Source: Pseudisothecium myosuroides
Taxonomy: Eukaryota; Streptophyta; Bryopsida; Hypnales; Lembophyllaceae
Assembly: GCA_951799445.1 (NCBI GenBank)
Contig: OX637288.1
Location: 32,777,288-32,841,287, forward strand
DNA length: 64,000 bases
Direction: 5' to 3'
The translations under genes were made by a program, and so were the position numbers. The number at the start of each line of letters is the position of its first letter. Position 1 is the first letter of the stretch. Below are positions 1-64,000 of this stretch, one piece after another. The notes under the pieces are model-generated. The model worked only from the letters and a program-made list of their open reading frames with translations, searched no databases and was not told the DNA's origin.

Positions 1-1383
1 CCGTCCTGCCTGATCGATGACTTCAACTACAGTAAGCTTAAGTTACACAAAAATTTAATATAATCAGGCAAACAGTGCAACTACGACCTTGGGCTCAAAA
101 ATATTGGGAATTGGGACAAACAATTTCGGCGGCATTCTTGTTGGGCCAAGAAATGCATACAATACTCCTCCCCAAGATATATGCTTGAAATAAAAAATTC
201 AATACTGTCACAAAAGTCATGTGGATGGTGAGTGACTCCCACGTGAAAAGATAATTTGGAAATCGCTAAAATTGTTGATTGGATTCATTGGAATACTTGG
301 AACTGGTTAACCCCATCACTAAAGTCCGAGACGACGGAGGCGGCTAAAACTGCTCCGGAGTGGGGATAAAACTACTTTAATATGAGAATTGGAGGTTCAG
401 TGTTGGATTAGTCTAGGGCTTAAAACATTTTACAAAAACAGACCTAAAATATAGCCCACCGCCTCCAGAATTAGCGCAAGCTAACGTACCACAGAGTGGC
501 GAAAACACCTCCAGTTTGTCGCCGGGGAATTTTCCCTTGGTTCGCTGTACTGTTTCCTCTATCAATGGAAATTGTCCATGTGTTCAAGAAAAAAAAAACC
601 CTCCAGTTTCAGCCGGCCCATGATCCTCCATTCCTCCCGTCCTCTGTATCGGACAAAACAGACCTGATTTTGTGAAAATAAATTTCTTTCTACTTTGGGA
701 CTTCAGTTTGGTTGTGTTTTTTTTCCCATTTTCCGAAGAAATATTTAGCAAAATTGTTCAAGTTGCAATCATGGGTGGCGGCCTGGTGGGTAACTTTTAG
801 CCTGGCCAAATGAATGGGCTTGCTGTCGATAGTTGAATTCTTGTAACTCGGTTATCATGAGCCCCTGCACAACATCCAACACAGGCTCCAGCAACTCATT
901 CTTGAGGGATCAGCACTACGTAAGATATCATTCCAGATGATGGAAGCAATTTAAAATTCCTACTGCGGCGCTAGTCAAGGTGCTTTCTGCATACAAACAA
1001 TTTTTAATTCTCTTACAATTTGTTTTTAATTTTAAAAATAAATATATGGCCGGGACAATTCCAAAACATTTTAGTTTTTTAGAGTAAGGCAAATTCCGTC
1101 ATTTCAAAGCAAAAAGTACAACTCAGCGGTGAATACCCCACAAGCTAATTTCTTTTTAGTTTATTTATATTATCAGTTTGTCTCTTGTATAACATTCAGA
1201 AGCAGTCTAGCTGACTGCCCTCCTCCCCCGACAAAATGATGTGGAATATTTCATTTCATTTCATCCCTTGGATGAAATGGTGTGGAATATTTCACATCCA
1301 TCAATAGCTAAGGTGCCACGAGGCAGATGGCATCAGACTTTGAGATAGCAAAGAATTGGGTCGAAAATGTACAATGAAGGTCA
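1..1383. other. Non-coding flank, no gene recognised
   Basis: No open frame of useful length and no recognisable protein similarity on either strand. The stretch is AT-rich with short homopolymers. Around 1239-1300 the phrase GTGGAATATTTCA occurs twice, about 36 bp apart, with TTTCATTTCAT between, a small local duplication. Nothing else could be supported. Confidence 0.5.
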
Positions 1384-1387
1384 TTAA

Positions 1388-2306
1388 TCCCTAAGGGACC
1401 ATTGTCCGTTCGGGGGACAAGTGCGTTTTCGGGCAAGTACCTACGGGCTGAAATTTTGTGCTAATTTTTTGAAACTTTTTTTGGAGATAGAAAAACTAAT
1501 AAGCTTTGTGGGAATATAGATTTTTTCAAAATTGATGCCCGGGAACAAAAGTTATGACCAAATAAGCTCAAAATAGGGGACGGTGGGCAGCCCGGGCAGC
1601 AAAAAAAAATGGACAAAAATTTGAATTTTTTTTTAAATATTTTTTTCTCATAGATTATATTTTTGTCTATCTGGAAAGCTTTTATTCATTTCATTTGGAT
1701 ATGTTATGAGAAAGTTATGGACATTCTTGTTTTTCGGGCAGTTAGAGCATGTTCTTGAAAAAAATAACTTGTAGGATTCACTTCTGAATGCAATTTTTCA
1801 AATTTTTTTTTTCATGGTTTAGAGTACTTGTTAGAACAATCTCACCACTGGGATTAGTGCATTTTAATTCCATCTAAAATATATGAATATTTAAGATTGT
1901 CCTTCTATCTTGTACCTACTTCTACTTAATAATTTTTTTTAAATGATAATTAAGTTTTTTTGAATTTTATTTTACTTCCTAGACTCTCAACTCAATTCTC
2001 CACTATAAAGATTTAAAGCTCAAAACTCTGTAGTGCAAAAATTTTAAGTTAAAAATGTTCAAAGTCAAAAAATCTAGTCCCGCAATGTGCTGAAAAACTT
2101 GTTTTTTTCACTTTAAACGCAGATATCTTGCAATCTGTGCAATCAAAAATTCTGAAATTTTTTCCACACACTCTCATACTAGTTAGGTGTAAGATCCTAT
2201 GGTTAGATGTGAAAGAAAAACAAATTTCAATGTTTTTTACTCTTTGCTATAGATATAGCAGTTTTGAATGTTTTTTGGCAAAAAAAAGGCCTTGGTCCTT
2301 TAGGGG
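1388..2306. mobile_element. TTAA-flanked inverted-repeat element, copy 1 (919 bp)
   Basis: The element is bounded by TTAA on both sides (1384-1387 and 2307-2310). Its ends are complementary: it opens TCCCTAAGGGACC and closes GGTCCTTTAGGGG. A copy of nearly the same length and similar sequence lies at 49197-50113, and an inverted, internally deleted copy at about 51122-51616. No transposase is encoded, so it is non-autonomous. TTAA target sites and CCC-starting ends are what piggyBac elements use; that assignment is inference. The interior contains long A/T runs. Confidence 0.65.
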
Positions 2307-2323
2307 TTAATAGTCATGTCTCA

Positions 2324-2760
2324 GGGTGATTGCAAGAAACACATGTATTGTCTGGTTGCGTTTTTTTCTTGGACTGCTATAATTTTTGCTATAACTTTTG
2401 ATTTATAGGTTCAATGCCAAAACCAAAAAAATAATTCCTAGATGTCCTGATTGCAATGGTATCCCTTATTTTTCAGAAATTAAAAAAAATCAATTTATAT
2501 TTAAAATTCAATTTTGTTAATTTGTCACACTTTGACGTTTAGGGGTTTTTAGTACTATTGAGCAGTTTAAATGAATGATTTTTAGTTGAAATTTCTATGG
2601 TATACTTTCCTAGTAGGTAGACATATTCCTACCAAAGATCCTTTAAAAATACATTATTTTATATCCTCCACAGTTGTGCAAATAGGCCTCCCTTGCACGA
2701 GCACTTCTAAACATTAGAGATGGTTTTGACTTCATTTTTTTGGTCAAATCCCATCACCAA
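2324..2760. mobile_element. Old relic of the GGGTGATTGC-ended DNA transposon family
   Basis: Begins GGGTGATTGCAAGAAACACA, which matches the terminal inverted repeats of the large element at 21196-40978. The interior also aligns loosely: a GTTTTTAGTACT block near 2548, and the following 150 bp resembles the reverse complement of about 21560-21690. The far end is not recognisable, so the right boundary is approximate. No coding capacity. Confidence 0.5.
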
Positions 2761-3457
2761 GAAGTCTTCCCAAATGGCCAATTTTTAATTTTGTTCAAAA
2801 TTATGGTTGACAATTGGTGCCTCTACCTTATCACTTTATGAAAAATTTGCAATTCCCATATTTCCTATCTTCCTACATGGGAAAAATTTCCACTGCCTCA
2901 TACTGCTCACAATCTCCTGCAAAATCACTTAAGTGATTGGGAACCAGGGCTTTTTTTTCTGGCACCATGGTGCCAAACTCCAATGTTGTGGCACAGTTTC
3001 AGTGGATTAAATTTGGAGGGACCATCCTCCATTTACTGGATGTTGTACTGCTACAGTGCAAAAAAAAAACCCTGTTGGGAACTGGTGCCTCTACAGATTG
3101 CCAAAGCGGCTTATGAACGGTCAAACAGATCTTGTTCATTCTGGAAAAATAAATGATTTTTTGTACAAGTTTGTACAACTCAGTCTGTGATAACTGTATA
3201 ACATTGTACACCTTTGTACAATTTAAATTCCATTCTTTTGTGTACAACTTTGTACAATTCCGTTCTTTTGTGAATAGCTTCTGTGTGCAACTTTGGACTC
3301 ATACCCCTGATCAGTCTCCCACTCTCCCTTGCTATCTATCTATCTATGAAATTTCGTTCATTTAGGTCATGGCAGGGTCACTCTGCACTAGAAACTGTGG
3401 ACTTAGGCAGCTCCATGAGGGTAAAATTAAGCTAGAATTGCAAACAACAGAGACAAT
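2761..3457. other. Non-coding stretch, no gene recognised
   Basis: AT-rich, with no supported gene. A TGTACAA motif recurs between about 3160 and 3260, and a short TCTA microsatellite sits near 3335. A phrase near 2885 (TTTCCACTGCCTCATACTGCT) recurs in variant form near 10362, suggesting another dispersed repeat. Confidence 0.4.
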
Positions 3458-3850
3458 AGAGTTAATCGTAAAGTGTGTTCAAGGTGGAACCAGGAGCCAG
3501 AGTCTAGGAAAAATATAGGATGAAACTCAGTGGAGCACCAAAACTCAAGTCCGATGGAGTTTGGTGCCATGTTTGTTTTGTACTATTTTTAGTTAAACCT
3601 TCCTCTGACACCCGTTTTTAAACTAAGGACAAAGTTTACGATTAACTCTAATGGAGTTAATTGTAAAGTGTGTGCAATGAGGGACAAAGAGCCGGAGTTT
3701 GAGAAAAACACAAGATGAAAACTCCTTGAAGCACCAAAACTCCAGTTTGATGGAGTTTGGTGTTGTGTTTCTTTTGTACTACTCTATTCTTAGTTAAACC
3801 TTCCTCTGATACCATTGTTACAATTGGGGACGACCTTTATGATTAACTCT
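3458..3850. repeat. Two adjacent copies of a ~195-bp inverted-repeat element
   Basis: Unit one (3458-3649) opens AGAGTTAATCGTAAAG and closes TTTACGATTAACTCT, so its ends are complementary. Unit two (about 3653-3850) has the same ends with a few changes and the same interior phrases, including GGAGTTTGGTG and TTAGTTAAACCTTCCTCTGA. Each unit looks like a small non-autonomous DNA element. They sit head to tail with about 3 bp between them, so one may be a tandem duplicate or a second insertion at the same site. Confidence 0.6.
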
Positions 3851-6800
3851 AATGTGCACAACTTTTTTCTTGTTCTTGCCTAAATTTGAAACTTGCATCA
3901 GCTGAGGCATGGAGTTAGGAGACGCCAGTCCATGGAATCATAGAATCATACGTTCAAAGAAATTTGTACCCTCATATACTGAATCCACTTTCCCATGACG
4001 CAAGGGTCAACAAGAAGTAAGCTTCTCGTCACATATAGATAAAGGACCCGCATCAGGAACAAGAAGGTCCCAAAACATGTAGAATACAGATTTATTGACC
4101 TCAAGCACAGCATGTGAAAGAATGCTGAGCTTATCATCTAGAAGTCCAAAGACAGTAATCCAGAGGAAAGACTAAACAAGGAAACAAGGGAGTCATTTAA
4201 CAAAGGACTAAGAAAAATATGCTCTTGGAAGAAATCCGGCTGATACAAATTCGAGCAGAAAATTACAGTTATGATACATACAAGTGAGTGAAATTATAAC
4301 CAAGAAGAGTGTACAAGCCTGTGTTACATTCACGACAGTAGTCTAATGGATGAAGAGTTGCACATGCTGTGTACTACAGTATGTCAGCTAGACGTTCAAT
4401 CAATCAATTCCTTGTGGTTTTACAAAATATTGACACCTTCCTCTTCCACGGGAAAGCCAAGCATGTAGGCAGGCTGTGGAGACCAACGATGTGAAATGAG
4501 GGTTACGTTCGGAGGCTTCCTCACGTGAAAGACCAAGAAGAAAATCTGCTAAAAAAAATCCTTTTAGGCTGGAGGTTCTGCTTACCTGAAGAATCAGGTC
4601 ATTGATGTCAAGCACATGAGAGTGCTTGCTGGCCTTCGATGTAATGTCGTCCATTGTCGCTCCTGAGACCATTTGGGAACCTCAGCGATTGGCGAAGGCG
4701 CTTTAACCTGGTCTTCGTGAACCTCCGGCAGGCTTCCTCCTATGTCATTACGTCACTCTCGAGGTGACTCCTACATGGTTGACAACCTCATGTTGGACAA
4801 TCAGAAGCTTCAGCTTCAGTTAGTAAAGCCTCAAGTATAAACCCCGAACCCTAAACCTAAAACCCAAACCCTGAAAACACACAAAGCAATCAACCTCACT
4901 CCGTTTCGCTCCTCGTTACCTTGTTTCCTTTCCAATTTTCAGGGCAAGATGGATAATGTCATGGTCACATTACGTATTCTTTCAGGTGGAAAAACGTCAG
5001 CTAGGGTGCAGTATGATGTCAAGGATTTAAAACAGATACTCAAGGGGGGTCTTTGGATTTCCAGCAAACATTGCTATGGAGGTGTTAAGAAACACGACTC
5101 TAATCACTAATCAGATATAGTTGAATTTTAGTTGCTTGGAGGACTTGTTTTGAGAGAAATAATGATGTGGATCCATTCTATCAATCACTAAGGGAGAAAT
5201 ACGGTAATGATCGCGGAGTTGAGGTTTCAGTCGGGCGTCTGGAAACGAGTCAATTTCTTGCAATTAATCTTGGAGTTTGAAGTTTGCCAGTATGGATTTT
5301 CTCGAAACATCACGCCTCAAAATCTTCTCTTTAAATGCAAATTTTGAAATTTTGAAGAAGTCAAGCATTCAAGTTAAACCCTGCAGTCCTGTAGGAGTTT
5401 TAATTGTCAAATTTCAGAAGATTACCGTAGCACTTTTTTCGAGGCGCTGGTCACTTGAAAGTGTCAATCTTGGTGCTCTGAATCCTCTGCTCTGGCCTCT
5501 GATTGCCGAAAAGGCTAAATAAACTGATGTGACCATTGCTTTCTTACGTGAGGAACAAACCAAAAAAACATAGAGTAAAGTGCCGGTAATGATTCTTAAA
5601 CTCATCCAAAGGGGGGTTGTTGACCTCATTCTAGTGAAAAACTGGGGTAAATCTAATGAATAACGCTTTAAATTCGGATTGTCAAGCTTTTCTTGGTGGT
5701 TCAAGCAGGAATTCGAAATAGTATTGAATTCAAAGATAATTCCATAATGTATCAGGAAAAAGAGTCCATGTCTGGACAAACACTTCGATGTGATCCCCCG
5801 AACAGCTCACCACACAAGGTCCCAGGCACTGAGTTAGAAGAATTCTGTAAGCGGTACAAAGCTTAGGGGTAACCTCCAGCATGGAGATTTGCTTTTGGGA
5901 TCATATTCCGGATCGATATTTCAATTTATACTACTTTGGTACTGGAATCTTAATCGCAGAGAATCGAGCGTTGGAACTCAAGCTTACTGGCCGAATTTGC
6001 CATCTGCTGCGACTGCTGTTTTTTCCACCTTGTTGGTGAAGTCTTCACCCAACTTGTTGATCAAGCATTGCATATCAAAGCTTAAATCTTTTCCATCATA
6101 CAAACAAGTGATTAAGAATAGTGTTCCGCCAATTCAACAAGCTTAAATTGGACATATTGATGCCTATTGACTTCCACAAATTTATTTTCATCCACATTGG
6201 ATTTATCTCAAGTGTGAAATTTACAAAAGGACAGTGGTCCGTGAAAGCAACCTCGCAGGGTTATTCACCGGAGAGCATTCAGGCCCGAGATCCCTCCACT
6301 ACACAGAGCGGGGAGTGAGCGCTGCTCGGTTGCCCGCCTCACGCGGTGCCTCCCTCAACAACTGCAGCTCCGCCCAATCCTACGACTGGACAGCACTGCG
6401 GACTCCGTGTTTGGAGTGGACAGGCCCTCCACATGCCTCCGATGGACCTACTCAGAGCCTCACGTCCCCACAATCCTGCTTACCCCCAACTTGGGTGACA
6501 GGCGGTCGCTACTCCGCCCGGATGAACGCTGACAGCAAGAATGCAGATCAAATATCCACAAGTTTGCAGGTCTGCAAACAATATGGGAGTTGAAACGGTC
6601 ACGTAGAGTATAGTTCAGCAAAAGTTGGACAGCACTTGCTGAGTAAGTCGCACAGGATTTTTGCACATGAAAGAGGTTACTGCAGAATTGATATACCGTT
6701 CATTTCGATCCCTTGTAACAGTCCTCTCCATTCTTTATAACTGTGAATGACAGTGTGACTGAGGCATTGACTCCGCTAATCATGCTTCTTCACGGAATTA

Positions 6801-7642
6801 AATCAAGATCTACGAGAGGCCTTTTAATATAGCCAAACTTCCTCGCCACTACATGAAAATTCTAATGCAATCAGCATGTACTTAGTTCAAGCATTACTCC
6901 CACTCAGTGTTGTTTTCGCGTGATTCTGTGACACTCCTCTACACGAAGGTCTATAAACTAGGACTGATTGTGATTTACGTTGAATCAGGCAGAACGCCCT
7001 GAAAAAGTGGTAAAGTCCCTAAGTTGTGGAATTCCAACAATTTAACGAAATTGACATTCTAATCATTTGCACCTGTACATCATTTGAAGAGATCAATTTT
7101 CATCCATAATTCACACCAAGGATAAAATTCCTCTCAACAATTCAATGCAAAGCCCACGATAAATCAATGATATGTATCCAGAAAATTGAAACCGAATTGT
7201 GGGGTGCTTATAACGCGCAAATTTCCCTGGAGGAGGAAACCAGCAGACTTAGAAAATTTGTTGCGCCTCTCGGCTTCACTCTGTAAGTTATAAATGAATT
7301 TTACTCCCAAACGGGATGTAGTGCGGTCATAAGCAGCTTCTGCGTACACCAGATCCAGATCTTGTACTCGGGACGTACAGTACATTGGTGCTCCTTTCAC
7401 TGGCTACCAATTTCTTAGCGGTGTGCCTCTCAAGTTCAAGCAATTGTGTGAAAATCTGTTAAAAATTGGATGTTTGTATTGATTTCCTCCTGCAGCTGGA
7501 CTGCAAATTTCGCTTGGAAATATCATTCAACAGTTGCATGATTGCAAATGGAATCAAATGAATGGGTTTGTCACTGCGCAATCTCACATGTAACACAATG
7601 TGCATTCTCTTAATTCGGGTGAATTAATCAAAGGAAAACAAG
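3851..7642. other. Mostly non-coding; possible decayed gene pieces near 4.4-5.8 kb
   Basis: No complete gene can be supported. On the minus strand a short frame starting at 4672 ends in HVLDINDLILQ, followed by a good splice donor (CAG then GTAAGC), so it could be an isolated first exon. On the plus strand a 53-codon frame opens at 4949 after an acceptor-like TTTTCAG and telomere-like AAACCCTA motifs near 4848-4880. Further plus-strand fragments to about 5800 are broken by stops. None of these is recognisable as a known family. They may be relics of a divergent gene pair or chance frames. Confidence 0.25.
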
Positions 7643-7644
7643 TA

Positions 7645-7946
7645 AGGTAGGAGGCTCATAAACTGATCGGGCTGTAAAATCAATCATGGCCCAGAGGTAC
7701 ATTTTGCTTTCTTCCATGTATCAACAGTGTACATTTCAAGGGGTGGTCGCTTTTGGAGACCACTACGTTTCAACTTCAAAAATTCATAGCTAATTCCACG
7801 AAGGTCCAAAAAATATGAAACGACTTGGGTTAGATGCGAATTCCATTTTTCTTCCTATTAAAATTTACTGAAAATTGTTTCAAGGAGTTTAGCTTCCCCA
7901 AAATGGCAAATAGCTCTTAGATGGTCGGTTTATGAGCCTCCTACCT
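7645..7946. mobile_element. TA-flanked AGGTAGGAG MITE, copy 1
   Basis: Flanked by TA (7643-7644 and 7947-7948). The terminal inverted repeats open AGGTAGGAGGCTCATAAAC and close with the complement, GTTTATGAGCCTCCTACCT with one mismatch. The interior matches the element at 8571-8882 closely, for example TACATTTTGCTTTCTTC and ATGAAACGACTTGGGTTAGA. Non-coding. TA target duplication suggests a Tc1/mariner-type mobilising enzyme (inference). Confidence 0.75.
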
Positions 7947-8570
7947 TACGCCCTTATTGTATATCATCGGAAAGGTGTAGAATTAGTTGCGCATGTGTAA
8001 TTGTCCAGAATTGTCCATTTCCGCAACACGATTTTTTGCATGCTACTTGAGAAACAGAAATTAGATCAGAAAATATATCAATCCCAACTGAAGGCATTTG
8101 AATTGATCAATGCTCTTAATCAAGGATTATATTGTGACCGAGGCTGTGATGCCAATTCATCGAAAATTCATGATGATGCAGCATTAACATGTCTCCAAAG
8201 ATTGACAACAATGAGCTCCTGAATCACCATTGATAACAGGTGGAGAACGGAGCCGGGGGGTCTTTTTTCACTCAACTCTTTATTTTTGTCACACTTGTGA
8301 TGCAATATCTGGTGGCACACTAGAGTGGGATCCAGGAGTCCTGAGTGAGTTTTGAACTGGATATGGCCTGGGGCTTGACAATAAAACAGAGGACCTAATA
8401 TTAGAGAATGTCACATTAAAGAGGTAAGGCTGTATCATGTGCCACCTTGAGCCAAAGCAATGAAATTTATTGCACGCTTGCATGATCCGAAAGCTGACCT
8501 CAAAATCGCAACAAGCTAACTCAATGACTAACTTACGAGAAAACAAACGTGAGACTGTGAGTACATCATA

Positions 8571-8882
8571 AGGTAGGAGGCTCGAACTCCGACCGGGCAT
8601 TAAAAGCAAACATGATTCAAAGGTACATTTTGCTTTCTTCAATGTACCAACTATGCACATTTTAGAAGGTGGTTGCTTTTGATGACCACAAATGACCACT
8701 TTTTTCCAACTTCAAAAATTTGTAACTAATTCCACAAAGGTTCAAAAAATATGAAATGACTTGGGTTAGATGTCAATTCCACTTGTCTTTCAAGAAAATT
8801 TATTGAAATATATTTCAAGATGTTTTACCTCCCCAAAATTCAGTTTCAACGCTTAGATGGTCGCTTTATGGACCTCCTACCT
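8571..8882. mobile_element. TA-flanked AGGTAGGAG MITE, copy 2
   Basis: Flanked by TA (8569-8570 and 8883-8884), opening AGGTAGGAGGCTCG and closing GGACCTCCTACCT. It aligns along its length with the element at 7645-7946, same orientation. Non-coding. A third element with the same outer 11 bp but a different interior is at 50237-50454. Confidence 0.75.
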
Positions 8883-8884
8883 TA

Positions 8885-10780
8885 GTCCTATCGTCTTCAC
8901 CATTTTATTTTTCAGAGACCTGTGTGAAATCCAATCTGAGAGCTAGGAAGTGGGTAACTTACACCAAATTTCAAAAGAGGACATATTTTCAACACACAGG
9001 ACATGAAAATATTTTCTGATGCAGCTCACTTAACCTTGTAACATCGTTGCAAATACTAAGTGTCCGATGAAAGGCAGAAGTGCAGATGTTCATCCTTAGA
9101 ATTTTGTGTGAAAAGGGGAAGCCTTGTACGTAGTACAATAGTTTGACCTCCAATGAGTGCTCTTGGGTCTTTTTAACCACGTGATTCACATGGTATTGAA
9201 AAGGATGATTTCTATGGTGACCAACCTGACGTCCTAGGATTAATTATTCACCTAGTCCAAAAAAGAATCCTAATTTCCTAATCTTGATTGGTATGTGTAA
9301 AGTAACTTTGAGCTTCAACAATCAACGATTGATGTATAAAAGATCCATTGATTTTCTTCCTAGACTCCCTGATCCCTAGAATTTGAACAAATCTTGCTTT
9401 GTTTGACGCGCCTGCCACTTCAACTCCTAAATTTTAGACATCGATATCAAAAACCAATTGTTATTCCGCTAACAATTCAAATCATTGACATCACCAAACA
9501 CAACCACATCTTACATCACAATGAAGTTATATCTTCCACAAGGGGATTTTGAGGTTCAAAGGGGAAATTGAGACCCTAGGGGATTTTGCTTTTTTTAGGG
9601 GGTTGTGCATTTTTTTTAGTATCATTGGAAGATGTCCTCACCTCCAAATTAACTCAACTTATAAAATTCAATCTTTTGGAATGTAGATTATGCCTCTAGA
9701 TATATTGCAATATAGATTTTAGCATACATAATCAATATAATTCATAGATTTAAGAGGCTCAAATTGAATTATTATGTTGAATGATTTTGAATTTCCAATC
9801 TCACTAATTTGTAGATTTTGAAATTCCAATTTCATTGATTTGTAGATTTCATAATTCCAGATCTTCTAGGCTCTTTTCTAGATTTTCCAAGTTCAAATAT
9901 TAGTAATTTAGATATTTTCAATTGTTTAGAACTTTACAATTTCATAGAGTATAATTTTTTTTTAGATTTCCAGAATGTGCACACTCAAGAAGTTCTAGAA
10001 TTCTATGAACAAAATTCATTATCCAAAAAATAAGACAACTTCAAGTAGAACCTTCCATTACAAACAAACCCCCCATCAACAATCTATAGGTATAATTGGG
10101 AAATTCAACAGAGACTCTTGACTAATTTCTAACCATTAGTCTTTGGTTTCTGACCATTGGTGTCATGACAAATGTCCTTGGTTTTGAGAGCCAAAGTAGT
10201 CTTTAAATTAGCAGTCATGGAAGACTTTATACATTGGGAATGGGTCCACACCAACTTTTGGCTTCCAAATCTTATACCAGTAGTAATTTCAATTCAAGAG
10301 ATAAAATTACGAAAAAATTTGCAATCCTTGTGATTTATATCTTTTGACATGGCAAAAAATTTACACTGCCTTATACTGCTTGAGAACATGCACAAAATTG
10401 CTCACTAGTTGACTATGGGTGGTTCTACTTAAAAAATGTTATGTGTCCAATCTAGTGGTATCCTTGACAATTGATGTGGGACAAGTCACTACAAGAGAAA
10501 GGGGTGTTTTAAGTGCAATTTTAAGGCAAAAAAAACATATTGAAAGGTCATGTGTTTTAAGTAATATATTGCTTAAAATCATGTGTCTAGGACTTACCTT
10601 AAAGTACCTTTACTGAATTCCTGCATCATGTCAATTTAGTGAATTTTGCATGTCTTTTCAGCATTCTTAAAAGACAGTATTAAGTTAAAAAAAAATCTTC
10701 TCCAAAAGACATTTTACTTCATAAAAATTTGTACATTTAAGGCCAATTCAACAAGGCGTTTTATTTCAAAAAGAAGTTCA
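8885..10780. other. Non-coding; possible CACTA end at 10487
   Basis: No gene recognised. Around 9690-9970 a TAGATTT-centred phrase recurs irregularly. At 10487 the sequence CACTACAAGAGAAA matches the conserved terminus of CACTA (En/Spm) transposons, but no complementary end was found nearby, so it may be a truncated element or chance. Confidence 0.35.
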
Positions 10781-11010
10781 AATCTATGAAAAACTCTAAA
10801 TCTATGAAAAACTCTAAATCTATGAAAAAGTTCAAATCTATCAAAAAATCTACTCTATCAAAAAAAATCTAAATCTATCAAAAATTCAAAAATCTATCAA
10901 AAAATCTAAATCTATGGAAAAAGTTCAAATCTTTGAAGAAGTCCAAATCCATATAAAATAGTCTAAATCTATGAAAAAGTCTAAATCTATGAAGATTTCT
11001 AATTCAACAA
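10781..11010. repeat. Imperfect ~18-bp tandem repeat (AAATCTATGAAAAAGTCT-like)
   Basis: A run of about a dozen degenerate units built on AAATCTATGAAAAAGTCT, with CTATCAAAAAATCT variants in the middle. Non-coding minisatellite with no sign of function. Confidence 0.75.
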
Positions 11011-14000
11011 ATGTTGCTAAATCTATCAAACAAATGCTGCCATCTCTCAAAGCTGAGTATCACAATTCCTCGAGAGATTCAACCTTCTACTTCCAAATGC
11101 TAGTCTATTGTACCCCATGCCCAGCACACACTTCCCGATGATCGATGTGACGACCCCAACCCATGCCTCGGTCATCTGCTCACAGGCTGAAGTATGAAAC
11201 CCCAACGAACGGCCATATATGATATCCAGGAGATTCACGTTCTCATTGGTTTGCGCTCTTCACATGACATCTGAATTGAAATGTGCTTACACGAATACAA
11301 ACAACAGCAAGAGAAAAGAGCTGCAGATTGTAACCTAGCAACTTGACAGAAATCCCATTCTGGTAGAAGATCTTAATCAGTTTCAAGAGGCTCATCAGAT
11401 CTAGCAACTGGAGGAGTGTGCATGACTGATGCTAAGTTACAAACTGAAACCCTAGCTAGAAGCACTTGCAACCAACCTAAGCTTACCAAAACTGAACCTG
11501 CAGCTCTAATCAAAACTTTTTTATGATGGGACGATCTTGAACTATCATTGTAGAGAGATCACAACTTCACAAGTGTGCCCTTATCAAAACTTGGATTACG
11601 ATAGTTACAAAACAAAGCTGAGGACATGGATCAATTTCAGCCAAGGGAACTCCTCATCGATGGCAACACTGCAAAGTCAAACCACGACGTTATCAATCAG
11701 TAGATGAATTTACATATATGTACAAACTTCTTCTTTGCTATTTAAACACATTTCACATCAATCCATATAGAAAGAGTTAGCAATTCAAATCCAGCAACTG
11801 TACAGAATGGCCAGATGAACTCCACAGTAGATCGAGCGACATCTCACACTATACAAAAGGAGAATCTCAGTGTCTTGCATGTAATGTGGATTGACAAGAG
11901 AATCAACATGTGTACGAGGCCAAGGCAAAACATGCATCCGCAAGCGAATATATAGCGAAGATTGGAAAAGTTCATAGTTACCTATCAGATCCTGCAACTT
12001 AATTAAGGCTCGATCAAGACAAATCAGGTCATATGTACGTACATTTGCTTTTGATCGAATCAAAGCTCTAATTAATCTCAGTAGCAAACTGCATCATCAA
12101 CCACTCTTCAGTCACATATATATAAGCATCGTCCAGATCATGTCCAGAGAAATCAAACTGGTGCTCGTACGCTTGCTGGAGGCAAAAATATTGAAATTCT
12201 TCAGCTGAAAGACCTACAAACACACTTCATTCTCGACAAAAGAACAAGGATAATCATTCCAAAGTGAAATGCTTTGGCCCATTTGTGCTAGTCCTCTCAT
12301 CCTTTGGAGCTTCAAACGCAAGTGTCTGACCAAGGAATTGAAACAATCACCAAACAGGAACCCCAACAATAAGCTTGTGCCGAAATTAAAATTGTGCTCT
12401 TGACATTTTGCATGCCTGCACTGGCGTTGTTCTAACTGTCACATACCTGCTCTGTCGGTCACCCTCCATGTAGCCTCTGTGGCCCTGATAAGTATTCCCC
12501 TTAGAACAATATACTTTATACACCATAGGTCAATTCTGGGTGCCAACATCGTTAAAGGGTTAATGCAGATGTAAAGCCAAACAATACTAAGCCATGTTAA
12601 CCCTGAAGCCATGTTAACCTTGTTATTGATTGTCAATACCTTGAAGAAACATGAACTAACACGTCACCCAACGTCGAAGCTGCATCCAACCCAAAGTCCA
12701 ACCCAAATACAGAATAAGAAATAAAAAAGAATAAGGCTCAAATTTAGTTTATAGTCTTCTTCATTATCTTCAAAATTGAGCAAAAGTAAAGGATCGGGGA
12801 CCAAAAAGAAGAGGCAAACTTCATCACTTACACAAGTTCATCAATCTTGCAATGTATTTGCTCAATTCATTGCAAAAAAAGTTGTGATCAACACCCAAAA
12901 AATGCCACAATCAGTGTTTTATCTCGGAGCAGGTAAACCTTAAAATACAAACAATACTAAGCCATGTTAATCCTAAAGGACCATAGTTTAGAAATTATCA
13001 ATCTCGACTAATCTTATTTTGAATTATATAATTCAGATGGGGGACAAATTTTTGTATCACAAGAACCCGAGAAGAACATCCGTGAATGATCTTGTTGTGA
13101 AAACAATCTCATGAACGTCAATTAAATTCTCCACGACAAACCCTAACAATAATTTTCCAATCCTGTAAATTATCCAATGATTGCAACCATGGACAAATAA
13201 ATCGCCAAAAGAGAGAAGAAAGAGAATGCACTTACGGTTGCAAAGAAATTTCTGACGACCAACGATTTCCAGCATTGTCAACATTCTCACCACCTCTCTC
13301 CTCCACAACTCCACCAATCCCTAATCAATCCTAATTTCGTCTATTTCAGATTCGTCATGACCAAAACATCTTGTGCAACTCTCTATTGATGTCCTCTTTA
13401 AACGTCACCATGAACGCATCCTGCATGGAATCAATCCTCCTGTGATTAGGCTTCATGCAACCTTGAAATCAAACCCCAACGACAAAGGAAAACAAAAAGA
13501 AAAAAGCAGCAGGTCGTTGATTCATGTTCAAATATAAATCCTATAATTAAATTCTCTGCAACAAACCCTAGCGTTGCAGCCGGTAGCTCTAGAAGAATGA
13601 ATTATAAACCTTCCACAAGGAAAATGGTTTGTAAATCAAGAATATCTTGGGACTTATGGTGCAATTAGTAAGGGAACAACTCGATGTTATTTGAAAACGT
13701 GCTTCTTTGAAAGTGCTTCTGTATCGTTGCACAGAGTCCTTTTTAATTGCCAAGAAAGTGAAAGATGATCATACAAGAGTCTCTTACAATCCTACAATCG
13801 GTAGATAGAATCCACAAAAGGTAAGCAACTTTAGTACAACAACATGAACAAGTATTTTTTACATATTGCTCAGAGAAGCGAGAATGTGCAGTCAATGGCA
13901 AGTCTACCACGTCCGTAATCTTACAAATTGGGAGAGCATTTCAAAGAAATTGTAGATAGCTCGTTACCCGAGTTGCAATCTCCACTTGCTCGGCAAAAAT

Positions 14001-15389
14001 TGGACGCAATTCGTCCCAGCTCTTCCTTCCTACAAGCACTTCGCCCAGCTCCATCGCTCTTCTTTCGCCAAATGATGTGTGAACCGGTGAGACAAGTCCG
14101 TCTCCACTTGTTGAAGACCGTCTCCTACACAAACCCTAGGCGCTGCCCCTTAAGCAAGCCGCAAATGTAGATGCCATTTTCCTTTTTTAGAAAAGACGGT
14201 GCATGTACCACGTAAGATTTGTACAACGTCAATGCTGACGCAGTGCCTAAATAGTCCTCCACAGTCACAGGCGACCAAAAACGCAGTCATTTGTTGGATT
14301 TTCTTGACCGATGAGGATAGAGGTACTGAATGTACTCATTTGCACTTCCCAACGTGACCTTCTAGGAAAATTAATGAGTTTTCAGCAATTTCTTACTAAA
14401 CTCTCTTGCTGAAAACACCCACATTTCTTATAGTGAGTGCAACTTGTAAAACCTACCAAACATTAGGTGGAAACAACATTGAAATGTAAGATGTGTTCAT
14501 GTATTGTAAATTCTACCAACTTGGATCGCACACAAGAAATTTGAGGAGAATTTATGAAGAGAGGAAAGCTCCCAAGAGACTTGTAAACTTTATTTTCATC
14601 AATTGAAGTATTAATTGGCAAATTGGCAATTAATGTGCGGAATCTCTCTGTGCATGAATTCATGTGTTGAATTGTAAACAAAATGGGAACCGGATTTTGA
14701 AAACACTATGGGAACTTGATCTTGTGCCATTGCACAGTCACTGCATACTGTGCATTGAAGAACTGTAAGTTTTTTTTTACAAGATTTTAGGCTTATTACC
14801 TTTAAATTGGAATAAAATTTGCAAGAAGAAACCTTTTTGCACTCTATTTTTTGAAAGTGACTCTTAACATGGCATGTAATAATCATGTCAAGTTTCAGAG
14901 CATGCAACTTTCTATAATATTGTGGAGAAGGATTTGAATTTTGTCTGTGCAGTGATTGGCAAGTTTACCATAGGGCCAATGGAATTCAAACTCAATTTTC
15001 AAGGATGCCTTTGCTTTCCAACTATTTAACCCTAAAAGGATGTTAGCACTACTCATACATTGCAAATATTGTCGTAGCTTATACGTACAAAGGCCTTCAA
15101 TACATAGTAAAAATTGTTTTTTTCCTTGCGAATTTTTTTGTGAGATTGCTTGGGAATTCATCCTTGCTCTGTAAATTTCACGGGATTTTTTAAGACAAGA
15201 TTGTGCAAGAAAAAAATCTTGTTTACAAGAACCGTATACCCCAAACAGAGGCCAATTCTGGCTCCAACCTCCAAACTTCAGTGTGAAATTTCCTTATTGA
15301 AATGTCTGTAGTAACTTGCTCCCTGAAGAAAGCGGCCTAGCTCATGTACATTGCAGGACTTTGTAAAAAGCTTTTCACTCAAAGTTCCA
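11011..15389. other. Non-coding stretch, no gene supported
   Basis: No recognisable gene. A 24-bp phrase including AATACTAAGCCATGTTAA occurs near 12582 and again near 12950. At 14424-14434 the phrase TTTCTTATAGTG looks like the right end of a CACTA-type element, but no left end was found. Short minus-strand frames with donor-like ends exist near 13235 and 13980 but have no recognisable product. Confidence 0.4.
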
Positions 15390-16411
15390 GAGACAAAAAG
15401 GATAGTTTTTGTCAAAAGTAGATGGAAAAGAAGACTCCATTTTCAGCACTGAAACTCTAAATGAAGTTGCTAATAAGAGAATTAAATAACGAAATGGTGA
15501 AAGGGGGCTCAATAGTGGCAAAAAAGTGTTAGATTTTGTTCATATCATGCATATTTTCATGGATCATTGTAATTGCAAGATACACTTGTTGATTTTGTGC
15601 CAAATGGAAATAGTTCTAGGAGGAGTGCAAGTTTTTGGAAGAAAACAATATCTAAACAAAATAATATGTACAAAAAATGAATGCATGTAACTCAAATGGA
15701 TTCCATAATTTCCAAATTCATGTACAATTACCAAGGCTTGATGTGCAATGCATATGAATCCACTTTTTTGAAGTACCAAGCCCTAAGATCAGACAAACCA
15801 AAATGATGACTCAAGTTGATTCTCACTATCAGGGTTGAACTACTTAAGCCTAGCCTATATAAGTACAAAGGTAGTGCCTTGAAGTTATAAATAGATTCAA
15901 CTTCCTGCAATTGATTAGTGCTTTACTTATTTGGGTGACAATTCACTAAGTGCAATTAGAATAAATTGATTGGTGTAACTCAAAGAAATACTACTAGAGG
16001 TCACCTAAATGCGAGAATATCAATCTATAGTCATTGTAACATGGGACATAGGCCATAGTGATACATGTTTAAGATAACATAATGTAACAATTAGTAAAAA
16101 AAAATATCTTTCACTTTTTAAAGACAAAATAAAAGATAATGTATTTTTAAATTAAAGTAAAAGTACAAAACAATTGGGCATAGTGAGGACATATATAAAA
16201 CCTCAAGTAAAGATGAAAAGGATCTCATCTTATCATATCTTGCTATTGAATTTTGGATTTGTATCTCAAATATATTCATCAAAGTGAATATATTTAGAAT
16301 AAGAACCATTTAATTGAAGGTGACCTTATAGTTAGGTGGTTTATAATTTGATATTTGTTTTAATTTACGAGAGAACTTTAGAAGAATACTAGAATAGAGA
16401 TTGTTCTAGTT

Positions 16412-17215
16412 ATGGAGAAAAGTGGTACACCTTTGTCCACACCACTTGACATATATGTTGATGACAAATCAGACCTTCAATCACATCAAGTGGAGTGCCA
16501 CATCTGCATGAAGCCCCCAACGGATCCAATTGCAACATCGTGTGGTCACATCTTTTGTTGGCCATGCATCTACTTGTGGCTTCAAAATGGGCCCAAACCT
16601 TGTCCAATATGTAGAATCACCTTGACAAGAGAGATGAGCATCCTTGCTCTTTATGGATTTGGAACTAGTACAGAGCCAATCGACAATATAGTGAGTGCTC
16701 ATGAGGCAATGATTTCAACGAACGTCATCCCACCTCGTCCACCAAGTCCCAATTGGTTTATTTTTCGGGACTTGCATCCAGTGACGTCTGAAACAAGTAT
16801 AGAACGTTCTATCCAGGATAAAAATTTTGCTACGGATATGGCAAATTGGCTACTTCATCAACTTCACAAAGAGATAGACATAAAGAACAATTTAATAGGA
16901 CAAAGGAACCAAATGGAACAGAGGAACTTTGACTTAATGCAAGAAGCACACGAGAGTGCATTGCCACATTTTGCTGCAGATATGGCAAATTGGCAATTTC
17001 GTCAATTTCGCAAAGAGGGAGACCTAAGGAACAATTTAATGAGACAAAGGAACGAAATGGAATACAAGAACTTTGACTTGATGCAAGAAGCAAAGGAGAG
17101 TGCATTGCAACATTTTGAGGAGATAAACCAAAAGACTCAAGCCATAGCACAATTGGAATTGCAGTTGGCTCGAGCAAATGACTTGTTGCCATTTGGGTGG
17201 AGTGATGGACTATGA
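16412..17215 (+). CDS. RING-finger protein, probable E3 ubiquitin ligase (copy A)
   Basis: An uninterrupted 267-residue frame with a complete C3HC4 RING near its N-terminus: zinc ligands C29, C32, C44, H46, C49, C52, C64 and C67. The spacing and the CGHIFCWPCIYLWL segment are typical of RMA/RNF5/RNF185-type RINGs, whose members pass ubiquitin from an E2 to substrates. RMA proteins carry a C-terminal membrane anchor; none is visible here, so a soluble protein is more likely. After a proline-rich linker (about 106-114) come two near-identical 48-residue units starting DMANW (about 142-189 and 190-237), charged and helix-forming, then a short conserved tail. The partner at 53067-53726 has only one unit. 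Both copies remain open, unlike the neighbouring H2A relics. Substrate and expression are unknown. Confidence 0.75.
   Translation: MEKSGTPLSTPLDIYVDDKSDLQSHQVECHICMKPPTDPIATSCGHIFCWPCIYLWLQNGPKPCPICRITLTREMSILALYGFGTSTEPIDNIVSAHEAMISTNVIPPRPPSPNWFIFRDLHPVTSETSIERSIQDKNFATDMANWLLHQLHKEIDIKNNLIGQRNQMEQRNFDLMQEAHESALPHFAADMANWQFRQFRKEGDLRNNLMRQRNEMEYKNFDLMQEAKESALQHFEEINQKTQAIAQLELQLARANDLLPFGWSDGL
16835..17122 (+). repeat. In-frame tandem duplication of a 144-bp coding unit
   Basis: Two consecutive 144-bp units within the RING gene, each encoding a 48-residue block that starts DMANW and contains QRN, FDLMQEA and ESAL. Phase is kept, so the protein is lengthened, not broken. Copy B of the gene has a single unit, so this is either a gain in A or a loss in B. 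Confidence 0.8.
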
Positions 17216-17660
17216 TATAAATGTATGTGTATTGCCTAGTAGCGTGTGATTGTATGATCATATAGTTGTTAGTACCTTGGACCTTAGTTGGTCATCCATG
17301 AAGCAAATGAGGCAAATTTGTCTCCTTCATATGTAAAAAATAACTAAACGTCCAACATGCCAATTTTGTGAAATTTGCAAATTCCAAAACTTTGGCACTT
17401 TCAGGATTTGTGGCCTGAAACATAATTCAATATGAATCAGGTCCTATTTTTTTAAAGCTTTGTGTACAGTGCATTTGAGGCACAATATTGCCACTGGCGC
17501 CAATTGGTGCCAATTTAACAAAATTGACGATGCAGATTCTTGCACAAAAGTTAAGTTACAATCAGTCAATAGATGTTTCAAGTGAGAGATTAAATGTTTG
17601 CCTCTTTTCCTTGTTGCAACTTAAAGCTTTCATCTGTAAATGATGCAGTAGTCAAGAATC

Positions 17661-18439
17661 TTTTAAGGGTGAATGCATGGTTGAGTGGACCAAAATCAGT
17701 GTCACAAAGCCGTTATCAAGGACCTCTTTTTATTGCAAATACTATTGCATATAATAAAAAATATATTTTTCAATAAAAAAAGTCATACATTTTATTCTAT
17801 ATTTTGTTGCTTAAGCAACCATGTAATTGAATTTTAGAAAATCATTCACATTAAGTGTAGAGGGACTTTTGTATGGATTATTATGCATTGTCACAATGTC
17901 AACATTATGTGTTTAAGCTTGTTTTTTGTATATATAAACCTTTGCAAGAAAAAAAGGGATCTTGCAATACATAGATATGATAATAAGTGTTCCAAATTGA
18001 TGTTTTATATATCATTGTTGTATTTCAATTAAGAGTTAGGGACTTTTTATAGTCTGAAATGGTATATATTTTCAAATGTCCCTATCAAAGCCTTAATTTA
18101 TTATTTCTTCATTTTTGTTTTGGCTAATTTCTTTGATATGAAATTCTCTACATGGGTGTGTTTTTCAATTGAACATTATACAAGAGTAAGGGATCATTCT
18201 AACATGTAGTTATTTAGAATTTTGTGATTAGCAAGAGCACTTAAATTATAAATTGAAATTCCAACTAAGATTTATGGCCTATGACTTTGCAAACTTTATC
18301 CATATCCATCTAATTCACATATATAAATTTTTCCGCCTTTGTTGGGTACTATAGCATGTAGAATGGCTATTTGCCTATGGACTTCTATAGGGTCACCAAG
18401 TGCTGCTTTTGGTCCATTCAATCATGTAAACACCCTAAA
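17661..18439. mobile_element. 0.78-kb DNA transposon present only in duplication copy A
   Basis: The ends are complementary over about 40 bp: left TTTTAAGGGTGAATGCATGG, right end its near-complement, both continuing into a GGACCAAAA block. The flanks are AATC on both sides (17657-17660 and 18440-18443), a possible 4-bp target duplication. The matching place in copy B (about 54160-54190) lacks it. No transposase is visible. Family not assigned. Confidence 0.65.
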
Positions 18440-20232
18440 AATCACTTGCTTCAATTTGCTTCCTCCACTTCTGTAAATTTGATTTGGCTTTGCAATTTAA
18501 CCATGCCAGTTTCAGCTTGGAATATTATGTTTGTAATTTGGTGCCAGTGAACATGAGAATGAGGAGATACTCCACGGAATCTGGGCTTGTGCTCTTGATC
18601 ACATCCATTAAAACGGCGTGTTGCAAAGTGTTAGAATTGTGAAATTCAAGTGCACAAAAACCTCAAACCGATGCCTAATGTAGAGCTAAGTTTCATGACC
18701 TAATGATGTTTTCTTGAAAAGCCAATTTCTTGAAATATAATTGTTTAGCTTAACAATTACGACGATCTTTAGACCTACTGATTCTGGTCATGAATTAGAA
18801 ATGTAAAATATAGTATTGTGCTCATGAGTTCTTTTGACATTACTGTTGAATATCACTGATGAATGTTACACTGCTCCTGAGGACATAGTACTGAGACATT
18901 GACTCCCCTAAGCTTAACTATGCTTCTTCATAGAATATTTATATATTCATACTACCAAGCCAAAAAGTGCACAATTTAATACAATCAAAATTTACAAGTT
19001 GAAGAGCAGTTGGTTGAAGATAGTTCAGATGGGCTCATTCATACTCTTTCGAACCATGAGAACATCATGGTTTTGAGAGGTGAAACATTGTCGGGCATCC
19101 TGAATATGAAGCTTGGCAATCCATAGCCGCTTGACAATAGTGTAACTTTAGTACACATTTGCTAACCAACAAGGCCACTTATTTACAGAAAACAAACATT
19201 TCATGCAGTTGTACGTTCTTGGTGAGTACAGAGTATCAATCTCATGCATGTAGCAATCAAATGGGATTGTGAAATTGTGACTTGGCGTGGAGTGCTGACC
19301 GGTTATCAAGCTTGGATTGTCTATTTCATAATTTGGACATTAGGCCCTGAGTTTCTTACAAACATGTTTAGGATAATTGAATGTGAATCTTGAGCACTTG
19401 CTACGTGCAAATGAAAAAGTTGCAAGTGACCCCCCGATAATCACTGTGTACACAGAAGTATAATTACTATATTCAGATTTAGTTTTTATACAACTTGCTT
19501 TTCATTGCGCAAGTCTGGAAGGTATGTGCTAAATTGAGTCTTCACATACATAATTGTTGTGTAATACATGATCAAATTTATGGAATTTAGGTGTCAATTG
19601 CAAAGCAACTGCATGTACACTGAATGTAGCTATGAGTGCAACAACACACAAAACTTGGTTGAGATGGTGGATTCACCATTCGAGCTTGGCTGCTTGGAGA
19701 GGCAACATTAAATGTAAGTATGCAATTGTCGTGCTATTCGAACAGACCTTCAATTTTAATTGCAAGAGGAATTTGTCCATGACTCCCGACCAGTAGCGTG
19801 AGTATATTGCTCATGTCAAAATTCTGCAAGTAACAGCACAAAAATAATATTTGAATTGTGATTTCCTCCTTAAATTCTCAGTATGCAAGCGTACGTGGGA
19901 AATGTCCATTTTGGACGGACTCACGGTCATTCCTTCAAATCTATGCTCTGGCATTGCCATGGGATTGGCTCCCCCCTTGGCTCCTCCAGAAGTAGGCCTA
20001 TCTTGACAAAAACATTCTACCCGCAGCAGGCTCAATCCGACAATGGTTCCGCCCGTTAGAGTTCTGCATGCATGCCTTGGCGGTTGTAGACTTCCTATAA
20101 AACTTGATGAAGGGCTACTCTGGTGTCCACTCTTCTTCTCACATCCTATTGATTGATTTCTCTTTGTTCTTGTCTTTGCATTCTCTTGCTTTCAATTGTT
20201 GTTGGAGTGTGGATTGTTGTTGGACTGCCACC
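18440..20232. other. Non-coding part of duplication copy A
   Basis: No gene. It aligns with about 54190-55910 in copy B and keeps the presumed promoter side of the H2A relic, including a CCTATAAAAC TATA-like box about 140 bp before the relic ATG. Confidence 0.5.
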
Positions 20233-20453
20233 ATGTCTGGAAGCTAGAAAAGAGTCTAGTGTTGCCCGGAAGAAGGCCGTCACAAAGTCCGCCAAAGAGG
20301 GGCTTCAGTTTCCGTTTGGGAGGCTGGGCCGCTACTTGAAGAAGGGCCGCTATGCACAGCATGTGGCCAGGATCCGGAGCTCTTGTGTATCTGGCTGCCA
20401 TTCTGATAGAGTATATCTCACGGCAGAGGGGAGTGAGTTCAAGAGTGTTATGG
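20233..20453 (+). pseudogene. Histone H2A pseudogene, copy A (exon 1 only)
   Basis: Relic of the first exon of a core histone H2A gene. It starts ATGTCTGGAAG. After early stops and a frame change it still reads H2A phrases such as [26 protein letters not shown] and, near the end, LTAE. The core after RYAQ is scrambled by indels. The alignment to copy B (55911-56503) ends abruptly in the former intron at 20453, where a foldback repeat begins, so exon 2 is absent. It is non-functional. Confidence 0.85.
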
Positions 20454-21073
20454 ACTAGGTAATTGCAAAGCAGGCAAGCAGCAGGCAAGTTATCAAAAAT
20501 AATAGTAGGTCAGGACCTAATGAGCCGCGGGCGACGAGGTTGGTACTAACCTACTATTGTTTTTGATGATTTGGCCTACTTTGCAATTACCGAATATAAT
20601 TTCAATTAATGTAGGAGAGTTGAAATGTTTGACTTCTTTGATTCCTAACCAATCAAAACATGCCACAAAGGCAAAAGTCTCCTACATTTAGATTATGTTA
20701 GGTGAAACTGCACTCACTAAGTAAATACCGGTTGGTAGTAGTAGAGATTTCTCTAAGATTTTTCTCACTCCCAAACCAATGAAACTTCTACTTCATATCG
20801 ACCTTGTTGAAAATTTGCACAAAGTTCGCAGTGAGCATTATCAGTCTTAATCTGCCTCTCTTTAACCAATTGAAATAAGCCACAATGGTGAAACTATCAT
20901 GCATTGACATTATGGACTAGGCAATTGCAAAGCAGGCCAAGTTATCAAAAATAATAGCAAGTTAGGACCTACTGAGCCGCGGGTGGCAAGGTTGGTAGTA
21001 ACCTGCAATTATTTTTTATTTTGATGACTTGGCCAACTTTGCAATTACTGGACATAATGTCAATGTAGGGGAG
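20446..21073. repeat. Two foldback (palindromic) repeats in a ~455-bp tandem unit
   Basis: Both 20446-20608 and 20904-21073 are imperfect palindromes. They open TTATGGACTAGG(T/C)AATTGCAAAGC, close with the complement, and share a central GAGCCGCGGG block. Each is followed by the same roughly 290 bp (GTTTGACTTCTTTGATT, ACATGCCACAA). The second unit is interrupted at 21196 by the nested transposon and resumes at about 40979. The unoccupied first unit gives the pre-insertion sequence GGTTGGTAGTAGTAGAG. Confidence 0.75.
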
Positions 21074-21690
21074 TTGAGCTGTTTGACTTCTTTGATTGCT
21101 TAACCAATCACAACATGCCACAACGACAAAAGCCTCTTGCATTTAGATTATGTTAGGTGGATCTTTACTCACTAAGTTAATATTGGTTGGTAGTAGGGTG
21201 ATTGCACAAAACACTTGTACTATTTGTTGCGTTTTGCAACAATACTCATAATTTTTTCTGGAGTACTTTAAAATTAGAAAATCAATTTAAAAGAAAATTA
21301 AAATATAGCCAATGTATGCATCTTTCAAATGAAGGTAACCACCGAAGGAAATTCATTAAAAAATTCTCTAAGTAGGAGAACTAGAAAAGTGCAAAATCTC
21401 AAGAAAATACATACTTTGATGTTTTAATTAGTAGAAAATAGGAAAAAACTTAAATAAAATAAAATAAAAAAATTCCATTTGTGGAAACTCTACGGAGATG
21501 GTCATTCACCAAAAAAAAAACCAATATAATTTTTTACATGTTTCAAAATGCAAGTAGAAAGGGGCTCACTTTGTGGACTTCTATACCACATACAATTAAG
21601 TATTTTTAGAGTTCCTTTAGACAATAGCTACAAGTCTACTAGAAGACCATTTCTACCAAATTTCAACTCCAAATTTGTTTTTATGGGTAC

Positions 21691-22004
21691 TAATATGATG
21701 AATTCTAGTTTCATGACCATCTTTGCATCCCTCCTCGTGCCTACGTGTTTATCTGAGTTGTCTGTCTGTCTGGCACCTGTAAGGCTGTTACAGTTTCTTG
21801 GCATGGCAGGCGGTTAGTCATCTCCAGGGAGGGATAAGAGGGGGTCAGCCCAGGGAAGATTCAGGTCTTTTACGAAGGAGGTGACAGGAAGAGTAGAATA
21901 AGAGAGACAGAGATTAAACTTGTTCAACCAGGAATTGATCAATAATATATGTGCTTTAAAAGCTTACTATTATGTTCAAGCTTGCATTATTTTTCATTTT
22001 TTCA
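21691..22004 (+). repeat. 5' LTR (314 bp)
   Basis: Starts TAATATGATGAATTC where the 3' LTR has TGATACGATGAATTC, so the first dinucleotide has decayed from TG to TA. It ends TTTTTTCA, giving canonical TG...CA borders. It probably drove transcription of the element. Confidence 0.9.
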
Positions 22005-22005
22005 T

Positions 22006-22025
22006 AAGGTTCCGTTGCCGGGACC
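22006..22025 (+). promoter_or_regulatory. Primer-binding site candidate
   Basis: Directly after the 5' LTR comes AAGGTTCCGTTGCCGGGACC. Its GTTCCGTTGCCGGGA core resembles the complement of a tRNA 3' end and is close to the tRNA-Asp type used by many plant retrotransposons, with mismatches near the CCA end. The exact primer tRNA is not certain. Confidence 0.55.
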
Positions 22026-22167
22026 TGAGAATTTGTCGAAGGGTGAGAGCCAGAGTTGTGACTGTTAGCGTATGGAAGAGTTGAGGATCTGGAAGTTAGA
22101 ACTGTGATTATTGTGACGATGCAGTGTGATAGATCAGTATTGTAAATCGGTGGGTTAGTTGATACTA

Positions 22168-22778
22168 ATGAGTGATCAAGGAAACAAGATGAGTGACCCC
22201 AAGTCAGTTAGGAGTAAATGCAGATTCTGCAAGGGTACAAGTTACATGAAATTAAACTGTGAGAAGAAGGATAAAGAACCTCATTTGGAAGGCAAGAATC
22301 TGGTGGTTTCCGGCAAGGAGGAAAAGAAGTGACCAGTTCCTTTGAAGGATGGTTAACTAGTCAGGAAGGGAGGAAGGAATTTTAGTTGTCAATTCATACT
22401 TGGAAACTCAATTTTGACAGTTCCAGTTCAAAAACCTCGGGGTCAGGCGTTGGAGTGGTGTTAGAAAGTCCTGCAGGAGTAAAAGAAGTCTTCCATCAAG
22501 ATTTAGGCAGGAATTTGACTTGTAACGAATCAAAATATGCTGCGTTAGTTACGGGTCTGGAGATAGCCAAAAGCAAGAAGATTAAAAAATTACAAATACG
22601 CGGGGACTCGAAGTTGGTCTGTAATCAAGTTGCTGGGAACTGGGAGGTGCGTGCAGAAAATCTACGACCATACCACGAAGCTATTCTTCAATTAAAGCAA
22701 GATTTTGAGTCTATTGAGATACGCCATATTCCGAGGATTATGAATCAGGAAGCCGATGAAGCAACCCGCAACGAATAG
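22168..22778 (+). pseudogene. Pre-gag reading frame: zinc knuckle plus RNase H
   Basis: Upstream of gag is a decayed frame beginning MSDQGNK. It carries a CCHC-like knuckle with the histidine changed (C-x2-C-x4-Y-x4-C in CRFCKGTSYMKLNC), then a linker, then a full RNase HI-type domain at 22386-22778. All four acidic residues of the RNase H site are visible: D in NFDSSS, E in CNESKY, D in RGDSKL and D in NQEADE. One frameshift near 22320 and one TAG at 22383-22385 separate knuckle and domain. A second RNase H follows RT at 38674-39198. Plant Tat-lineage elements have a second RNase H, but normally after RT. Here it precedes gag, which is unusual. Confidence 0.75.
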
Positions 22779-22837
22779 GCTAACACCCACAACAAAAAAG
22801 TCTGCACTGAAGGTTTAATTTTCATCTGTTAGTCAAA

Positions 22838-24217
22838 ATGGTGTCTATACCCGTCTTCACTGGGAAAGAGCGTGAAGATCCAGAGAGATTATTACTTCAG
22901 TTTAAAAGAGCATGCATGGCGAATGGCGATAGAACAAAAACCGCATGGCTTGAATTATTGCCAATACATCTCGACGATACTGCATCTTTCTGGTTTGAAC
23001 GTCAAAGTGAAGCGATCACAACTTCATGGGAAGTGTTGATAGCTACGTTAATATCAGAATTCCAAGAAAGAGAGTCATATCAAAGTCTGCTTAGGACTTT
23101 AAGTCTTGTTAAGCAGAAGAACGACGAAAGCGTTCGTCAGTTCAGTGCACGGGTTCGGGAGTTACAGTCTCGTATTCAACGGAGCTTAAACTGTCTGAAC
23201 ACCAACACAGGTGATGCTTTACCACAAAGCCTAGAAAACACGGCATTGAAAATTTAGCTCTGCGAAGTTTCATCAGCGGCCTCAAACCAGCAATCCAAGA
23301 GATTGTTGCATGGAAAGAACCGTCGACATTTGAGGATGCGCTCATACTAGCGCAAAGGAAGGAAATGAATTTAACGAGTATATTATAGTCGCAGATTATC
23401 ACAGCGACAGTTACACCCATAGTATCACAGTTGGTTCAAACGACTCCCCTCACTGCTGAAATAAAGAAGGAAACAATAGTTAAAAGTCCCAAAATAACTC
23501 AGCTTATCTCCAAAATGCACGACTTAAAATTGTTACTATTATAGGGGCAAAGTAATAATAGTCGATCTAAAAGCCCAGCGTCAGAAAATCGCCCGAGTAC
23601 TCCTCAAAGGGTGCAGTTCATTACATGTCTTGGTTGTGGGAAAAGAGGTCACTATAAGAATGACTGTCCCAAAGCTGAAAAGGCTCCAGCACCGACAACT
23701 GTTATTCTTGCAAAAGTAAACTTGCTCCAGTTGGTCGGCGACAGCAGAGTACAAATAGTTGATTCCGAGGTAATGAATACTAATAGAGGTCGACCTAGCA
23801 AAGAGAAACCAGAGGTACTGAGGAGGAACGATACAGAGAAGATTAGCATTGATCGGCACAGAGACAAGCGTCGACGACCAGAGAAAAAAGATAAACTACG
23901 GCAAAGAAAGATTGGAATTAGCGACCTCTTTTTGAGTCGGGGTCAAAGTGAGTACTCGCTATTACAGGATCTGGGCAAGCAAACCACAAATATTACAGTT
24001 GGACAATTAGTTGCAAAATGCCCATCTTTACGAAGAGAACTGTGTCAAGGAATCAATACACGTCGGCACAAATCTACAGTGGAAATTAACGTTGCAGATA
24101 AAGCAAAGGGAGACCTTAAATCTTCGCAAGTGCAAGCCACTATTAATGGTCACAAGGTGGGAGGATGTCTCCTTGATGGTGGCGCAGCAGTGAATATCAT
24201 TTCGTCGTGGTTCATGG
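22838..24217 (+). pseudogene. gag with zinc knuckle, and start of protease
   Basis: Begins MVSIPVFTGKEREDPE and continues as a retrotransposon gag (FWFERQSEAITTSWEVL, LSLVKQKNDESVRQFSARV). The frame is lost at about 23250 and continues in another frame (RSFISGLKPAIQEIV), with stops near 23386 and 23541. A clean CCHC knuckle, CLGCGKRGHYKNDC, lies at about 23623-23664, followed by a basic region. The aspartic protease starts with LLDGGAAVNII near 24170, where DGGA replaces the usual DTGA or DSGA. The frame is then cut at SSWFM by the MULE and resumes at 37130. Confidence 0.85.
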
Positions 24218-24275
24218 GACGATGCTATTTTGCGTGCAGTGAGCGTAGAGCATAGAGCGGTGAGCGTACTTTTGC
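24218..24275. repeat. MULE left terminal inverted repeat
   Basis: GCTATTTTGCGTGC is shared exactly with the complement of the right end (37062-37119). It is followed by repeated GAGCGTAGAGCATAGAGCGG motifs, which also occur in the right subterminal region and are candidate transposase-binding repeats. Confidence 0.75.
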
Positions 24276-24485
24276 GAGCCCCGAGACCTCCAAAGTGGGC
24301 ATTCTCTATAAAAATAAAAGTAGGAGATAAAATCTAAGCAAAACAAAAGTTAAAAATTAAAACTGATCTACAACAGTAAAGCCCTATAGCCTTGAGTGTG
24401 GTCTAATGTGAGATATGATTGACCACAATTTTAGGCAGCACAAGGCGGTTTTAGGGTAAACAAAAATAATTAATTAAATAAATTG
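24276..24485. other. MULE left subterminal region
   Basis: AT-rich, no gene seen, between the left inverted repeat and an 18-bp minisatellite. Confidence 0.4.
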
Positions 24486-24489
24486 AGCA

Positions 24490-24668
24490 GGTACCCTATG
24501 GCCGTGGATATCCAATGGTCGCTGTTTTCCTATGGCTGTGGATACCCAATAGTTGTTGTTATCCTATGGCCATGGATACCCTGTGGCCGTTGTTATCCAA
24601 TGGCCGCAGTTACCCTATATCCGTTGTTATCCAATGGCCGTTCATACCCTATAGCCGTTGATATTGTG
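24490..24668. repeat. 18-bp minisatellite (CCTATGGCCGTTGTTATC-like)
   Basis: About nine or ten degenerate 18-bp units alternating GTGGATAC and GTTGTTAT variants of CC(T/A)ATGGCCGT. Because 18 is a multiple of 3 it stays open in frame, which explains a short spurious reading frame here. It lies in the MULE left arm, about 0.55 kb beyond the stop codon of the cargo gene. Confidence 0.75.
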
Positions 24669-25221
24669 ACGCCACCTGAAAAGTTCCTTAAAATAAACTA
24701 AGGTTTCATTGAATATTATCACACCATTAGTCCAAATAGAACCATTTCATATTCTTCAAAAAACTGCAGCCATGAGTGTGTTTCGAATATTAAAAAAAAA
24801 AAACTGAAAATTATTGAGGATGTAGGGATGGTCGTCAACAGAAACGAAATGTCCTCTGAGAGCGTCCATTCAGAAAAATTATATTGTGAGTACATTCTGC
24901 TGATAGAGCGAACAGACGGCAACAATTTTATGGACAAAGTGAAGATTAAAATCATGAAAAACTTCCACAAATTTTGGAGGGTTCGATTTTTATTGCAGTG
25001 CATGTTAAATAATTCCTCGGTATTAGTGAGCGTAGCCGAAGCCAAAAAGACTTTGATGAATTAATATAATTCAAATGAACGACGGAATTTAATTTTACTC
25101 TGAAAGGATGCTAAGATGAACCATTACATCAGCATATACAGACAATGAACATTACAAATGGAAACACAAGATGTATGTAATGTAATTAGAACTCAAACAA
25201 TAAATCCGAGAGACATAGGAA

Positions 25222-28200
25222 TTATGAAAATGTAAAAGTCGAGGAACTGCCAGAAGATGCTGGTCTTGGTTCCATATCAACGTCTGCCTCATCATCAATA
25301 AAACGACAAACACGTCTAGGAAAACTTCTATCACTACGCGTGGGGGTTGAAGAAGATTCTGCCGCTTGCAACATAGCGACGTCTGCATCCCACGACGCCA
25401 TAAAGTAGTCTTTGGCCGGAGATTGGAGTAGAGGGATCACTGTGAGCCAAACAAGTTTGTATAAGTAAATTGTAGGCCATGAACAGAAGACTGAAAGATA
25501 ATAGGATCAAGCGCGAGACTTACTTACTGAATCTGTTCTTCTTAGTGATCTGCCGAATAGGGACGTCCAGTGCAATCTCTGGTGGAGTGTCGGTAGCGGG
25601 AAGTTCAATTCGAGCTGGAGCTTCGACCTGGTGGAACTGCTGCAACTTAGCCCTGAAGATGATGACGTCATCTTCGAGGGCCGCAATGTGTCGTCCAATA
25701 CCTCTACAAGCTCGAATAGAATTACCTGGAAGTAGATGAAAGAATTTAGTTTAGGACATGACCAAGGAGAACGAAAGAAAAATTCATCACAAGAGAAAGC
25801 ACTACTCACCGAGAGAAGCAAATGCATCGAGGATGATGGCCCCCGGCTTGGTAAAAGCCTCGATCAGCATTTGAAGGAAAACAGGATCCTTCTCAAGGGC
25901 GCCTCTCCACGGAACAGATCCATTCATGGATTGAGAGGCCGCGGAAGTGAAATTAAATAACACATCGGATTGAGCAACTCCCATACCGAACTCCGCAAGT
26001 GATTCATCGGCCGCTATCGTGAATTTGCTAGCATCCATGGCGCGGTGTATGAAGAGTTGAATCCGGAATCCTCTGCTCTGTAAATGAAGATTGCGGCGAA
26101 ATTCAATTAGGCCAGGCAAAATGTAAATTACAATCCATTGACTCGAATCCAGTGATTCCAAAAATTGATTCAAAACAATACTAACCTTATTTTTTAAGTT
26201 GTAATACGATGCAGAAGGCAGGTCATTAATTCCCCACCACTCTCGATGTAGAATGAAGCTGTAGCCGTTTGCATACGACAGCACATCTGTCCGGATCCAT
26301 GGAACATCTGGGACAAACAATAGAATCGCACCCGCCCCGTGAAGAAAATGTTCTACAAACTTGAAAACACTTTCAGTCTGCTGCTCAGAGTACTCATTCC
26401 AGGCTGGGACATCTCCAGGGTTCACTGAAATGGAAGGAACCCAGAGGCCATCTTTAAGATTGCCAAGAATCAAGTCAAAGCCACTGTGCGGACAAGCCTT
26501 ATTCAAAGCCTTGGCACCGTCTTCTTTCTTGACCTGGACATTAAAAAGGATGGAATTGATTATGTGAGAAAGGCATAACACAAACGCATTGAGAATCCAA
26601 TTTGCTCAAAAAACAAAACGACTATCCCAACAACACAATGTAGACAATGACGAAGAATCCCCAAGTGCCGACATTGGCAATGGCTCTAAACCGTGGAATG
26701 TCAAGGCATCATAACAACAACAACCCATAACTCAGACAAGCAAATAACGGACAATGCATAAGGGGAACTGGTGATTGAAGAGACAAACCTTGAGAACAAA
26801 CTTGTTGACAGTGTCGAGGCAAGTGTGCACGTTCGGAAGAGCCTCCATAATTTGGAACAGGCTGGAATTTTGAACACAGACTAAGGATTGAAAAAAAGAT
26901 GCTGATGATAAGGCTCCTTTGCTTGTGGTGACTATGTTCTTCAGCTTTTGCGTAGCAAATGACAGCGGGCTCGATAGCGCATGAAGAGCAGGCAAAAGAG
27001 GATTCTGAGCACCACTTGGACTAGGCTGCGGAGGAGGGGGGTGAACCACATCCAGCACTTCCATGTCCGTATCCACGTCCGGCAATGGACGCTCTGATGG
27101 TCCAGCAGCTTTCCTGGCACTAACAGGGGCCACTGCATCACTCTCCTGAGTGGCCGCCGCATCGGAGGTTGCCTTCTTCTTTGCTTCTTCTTCGGCCTTC
27201 CTCTTTGAGCCCCTTGTCTTCTTTGCAGGACCCTCCGGTGGCGCTGTCTCATGAACCGTCTTCAACCCGGATAAATCTGGTTGCACCTTGTTCCTTAAAT
27301 CGATCTCGAAGGGAGGAGGATTGTTCAGAGGGCAGTCAATGTACCACCGACAAACTTCCCAGTGCTCCTTCTTCCACTTCCTGGCGATCTCATCCGATAT
27401 CATGCAATTGTCGGCACGTCTGTCCAAGTAGCTTGGGAAGAACGACGGTGACTTCGACGTGGCGTTGCGTGCGTGCAGCACAAACTTGAAATATCGATAC
27501 AGAACCCTGGCCACAGCCTGCTCCAGACCGACTTGAAACTCTGGAGGATGATTCTTGTGAACTCCTTTGCCACTAAACTCATGGGAGAATGCATTATCCC
27601 AAAGCTGGATACGATTCTGCTCCACATAATCCGCAATGCTAGGAATTGGACTTTCACCAGGTGGGAGATAATTGATCGTAACATCCAGCTCAGAGAGAGC
27701 TGCATCGAATAGTTCCTGCACAGAACTAGCCAACTGTAACAAGGAGTCATAATTAACTCTGACGAGTCCATAATTGAATTCAAAAAAAAAAAAAGGTAAA
27801 AGAAGTTACCTGTGCCCACCAGGTTGCCTTGTGAAGCCACTCAGGAAAAGCATGATCAGGAAACTTGGTCTTTGGGAACCTCATAGCTTCCCGAAGCAAG
27901 GGAGGTTTGTTCCACCGCTCCAGCCACTTGACTTTCACTGCCAGATCCATGACGGAGGTTGAAAGATACCACAACTTCTCCTGCAACATCTCTGGATCGT
28001 CCTCTCGATTCTCATAGTGAATGCAAACTTGCTCCATGAATTGCGGTGTTTGCCTCGGATCAGCAATAGGAAGCTGTTTCTTCACATTAGATGACATATC
28101 CTTCTTCACTTTGTCGACAGCCTTCCCAATGGCGTCATACAGCTTCCCAGTAGTCCATTCTTTCGATTTCTCCGGATACTTCTCTTTGAATCTCCTAGTC

Positions 28201-29712
28201 GCATGAGCTACTGCATCACCTAGCTCTTGCTGCAAGACAATGAATACGCAATTAGGCTTCTTATCTGAGGTTAAAGCTGACTCCCAGAATCGACACAGCA
28301 AGTGCCGATATCGGCACTCTAATTCTTCAGTCGAAAAGCAAACAACAGAGGTCATAACAATCAACTCCATACAAAATCATGAAAGTACATAACACCCCCG
28401 CACCTGATAGAGAAAGCTAATTAGCCCGTCAAGCGTCAAGGTGTACTAAGTTCGAGTCTTTGTTTTCTGCTTCTTCTCGGCGTCAGCTAGCTCCTCTTTG
28501 GTAACTAGATTCTCGAAGTAGGACAGGGGTTGACCAGCTATATTCTGAAGCCTGTACAGCTTGTGAACCAGGTTTAACTTCACGTGACATGTTTGGTTTC
28601 TCCTGTTTCAGCCAATCAAAGTTAGAACTGAAAAGGACATACTACTCGCAATAAAACACTATGAGGAATGGTCTCTGCCTCGTAAATTACCAGTTCACTT
28701 GGTGCAGCGTGGTGAGTAGTGGCCCGATCTGGCCCTCAACCTCCAAGACAATAGATTCAACTGTGTAATGCCATGACGGATCATCCCCGTGGTCTCTGTT
28801 GATTATCGGTAGCCAGGCAGCCAACCGATGGTTGCCATCCCAGACGAAGAACATTTTCCCCGAGAATTGCTTCCACAAGTCTTCCTTCTCTAGCTCCTTC
28901 TTGAAGTTGTTGTTTGCATCAACCCATAACAAACTCCAAGAGGCCACCTCCTTGTCCGTCACATCTCGTGTTTTGACCTCGTTGTCTTGCAAGGCGACGT
29001 AGAAGACACCATGGCCGTCCATATATCCGGTACTTACAAAATGTGAGCCTAGTGCCATGACGTCGTTCTTCAGGTATGGCCGAACCGCAGCCAAAGCTTT
29101 CATACGACAGAGTGGGATGTTCAGTTTTGACTTCTCCCTTGGCTTGAAACGGAGCTTGTCCAACACAATGTTCGTATTGGCTGACTCCTGCACGACCATC
29201 TTGTCCATTTCCTTTCCAAGCTCCTCTGCCATCATCTCCGTCGTTTCTTTTCTAGCAATCTGTGCGTCCTGGGAAGTCTCGACATCCTCGTTACCCGCTT
29301 CTTCTGCAAATAGAACATCGTTAGCAAGTAGCCAGACAATCACCCAAACTTTCCTAAACCATATTTGAGAATGTCAGGCTGTCAAGAAGACGCACCTGAC
29401 TTGTGAATTTTTGGCTGCGACGAAGACTGTCCCCCGTTTGTTCTCCCAGGATCAATCAAATTATCCGTCTCACCTGCAGAATTTCAGAACAAGACTTAAA
29501 ATTGAGAAGGAAAAACAAAAGTGGCAGCAGCAGAGGGTAGCAGAGAGTGGAATAAGCACTCCCTCTAGGGGAGTGTTGGAAGTGCTTGTGTGTTCGTGGT
29601 TACAGATTTGTGACTTACCTCGTTCTGTTTGCGCGGTTTGGGAAGGGTTGCCGCCTTCCGACTCCACGCACATCTTCTCCGCGCACTCCGTGGTCTCAGA
29701 CGTCTCCGCCAT
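25222..29712 (-). CDS. MULE cargo gene: ParB-like plus DNA-methyltransferase-like protein (10 exons)
   Basis: Model, minus strand: exons 29712-29619, 29473-29396, 29303-28691, 28602-28404, 28324-27810, 27733-26789, 26533-26186, 26077-25810, 25725-25528 and 25439-25222, about 1,150 residues. All introns are GT-AG, and phase is kept at every join but one. Exon 3 carries a ParB/sulfiredoxin-like signature, VWDGNHRLAAWLP. Exons 4-6 are helical, with a basic KKTRGSKRK stretch that may be a nuclear signal. Exons 7-9 resemble the permuted N4/N6 DNA methyltransferases: FDLIL, then GAILLF, and finally IILDAFASLGNSIRACRGIGRH, like the AdoMet motif I region. The DPPY position reads NLKD and FxGxG reads FASLG, so catalysis is doubtful. 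Exon 4 has an in-frame TAG (28446-28448) and its join to exon 5 does not keep phase: either decay or a model error. ParB-MTase fusions are common in phages; function here is unknown. Confidence 0.6.
28301..28318. repeat. 18-bp perfect palindrome
   Basis: AGTGCCGATATCGGCACT is self-complementary. It lies just inside or at the start of exon 5 of the cargo gene. Its 16-bp core TGCCGATATCGGCACT recurs at 34639-34654 inside the same MULE, in an intron of the transposase gene. Confidence 0.7.
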
Positions 29713-30039
29713 CTTCACGGGTGCTGCAGCCAGAGAACATTCCCAAGTTCCTCAAGTCATTGCGAATTCAGACAAGGAGCAGATTGAGAAACCCTAAACC
29801 AGTTGTCCAGGGTGTGACACAGGGGAGCAAAATCGGAGTGGAAGACCTAATCACTTAGAAAACTGTTAGTCGTGGGAAACCCTGCACGGATCAAAACCCT
29901 AAATCCTAGCAAAAAATTAGCGAATGGAGAGAACCGAGGTCATTGAGATTGAGCAGAGTGGTGCAAGCGGAGAAAATCGAAACCTTAATCCCACAACGGC
30001 CCTGAGCAGGCAAGTCGGGGAGAGCATGAACGGCGATCA

Positions 30040-30236
30040 AGCTCGGGGGACACAGCTCGGGGCGACCAGTTTGGGGCGACCAGTTCGGGGCAAGCAGCTC
30101 GAGGAGACCAACTCGGGGCGACTAGCTCGGGGAGACCAGCTTGGGGCGAATAGCTCGGGGAGACCAGCTCGAGGCGACTAGGTCGTTGCGAGCAGCTCGG
30201 GGCGACAAGCTCGGGGCAACCAAGCTCGGGGCGACA
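30040..30236. repeat. 14-bp minisatellite (AGCTCGGGGCGACC-like)
   Basis: About fourteen consecutive GC-rich units on AGCTCGGGGCGACC, with single changes such as GAGACC or CGACTA. It sits about 330 bp upstream of the cargo-gene ATG. It stays open in several frames, but nothing suggests it is translated. Confidence 0.85.
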
Positions 30237-30764
30237 GAGCAAGGAACCAACAGAGTGAATGGGGAAAGGATACAGATTGGGAACCAGCACGCTGCGAATG
30301 GGGAAAGGTGCATGGAGCGAAGTGGGAGAACTGGGCTAAACAGCGATCCAACTGGGCGAATCAAACGAGGAATCAATTGGGAGACACCAGAATTCAAGGG
30401 AAAGGGCTAAACCAGCACAGTTTACTAACAAAGCTAATCCCTAAATGAGCAAGCCAAAATAGCCAACCAGCACGCAAAGCAACTTAGCTTAACCACAAAA
30501 AATAACCGGACTAGATCCTAAACGAGCAAGCGAACATAGCCAATGAAATCGTAAACCAACGGTGCCAAAACCAGCAAGCAAGCCAAAGGAACAAACCAAC
30601 ACTTACTGGAGCGAAACCAGCATGAAAGACCTAGTCAATCTGAAGTTGCGAAACCAATAATTTGGCAGCAAAACGATGCAAAACCAGCTAGGAGATACTA
30701 GCAAGAAGTCACCAGACAGGGCACTAAACCACCAGAAAGAAGATTTTTAGAGGGGGAGGAACTA

Positions 30765-30922
30765 GCACGGAGCCAGTGGAACAAAACTAGCACGGAGCCA
30801 ACGGAGCGAAACTAGCACGGAGCCAATGGAGCGAAACAGCATCGAGCTAATGGAGCAAAACAGCATTGAGCTAATGGAGCAAAACTAGCATGCAAGCTAA
30901 AGGAGAGAAATCGCACGCAAGC
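30765..30922. repeat. ~25-bp minisatellite (GCACGGAGCCAATGGAGCGA-like)
   Basis: Six to seven degenerate units of about 25 bp, each with GCACGGAGCCAATGGAGC followed by AAAACTA, drifting to GCATTGAGCTAATGG in later units. Confidence 0.8.
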
Positions 30923-31330
30923 CATACCGCAAGCCAACGTGAGATGCCAGTGTCAATCGCGGATGAAGCCCACCATTTTACAGCCTTCACCCGAGTAGCT
31001 GCAATCGTTTCAGTTGGACCGCCGAACTCAAGCTCTCAATCCCGACGTCCCTCAATAAACAGATTACTCAACTCTATCTGGGATCAAACTACGAAGCACA
31101 CCTTCAAAGACACGCTGCTTCTCTTTGCAATGTAGTAAAGCCTCTAGCGACTCTACTTGCAATGATTTCGCAATTACATGATAATGACTGCACAGAATTC
31201 ATCATTATGTGAACCTGAGATGATGGTTTACACCCTCTACTCAATGCACAAGGTACCTGTTTCATAATCTTCATGAACCCTAACAATGATGTTTTGAGAC
31301 AAACAAATAATTTAGTTGTCACATTACCTC

Positions 31331-31643
31331 GCTCTGAGGTGGTCTCTCTACTTGGCCCGTTTTCGCGATCACCAGCACTCTCATCAGGTGTATTCTCGCT
31401 TTCGCTGCTTGTTGGGGTGGTATTCTCTGGAAGTCCTCGCTGCATGGTGTCCTCTACAATATTTGGAGGAGAAACCTCCACTCCGCTAACTGACGGTTCT
31501 CCGCAAACAAATTCCAGTACTCTAACAGTCTCTCCTGCATCTGCTATCCTAGCATTTGATCGCAGTTCCCTCATGATTCTAGACCTCTTCAGGCGCTTCG
31601 GGGTTGTAAAATACAAAGCCTTTCGTCTCTGTCTCTTTGGCAT
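31331..31643 (-). other. Possible alternative first exon with a nuclear signal
   Basis: A minus-strand frame opens MPKRQRRKALYFTTPKRLK, with two basic clusters typical of nuclear signals, and continues as an acidic serine-rich stretch. It meets a donor (GAGCGAG then GTAATG) in the same phase as exon 1 of the cargo gene, which ends CAGAACGAG then GTAAGT. It could therefore splice onto exon 2 at 29473 as an alternative start. This is inference from splice phase only. Confidence 0.35.
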
Positions 31644-32484
31644 TCTAAAGGGTGCAGGAATTCAATGTCATTTCCACTCCACGCAATACTAACTACTAGT
31701 CCTATTTATGTATCATTATAGCTATTTACGTATTATTTCGAAAGCTTCAGCCATAATGACAATATTTCACAACCCAACGGAGTTGTAACCCTTTTAAGCA
31801 TACCAACAATGACAAATGATTACAGTTTTAAAGCTTAACTGAGAAACACTAATGGCATCATTTTATTCTGTTAGACCGACGATGATGAATGACAGGTCAA
31901 TCCATACTAACCCATTGCACCGTCATAACTCGTTCAACATGGCGCTCTTTGTCGCGGAGGAAGTTTCCATTCTGCGGAATTCATCACTCCTACAATTTCC
32001 GGGTTTCAGTATACTGACACTTTATTTGACGGTTGTCCAAAGGCTATTCATCGAATTCTAGAAATACTACTTGCGAACCTCTAAGCTCCTAATTACCTCA
32101 GGAGCATAAAAAATAAAGTAAGGGTCGGCTCTTCCGACCTATCATACTAATATTAATTTGCAATCTAATTCATTCATTATAAGTCGTACAACATCCAAAA
32201 TTCATCCTTGACAGTGCACGACTCCGCTGTTCTTCACTATAATTGGGAATGGATACTAATTGAAAAAAAAATGTACCACGAAGTTTGGTTCAGTATTGTG
32301 TTGCCCTAATGAACTACCACATGGCGTCGACGTCTTTAGTTAAGAAATGGGGACCCTTTATTGACGTACTACTCGGTCTCTACCTCACTTATTCAAGGAA
32401 CACAATACCTAGATTTTACCTGGTCCTGGTTTTGCACTGAGCTTGCATGTTCGTTGTTGGGTCTCCTCAAGAGTTAGGGTTGTC

Positions 32485-35400
32485 ATGGCTACCTTGGAAA
32501 ATGCCATCTCCAATGCGGTTGTCATTCGAGGAGATGGACCAATGGTGCCTATTTCTTTCGCCGTGGGGGAGGATGGCTTCGCTAAAGTTACTGGTTCTCG
32601 TCTTGCGTCGTGGTTTCAGATTATGGAGGGTACTTTGCATTTGGATTTGGACGTCGTTAATCCAATCTCGAGGTAGGTCTCTCACACGGTAGCACAGATG
32701 TCATGTGACTCTCTCATCGATGAGGTTTGGTCTTTGTCACCCGGAAACTACCGCGTGTATAGAATGAAAATAAGTATGGTTGATTGTACTCCTAGACGAT
32801 CTTCTGCAACATCAGAGGTCACCCCAATGCTTCGGAATGTTAAATTAGAGCATGTTGATGGTCCAGTCCTCGTTCTCAGTGATGATTCAGATAGTGAATG
32901 CATCCTTCCCGCGCCTGAATTTACTACTTCCGACCTTGCAGAACACCCGGTCGTTCGTGCACATTCCGTTCTCGTTCGTCGTTCAGGCCCATCCACTTCT
33001 AAGCCTCCCTTGCCGCCTGCTGAGAGTATTGTCCATTGCCTACGCCAGTTGAATACCAACAAAGGGCTAGGTCAGTTCTTAGCAAGTTAGATTACAATTC
33101 AATTCCCATACAGAGGATAGAATGTCTGCCACCAGATTTTAATGGTGATATTTTTTTTGAGCTCCCTCCAATGGGGAAGTATCTGCTATCCACGAAGGCC
33201 GGGCACCTGCAGGGCATGGATAAAAAGGATGACGGACACGCTTGGACTCGAACGGCTACTACGCATATCCAATCAGCATCTCAACTTTCATTCAGACTGT
33301 CCAATTGCTTGGGACATCTACGTTGCGAGAATACGGATTGCGAATATGGAAGTCGGCCCAATCGTTTGTCTCCGTCAAACGAAACTGAGTGGGAAGGTCT
33401 TGCCTCCTCTGCCTTCATTCCCGGATCTGATCCACCATCTAACTCTATTGTCGTCTGTGCCCTCTGCCTTGTGAAGCCTACTTGCGTAGATAGTTGTCCT
33501 GCAAAGATATATTATGTTTACGGCCCAAGTCACATGACCCGTGCATGCATCCATCTTGGATTCCATGCACATCCCGTGAAACAAGGAAATTGTCAAGAAT
33601 CAGCTGCCAAACTCCGGAGTCTTATTGGAAAACATGTAGAAAGGGCTCCATCAGCGACAAACTCTGCCATTGTCCTGGAGGCGACGAAGGAGTACCTTGG
33701 GAATTACTTCTATGCCCGGAAGGTGTGCCTCAGAAGACTCTAGCCATTGACGAACTACTCCCGGTCTTGGACAAATTCAAACAAATGTCATCTCCAAGTA
33801 TTCGGAACAAGGTAACCACTTTCCAATACCTCCGTCGTTTTGGAGTCCTAGATAGCATCACCAAACTGAGAGGGTCAAGCAAATGGGCCTTCATCCAAGA
33901 GAACAGGTTTCCAGGACAAGGAGCGGACTCTGACAAGGTCTTCATCTTCAAAATGGCAGAACTGGGCTCCGGAAGTGGGATCGACCTGGTCAAGCGTATG
34001 CAACCTGGAGGGGACTTGGAAAACGCGTAGATGATGTTCGACCATGTCAAACGGGTAAAGTCTTGGACCACAATGGCCTGTCACGTCTATGACTCCACAT
34101 ACTGCCGCGTCATGACTATTGCGGTTTGCGATATGCAATCTGAAGATGTGGCAGCTCAACAAGTGTTCTGGAAGAATCTGAATGCTGTGTCTTCTAGGCT
34201 TGGTGTTACTAATCCAAATTTCAAAGGGTTCATGGCAAACAGTGCCCAGGCAAACTGGAATGCTGTACGTGTTGTATATGGTTCTGGTGACCCAACAATC
34301 CCCATGGTCAATCGTGAAAGGACTTGCCTTTTCCACTAGACCCAATCACTGGAAAAACACACCAAGGCAGATATCAGAGCAGACCTGCAAGATCAACATC
34401 GTCGCCTCTGTAAACAATACAAGAACTCTGTATCATTGGAGGAGGCTCAGAGTAGGTACTTGGCCATCCGTGCTTGGTGGTTATCATTTGGAGCTTCAAC
34501 TGATGAAGGACTCCCCCGACTCAATTTATGGCTCGCATTCTGGCATTTTCGATACCGCCAGTGGGGAGGATTCATGGAACTGGTAAGCGTCATTTTCAGT
34601 TGGTTTTCCGCTTCATGTCGTCCACCTTGCAATTGCAATGCCGATATCGGCACTACTCCTTGGTAGTGCAGTTCTTGCATCTCTTCCTCCCTAGTCACTT
34701 AATGTTCTGTAGTCTTGGTCCTCGTTTCAACACTCATCTTAGAGGACTGCATGCAGGACCTTTCACCAACCAAATTGGCCGAGATGCCGTCGTGTAATTT
34801 GGCGGAGTCGGTCCACAACAAGTGGTTGCAACAGTCCGGCAAAAGAGGAAATGATCTGTACGTTGCTTCCGTCGATGATATGGTCAGGGCATTCATGCAG
34901 GTTGTTGCCTACTACCAATTCCTGAAGGGTGGAAAGCCAAGTACTGGTCCGCGGAAAGAAGAACTACGTCTTCGTATAGCCCAACGCACTGCTCAACGCT
35001 CCGGAAATTTGAAGGTTCTTCATGCCGCCCTCGCCAATATGCCTGGTGCTGACATCTTCTGCACACGTGACCCGCATCTGGAAGGGGAAGAAGTTTTTGT
35101 TTCCTTGAAGCGAAAGGCAGATCTCCCCCCAGGATCAGAATTCGACTCGCACCGCCCTGACAAGATCAATGTCTCCCGCCCGAGGCGCAAGGCACAACAG
35201 CTCAATCCGGTGATTGTTGATCTCACCGCCGAGGACCCACCAGCAGATCTCGAACTTAGCCAAAGAGAAGGTACTACTCCCACACTACAGTCACCATTGA
35301 CTCACTCTCCGGCAAAGCATGTCAAATCAGTGGAGGAGACTCTGTGCGATGAGCGGCAGTGGCATATTGCAAGACTCCCGAAGACATCCGCAAAAGCTTG

Positions 35401-36205
35401 CTTTGCTCTACAGGCCAAGACCAAAAAGAAATGTGTGGCAAAGATTGTGCAGGACAATCAAAGTACAGCTGCCCCAACTTACACCGGAATGATGGACAAT
35501 TACAAAAAGGTCAGATTGGAGAACATGCAGTTCTTCTTCTGCAATGATGACATCAATCGCTGTATCAATGGAACTCAACGGAAATGGGTACTCTCTAAAC
35601 CTGTCGTCCCTGATATTTGGCCTGTTAAGGTGGGCACAAACTTGACAAGGAAAGAGATTCTAAGTCTCCAAAACGCCGGGTTCAACCTCATGGAGCGCGT
35701 GAAGCTGTCCCCTCGAAAGTTGTTTGGGGAAGGCATTTCTGCAAACCTGGGCGACTATCCTCCTCCTCTAAATCCTTCAGATCACCCCACCAAGCGATAC
35801 GGGAAGAACATTCGGAGGAACCCTGCGGCTCCAACAACGAAGCACCACAACAACTGCGCTTCTGCTCTGTCCATTGTCGGGGAGATCTGCAGTATTCTAA
35901 TGGTTCCTCCTCCAGCTCTCGGCTGCATTGTTACATTAGAGTCCAGAAATATTTCTAAGGTCTCCAGGTATTTACTGACGATTGGGCAATTCCCAAGCTG
36001 CGACTGCCCATCGTTCAAAGACATGTCACAGAAGTCACTTGGCAAGCAAGGAGCATGGACGTACTGTAAGCACCTGTACTACATATTCTCTATTGTTTGT
36101 GGGCTTGATCCGGAGGTAAATATCTTTATGCATGCTCCTAGTTTCAGCTGGAATGAGATAAAACAGGTTCTACAGATTCTGCTACTAAAACACTACGATG
36201 CATAG
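32485..36205 (+). pseudogene. MULE transposase with SWIM zinc finger, decayed
   Basis: Coding remnants run through the whole interval. A Cys/His-rich part (about 33300-33580) is followed by an RNase H-fold region and a C-terminal part. In the fold, YDSTY near 34088 fits the first catalytic aspartate; MANSAQANWNAV near 34232 stands where the second aspartate should be but has N; ERTCLFH follows; and NLAESVHNKW near 34795 may hold the catalytic glutamate. CDC plus CKH at about 36000-36075 form the CxC...CxH SWIM finger typical of MULE transposases. Damage: TAG at 32674, frame changes near 33075 and 33725, TAG at 34028 and at 34337. An intron probably starts at 34583 (CTG then GTAAGC). It would bind the terminal repeats and cut and paste the element, but this copy cannot. 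Confidence 0.75.
34639..34654. repeat. Second copy of the TGCCGATATCGGCA palindrome
   Basis: TGCCGATATCGGCACT matches 16 of the 18 bases of the perfect palindrome at 28301-28318. It lies in the presumed intron of the transposase gene. Confidence 0.65.
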
Positions 36206-36847
36206 TGAGCATGAATAGTCCTGTTATTGCAATGTGATCCTCTTTCCTACTTTAAAGAGAAGGCGGTGAGACTTGAAGGGCCACCGCCAATGTTCCTGAA
36301 CGCAGCTGTTGTTGTTGTCTGCTTGCTCCAAAATCAAACCCTATAGAAGTTCCAGGAGTATTTTGCAGTCATCCTCTCAATGCATGACATAAGTTTGTAC
36401 CCTAAACCCTAAGCGTCTCTCTCATATCCAAGCCTTCTTGGTTTTCTGAATCCCTAAATCCATTTCCGTTGTCGAGGCCGATTGCGGCTGTCTTCCGAGT
36501 GTTTCGGAATCACCATGAACTCTTCCTTAACCACCTCTCCGCACACTAAATTGTTTGCGTAAGCCTTCTAAACTCTAAACATAAGCTACACCACTTTAAC
36601 CACTCCCTAAACCCTGTACCACCACTATAACCGCTCTTCCGCACTTCTCCGCGCCCATTCTACAACATGTACATCCCCTAAATCTTGCAATCCCCTAAAC
36701 AATACCTCCTCATCCACTCTTCTTCTCGCTTCGATCCACAACCATAGATATCATATCTTCTCACACCCGAAACCCTTATCATCACGGTTATAGGACCCTG
36801 TGACCAATATTTGCAACTTCCATCTTCTAGACGGTACATGCACTGAC
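36206..36847. other. MULE right arm, non-coding
   Basis: No gene seen after the transposase stop. It contains several telomere-like AAACCCTA phrases (36400-36420, 36610) and C-rich, short-intron-like sequence. Confidence 0.4.
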
Positions 36848-36932
36848 AAAATAAAACTCTTCTCCACCATATTTCTGCAACCTACTCCACGGTCATAGGT
36901 TGCAGTAATATGGTGGAGAGGAGTTTTATTTT
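36848..36932. repeat. Inverted repeat (hairpin) in MULE right arm
   Basis: The arms AAAATAAAACTCTTCTCCAC (from 36848) and its near-complement ending at 36932 pair over about 36 bp with few mismatches, leaving a loop of about 12 bp. It could be a tiny foldback insertion or a structured subterminal element. Confidence 0.7.
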
Positions 36933-37047
36933 GGAATACTCCGTGGTCATAAGTCCATCATTATTTTAAATTTTAGGAGTATTCACACTTAAAATGTTCT
37001 ATAACTTTTACTTTATCGCCTGTTTCTAAAAAATAAATAACTTCTAC

Positions 37048-37119
37048 CGCTCTACGCTTGCAATTCTATGCTCTACGCTCTACGCTCGCATCTCTACGCA
37101 CGCAAAATAGCAATCCCCA
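37048..37119. repeat. MULE right terminal inverted repeat
   Basis: It ends GCACGCAAAATAGCAATCCC, the complement of the left terminus with a small gap, preceded by repeated CTCTACGCT motifs. It is followed by the TGGTTCATGG target duplication at 37120-37129. Confidence 0.75.
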
Positions 37120-37125
37120 TGGTTC

Positions 37126-38673
37126 ATGGAAGCAGCTGAATTAATACCAAACAAATTGTCAACACTCCAACTCAGAGTCACAGACCAAAGGTGTGTGAGG
37201 TCATTAGGCCTGATCAACCAAGTACCTGTAATGGTGAATGGAGTGACAGTAAAGGTTGATTTTCATGTCTTGGATATATCGACAGGCAAAGGAGGATATC
37301 CAATGATTCTAGGCTGACCCTGGTTGCGACAAGTGCACACCGTTAATTATTGGGAGAAAGGTAAAATGAAAATCGGATCAACTCTTAATCGTGTTAGTAT
37401 CCAGGTTGTGCCTGATCCTTATTCAAGCTCTTCAGAAGGAACATTAGAGGACGACATTACAAATGCTATCGAAGAGTCCTCCTGGGGATCGGATTTATCC
37501 AACAGCGACAAATCGGGCGACACTGAGTTAGAATTGTATGCTGTGGACGTGCTCACACAAGTGGTGGGTTATTCCATGCAACATCTCAAAGATACTGAGG
37601 TCGTTCCCTCGAGAAAGGAAGAAATCTTGAGCAAAGTCAAATTTGGGCCTACTTTGTCTTCATCAGAACATACTGAACTAGAGGCACTGGTTACCGAGTT
37701 TTCGGATCTGTTTGTGTCCAGGCATTGCAATCTCCTAGCGATTACTTTGGAGGAACATAAAATAGAGTTGATACTAGAGGCCAAACCGGTACGAACCAGG
37801 CAAAAGCGTATGGCACCTGAAAAAATGAGCGTGCTGAGAGCAGAACTGGACCGATTATTAGAAGGTGGTATCATTACAGAAGTGAAAAACACAGAGTGGG
37901 TCTCGCCAGTTGTGATCGTGCTCAAAAAGGGAGGAAAGTGGCGAGTATGTGTGAATTATAAAGCATTGAATAAGTTTACGAAGAAGGATCGGCAACCATT
38001 ACCTCACATCAACGAACTTTTAGACGAGGTGGTTGGTCATCAAATGTTTACTTTTTGCAATGGTTACGCCGGATACCACCAAATAAAGGTACACAAAGAT
38101 AGTGTTTTATACACTACTTTTACTACTCTATGGGGTATCTTTGCTTATTTAAGGATGCCTTTTGGCTTATGCAACGCCGGAGGCACATTTCAAAGATTGC
38201 AGCTAAAAATTTTTGGTCCTTATATCGGCCAATTCATTTGGGTCTATCTCGACAATTTTGCTGTGTACGGTAATCATATTGGTCATGTACAACAAGTGAG
38301 AGCTGCATTCCAGAAATTGCATGAACATGGGTGTTCATTATCCCCCGAGAAATGCAGGATCGGATTTGAAGAAGGTCCATTTCTCGGTCACATAGTGTTC
38401 AACGGTGGCATGTGCGTGGATCCCGACAAAGTGAAACGTATCAAAGAAATGACTAAGCCTATCTCGCATGAACAAGTTGCTAAACTATGGGGAACAACAA
38501 TTTATCACAACCGGTTCATACCAAATTTGGCAGGCATTGGACGTCCTATAAGTGCCCTGACCAGTAAGACTGTTCCTTTCATCTGGAGCGACCAATGTGA
38601 GCAAGCTTTCACGTATATTAAAGAAAGATTGGCAAGTGATCCAATAGTTAGAAATCCCATATGGGACAAGTAG
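37126..38673 (+). pseudogene. Ty3/gypsy protease end and reverse transcriptase
   Basis: It resumes the protease (MEAAELIPNKLSTLQLRV) exactly where the MULE cut it. A TGA at 37315-37317, probably from CGA, breaks the frame before PWLRQV. The RT domain runs about 37790-38660: WVSPVVIVLKKGGKWRVCVN, YHQIKVH, MPFGLCNAGGTFQR. The catalytic YxDD reads YLDN (38245-38256), so the second aspartate is lost. A TAG at 38671 follows. The RT would copy element RNA into DNA; this copy cannot. Confidence 0.9.
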
Positions 38674-39198
38674 TTTATTATAAATCCATCTGCCACAGAA
38701 TTTGCTCTTGCAGCTGTGCTACTTTAAAACGATGAGGCCGGAAGAGCACACCCCATATACTATGCAAGCAGGTTAATGACCTTATGCGAGCAAAAATATG
38801 CTCCTCTCGAAAAGTTGGGAATAGCCTTATTATTTGCCTGTACGAAATTTAAACATTATTTGCTTTTGAGTAACCAGTCAACCTTGGTGCAAAGTGACGT
38901 GGAGGGATTAAAACAACTATTACAACAAAAAGATCTTGAAGGACACACTGCAAGATTAATGGCTGCATTACAATCCTACGACCTAGATATCAAAGCAGTG
39001 AAAGGTACCAGGGCTACTCATGTTGGGTTATTGTTGGAGCTGGGACACCCACCTAGTAGCGAATTCGGAGAACTTTCAGACGAACCCGAGTGTTATCTTC
39101 TTACCAATGAACCTGATCTAGACAATATTTGGTATGTGGATTACATCAAGTATCTGAGAGACCTTTCTTTGCCCATCGATTCAACGCCTCAGCAGTGA
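38674..39198 (+). pseudogene. Ty3/gypsy RNase H domain
   Basis: In frame after RT, it shows the degenerate gypsy-type RNase H (PSATEFALAAVLL, HPIYYASR, CEQKYAPLEKLGIALLFA). Stops at 38725-38727 and 39196-39198 interrupt it. This is the element's usual RNase H and is distinct from the additional one upstream of gag. Confidence 0.85.
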
Positions 39199-40424
39199 CG
39201 AATGATTCGCTGGCAATGTCAGATGTACACGCTAGTCGGAGAAGAACTCTACCGCATTGGTAAGGATGGAGTTCTCAGGAGAGCAATCAATGCTGAAGAA
39301 GCTAAAAAGGTGCTTGAATGTTGTCATGATGGGACCTGTGGAGGTCATTTTGCTACCAATATCACGGCAAGGAAAATTTTACAGTTGGGGTTGTTTTGGC
39401 CAACACTTCACGCTGACTGTAGTCAATTCTACCGCAATTGCATACGCTGTCAATTATTCAGCAAGCAGACTATAACATACGCAGAGCTACATCCTATATA
39501 TCCTATGGGTTTTTTTAAAAAGTGGGAAGTAGATTTTGTCGGTCTACTCCCACTTACGGCTAAGAAGAACAAATAGCTGATTGTGGCAACAAATTACTTG
39601 TCCAAGTGGGCAGAAGCAGCTCCAGTCCGAAAATGCAATAAGAAAATAGCGGTAGATTTTATTTTTCATCAGATTATTTGCAGATACGATTGCCCACTAG
39701 AAATCATTACCGATCAGGGTACACACTTTGTAAACGATTTGGTGGAAGAATTACTTTCGAAAATGTCAGTAAAGCATAGACGATCCAGTCCTTACTATCC
39801 GCAAGCTAATGGATTAGTGGAGCAAACTAATGGCATACTCTCAGATATTATCGGCAAGGTGGTTGTAGAGAAACGTAGGGAATGGGATTTGCATGTAAGT
39901 GAGGCCCCGTGGTCATATTGGACTGCTTTCAAGGCGTCCACTGGTTTTACTCCATTTCAGCTAGCTTTCGGATACAAAGCATTACTCCCGATTGAGTTAG
40001 AGTTGACTTCTCTACGCATTGCAATTCGACACGAGCTGGGAGACATTGAGTCCGTACAAGCTCGAGTGAACATACTTGAGCAGCTGGACGAATCAAGACG
40101 CCTGCGCCCTCCAAGTTTATGAAGCAATTCAGAATAGGCGGAAGAGTAAACACGATGAATGCAAGAAAACGATCAGGTTTCGGCAAGGAGATTTGGTTAT
40201 GATGATCGATCATTGGTTGATCAAACAGTACGAACAAAAATTCAAACTGAAATGGCAAGGTCCATATGTTATACATCGTGCCTTTGCTAATGGTTCGTAC
40301 GAGCTCAGCACACCGGAGGGAGAGATCATGAAGAAAGTATACAACGGATCCAAGCTTAAACAATTCATCGAACGAGAGCATCAGTTTCTGTCTGCTAGCG
40401 CTGTGATGGAAACTAGGGAGAAGA
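39199..40424 (+). pseudogene. Ty3/gypsy integrase
   Basis: It contains the HHCC zinc-binding region (CHDGTCGGHF ... CIRCQ) and an integrase core with visible catalytic acids: D in WEVDFVG, D in ITDQGTHF and E in NGLVEQTN. The C-terminal GPY-type module (KWQGPYVI) is reached after a frame change near 40100. A TAG at 39574-39576 interrupts the core. No chromodomain is seen. The frame ends just before the polypurine tract. Confidence 0.9.
40415..40424 (+). promoter_or_regulatory. Polypurine tract
   Basis: AGGGAGAAGA directly abuts the 3' LTR, as expected for the plus-strand priming site of an LTR retrotransposon. Confidence 0.8.
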
Positions 40425-40738
40425 TGATACGATGAATTCTGGTTTCATGACCATCTTTGCATCCCTCCTCGTGCCTGCGTGTTTATCCGAGCTGTCTGTC
40501 TTTCTGGCATCCGTTAGGATGTTATGGTTTCTTGGCATGGCGGGCGGTTAGTCATCCCCAGGGAGGGATAAGAGGAGGTCAGCCCAGGGAAGATTCAGGT
40601 CTTTTACGAAGAAGGTGACAAGGAGAGTAGAATAAGAGAGACAGAGATTAAACTTGTTCAACCAGGAATTGATCAATAATATATGTGCTTTAAAAGCTTA
40701 CTGTTCTGTTCAAGCTTGCATTATTTTCCATTTTTTCA
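40425..40738 (+). repeat. 3' LTR (314 bp)
   Basis: Starts TGATACGATGAATTC and ends TTTTTTCA. It is the same length as the 5' LTR, with about 20 scattered differences. It is followed by the GTAC target duplication. Confidence 0.9.
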
Positions 40739-40978
40739 GTACTGAAGAGTACTAAAAACCTCCAAATTGGCATTTGTGATATAATATCAGGGGCTATTAT
40801 TAAATAATAAAACATTTTTAAAAAATTCCAAAAAAATATACAAGGTGTATAATAGTCATAAATACCTTGTCTATGAATTTTGAATCATTTGGAGTCAAAA
40901 TCCAAAAATTATGGCCAAAAAACTAATCAGCACAAGACATGTGACAAAAAATAATACAAGTGTTTCATGCAATCACCC

Positions 40979-41979
40979 AGTAGTAGAGATTTCTCTTAGA
41001 TTTCTCTCATTGCCACACCAATAAAATTTTCTACTTCATATCCACTTTGTTGAAAATTTGCACAAGGCAAGTAGTGAGCATAATTAGAATTATAAATGTA
41101 TGCCACTAACTTCTAACCAAAGAAATGTAGTAATGCATGCACAAATGATTTTATAAAAAATTATGATAGTTTTTTTTTAGAACTTTATGTATTAAATATT
41201 TTGAAATTATGGTAGTTTCATCAATATAAATATATTTTTTGTCTAAAAAACATATTGTTTTGTTTTTATACGTTGCACTTTATCATATTGAAGTATGACA
41301 TAGCAGACATACTTGCCCCAATCGTTAGTTTTAAGGTACCTGTACTACATGGTAATACTGTGCAAGATTTTAGAATATAACATTTTTTTTAGATGTCACA
41401 ATTGGATGTAATGATAGTAACACATGTTGAAACTTGAGCTACAATAAACTACATTAAAGTGCAATAAAGTACTTAAAGTGTTTTTAGTAGCATCTTCTAA
41501 TAAAATAATACAATTACTTGTACTATGTATTCCTTGGTGTTTCAAACTATCAATGCATTTTACAACAAAAGTTAAAGAAACACTGCAAGTTATAATTGCA
41601 TGTTCCATATTTGTACATTGGCACATAATAATTGATGAAGAAAACCAAAAACACATTGGAAACATAAATGAATAAGTCATTGAGGTTTACATATGTAGTA
41701 CCAAATTTGAAAATCACATTTAAAGGAAATTGAAGATGAAACATATTCTGCACATCCCATCAATGTTTTCAATAACTTAATAACTAATGTAAAGTTTAGG
41801 ATAAAGAATTTAGGGTATAGAATTTAGGATATAGCACTTAGAGTGCATGTGTGGAAGAATAACTTGAATTACCTTTTCATACATTATGCTACATTGGATG
41901 CTTGTAGCATTGGATAGTAGTCTTTAAAGTGGATCTGTGCTTTTTAGTATCCAATGTTTAAGCAAAGAAAGACTTCAAA
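40979..41979. other. Resumed repeat unit, then non-coding
   Basis: At 40979 the foldback-containing unit interrupted at 21195 resumes (TAGTAGAGATTTCTCTTAG) and can be followed to about 41130. The rest is AT-rich with no supported gene. Confidence 0.5.
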
Positions 41980-42197
41980 CACTATAAGAAACCCTTGTTT
42001 TAGGTAACGAGCCCCAATTTTTTTAAACGGATTTTAGATGATGTCAATGTTGACAACTCAATGTTTTTATACCAACAAAAATGTTCAATGTAACATTAAT
42101 GTTGAAATAAAAACATTGGGTTGTAAACATTGACATCACCTAAAATCTGTTTAAAAAAATTGGGGCTAGTTATCTAAAACGCGGGTTTCTTATAGTG
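41980..42197. mobile_element. CACTA-derived foldback MITE (218 bp)
   Basis: Opens CACTATAAGAAACCC, closes GGGTTTCTTATAGTG, and is flanked by AAA on both sides (3-bp target duplication as for CACTA elements). The two halves are nearly complementary along most of their length, so transcripts would fold into a long hairpin. Confidence 0.85.
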
Positions 42198-42373
42198 AAA
42201 ATTAATGAGTAGATAAAAATATTAAATGGAACAGTGGTTGCTTTTAACAAATGTGTGGACAAACTCATTGTATGGCAAAGAAGCAGGAGGTTGTCCACCG
42301 TACACCATCCGCTAGCGCATCCGCTGTCATGAATTGCAATTGGCTTCTTTTTTAATTTCCAACTATAATTTTT

Positions 42374-42452
42374 AGACTTTTTGGGTGTGTAATATATAGT
42401 TGGAAAGGTCTTGAGAAGACCTTTTCAACTATATATCATGCCCAAAAAGTCT
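42374..42452. repeat. 79-bp hairpin
   Basis: The arms AGACTTTTTGGGTGTGTAAT and the near-complement ending CATGCCCAAAAAGTCT pair over about 37 bp with a 4-base loop and few bulges. It could be a small-RNA-producing hairpin or a miniature foldback element. No promoter was identified. Confidence 0.65.
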
Positions 42453-45400
42453 ATTGCAATCAAAAATTAGAAAAAAAATCCGTCCGTTGTCCGCCAATGC
42501 ATCCGCCATGTGCCGTCTGCCGCTTCCATTTACCTCATGGTAACTTCTTTTGATGGCGGTTTTATCCACCCTCAACGCTCGTCCACTGCGTCCAGATGTT
42601 TGAATGTCTGAAATTTTGACGTGGTTTTGTTCAAAATGTTCAATTTCTCAAACCTGATCTGTAGTAAATGCCAATTTATTGGAACCAATTCATATTAGGA
42701 TATGACTACACTTGAACGTGTGTCTCTTTATCTACCTCAAATTTTTCTCCATGAAAACTATGACAGGATCGACGATTGGTTTCATGTCAAACCAATCATG
42801 AATCCTCCACACTTATAAAATCTAAGCCGACCTAGGGATGTGGTTTACAACTGTGTTGCAATCATTAGTAGACATTGCCCATTTGCCCTTAAGACATACA
42901 ACATATTAATATTCTAGATTCTGGAAATAACAATATGGAAGGTCAAACAACAAATCTTGTGAGACACCGTAGCGTGGATGTTTCTATCATGCAAATTTTC
43001 TTAGTTTGTCAAGCAATAACAATTCTTGATTTTCCAACTGCCTCTCATAGTCGATGTGTGTTGACACCCTCTCTTGAACAAACAATATGCTCTCCTGCTC
43101 GAACAATATGAGACTCTCATTCTTTGAAACTTCATTTGTAAATCTCACAATTTTTTTTGAAAATACATGTTAGCGTCAAAAATCAATTTCCAGTCACAAG
43201 AAAATTGCAAAGGCTACGCAAAACACTGGTGAAAATTTAGTGAAGACAGTGCAAAAAATTGAATGAACAAGATACGAAGTTACATTGGAACATCTTTCAG
43301 GAGCAAGAGCAAGTAAGAAACTAAATTACAACAAAAAATGAGACATGATTGCTAAAAAGAATGCACATTTGGGATATATCAATCAAGGATTCTTTGTTCA
43401 AGCAATCATTGGACTTACACAAGTTCTCAGTGTTGGTCTGCATCGACCTCCTCTTCATCCATCACACCTTGTGATGAATGAAGATGATCTTGTTTACTCC
43501 TACCATTTTGCTACTAATTATGCGTTGTCGCATTGCAAATGCGTACATCATGTAGAAAATTGTATTATATTTTATTTTGTTAGTTTTTGAATATAATTCT
43601 ACATAGAGAAAGATGACAACACTTTAAATGGCTTCAAGGTAATGCTTTCTTGCACATGTTATTTACTAAAAGAAGACAGCCATCTAAAAGTCTCATTAGT
43701 TTAAAGTGATCTTTTCAAATTCTAAAATTTTAGTGGTGCTAGTTTTAGTTTTCATTTTTCACTTTCTTTAGTTTCAGTATGTTAAATTAGAGGGATTTTT
43801 GGAGTCTCAAGATGAAGAAATCTCAACCTGAACCGGAGCTTGAACTTTCTTTGTTACAACTGCCAAATCAACCTTTGAACTTTGCATCGCCATGAGAGCA
43901 TCCAGAAGGAGAAGTTGGGCCTTTTGGACCACTGAAACAACTTTGCGTGGAAGTGCAATGACACAAAAAACTTCAACGTGACGCTCAAACTTTGATGATC
44001 CTATTGCAAATCAAATGTGTTGAGCCCAACAGCCGAAAAATGACATTCGAAGGATGTTTGAGGGTCTCAACGACAATCAATACTATTGTATAGTTAGACC
44101 TATTGAAAGAAGTCGTGGCCATCAACATTGATTACAAGGGCCATTCAATCCTTCAATGGGGGGAGACTATATAGACTATGTTGTTTCTACTTTTAATTGC
44201 ATTCTCAAGTTCTTGAAGATGGAGTGACGCTTTTCTTTGAGCTCTGTTTTTTTACCTATAATAGGCAGCTGTTAATGCTAGTCTTCATTTCCATACTTGG
44301 AGTATTTTTCTAATTTATTTTTGTGTGTATGAAGTTGTAGGAAGGTAAAATTATATTAGTTTGTCTTCTAGATAAATTTTAGCAAAAATAAGTCTTTTAA
44401 ATAACGCTAAGAAGGGATTGTGTGGTCAAATATATTGACCAATAGGTTTGAAGGCCCATCTTTGTAAAAGAAGGCTATGAGCTTATCCATGTAATTTGGA
44501 TATCAAGGAAAAGACTTGGGAAGTTTTCCCAACTGAAGGAGGCTTCGAGTAGTGTGGAGTTTGGAGTTGGAAGAGAATTTTGAGAGTCAAATATGGAGAG
44601 GGAGATTTTATGGTGTATGAAGAATTTGGCAATGAAAATTTGAAGTGTTGTATATCATGTTGTTGTGTTTCTAAAAAGTCTTTACTTGCTTAATTTGAAG
44701 TTGTCAATCAAAAGTTGTATTAGCTTGAGTGAAGGTTGGTTTGCTGCCTTTTATGTAAAGGACAGAAACTTTGACCAGCCGTAGAAGACGGACAAATCTT
44801 TTATTTGCAATGAAATTTAAAAAGGTGTGAAAATTGTGTTAGATTTTTACAAACCTATCACTTATTCTATTTAAAATTTGTATGAGTGAGTTGTGAGTGA
44901 CAAAGTAAAGAAGGATTTATTGCCTTCAATTCTAAGGGCCAAAAACTTTGGGTGATTATAGAAATTGGACAAAGTGTTAGAATAATTTGAGATTTAGAAA
45001 AGATATATAAAATTGTTTTAAATATTTTAACAAGTTATTCTTCATTTTATTTGGACTTTTGAAGCAATGGTGGCACAAAATCTAAATTTGGAATTGAAAT
45101 TGAAGGAGACATTGAAGACTTGTGTGTTGTAGCTTGTGACTTTTTCTTTCCTTGTAAACTTTTGTTGTTGCAAATAGTGTGAGGTTAAACTATCGCTTAG
45201 CCTCATTTTGTGCCGTGGCAACAAAATAGGGTTTTTCGTCTACATAGTCGAGATTTGCTTTGTTCTCATGGTGAGGTTAGGTTGATGACCAATATACCAT
45301 GAATTTGAAAGTTTAGGAGTCATATTTACCGACAATATCTCATGGTATGCCGTCAATTCTATCTGTCTCATATGTTGTGGTTTCTTATCCTTACCTTGAC

Positions 45401-46007
45401 TCATGAATCAACCTAGAGCCCATACATGATAGGCCAACGGCCGAGGGAGATCACTATAGATTTTTTTTTAAACTAATTGAGTTAAAAGATAGGATCCATT
45501 TAATTCAAAAGAAAAAAAATTATATAATATGTAGGGCTATTATAGGGTCCATGAAATGCTACATACTCTATTATTAGGCTATGTAAAAATATCATGTAGT
45601 AGGAGTTTTTATTAATAAGTTAGCCTTGATAGATGGAGGTTGTGCAAATTTTTCATAGTACGGTGAGTACAAATGTGGATAGATAATAGACACAATAAAA
45701 AGAATCTATGACGAAGGATAGTTGACTAAAATTTTGCCACAATTCCAATAGTATATATATCAAAAAAATTAAGTGAAATTGTAAGACATTAACTACAAGT
45801 GACCACATAAATTGTCATATTGCACAAATAAGTAGGTTTGCCTTAGTAGGTTTGACGAACTGAAAATTGTACAACATGAGGATATAATTTATAGTCCATT
45901 TAACTTCAATCTTTAAAGTTATATGTATTAAATACACTCATATAAAATAGGATGTTTATGAAATAGTTTTAGTGGCAATTTTAAATTGTTCAATGATAAA
46001 TTTGTTA
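42453..46007. other. Non-coding stretch, no gene recognised
   Basis: AT-rich. A short frame near 43345-43590 and plus-strand fragments to 44160 have no recognisable similarity. Nothing further can be supported. Confidence 0.4.
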
Positions 46008-46011
46008 TTAA

Positions 46012-47048
46012 TCCCTAAAAGACAAAGGGTGTTTTGGAAAAAGAAAAGTTCCAAACTACCAATGTTTGATGAATTAGACTTCGAGCCCTCTTAGAATAAA
46101 AATTTTGCTCTACACAAAATGATGATTCAGTTGACCATTCATAAATATATGATGTTCGATTCACTCATGAAGAATTTTAAAAGCAAATATGGAGTCTAGC
46201 TTACTCCAAATCAACCTGCAATGAAAGAAGGTTAAACATATTGGCAACAACGATGCTACTATGTGAGCATGAAAATGCAAGCATATGAGCCTTGAGTATG
46301 TGTATAAGTAAATGTCCTACAACCATTGAAGGTGCATATAATATAAACACCTATAATATAGGAATCCTTTAACATAATTACACTATAATCATGGAAAGTT
46401 TGTATAGTATAGACACCTGTAACATAGGTGTGTAGACTTCTAGGCTCATGGAAAACATGCTCCTAGGCTCACATAATAGCAACCCTCGCATTGGCCGCAA
46501 TACATTAGTCATTTTTTGATGATTTCTTGTGCAATAAGGAAATTTTTTTATCTGAAATCCAAATGGTAAAATTTAAAAAAAAAAAAGACATTTGGAGCAT
46601 GTAGAAAAAATTTCAAGAACTTCAATTTCACCAATTACAAGATAATATAACTTGAAGTTAGAGAAAAATGTATTTTCTTGAGTTACCCCAAGATAGCAAA
46701 CAAAGTTTGACTCTTTTTAGAATGTGATTTGAGAATTATATTTCTTAGGACAATTGTATGCCATATTTTATTCCCCATTTTATTAGTTATATACATGCCA
46801 AGTTTCAAAGTTAATGAGCATATTTGCAAAGATGCCCAAATTGCCTAGAGTGCCAAAAACGTTTAGAAAAACATAACTTTTGATTCAAGCACCCAATTGG
46901 ATAAAAATTATATTCCCATTAAGGGGACACATGTTCACACCTTGCGTCAAAATTTTATGAACATCCAACCAATATTGACTTCATTAGAACCTACCTGGAT
47001 TTTCAATTCTCTATTCAACAAACAATTGGCATTATTGGCCTTTAGGGG
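46012..47048. mobile_element. Possible TTAA-flanked element (~1.04 kb)
   Basis: Opens TCCCTAAAAGACAAAGG after TTAA (46008-46011), and closes GGCCTTTAGGGG followed by TCAA, one change from TTAA. The termini match those at 1388 and 49197, but the interior differs and holds another inverted-repeat element (46248-46490). Boundaries are plausible, not proven. Confidence 0.4.
46248..46490. mobile_element. TIR MITE, ends GCTA(C/T)TATGTGAGC, copy 1
   Basis: Left end GCTACTATGTGAGCATG, right end AGGCTCACATAATAGCAACC, complementary to each other. The interior is rich in ACACCTATAATATAGG-type palindromes. A relative lies at 48556-48792. Target duplication not resolved. Confidence 0.55.
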
Positions 47049-47366
47049 TCAAAAACTGCCACTTAGTCAATGATACTTGAATTGAATTGATTGTTGTTGG
47101 TTTTATGATGTATATTGTATACATATATGTAGTAGAGGAATAGAAAAATTTGTAAAAAAGGCTAGCAATAGAAAAATATTGGACACTTAAAATTTTATAA
47201 ATAAGATATCCCCACTTAAAAAGCCACATGAATGAATTTACAAAAACCATAGGATATTAGAAATATGCCCTTTGTAGATTTTATTGTAAAAAATATGGTC
47301 ATCTTAAATACGAAAATTAAGGTAAATAGCCCCACATTAAATACCCTCTTAACTCAGGTGTATACC

Positions 47367-48133
47367 TTAAATTACAAGAAGCGATCTCTCTGAGGCCAAT
47401 GGGGAGCAATTCCACAGCAGTATAGAAGATTCAAAGATTGAGTTTGAAGATTTTACACAACTATGACTCCTTCTACACATGTACTTGCGGTTGTTAAGTT
47501 GCTCCAAAATAGTTAATCTACCCTTTCGATGAGGAATGATGATGTATTGCAGCAAAAGGTACCTCTTATCTCCAAGAAAATAAGATGGAATCCCTCATCC
47601 AAAATTGGAAGACCTACAATCAAATTGTTGTTTCTAGCTCTTTGATTATACAAACCAAACCTTTTGAGCACCCTCACGTCATTCAAGCTTCTAGGTAGTC
47701 CGACAAAAACATCAAGGAATTGTTTTTTCTTGTTCACAATTGCTTGATTTACAAGATTGTAGCCATTTGTTTTGAAATAGTAAAAGTCTTCTGCAAAGCA
47801 AGCTGTCTTTTCGGAATTTGATATCTTACTTTTGAATATATATGGTTCTAAGATACCTGCTAATTGGAATGGGGACTCTTTTGTCAGTTTGAAATTTGCA
47901 ATCCACCTCAAGTCATCATACTTGGTCCATAGAAAGACATAGAACCAAGTTGTTGACCTTAATTTAACCCAAAATCCCAATTTGTCATTCAACAGTGTAT
48001 CCACATTACTAATGCAAAAATCGTGGAGAATACAAGACACAAGAAGATCCATCTCCTGGAGTGTATTGTGAACTTGATGGAAAGATGTAATCTCCATTGG
48101 ATTGTCTCCTCTTCCTTGCTCTGGTGATTCCAT
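47367..48133 (-). pseudogene. PIF/Harbinger transposase relic (DDE_Tnp_4-like)
   Basis: Minus-strand frames read phrases of the HARBI1/PIF nuclease: KKQFLDVFVGLPRSLNDVRV, matching the conserved GxPGSxNDxRVL block, then DEG near 47600. After a frame change at about 47545 comes YIIIPHRKGRLTILEQLNNR. The N-terminal part reads YDDLRWIANFKLTKESPFQL. Internal order is disturbed and there are frameshifts, so the gene is dead. In active elements the enzyme cuts at TTA/TAA targets together with a Myb-like partner; no partner is visible here. Confidence 0.7.
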
Positions 48134-49192
48134 GCCAAGGTAAATGTTTTACAGTAGCAAAATCAACACCAACAAGAAGCCCACAATCTCCTCCAGTTCT
48201 ATAATCATTTTAGGATTTCAAGTTGAGACCAAAGTTTGTATCTGCCACAACTTGCTTGAGGGCTATAAAAATTCTATCATTTTCACGAATATGATCAATA
48301 TCATGATCATATAAAATAAGTTACATAAACAAGAAAACAAGCAATCAATCATGCTTCCTTGAGTCAATTTTTCATATGAGCAATTTAGAATCTTTTTACG
48401 TTGCTACTTAATTATTGTCAAAAATGCATGCTGCAAATGGAATCAAGAAAAGAAAGAAATCTAGGTTAAAATAGCATCAAAAGAACTCTTCATGAATTAT
48501 ATTTGCACTATTGCTCCCATAGCATGAACTCTTAACATGAACTAGTTAAATGAGGGTTGCTATTATGTAAGCATAGGAGTGTGAGTCCATGAGCCTAGAA
48601 TACTACACACCTATATTATAGGTGTATATACTATAGAACCCGTCTATGATTATAGGGTATATATATTACAAATACCCATATTATAGGTGTTTATGATATA
48701 TACACCTTCTATAGTGTGTGGTATCTATATTATAGATACCTATATTGTAGGCTCAATGCTCACAAGCTCGCATTCTTGGGCTCACATACTAGCACCGTTG
48801 CTAGTTAAATATGAACATTTAACATGAAGGAGTTTGGTCACATGGATGAATCAAATATACTAAATTCTTTCATAAGTGAGCTAGCAACCTTCTTGCAATT
48901 GAATCAAACAAATGAAATCAGATGCAAATGAAATCAGATGCAAATGAAATGAATGAAACTCCAATATCAACCTCCCTTTCTTTAGCCTTTTTTTTGGGTC
49001 AGTATCCTAACCACCTCAAATTATGCAAATAACTATCAACCTTCTTGATTCTTTCAAGACAAAGACTCACAGCATCCAAAATTCAAAGCCAACACTAATG
49101 ATTCACGAGGGAAAAAGAGAATTTGCAAAAACAATTTAACAAAAACCCACAAAATTTGATTGCAAGCAAATATATTAACAAAAATGTGGTAG
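48134..49192. other. Non-coding with a second GCTATTATGTAAGC-ended MITE
   Basis: At 48556-48792 lies an inverted-repeat element with ends GTTGCTATTATGTAAGC and GGGCTCACATACTAGCAC, related to the one at 46248-46490 and full of internal TATA-type palindromes. The rest is AT-rich with no gene. Confidence 0.45.
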
Positions 49193-49196
49193 TTAA

Positions 49197-50113
49197 CCCC
49201 TAAAGTACCAAAGTTCCCTCGGGGGACACTTGGGATTTTGGGCAGGCTCTTGTGACCTGAAATTTTGACGTGATTTTTTTAAACTTTTTTTGAAGATAGG
49301 GAATCACATTAGCTTTCTAAAAATATGATTTTTTTTCAATCGGTGCCCGAGAGCAAAAGTTATGCCATTCTAAAGCAAAAAAACAGTTCGGCGGGCAGGG
49401 AAAAAAAAAAAAAAAAATGATTTTAAAAAAAAAAAAAAAAATCCTCGAAGATCATGTTTTTGTCTACATCTGAAGCTTTGATTCATTCTATTTGGACCAA
49501 TAATGAAAAAATTATGGACAATCTTTTTTTTCGGTCAATTTAAGCATCTTCTTCAAAAAACAACTTAAGGAATTCATTTTTTAATGCATTTTTCAAAAAA
49601 AATTCAATTTTTTTTTGACAAGGTCAAGTTTGTTTGCAAGAACAATCCCACCGTTGGGATTATGGAGTTTTAATTCCATCTAAGAGCTATTAACAATTTA
49701 GTATTTTGATCAATTTTGGACCTACTTCTACTTAACAATTTTTTTATATGTGAAAATCAAGTTTTGATATGCTGAAATTTTTTTCCCTAACTCTCAACTC
49801 AAATGTTCAACATAAAAAAATTTAACTTTATGGTGTGTAGTGCAACAAAAATCCACAATTGGCCGTCAGAGTCATCTGAAATTGCAGGAAACAGTTGAAA
49901 AAAACTTCTTTCTCCAACTTCAAATGCTAATATCTTCCAATCCGTACGGTCAAACTTCATGAAATTTTTACCACATGATTTGAGACAAATGAAGTACAAG
50001 ATCCTACGATTAGATTTTTTTTTTAAAGTTTATTTTGGTTTAGGGAGTGATCGCAGCAGAAATGGCAGTTTTCAGTGGTTCCGGAGCCAGAAAATGCCTT
50101 GGTATTTTAGGGG
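49197..50113. mobile_element. TTAA-flanked inverted-repeat element, copy 2 (917 bp)
   Basis: TTAA at 49193-49196 and 50114-50117. Opens CCCCTAAAGTACCAAAG, closes CCTTGGTATTTTAGGGG. It aligns over most of its length with 1388-2306, including AAATTTTG, GGGAACAAAAGTTATG-like and GATCCTA(C/T)G(A/G)TTAGAT blocks. Non-coding. The near-identical length (917 versus 919 bp) supports a discrete element family. Confidence 0.75.
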
Positions 50114-50236
50114 TTAAGCAGCTTCGGAATTGTAATTGCTCTAAAGCAAATGAGTAGAAGAATTCAAAAATAGCCGAATCTTCAAATACTTAACATGAAG
50201 GAGTTTAGTCACATGGACGAGTCAATTCAACCAATA

Positions 50237-50454
50237 AGGTAGGAGCACCCAATGGCGTCAGTGTACCCAATGGCGTCAGAAACTAGGTAAGGCATTAATT
50301 TCAAAACTTAAATGTAGGTAGACTATAGATAGCTTATCATTTAGGTAAAAAAAAAAAGCTATCTATGGTCTACGTACATTTAAGTTCTGAAATTTTCATC
50401 ATGTGTAGAATCTGACACCATTGGGTACACTGACGCCATTGGGTGCTCCTACCT
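50237..50454. mobile_element. TA-flanked AGGTAGGAG MITE, copy 3 (foldback)
   Basis: TA at 50235-50236 and 50455-50456. The ends AGGTAGGAGCACCCAATGGC and its complement pair for over 40 bp, including two CCCAATGGCGTCAG repeats. It shares only the outer 11 bp with the elements at 7645 and 8571. Confidence 0.75.
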
Positions 50455-51121
50455 TAGTGACAGACACGCCCCTTGTTCTCCTTGCAATTAATTCTCCTTG
50501 CAAGCTCTACGGCAAACTCCTTCTCTATTCCTGGCAACAATATACCCTTGAAGTCTTGAATACTTCAACACTTCTCTGCTGGCCAAATTGAAATTGAGAA
50601 ATTGGCGCTCAATTTGGAATATGCCGCCCAAGATCGAGGAGAATTTTGAAAATCAATTTAGGGTCATACATGCGCAAGATCAAGAGCAATAGTTAACATC
50701 AATTTTCTAATGTGAATGCAATGCAATTCTCGGTGGTGATACGGAATGCATTCAATTTTTGGTGGTGATACAAAATGGAATTTGATAAATTTAGCCCTGG
50801 TGAGAGGAGAGCATTCACAAACTACACAATACCAAATTAACCCTCACAAAGGTCCTTGAGTTGATCGGACCTCAATATAACTAGTTCAGGAATATTCAAT
50901 GTGAATAAGATGTATTTTTTTCAAAACTCCAACAATAGACCTTATTGTTCACATGATAAGTTGCTCAGGTGGGCAAGGACCCTTACTCTGTGAAGAAAGC
51001 CCTAGCTCATGTCCATTGCTAAAGTAAAAGGTTGATTATCTCCTGAAGTTCCAAGGTCATTTTTCTGTCAAAAAACACTTAAAACTTCCATTTCTGCTAC
51101 ATTCATCCATGAAAGCAAAAT
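50455..51121. other. Non-coding stretch
   Basis: No gene. A phrase near 50990 (GAAGAAAGCCCTAGCTCATG) resembles one at about 15330 just left of duplication copy A, so homology with copy A may extend this far. Confidence 0.4.
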
Positions 51122-51616
51122 AATTTTTTTTTAGAATCTACCTGTAGGATCTTATACTTCACTTGTCTGAGGTCATGTGGTAAAAATTTCTTAAAATTTG
51201 ACCATACGGATTGGAAGATATTAGCATTCAAAGTCGGACAAAAAGTTTTTTTCAAGAAGATGCTTAGGTCGCCCAAAAAACAAGATTGTCCATAACTTTT
51301 TCATCACTAGTCCAAATAGAATGAATCAAAGCTTTACATGTAGACAAAAATATAGTATTTTAGGAAAAAAAAATTTAAAAAGTTATTTTGACTTTTTGTG
51401 AATTTTTTTGGGTTGCCCGCCAACCTCCGTTTTCAACTTTTTGTGCCATAACTTTTGCTTTTGGGCACCAATTGAAAAAAAAATTATATTCCCAAGAAGC
51501 TTAAGTATTTTTTTAGCTTTACAAAAAGTTTTAGAATATTATGATGAATATTGAGACCGTATGAGCCTACCCAAAGTTGCATTTTGGTCCCCATAGGGCC
51601 TATGGGACTTTAGGGG
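51122..51616. mobile_element. Inverted, internally deleted copy of the TTAA element family
   Basis: The reverse complement opens CCCCTAAAGTCCCATAGG (reading down from 51616) and aligns with 49197-49550, then jumps to sequence like 49880-49990. One end and the middle are missing. It lies at or just left of the left end of duplication copy B. Confidence 0.6.
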
Positions 51617-51958
51617 TTATTCAAAGTTTTAGAGATAAAAGGGATAGTTTTTGTCAAAAGTAGATGGAAAGAAGACTCCATTTTGAGCATTGAAACTCTA
51701 AATGAATTTGCTAGTTAGAAAATGAAATGGTGAAAGAGGGCTCAATAGTGGCAAAAAATGTTAGATTTTGTTCATATCATATTTTCATGGGTCATTGTAA
51801 TTGCAAGAAACACTTATTGATTTTGTGCCAAATGGGAATTGTTCTAGGTAGAGTGCAAATTTTTGGAAGAAAACACTATCTAAACAAAATAATATATACA
51901 AAAAATGAATGCATATAACTCAAATGGATTTGATAATTTCCAAATTCACATACAATTA

Positions 51959-52198
51959 CATTAAAAGAAATCCATGTTTTAGGTGACATAGCATAATTTT
52001 AGGAGACGAGTTTTAGTGAACGTCCAATACAACAACTTGTATTTTTATGTCAATAATAACGCACAATGTAACATCCCGATGTTACATTGGACATTATTAT
52101 TGACATAAAAATACAAGTTGTTATATATATTGGACGTTCACTAAAATTCGTCTCCTAAAATTATACTACATCACCTAAAACGCACGTTTCTTATAGTG
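51959..52198. mobile_element. CACTA-derived foldback MITE with known empty site (240 bp)
   Basis: Right end GTTTCTTATAGTG; left end decayed to CATTAAAAGAAATCC. Flanked by TTA on both sides. In copy A the matching place (about 15727) reads straight through as ACAATTACCAAGGCTTG, which is this locus minus the element and one TTA. The halves are strongly complementary. Confidence 0.9.
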
Positions 52199-53066
52199 TT
52201 ACCAAGGCTTGATGTGCAATGCATATGAATCCACTTTTTTGAAGTACCAAGCCCTAAGGTCAAGCAAACCATCTGGTATGACTCAAATTGATTCTCACTA
52301 CCAAGGTTGAACTACTTAAGTCTAGCCTACATAAGTACAAAACTAGGGCCTTGAAGCCATAAACAAATTCAACTTCCAAGTACAAATGATTAGTGCTTTA
52401 CTTATTTGGGTGATAAGTCATTGAGCAGTGCAATTAGAGTAAGTTTCTTTTTTCTTGAGTAAATTGAGGATCAAGAAGCATTGGACTATGTTTGCATATC
52501 TAGCTTATTTTTCTCTAGATATTCATCAAAATGATTGGCATTGCTTTTTATCTCTACCTCATCATTTCTTTCTATAGTGAGTTCATTACATAGACATACT
52601 ACTTCTAAAAAAGTATTGACCAAAGTGTTAAGTCTCAAGTTTTTAAAATTTAGTCAAAATAGTTCAAATAAGCACTACTAGAGGTCATCTAAATGCAAGA
52701 ATATCAATCTATTGTTATTGCAACATGGGACATAGGCCATAGTGATACATGTTGAAGATAAGATATTGTAACAATTAGTATCTTTCACTTTTTTAAGACA
52801 AAATAAAAGATAATGTATTTTTAGATTAAAGTAAAAGTACAAGGCATTGAGGACATATATAAAACCTTTAGTAATGATGAAAAAGGGTCATCTTCTCATA
52901 TCTTTTGCTATTGAATTTTGGATTAATATTTCAAATATATTCATTAAAGTGAATAATTTTAGAATAAGAGTTGTTTAATTGAAGGTGACCTTAGTTATAA
53001 TTGGGTGGTTTATAATTTGATATTTGTTTAAATTTATAAGAAAACTTTAGAAGAATACTACTAGTT

Positions 53067-53726
53067 ATGGAGAAAAGTAGTGTACCATTGTGCACACCAC
53101 TTGACATATATGTTGATGACAAATCAAACCTTTATCCACATCTAATAGAGTGCCACATTTGCATGAAGCCCCCAACTGATCCCATTGCAACCTCGTGTGG
53201 TCATATATTTTGTTGGCCATGCATCTACTTGTGGCTTCAAAATGGGCCCAAACCTTGTCCAATATGTAGAATCACCTTGATAAGAGAGATGAACATCCTT
53301 GCTCTTTATGGATTTGGAACTAATACAGAGCAAACTGACAACATAGTGAATGACAATGAGGCAATGACTCCAATTAACGTCATCCCACCTCGTCCACCAA
53401 GTCCCAATTGGTTCATTTTTCGGGACTTGTATCGGATGACGTCTGAAACAAATATAGAACATTTGAGACAGGATAGAAATCTCGCTATGGATATGGCAAA
53501 TTGGCAATTTTGTCATTTTCGCAAAGAAAGAGAACTAAAAAACAATATAATAAGACAAAGGAACCAAGTGGAACAAAGGAATGTTGGCTTGATGCAAGAA
53601 GCACACGAGAAGGCATTGCAACATTTCGAGGAGATAAACCAAAAGACTCAAGCCATAGTAAAGTTGGAACTACAATTGGCTCGAGCAAATGACTTGTTGC
53701 CATTTGGGTGGAGTGATGGACTATGA
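53067..53726 (+). CDS. RING-finger protein, probable E3 ubiquitin ligase (copy B)
   Basis: A 219-residue open frame aligned end to end with 16412-17215. All eight C3HC4 zinc ligands are kept (CHICMKPP ... CGHIFCWPC ... CPIC), as are the proline-rich PPRPPSPNW linker and the LLPFGWSDGL tail. Only one DMANW helical unit is present, so it is 48 residues shorter. Many differences from copy A are substitutions with the frame kept, which suggests some constraint, though short age could also explain it. There is no membrane segment, so a cytosolic or nuclear ligase is likelier than an RMA-type anchored one. The promoter-side sequence is also duplicated, so both may share regulation. Confidence 0.75.
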   Translation: MEKSSVPLCTPLDIYVDDKSNLYPHLIECHICMKPPTDPIATSCGHIFCWPCIYLWLQNGPKPCPICRITLIREMNILALYGFGTNTEQTDNIVNDNEAMTPINVIPPRPPSPNWFIFRDLYRMTSETNIEHLRQDRNLAMDMANWQFCHFRKERELKNNIIRQRNQVEQRNVGLMQEAHEKALQHFEEINQKTQAIVKLELQLARANDLLPFGWSDGL

Positions 53727-55772
53727 TATAAATGTATATGTATTGCCTAGTAGCATGTGATTGTATGATCATATAGTTGCTTGCACCTTGGACTTTAGTT
53801 GGGCGTCTATGAAGCAAATGAGGCAAATTTGTCTCCTTCATATGTAAAAAATAACTAAAGGTCTAGAATGCCAATTTTGTGAAATTTGCAAATTCCAAAA
53901 CTTTGGCACTTTCAGGATTTGCGGCCTGAAACATAATTTTATATGAATCAGGTCCTGTTTTTTAAAGCTTTGTGTATAGTGCATTTGAGGCACAATATTG
54001 CCGCCGGCGCCAAATGGTGCCAATTTAACAAAATTGACGATGCAGATTCTTGCACAGAAGTTAGGTTACAGTCATTAGATGTTTCAAGTGAGAGATTAAA
54101 TGTTCGTCTCTTTTCCTTGTCGCAATTTAAAGCCCTTCATCTGTGAATGATGCAGCAACAAGAGTATGAGTCAAGCATTTTTTTCATCACCTGCTTCAGT
54201 TAGACATTAAATTTGATTTGACTTTGCAATTCGACCATGCCAATTTCAGCTTGGAATATTATGTTTGTAATTTGGTGTCAGTGAACATGAGATACTCAGC
54301 GGAATCTGGGCTTACGCCCTTGTGGTTACATCCAATAAAACGTCTTGTTGCAAAGTCTCAGAATTGTGAAGTTCAAGTATACAAAACCCTAAAATCGATG
54401 CCTGATGTAGAGCTACATTTCTTGACCTCCTAACGTTTAATTGGAAAAAAGCCAAATTCTTGAAATATAACTGTTTAGCTCAACAATTACGACAATCGTT
54501 AGACCTAATGGTTCTTCTCATGAATTAGAAATGGTAAACATCCCTCTGTGAACATGAGTTCTTCTGACATTACTGTTGAATATTACTGATGAATGTTACG
54601 CTACTCCTGAGGACATAGTACTGGGGTATTGATTCCCCTAATGCTTCTTCATAGAATATCATGATCAGCGATATTTATATATTCACACTACCAAGCCACG
54701 AAGTTTACAATTTAATATAATCAGAATTTACTGGAATTGAAGTCGAAGAGCGGTTGGTTGAAGATAGATCAGATGGGATCATTCATGCTCTTTCGAATTA
54801 TGAGAATATCATGGTTCCGAGAGGTAAAACGTTGTTTGGCGTCCTAATTTCGAAGCTTGGCAATCCATAGCTAGCAAGGCCACTTATTTACAGAGCACAA
54901 TGCAGTTGTACGTTCTTGGTGAGTAGAGAGTATCGATCTCATGCATGTAGCGGTGAGATGGGCTTGTTAAATTGTGACTTAGCGTGGGGTGCTGACCGGT
55001 TATCAAGCTTGGATTGTCTATTTTGTAGTTTGGACATTAGGCCCTGAGTTTTTTACAGACATGTTTAGGGTAATCGAATGTGAATCTTGAGCACTTCCTA
55101 CATACAAATGAAAAAGTTGCAACTGACCCTCCGATAATCACTGTGTACACAGATTTGTACTTGCTGTGTTCAGATTTGGTTTGTATATAACTTGCTTTCA
55201 TTTTGCAAGTTTGGAGGGTATGTGCTGAATTGAGTCTTCACATACGAAAGTGCTGTGTAATACAGAAAATGGATCAATTTGAGGAATTTTAGGTGCCGGT
55301 TGCAAAGCAACTGCACGTAGACTAAATGCAGCTATGCGTGCAGCAGCACACAAAACTTGGTTGACATGGTGGACTCTCCGTCCTAGCTAGCCTGGCTGCC
55401 TGGATCGGATTAAATGCAAGATTGTAAGTAATCGTCGAGCTATTCGAACAGACCTTCAATTTTAATTGCAAGAGGAGTTTCTCCATTCACGACTCCCAGT
55501 AGCTTGAGTGTATCGCTCCTGTCAAAAATTCTGTAGGTTACAACACAGAAATAATACTTGAGTTGTGATTTCCTCCTTAAATTCTCTGTATTTGCAAGCG
55601 TGGGAAATGTCCATTTTGGGGGGACTCACCATTCCTTCAAGTCCATGCTCTGGAATTGCCATGTAATTTGCTCCTCCAGAAGCAGGCCTACCTCGACAAA
55701 AACATTCTACCCTCAGCAGGCTCGATCCGGCAATGGTTCCCCCGGTAGTTGTAGACTTCCTATCCCGCTTCC
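53727..55772. other. Non-coding part of duplication copy B
   Basis: No gene. It aligns with copy A downstream of its RING gene, without the transposon found there. Confidence 0.5.
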
Positions 55773-55779
55773 TATAAAA
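55773..55779 (+). promoter_or_regulatory. TATA box of the H2A relic
   Basis: TATAAAA about 135 bp before the H2A ATG, conserved in copy A. It is consistent with the original histone promoter. Confidence 0.55.
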
Positions 55780-55910
55780 CTTGATCAAGGGCTACTTTGT
55801 TGTCCACTCTTCTTCTCACATCCTACTGTTTGATTTCTCTTTGATTCCTGTCTTTGCATTCTCTTGCTTTCAATTGTTGCTGGAGTATGGATCGTTGTTG
55901 GACTGTCGCC

Positions 55911-56503
55911 ATGTCTGGAAGAAAAGAGTCCAGCCCTGCCCGGAAGAAGGCCGTCACGAAGCCCGCCTAAGCAGGGCTTCAGTTTCCGGTTGGGAGGCTG
56001 GGACGCTACTTGAATAAGGGCCGCTATGCACAGCGTGTGCGAGCGGGAGCTACTGTGAATCTGGCTGCCGCTCTGGAATATTTCACAGCTGAGGTGAGTG
56101 AGTTCAAGAGTGTTATGGTTCAAGAGCACTTTCTAGTGGCTCTTGGGCTTCCTAGAGCATGCCTTGATTGGAGTGGAGTGGCTGAGAAATTGCAATTGTA
56201 GTACATGAACTCATTCAAAATATGCGTTTGTTGTTTCCAGGTTTCGGATTTGGCTGGAAATGCGAGCAAGGATAACAAGAAGCGCCACAAGGATCATTCC
56301 CCACCGCATTCAGCTGGCCATCAAGAATGACGAGGGCCTACGACAGCTGCTGTCTGGCGTGACAATTGATTCCAGAGGCGTACTGCCCACCATCCACAGC
56401 CTATTGCTCCCACAAAAGAACGCTGCTGGAACTGGAAGTGGAGACAAGCTTGAGATCGAAGTCTGAGAAGAAGGCCAAGGGCGCCAAGGCAACCAAAGCT
56501 TGA
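55911..56503 (+). pseudogene. Histone H2A pseudogene, copy B (both exons)
   Basis: Exon 1 (55911-56093) starts [19 protein letters not shown], then has TAA where lysine is expected, then [20 protein letters not shown] and [18 protein letters not shown] 147-bp intron (GTGAGT...TTTCCAG, 56094-56240) follows at the position used by plant H2A genes. Exon 2 reads [14 protein letters not shown], shifts frame at about 56285, then [16 protein letters not shown] and [19 protein letters not shown], and shifts again before a lysine-rich KKAKGAKATKA tail ending at 56503. H2A packages DNA with H2B in nucleosomes; this copy has one stop and at least two frameshifts and cannot make it. Confidence 0.9.
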
Positions 56504-57130
56504 ACGGGCTCCTTTGTCTTGAGCGAGTGAACTCATGTTAAAACAAATGCCAGTAAATTCTCAAAATGACTAAGCTGTGAACGATAAACAACATTTTTGC
56601 ATGGCAAAGCCAGCCCTTTCACTTACTCTTGAAGTTGTGCAAGGCTCAGGGGTACATTCCAGCATTAACTTTTTGGATAATATTTCAGATTTACTAGTTC
56701 AATTGATACTAGTTTAGTACCGATGCCGGAGTGATGCAAGCGTTGTTGAGGAACTGATGCAAGTACAATCCACATTATTCCGACCATATTCTGTAAAATG
56801 AGAAGAGCTCAGTAGTCTCCCCAGCCATTACATCACAGGCATGATTCGTAAACATCAAAGAACCATATCTCTACCGAACCGCACACAGAGACTCCACTGC
56901 AGAAAAAATCCACCGTGAAACCCTAACCCTAACCCAACCGATGACAACTCAAAACCCACATCCACATAAAACTTTGCCTCGCTACAGAATGCATCACAAC
57001 CCTGAGGAAATCAAATCCAATATCACCAAGAATTACCTCATATTCCAAGAAACGAATCACATACTGATAATGTCCACCATAGTACACCTCCATGATCCCA
57101 CCTCCTGCCAAATTTACAGGAAGATGGCCG
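56504..57130. other. Non-coding, unidentified minus-strand frame
   Basis: Telomere-like CCCTAACCCTAACCC at about 56921-56936. A minus-strand frame reading QWLGHLPVNLAGGGIMEVYY (about 57060-57160) ends at a donor-like GAG-GTAATT, and may be a decayed exon. Not recognised. Confidence 0.35.
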
Positions 57131-57470
57131 AGCCATTGCTTGATCTGCGAAGGAATGATCACCTTCTTCCGCATTATAACATGAAAAACTCTCAGCAACA
57201 CGGAACCAATCCAAAGTTACCCTAAACTCGAAAAGTGGTGTAACTGGAGATATGTGGCCAAGTCCATGCCCACAAGCTACCTACTATCTCCGATCTTGTG
57301 TGCCATTGCTTGATCTGCAAATGAAGGATCTCCTTCTTCCACATCATAACATGAAAATCCGGAACAGAATTAACCCAAAGTTAATATAAACTCCATAAGA
57401 AATGTAGTTGGCGATAATAGACGAAGTCAATTCCCACAAGCTCCCTACCATCTCCGATCTCACGTGCATC
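57131..57470. repeat. ~170-bp tandem duplication
   Basis: 57131-57301 and 57302-57470 share CCATTGCTTGATCTGC at the start, CACAAGCT(A/C)CCTAC(T/C)ATCTCC near the end, and an AACATGAAAA block between them. They may be pieces of a duplicated exon on the minus strand; no product is recognised. Confidence 0.65.
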
Positions 57471-57757
57471 ACCTACAATTGTGTCCACAGGCTTCTTCTC
57501 GTACGTAATACCGACAGCATTGATGCTTGGAGAATTTGCCCTTCCGGAATTTGCTCTATGGCTTTGATGTTGTGCTTGCTGCGTGGTAAACAGTCTCGTG
57601 GCCCATTTTGTGTGACCTCGTCGTCCATCATGAGCTCCGTCTATCGCTATATGAGCCCGTGGGGCTCGTGGTTCAATTTAAGTAGTTCACGGGATAGGTA
57701 GGCACTGCAGGAAGCAATTATCAAGGGAGTCATGAAACTCTTTAAATCCATAGATAT

Positions 57758-57924
57758 CACTAGAAGGAGCTCATGTTTTTTCATATTTTCTCGTGTCTAA
57801 GTTGACGGATTTTGTTAGACATCCAATGTAACAGCCCGTGTTTTGTATGTCGACATACAAACACGGGCTGTTTCATTGGATGTCTAACAAAACCAGTCAA
57901 CTTAGACAAGGGTTCCTTTTAGTG
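57758..57924. mobile_element. CACTA-type foldback MITE (167 bp)
   Basis: Opens CACTAGAAGGAGC, closes GGTTCCTTTTAGTG, and is flanked by TAT on both sides. The inner parts GTTAGACATCCAATG and CATTGGATGTCTAAC pair almost perfectly around a TGTCGACA centre, so the whole element is a near-perfect hairpin. Confidence 0.85.
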
Positions 57925-58559
57925 TATGGATGAAACACGCAAAATGTGGATGATATCTCATTTAGTCGTCCAATTATGCATACATTCATATAAAATGGAG
58001 CAATATTCTCTAAAGATTTGTAGCAATTCAAAGATTTTGTTCATCTTCAAAAAGGAAATCTATTGTCAAATAGTCCTTTAAGAGAATCTCTATTGTGTTT
58101 GAGCAATAAATGGCTCAAGAAAATACATGGATAGAATCAAATTTTAGTTGGTCAAGTGCACTTCAACTTGGATTTAAAAGTTGACTCAATAGCTAAATGA
58201 GTTCAATTATGTGAAAAAATTGTCATTGTCATATAGACCAAATAAACAAACAAACATCACTTATTGTCTCTATTACATTACACACTAACTTAATCCTTAT
58301 TGGACAATGATGGCTCTCAATAGCCATTGAAAATACATGCCTGTTATAGAATCAAATTGAATGTAAAAAAAAACAAATCTAAGTGGTGAGGTTCCAACAA
58401 CAAGATAGAAAAGTTTCATATTTTAAAATTCTATAATGAATTTTATATTGTTAAAGCATTTCTCTTCAATAACAATTTTTTTTTACTTTTGCATTTGACT
58501 ATAATCCTATAATCAAGACGGTTATTTTCAATGGTTTTCTTCAACTATGGCAAATTTCA
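57925..58559. other. Non-coding stretch
   Basis: AT-rich, no gene recognised. Confidence 0.4.
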
Positions 58560-58563
58560 TTAA

Positions 58564-58783
58564 CCCTTAAACGCCAAAGCAAATGTTTGTGTCTGATGGA
58601 TGACATGGAATCAAACTATATAAGATAAAAGTGCAACTATTCATCCTCAAATTTGTTGTGGAAAGGAAGGATCTTCTACAATAGTTTGACTTGCAATGAG
58701 TACTTTTGCAACTTTGGAGGCTATTAATTCACATGATGATAGAAAATGATGATTTTGAGGGTCACCCCTTTGGCATTTAAAGG
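58564..58783. mobile_element. Small TTAA-flanked element (220 bp)
   Basis: TTAA at 58560-58563 and 58784-58787. Opens CCCTTAAACGCCAAAG, closes CCTTTGGCATTTAAAGG, complementary ends of the same type as the larger TTAA elements. It abuts the next element at a shared TTAA. Confidence 0.6.
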
Positions 58784-58787
58784 TTAA

Positions 58788-59643
58788 CCCCTAAAGGACT
58801 TGATCCATTGTGAAATGGTCAAACATCATGTTTGAGCTAAATTTTGCCTTTTAAATTGTGTTCAAACAACAATTTTTTATTTTCAGTACTTGAAACTATG
58901 AATGGTGTACCATTGACAAAAATTTCAATTTGTTTTATGAAAAATTGTAATTGTTATCAATTTTCTTGCAAAAAGTGAACATAAATAAGTTAAAATAGCA
59001 AAAGAAATCTAAATTACTTGAAATTTTCTCAAGAGGTATAGGTAGCATTGGAGATTAGCGTGAAATTTTTTCAATTGGTTGTTTTATTTTTTACACCCAA
59101 AACAGCCACAACAAAGACCTTGAAGTCAAATTTGACTATCAAACCAAGTTTACCCTTTTATTTAGTTGATGTATAAAATTTTGATATTTTTTATTGGTAG
59201 ACACATTCATTTTCTACAGGTGATGTTTTTTTCAATAAATTTGATGGAAAAATCAAATTATTGTGATTTTTTTAAGTTAAAGGTGGAAATTAAATTATAT
59301 CAATTAGAATATATATTAAAATAATCTGTAATGTTTACCATAAATGAAGAGTAGAATGAGAAACATAATTTTGTAATCTGAAGTTAAAATACATTTTAAG
59401 AATAGAAAATATGAATGAAAAACAAACCATTCTATGTTATTTGGGTTTTAACACTTGGAGCTTTGAAATGCAATTACTCTTTCAATTTTTGACATTTAAA
59501 AAAAATTTCAAATGGAGTAGAAACAAAACTTGACAAGCTTCATTTTCTTAGTTTAAAAGACATACCAAAAATGGATATTTTGAAAGTTACAATTAGAGTT
59601 GACCAAGGCGCATCCACTTTTAGGATGCACGGACCTTAAAGGG
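58788..59643. mobile_element. TTAA-flanked element (856 bp)
   Basis: Opens CCCCTAAAGGACTTGATCC after TTAA and closes GGACCTTAAAGGG before TTAA (59644-59647). The termini match the family, but the interior does not obviously align with copies at 1388 and 49197. Non-coding, long A/T runs. Confidence 0.55.
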
Positions 59644-59689
59644 TTAAAATGGTGGTATTCCGTTGATTTCAGTGGCACTTTTAACAGTT

Positions 59690-59895
59690 TAGACCGCATA
59701 GTTTGAACTATTTTATCTATACATGAATCTATACCAATCCTATATTTTTGAAATCTACATTAGTCTTAGATATTTGAAATCTATAAGAGTCCTAGATTTT
59801 TCAAACCGCACAGTCTGATATCTATAATTGTCCTAACTTTTTGAAATCTACAACTGACCTAGATGTTAGTAATGTAAATTTGACCTAGATGTCAT
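59690..59895. repeat. ~33-bp imperfect tandem repeat
   Basis: Five or six degenerate units around TGAAATCTAC with CCTAGAT(T/G)TT. Non-coding. Confidence 0.6.
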
Positions 59896-60197
59896 GGTTT
59901 GAAAATGGCACATGAAATACCATCATTTTAATGAAATTCAATATAATTGTTGCTCAATGATATGCTTTTAGTTTAGTGTTGAAATTTTTCCAAAGATTTA
60001 AATAAAATTAAAAGGCTAAGTAAAAAAAAAACTAATTTTACTAACATTTCACCACTTTCTTAGCATGTGTGGCATTACCAATTCCAAAAAATCTAATTCC
60101 TGCCCAATTCGACAACCCCACATTCACGTCAGGCACATTGTACCAATTTGAACCAGCCATTAAATGAATTGGCATGATCCCCATTTGCAATGAATTT

Positions 60198-60700
60198 TTT
60201 TTTTTTTTTTTTTTGAACAAATGAAATGAGCCATTGCATTAAAAGAAAAAAAATACAATACAAAACAGCCAAGCTACACAAGCTGGACAATGAAGAGATA
60301 AGAGCAAAAAGGAAAAAGAACCAAGTAAGAGCCCTAGTAAAAAGAACAAGAGGGAGGATCCCTCTTATTCCAATAAATGGTGGAACCTTCCCTACTAGCA
60401 AGGATAGGAGATTCAAGCCAAATACTATCAAATTTAGCCCAAATTTTACTCCTATTCTGAGGGTGAAGACGGGCCCCAAGTTGAGCCTTCAACTGGGTAG
60501 CACGGCCGGAGTCGAGAAGTGCATCCCAAAGTGTCGTCTGCGTAAAATCTAGAGGCCAAGAGTGTTGGGCGAAGACCTTGCTGTTGCAAGAGATCCACAT
60601 AATCCACATTGCAGAGCTACGAAGCAAAGTCCAAATGATTCTAAGTGCTTGGAACCATTGTGGAGTCGAGCACCAAAGATGCATTGGGAGAAGTCCAATC
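60198..60700 (-). mobile_element. 5'-truncated LINE (L1-type) fragment
   Basis: On the minus strand the element ends in a poly(A) tract (the T-run at 60198-60214). A frame at 60334-60684 reads like the C-terminal zf-RVT region of plant L1 elements (WTLLRSSAMWIMWISCNSKVF). Only the 3' end is present, as is usual for aborted target-primed insertion. Target duplications were not found. It lies about 0.9 kb upstream of the DUF3537 start codon. Confidence 0.6.
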
Positions 60701-61561
60701 TCTCATGAGGTCCCAAGATTTATCCTTTCATTTTTCACCAATAAAAAAGAAAAAGAATCCCCGACAGTCTTAGATTCTACACTAATCCCCCACAACACAG
60801 AATCTGCATATTCAATCCCCCCGGGCCCGGCCGGGAATATTCATCCCGGGCCCCCAACCCCCTGGCCCGTCATTCTTTCATCGTCGTCTTCCCGAGTTCC
60901 CGCAGGATTGCAGGATCATCGTCAGTCCCCATTCGCAGCGCATTCATCTCACGAATCTCGCAATGCGCATGTGAATTCTTTGTTTTTCACTGATTCCAGT
61001 GCGAGATTTTCCAGTGCGGGTGCGCTGACAGCTGATTTCGGGCAGAAGATTTGGCGGTTTTGCTTGGGTTACAGGATTTGCGGATCTGACAGAGAAAGGC
61101 CTGCGAGGGCAGTGACTTCGAAAATGGAGTCACATTTCGTAGGTAGGGTTTAGTAATGAATTCTCTACAGGCGTAGGAAATCGTGTATAGTATCTCAGAG
61201 TATTTGCGCCGAGATTGTAAGATAGGATTTCACGTGTTTGGTGAGATTGATGAGCTTGGCAGGCGATCGTGTGTAGAATTCGCGTCGCTTTTTGTGTTGG
61301 ATCTTTTATTTTCTTTTAAGATAGTTTAGAGCGAAATTGGGTTGCAGAATTCACATTCAGAGTGGCGAGAGGATTGTTTACAATGTTGTTATGAATGGAT
61401 TGGTGTCTGCTGGTGAAGACGCGATTTTCTTGTTTGTGAGGTTTTGGGTTTAGGTCGCATTGTTGTGGATTTGAAGGTGTAGAAGGCGAGAGTATTGTGG
61501 CATTAGCGCGTCATATGATCGAATTGGTCGCTGTAGAGTTGAGAGAGAGAAGAGTGTAATC
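60701..61561 (+). promoter_or_regulatory. Promoter and 5' leader of the DUF3537 gene
   Basis: The base composition shifts to GC-richer sequence from about 60820 (CCCCCGGGCCCGGCCGGG). An open frame at 60578-61153 crosses it but has no recognisable protein and is more likely untranslated leader. No TATA box could be assigned. A leader intron is possible. Confidence 0.4.
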
Positions 61562-62974
61562 ATGGACGATGTGCATGAAGTTGCGCCCGAGCGGGCTGTT
61601 CCGTCTAATCACGATGTGGAGGCGCCCTTACTGGCACGCTCACCGAAGATAAACCATACCCCCGATTCGGAGGACGACCTGGATCCCGAGGTGGAGGAGC
61701 AGCGGGCGAAGATGACGAACAAGTACAAGCGTACGCTCTCCAACCGCAACGACGAGCTTCGGCAGTTTCGTTCGGGTTTGTCATGGTTAGGACTTGATCA
61801 GTCCACCCCTATCAAAGTGGTCTGGTCTCGAACGCTCTTCGTCCTCCTGGCATTGGTGGTTCCCATTTTCAACTTCTACTTCGTTTCGTGCGAATCTTGT
61901 GACGAAGAGCATTCGCATCCGTTCGAGAAGCTGGTTCAGATTTCCGAGAGCGTTCTCGCTTCCATCTCGTTTCTCGCTCTCTCGCATATCCTCCACAGCT
62001 ACGGCTTACGCAGGACGCTTCTTCTGGACAAGATTGTGAAAGAGTCGACTGAAGTGCAGCACGGCTATGAAGAGATGCTGCACAATGCTTTCTCGACACT
62101 GGCTCGGATGCTCTTGCCGGCGTTTGTTGTTGCCGTGGTGTACCGAGGGTGGTGGTATTACTATGTCACGATAAACATCCCTTATATGGCCGATGTCCCG
62201 AAGATCAATATGGCTCTCTTCGTGGCTGGCGTGTTCTCATGGCTGTACAGGACGAGCGTCTTCCTCTTCATGTGCGTCCTCTTCAGGCTCATGTGCAACC
62301 TGCAGGTGCTGCGTCTCAAGGGATATAACAAGCTCTTGGAGGTGACTTCCGAAGTCTCCATCATCCTCAAGGAGCACATGAAGCTGCGCAACCAGCTCAC
62401 GACTATCAGTCACAGATTTCGCTTGTTCCTGATCTTTGCTCTTTTTACGATAATTCTATGCCAGCTTTCGTCCCTGTTTCAAATCCTGTTGTCTGCGAAG
62501 CACATTAACTTCTTTCGAGCGGGGGATTTGGCGGTGTGCTCTCTGGTGCAGCTGACAGGAATGGTGCTGTGTTTACAAGGAGCAGCGAAGATTACTCACA
62601 AAGCACAACACATCGTGGCTGCTGTGAGCAAATGGCATGCTCTGGCAACTTGTAGTCCTGGCACTATTATCCAAAAAGAATCTGTTAGCGAAGATCACAA
62701 GAGGCATGTGTATGGTCCTTCTCACCCCCTTTTGAACAATAGGTCATCTTCCGAGGATTTGGAAGCTCCCAACCGGGAGTTCACTTTTGAGGAGGAGCTT
62801 GCTCATGACTTGGAAGCGTTTCAGAAGAGGCAAGCACTGGTGACGTACTTGCAGTTTGCACGTACTGGCATATCTTTGTATGGCTTTGTGCTGGACCGCG
62901 GCTTCCTGTACATGATCTTTGGCGTTATGTTTTCTTCTACTCTCTTCATTCTCGGAAAAACCGTCTTGGCTTGA
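61562..62974 (+). CDS. DUF3537 seven-helix membrane protein (plant gustatory-receptor-like family)
   Basis: A single-exon frame of 470 residues matching the plant DUF3537 family throughout. A soluble acidic N-terminus (1-85) is followed by hydrophobic segments at about 88-108, 129-148, 178-200, 217-241, 286-311, 322-342 and 450-468: seven in all, with a long loop (about 343-430) before the last. Family hallmarks visible include NRNDELRQFRSGLSWLGLDQ ahead of helix 1 and the RLMCNLQVLRL stretch after helix 4. Published comparative work links DUF3537 proteins to insect gustatory and odorant receptors, which are ligand-gated cation channels; the plant function is not established. The start at 61562 is the first ATG of the long frame. 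The gene is intact, GC-richer than its surroundings, and has no visible damage. Confidence 0.9.
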   Translation: MDDVHEVAPERAVPSNHDVEAPLLARSPKINHTPDSEDDLDPEVEEQRAKMTNKYKRTLSNRNDELRQFRSGLSWLGLDQSTPIKVVWSRTLFVLLALVVPIFNFYFVSCESCDEEHSHPFEKLVQISESVLASISFLALSHILHSYGLRRTLLLDKIVKESTEVQHGYEEMLHNAFSTLARMLLPAFVVAVVYRGWWYYYVTINIPYMADVPKINMALFVAGVFSWLYRTSVFLFMCVLFRLMCNLQVLRLKGYNKLLEVTSEVSIILKEHMKLRNQLTTISHRFRLFLIFALFTIILCQLSSLFQILLSAKHINFFRAGDLAVCSLVQLTGMVLCLQGAAKITHKAQHIVAAVSKWHALATCSPGTIIQKESVSEDHKRHVYGPSHPLLNNRSSSEDLEAPNREFTFEEELAHDLEAFQKRQALVTYLQFARTGISLYGFVLDRGFLYMIFGVMFSSTLFILGKTVLA

Positions 62975-64000
62975 CAGATGAGGGAATTATTTTAGTTTTC
63001 TTTAGTTTTTAATTTTTCAAATGCTAATGAAGAAATTCATTTGCTTTTCTGACCACCTCTTACTTCTGGGTTTATTCCTGGAGGAGGGAGGCATTGGATT
63101 GGTTTAGTTTGAGTTTTCGGAGGCACTGTTTTTTGCAGTATTTAGGCGTGTGTGCAATGCATACGGCGTTTTGGTTTTCTTGTTGGGAAAATCTATGTAT
63201 AGATATTGATTGAGGGAAATTTTCAATCCGTGGCAACCTAGATTTGCCATGCTGTCATGTCTGCCTCCTCTCGGCAGAGGAGCACTTCGGTGTATAAAAC
63301 TCTTCATAGACCAGTGGGGTCGAAGATCTTTATCCTGGTTACATCATCCCAATCCCAGTTTTGATGTAAAGTGACTGTACCATATCTGAAAATGCATCTT
63401 CTTTCACATTTCAATGTTGGGGCGGGGTTGTGAGAATTAGCTGAGGTCGAAAAGGAAAAACAAGCGACGATTTTGAAAGTCTTGTATTTTACCAGAAGTG
63501 CTTTTAAATAGTTGAATACTTTTTGAGAAGTGTTGAAGTTCTGATCATTGGTTTCTGAAGTGGGTTGCAGAGTAGTTTAGGTTGCCCAATATTGAACATT
63601 GAGAGCTTCAAATTTGGCATTAGTAATAAGAAATCGCAGAACTAGTGATGGATACTTTGTCTTAATTTCTTAATTCTCTACTTGGAGGAACATGCGTCTC
63701 CACCTTTGGAAGCATGAAATTGACATCTCACTTCAGTGGCAGTTATCAACATTGAAAAGTGCCTCCCACCTGAAGGTGCCAACTTCCAATATTAAAAGAA
63801 TTGTTCAAGCATGTGGATGAGTCAGGTGGAAAAGGTCGATCCAACGATGAGAACCATCACAATGACACTGGTAAAGGTGTGTTCTCACCTGGCTTTATCT
63901 TGCGTTGTTTGAACAATTAATGCCTAATATATAAGAATTCGATCATTCACACATATGCTCTTTGGTATCTGCTGAGCCTAGTTGGCGTCTTGTGTGGCAG
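62975..64000. other. 3' flank, no gene recognised
   Basis: Contains the 3' untranslated region of the DUF3537 gene and AT-rich sequence to the window end. No further gene or element can be supported. Confidence 0.5.

Follow-up and report, generated by a model that had tools for sequence, protein, structure and literature searches.

The window, the whole 64,000-nucleotide stretch of DNA analysed here, contains a large DNA transposon whose accessory gene encodes a protein shown by computation to join an N-terminal ParB/sulfiredoxin (Srx)-fold domain, with its DGNHR pocket kept, to a C-terminal homologue of beta-class N6/N4 methyltransferases. Its domain content, the selection acting on it and its co-travel with the transposase show that it is an element gene. 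The reading that we favour, with confidence about evenly divided, is that it belongs to the regular gene content of MULE-like DNA transposons forming a large family, and is not a one-off captured host gene, its product acting in trans on element DNA and its methyltransferase-like domain more likely being non-catalytic.

The transposon, its borders and its class

We delimited the transposon by its terminal inverted repeats (TIRs) and a 9-bp target duplication. Its features outside the accessory gene are as follows.

24217-37119: transposon, within a gypsy retroelement
24208..24216: left target-site duplication, 9 bp, TGGTTCATG
24217..24279, plus strand: left TIR (repeat match, blastn border, ends of other copies)
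24495..24664: tandem array of 17/34-bp units in non-coding element DNA, where blastn alignments break or overlap in several copies
30040..30235: tandem array of 14-bp units, upstream of the accessory gene, where blastn alignments break or overlap in many copies
30760..30890: 25-bp tandem array between the accessory gene and the transposase
33024..36205, plus strand: transposase-like reading frames, with a DDE-like part (33494-34666) and a C-terminal part (34703-36205)
37056..37119, minus strand: right TIR (repeat match, ends of other copies)
37120..37128: right target-site duplication, 9 bp, perfect

The two TIRs pair over 57 nt, 24223-24279 with 37056-37112, at 74% complementarity, in keeping with the inverted repeats of the initial annotation, whose target duplication of 9-10 bp can be set at 9 bp. 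Perfect duplications of this length, differing in sequence, flank the same ends in all four further copies checked at both ends, so the element spans 24217 to 37119. The tenth duplicated base, in TGGTTCATGG, which occurs in the window at two places only (24208-24217 and 37120-37129), is most likely a coincidence. Removing the element and joining its flanks restored the gypsy frame across 103 open codons. Of 20 fetched copies, 16 had a blastn alignment starting no more than 5 bp from 24217, while that of the other four (L030-L033, 77-89% identity) started further inside.

The element is thus a mobile unit with MULE-type ends, having both the 9-bp target duplication and the long TIRs of that class. 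By eye, its transposase frames carry DDE, CxxH and CxC...CxH patterns, which may be of the MULE transposase type. Pfam returned no entry for a SWIM domain in 34703-36202 at E≤10 and none for a MULE domain in the DDE region at E≤1, and the element is assigned to MULEs by its TIRs, its 9-bp duplications and these motif patterns. The transposase segment 34031-34336 has at least 150 genomic relatives (best 150 of 512 candidates). Two minor features lie within the element: a 38-nt inverted repeat near its right end (36847-36933; 95% complementary, 11 nt between the arms), and a further long minus-strand reading frame (31104-31661) that had no Pfam match and is possibly another accessory gene.

The accessory gene and its genome-wide family

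The accessory gene runs on the minus strand from 29712 to 25222, with ten exons and nine introns, all GT-AG, encoding 1126 aa.

29619..29712, minus strand: exon 1
29396..29473, minus strand: exon 2
28691..29303, minus strand: exon 3, predicted ParB/sulfiredoxin-fold domain with database relatives, DGNHRLAAW at 28839-28813
28404..28602, minus strand: exon 4, with an in-frame TAG (28448-28446) in the window copy
27810..28229, minus strand: exon 5
26789..27733, minus strand: exon 6
26186..26533, minus strand: exon 7, putative methyltransferase N-terminal half, with the altered motif IV inside GNLKDGLW (26464-26441)
25810..26077, minus strand: exon 8, putative methyltransferase motif X and start of motif I
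25528..25725, minus strand: exon 9, remainder of putative motif I and the part that follows
25222..25439, minus strand: exon 10, with the stop

We transferred this exon model to the fetched copies, which make up 20 of the 35 matches besides the window's own. Two are open from start to stop, with 1126 residues and every intron border intact, settling both the exon model and its reading as a single polypeptide; one of the two reads DGNRR in place of DGNHR. The remaining 18 have at least one stop, and several also carry insertions, shifted frames or changed splice sites; L016, which is among these 18, was read in part, without exons 1-5. A two-gene model, in which the exon 4 stop is a true end, is ruled out by the two copies that continue in frame. 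Database proteins retain exons independently (exon 7 in P0036, exon 4 in P0040). The ten-exon minus-strand gene first proposed is therefore upheld, with the addition of the exon 4 TAG, which the initial annotation had not recorded. Given this codon and the in-frame TAGs at 34028 and 34337 in its transposase frame, the window copy looks dead.

Searching the 388-Mb genome with the last part of the gene gave 36 DNA matches, 17 at ≥96% identity (the window's own included); the family is thus large and has moved recently. At the protein level, exon 3 had at least 151 genomic matches (150 of 427 candidates scored), reaching down to 31% identity, of which 150 were used, and exon 7 had at least 150 (best 150 of 273 candidates). 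A transposase lay within 15 kb of 77 of the 150 ParB matches listed, 75 of these in the window's divergent layout, compared with a mean of 1.9 and a maximum of 8 in 1000 trials of random placement. Exon 7 lay within 8 kb of 92 of the 150, in 91 cases downstream on the same strand at a median of 2.7 kb (random placement: mean 1.0, maximum 8). Both fractions are lower bounds among the matches listed, and both simulations took contig 5 as 33 Mb, its actual length being 34.4 Mb, with hardly any effect. The proximity of exon 7 rules out a cargo of ParB alone; both domains are found in one protein, encoded opposite the transposase. On whether the cargo always travels with SWIM transposases, a question raised in the initial annotation, the answer is mixed. 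The association with the transposase recurs in many copies, but among the matches listed 73 of 150 ParB matches lacked a transposase at a distance of up to 15 kb, 58 of 150 lacked exon 7 at up to 8 kb, and the SWIM assignment was unconfirmed by Pfam.

The gene often adjoins the transposase, as would be expected of a transposition cofactor that uses its ParB-like domain to nick or bridge the DNA of the element. Some ParB-type domains are reported to act as nucleases, and the ParB-methylase Bce_0392 has been described (PMC5512222) as having non-specific nicking activity. Since 74 of the 150 transposase matches listed lack a listed ParB match up to 15 kb away, we regard this role, proposed by analogy, as unlikely.

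Another family of the accessory gene comprises 29 exon 7 matches at 88-100% identity, 26 of them without stops, so this family too was probably mobile recently. Two of its members, C6:437644 and C6:469050, match exactly and are separated by about 31 kb, in opposite orientations; they may be an inverted duplication and not two insertions.

Between subfamilies, the gene is under purifying selection. With stop-bearing codons and exons of changed length excluded, dN/dS was 0.22-0.26 for the whole gene (five comparisons). Exon 3 gave 0.12-0.18 in four comparisons and exons 7-9 gave 0.23-0.36 in five, one of them on 63 codons only; for L014 against L031 the three values were 0.25, 0.12 and 0.31. Among closer copies, which show few differences, exons 7-9 gave 0.42-0.86, and the tails of the gene are under weaker constraint. 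These values bear on the possibility that a host gene was captured and is carried passively, as in Pack-MULEs. Pieces of host genes are common in MULEs, according to the available text of PMC6446971, but the number and divergence of the genomic exon 3 matches, the frequent retention of the layout and the selection between subfamilies make passive carriage very improbable.

Two predicted domains and an altered active site

The DGNHRLAAW segment read in the initial annotation lies in exon 3, and DGxHR-type pocket signatures mark the ParB/sulfiredoxin superfamily. The fold suggested on that basis was put to a structure check, in which the AlphaFold model of exon 3 (pLDDT 83.9) had ParB proteins as its closest solved folds, supporting a predicted ParB/sulfiredoxin fold. 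Exon 3 found 40 relatives among 5.8 billion proteins, the motif letters G, N, H and R each being present in 39 of 40 aligned letters. Queries of the same 5.8 billion proteins with the full-length protein and with residues 780-1060 gave zero matches; that exon 3 alone finds relatives where the full-length protein finds none suggests that the collection holds them exon by exon. Pattern scans found no relative of exon 3, exon 6, exon 7 or the transposase in viral contigs and none of exon 3 in prokaryote contigs, and tblastn of phage records with P0008, a relative of exon 3, gave no match.

The second phrase originally picked out, likened to methyltransferase motif I, is interrupted by the intron between exons 8 and 9. 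Single-sequence evidence for a methyltransferase here is modest but one-sided: Pfam N6_N4_Mtase matched at 0.011, all five PHROGs families listed were methyltransferases (best 1.4e-4), as were both NCBIfam matches (best 1.5e-5, far below the curated cut-offs). Only a four-row alignment with divergent genomic relatives covered both methyltransferase halves. It matched CcrM at 1.4e-5 over profile positions 42-220; against the PDB, 10 of 12 rows were DNA methyltransferases; and all four of its rows matched Pfam N6_N4_Mtase (best 2e-8; the window row, at 0.002, below the curated cut-off). Comparison by hhalign with five phage proteins gave 98.4% over 197 columns, with motif IV aligned to DPPY, and the C-terminal half scored well against an HMM built from five phage methyltransferases, none of the 1387 shuffles listed reaching its score; because the five phage proteins had been picked as matches of the query, both results are biased towards it. 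With the same HMM, exon 7 did not stand out from shuffles, of which 266 of 1604 listed equalled its score, and the corresponding part of P0036 did little better (60 of 1830 listed). An AlphaFold model of 25529-26533, built from two rows with introns read through, had a pLDDT of 36.8. The profile searches support homology of exons 7-9 to beta-class N6/N4 DNA methyltransferases, in line with the resemblance pointed out in the initial annotation.

The catalytic motif IV of beta-class N6/N4 methyltransferases is (D/N/S)PP(Y/F/W). We read this place in 16 sequences, namely the window, two divergent loci and thirteen further loci hand-picked from exon 7 match lists and not all independent families, and found the DPPY-type motif in none. 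In the window's subfamily it is GDLKDG in 17 of 19 readable copies and GNLKDG, as in the window, in 2 of 19. The two divergent loci have ADIPEN and LDIPEG, and the thirteen further loci DVPE, DMPE, DIPE, DIPD, DVPK, EYPD, DLKS, DVLE or DCQE. D-x-P-E is found in 8 of the 16 sequences; the third-place proline is kept in 11 and the aromatic place is E or D in 14. The downstream WN is kept in 15; in the remaining sequence a stop codon stands where the W would be. Motif I reads ASLGNS or AATGSS/ST, as against AGSGTT. Standard amino-methyltransferase activity is accordingly unlikely, judging from these residues.

The initial annotation had suggested that the cargo may mark element DNA, and marking by standard N6/N4 methylation is disfavoured by the absence of DPPY from every sequence read. 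A more active version would have the ParB-like part bind the element and the methyltransferase write N6mA or N4mC through a changed active site. Such self-modification was proposed for proteins of this kind by the authors of the Ectocarpus study (PMC12477816, as far as its accessible text goes), and would be consistent with the homology to CcrM-type enzymes and with the finding that motif IV begins with an acidic residue in 15 of 16 sequences. The missing catalytic motif, the acidic residue at the aromatic place and the altered motif I count against it, and we think it improbable.

Function and relation to known systems

Under the reading that we favour, the protein would work in trans as an accessory factor. 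Its ParB-type domain would load it onto the element's own DNA, with the non-coding tandem arrays as possible sites, and the loaded protein would aid the element's escape from silencing or its assembly for transposition. Since all the sequences read have an altered catalytic motif, a standard amino-methylating enzyme is a less likely role for the methyltransferase-like domain than a non-catalytic reader of DNA or SAM, or a partner-dependent subunit. We infer binding to the element's own DNA from the ParB-type domain and by analogy with VANC, and the arrays as its putative binding sites are a conjecture by the same analogy.

That analogy can be taken further. The protein might bind tandem motifs of its own element and remove host cytosine methylation or its effect, as a VANC-like anti-silencing factor. 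VANC, of Arabidopsis VANDAL MULEs, binds short motifs, often in tandem repeats of the non-coding parts of VANDAL elements (PMC5735166, in excerpt). The element here has three non-coding arrays, and copies align poorly at two of them (24495..24664 and 30040..30235), breaks and overlaps that suggest length variation. The arrays are, however, without clear enrichment: 3 of the window's 12 array places fall within the element, which makes up 20% of the window's length. We view this possibility as tentative, though a better candidate than the marking and cofactor roles above. VANC is likewise a MULE accessory gene that binds non-coding motifs of its own elements, but the excerpted text of PMC5735166 mentions no ParB or methyltransferase domain in it, whereas both are predicted here.

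Closest in description is Sola1-1_Ec32 of Ectocarpus (2025, PMC12477816), reported to encode a 1104-aa ParB-like and N4/N6 methyltransferase accessory protein opposite its Sola1 transposase; examples from green and red algae are cited in the same paper (Iyer 2011; Petroll 2025). In each case a single protein of similar length (1104 vs 1126 aa) holds both domains, and its gene faces the transposase from the other strand of a large DNA transposon. The Ectocarpus element is a Sola1 in a brown alga, whereas ours is MULE-like and in a land plant, and the catalytic motif is changed in the accessory protein here. With the Sola1 protein and the algal cases in print, this kind of protein is already known. 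Literature searches, judged mainly from the papers they listed, found no ParB-methyltransferase protein in a MULE or a land plant. The original statement that no MULE with such a protein was known agrees with these searches but overstates the novelty, the protein type itself being in print for algal transposons. What is new is the MULE-like element, the land plant host, the scale and the changed motif.

ParB-methylase fusions of phages and plasmids, such as Bce_0392 and polyvalent proteins (PMC5512222), also pair a ParB-type with an adenine-methylase-type domain in mobile elements; here the gene is a ten-exon eukaryotic one and its motif IV is not canonical. With CcrM-type beta-class N6 adenine methyltransferases the predicted domain shares the motif order and a profile match across both halves, but DPPY is replaced and motif I altered.

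More broadly, and still with considerable doubt, ParB-type proteins that load onto DNA may form a large family under selection in plant MULE-like elements, with their methyltransferase domain converted into a new module of D-x-P-E type. Such a protein would serve as an anti-silencing or transposition factor that reads and does not write DNA modification, or would perform other SAM chemistry. Should the protein shield or activate the element that encodes it, plant transposons would have a second anti-silencing route besides VANC, assembled from domains characteristic of phages and prokaryotes, and the ParB-methyltransferase theme would extend over several transposon superfamilies. The missing DPPY under purifying selection offers a clean, testable contrast to the published self-modification idea.

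Elsewhere in the window, all on the plus strand unless stated, an RNase H-like frame (22386-22778) lies directly upstream of a gag-like frame (22811-23257) of the gypsy element as judged by eye, an unusual order if real. A minus-strand frame at 47513-48148 resembles a Harbinger-type transposase by eye, with no Pfam match at E 0.01. Two similar RING-finger genes (16382-17215 and 53040-53726) lie about 37 kb apart, the first with an internal 144-bp duplication. A full-length gene of the plant-typical DUF3537 family occupies 61475-62974 (E 9e-138).
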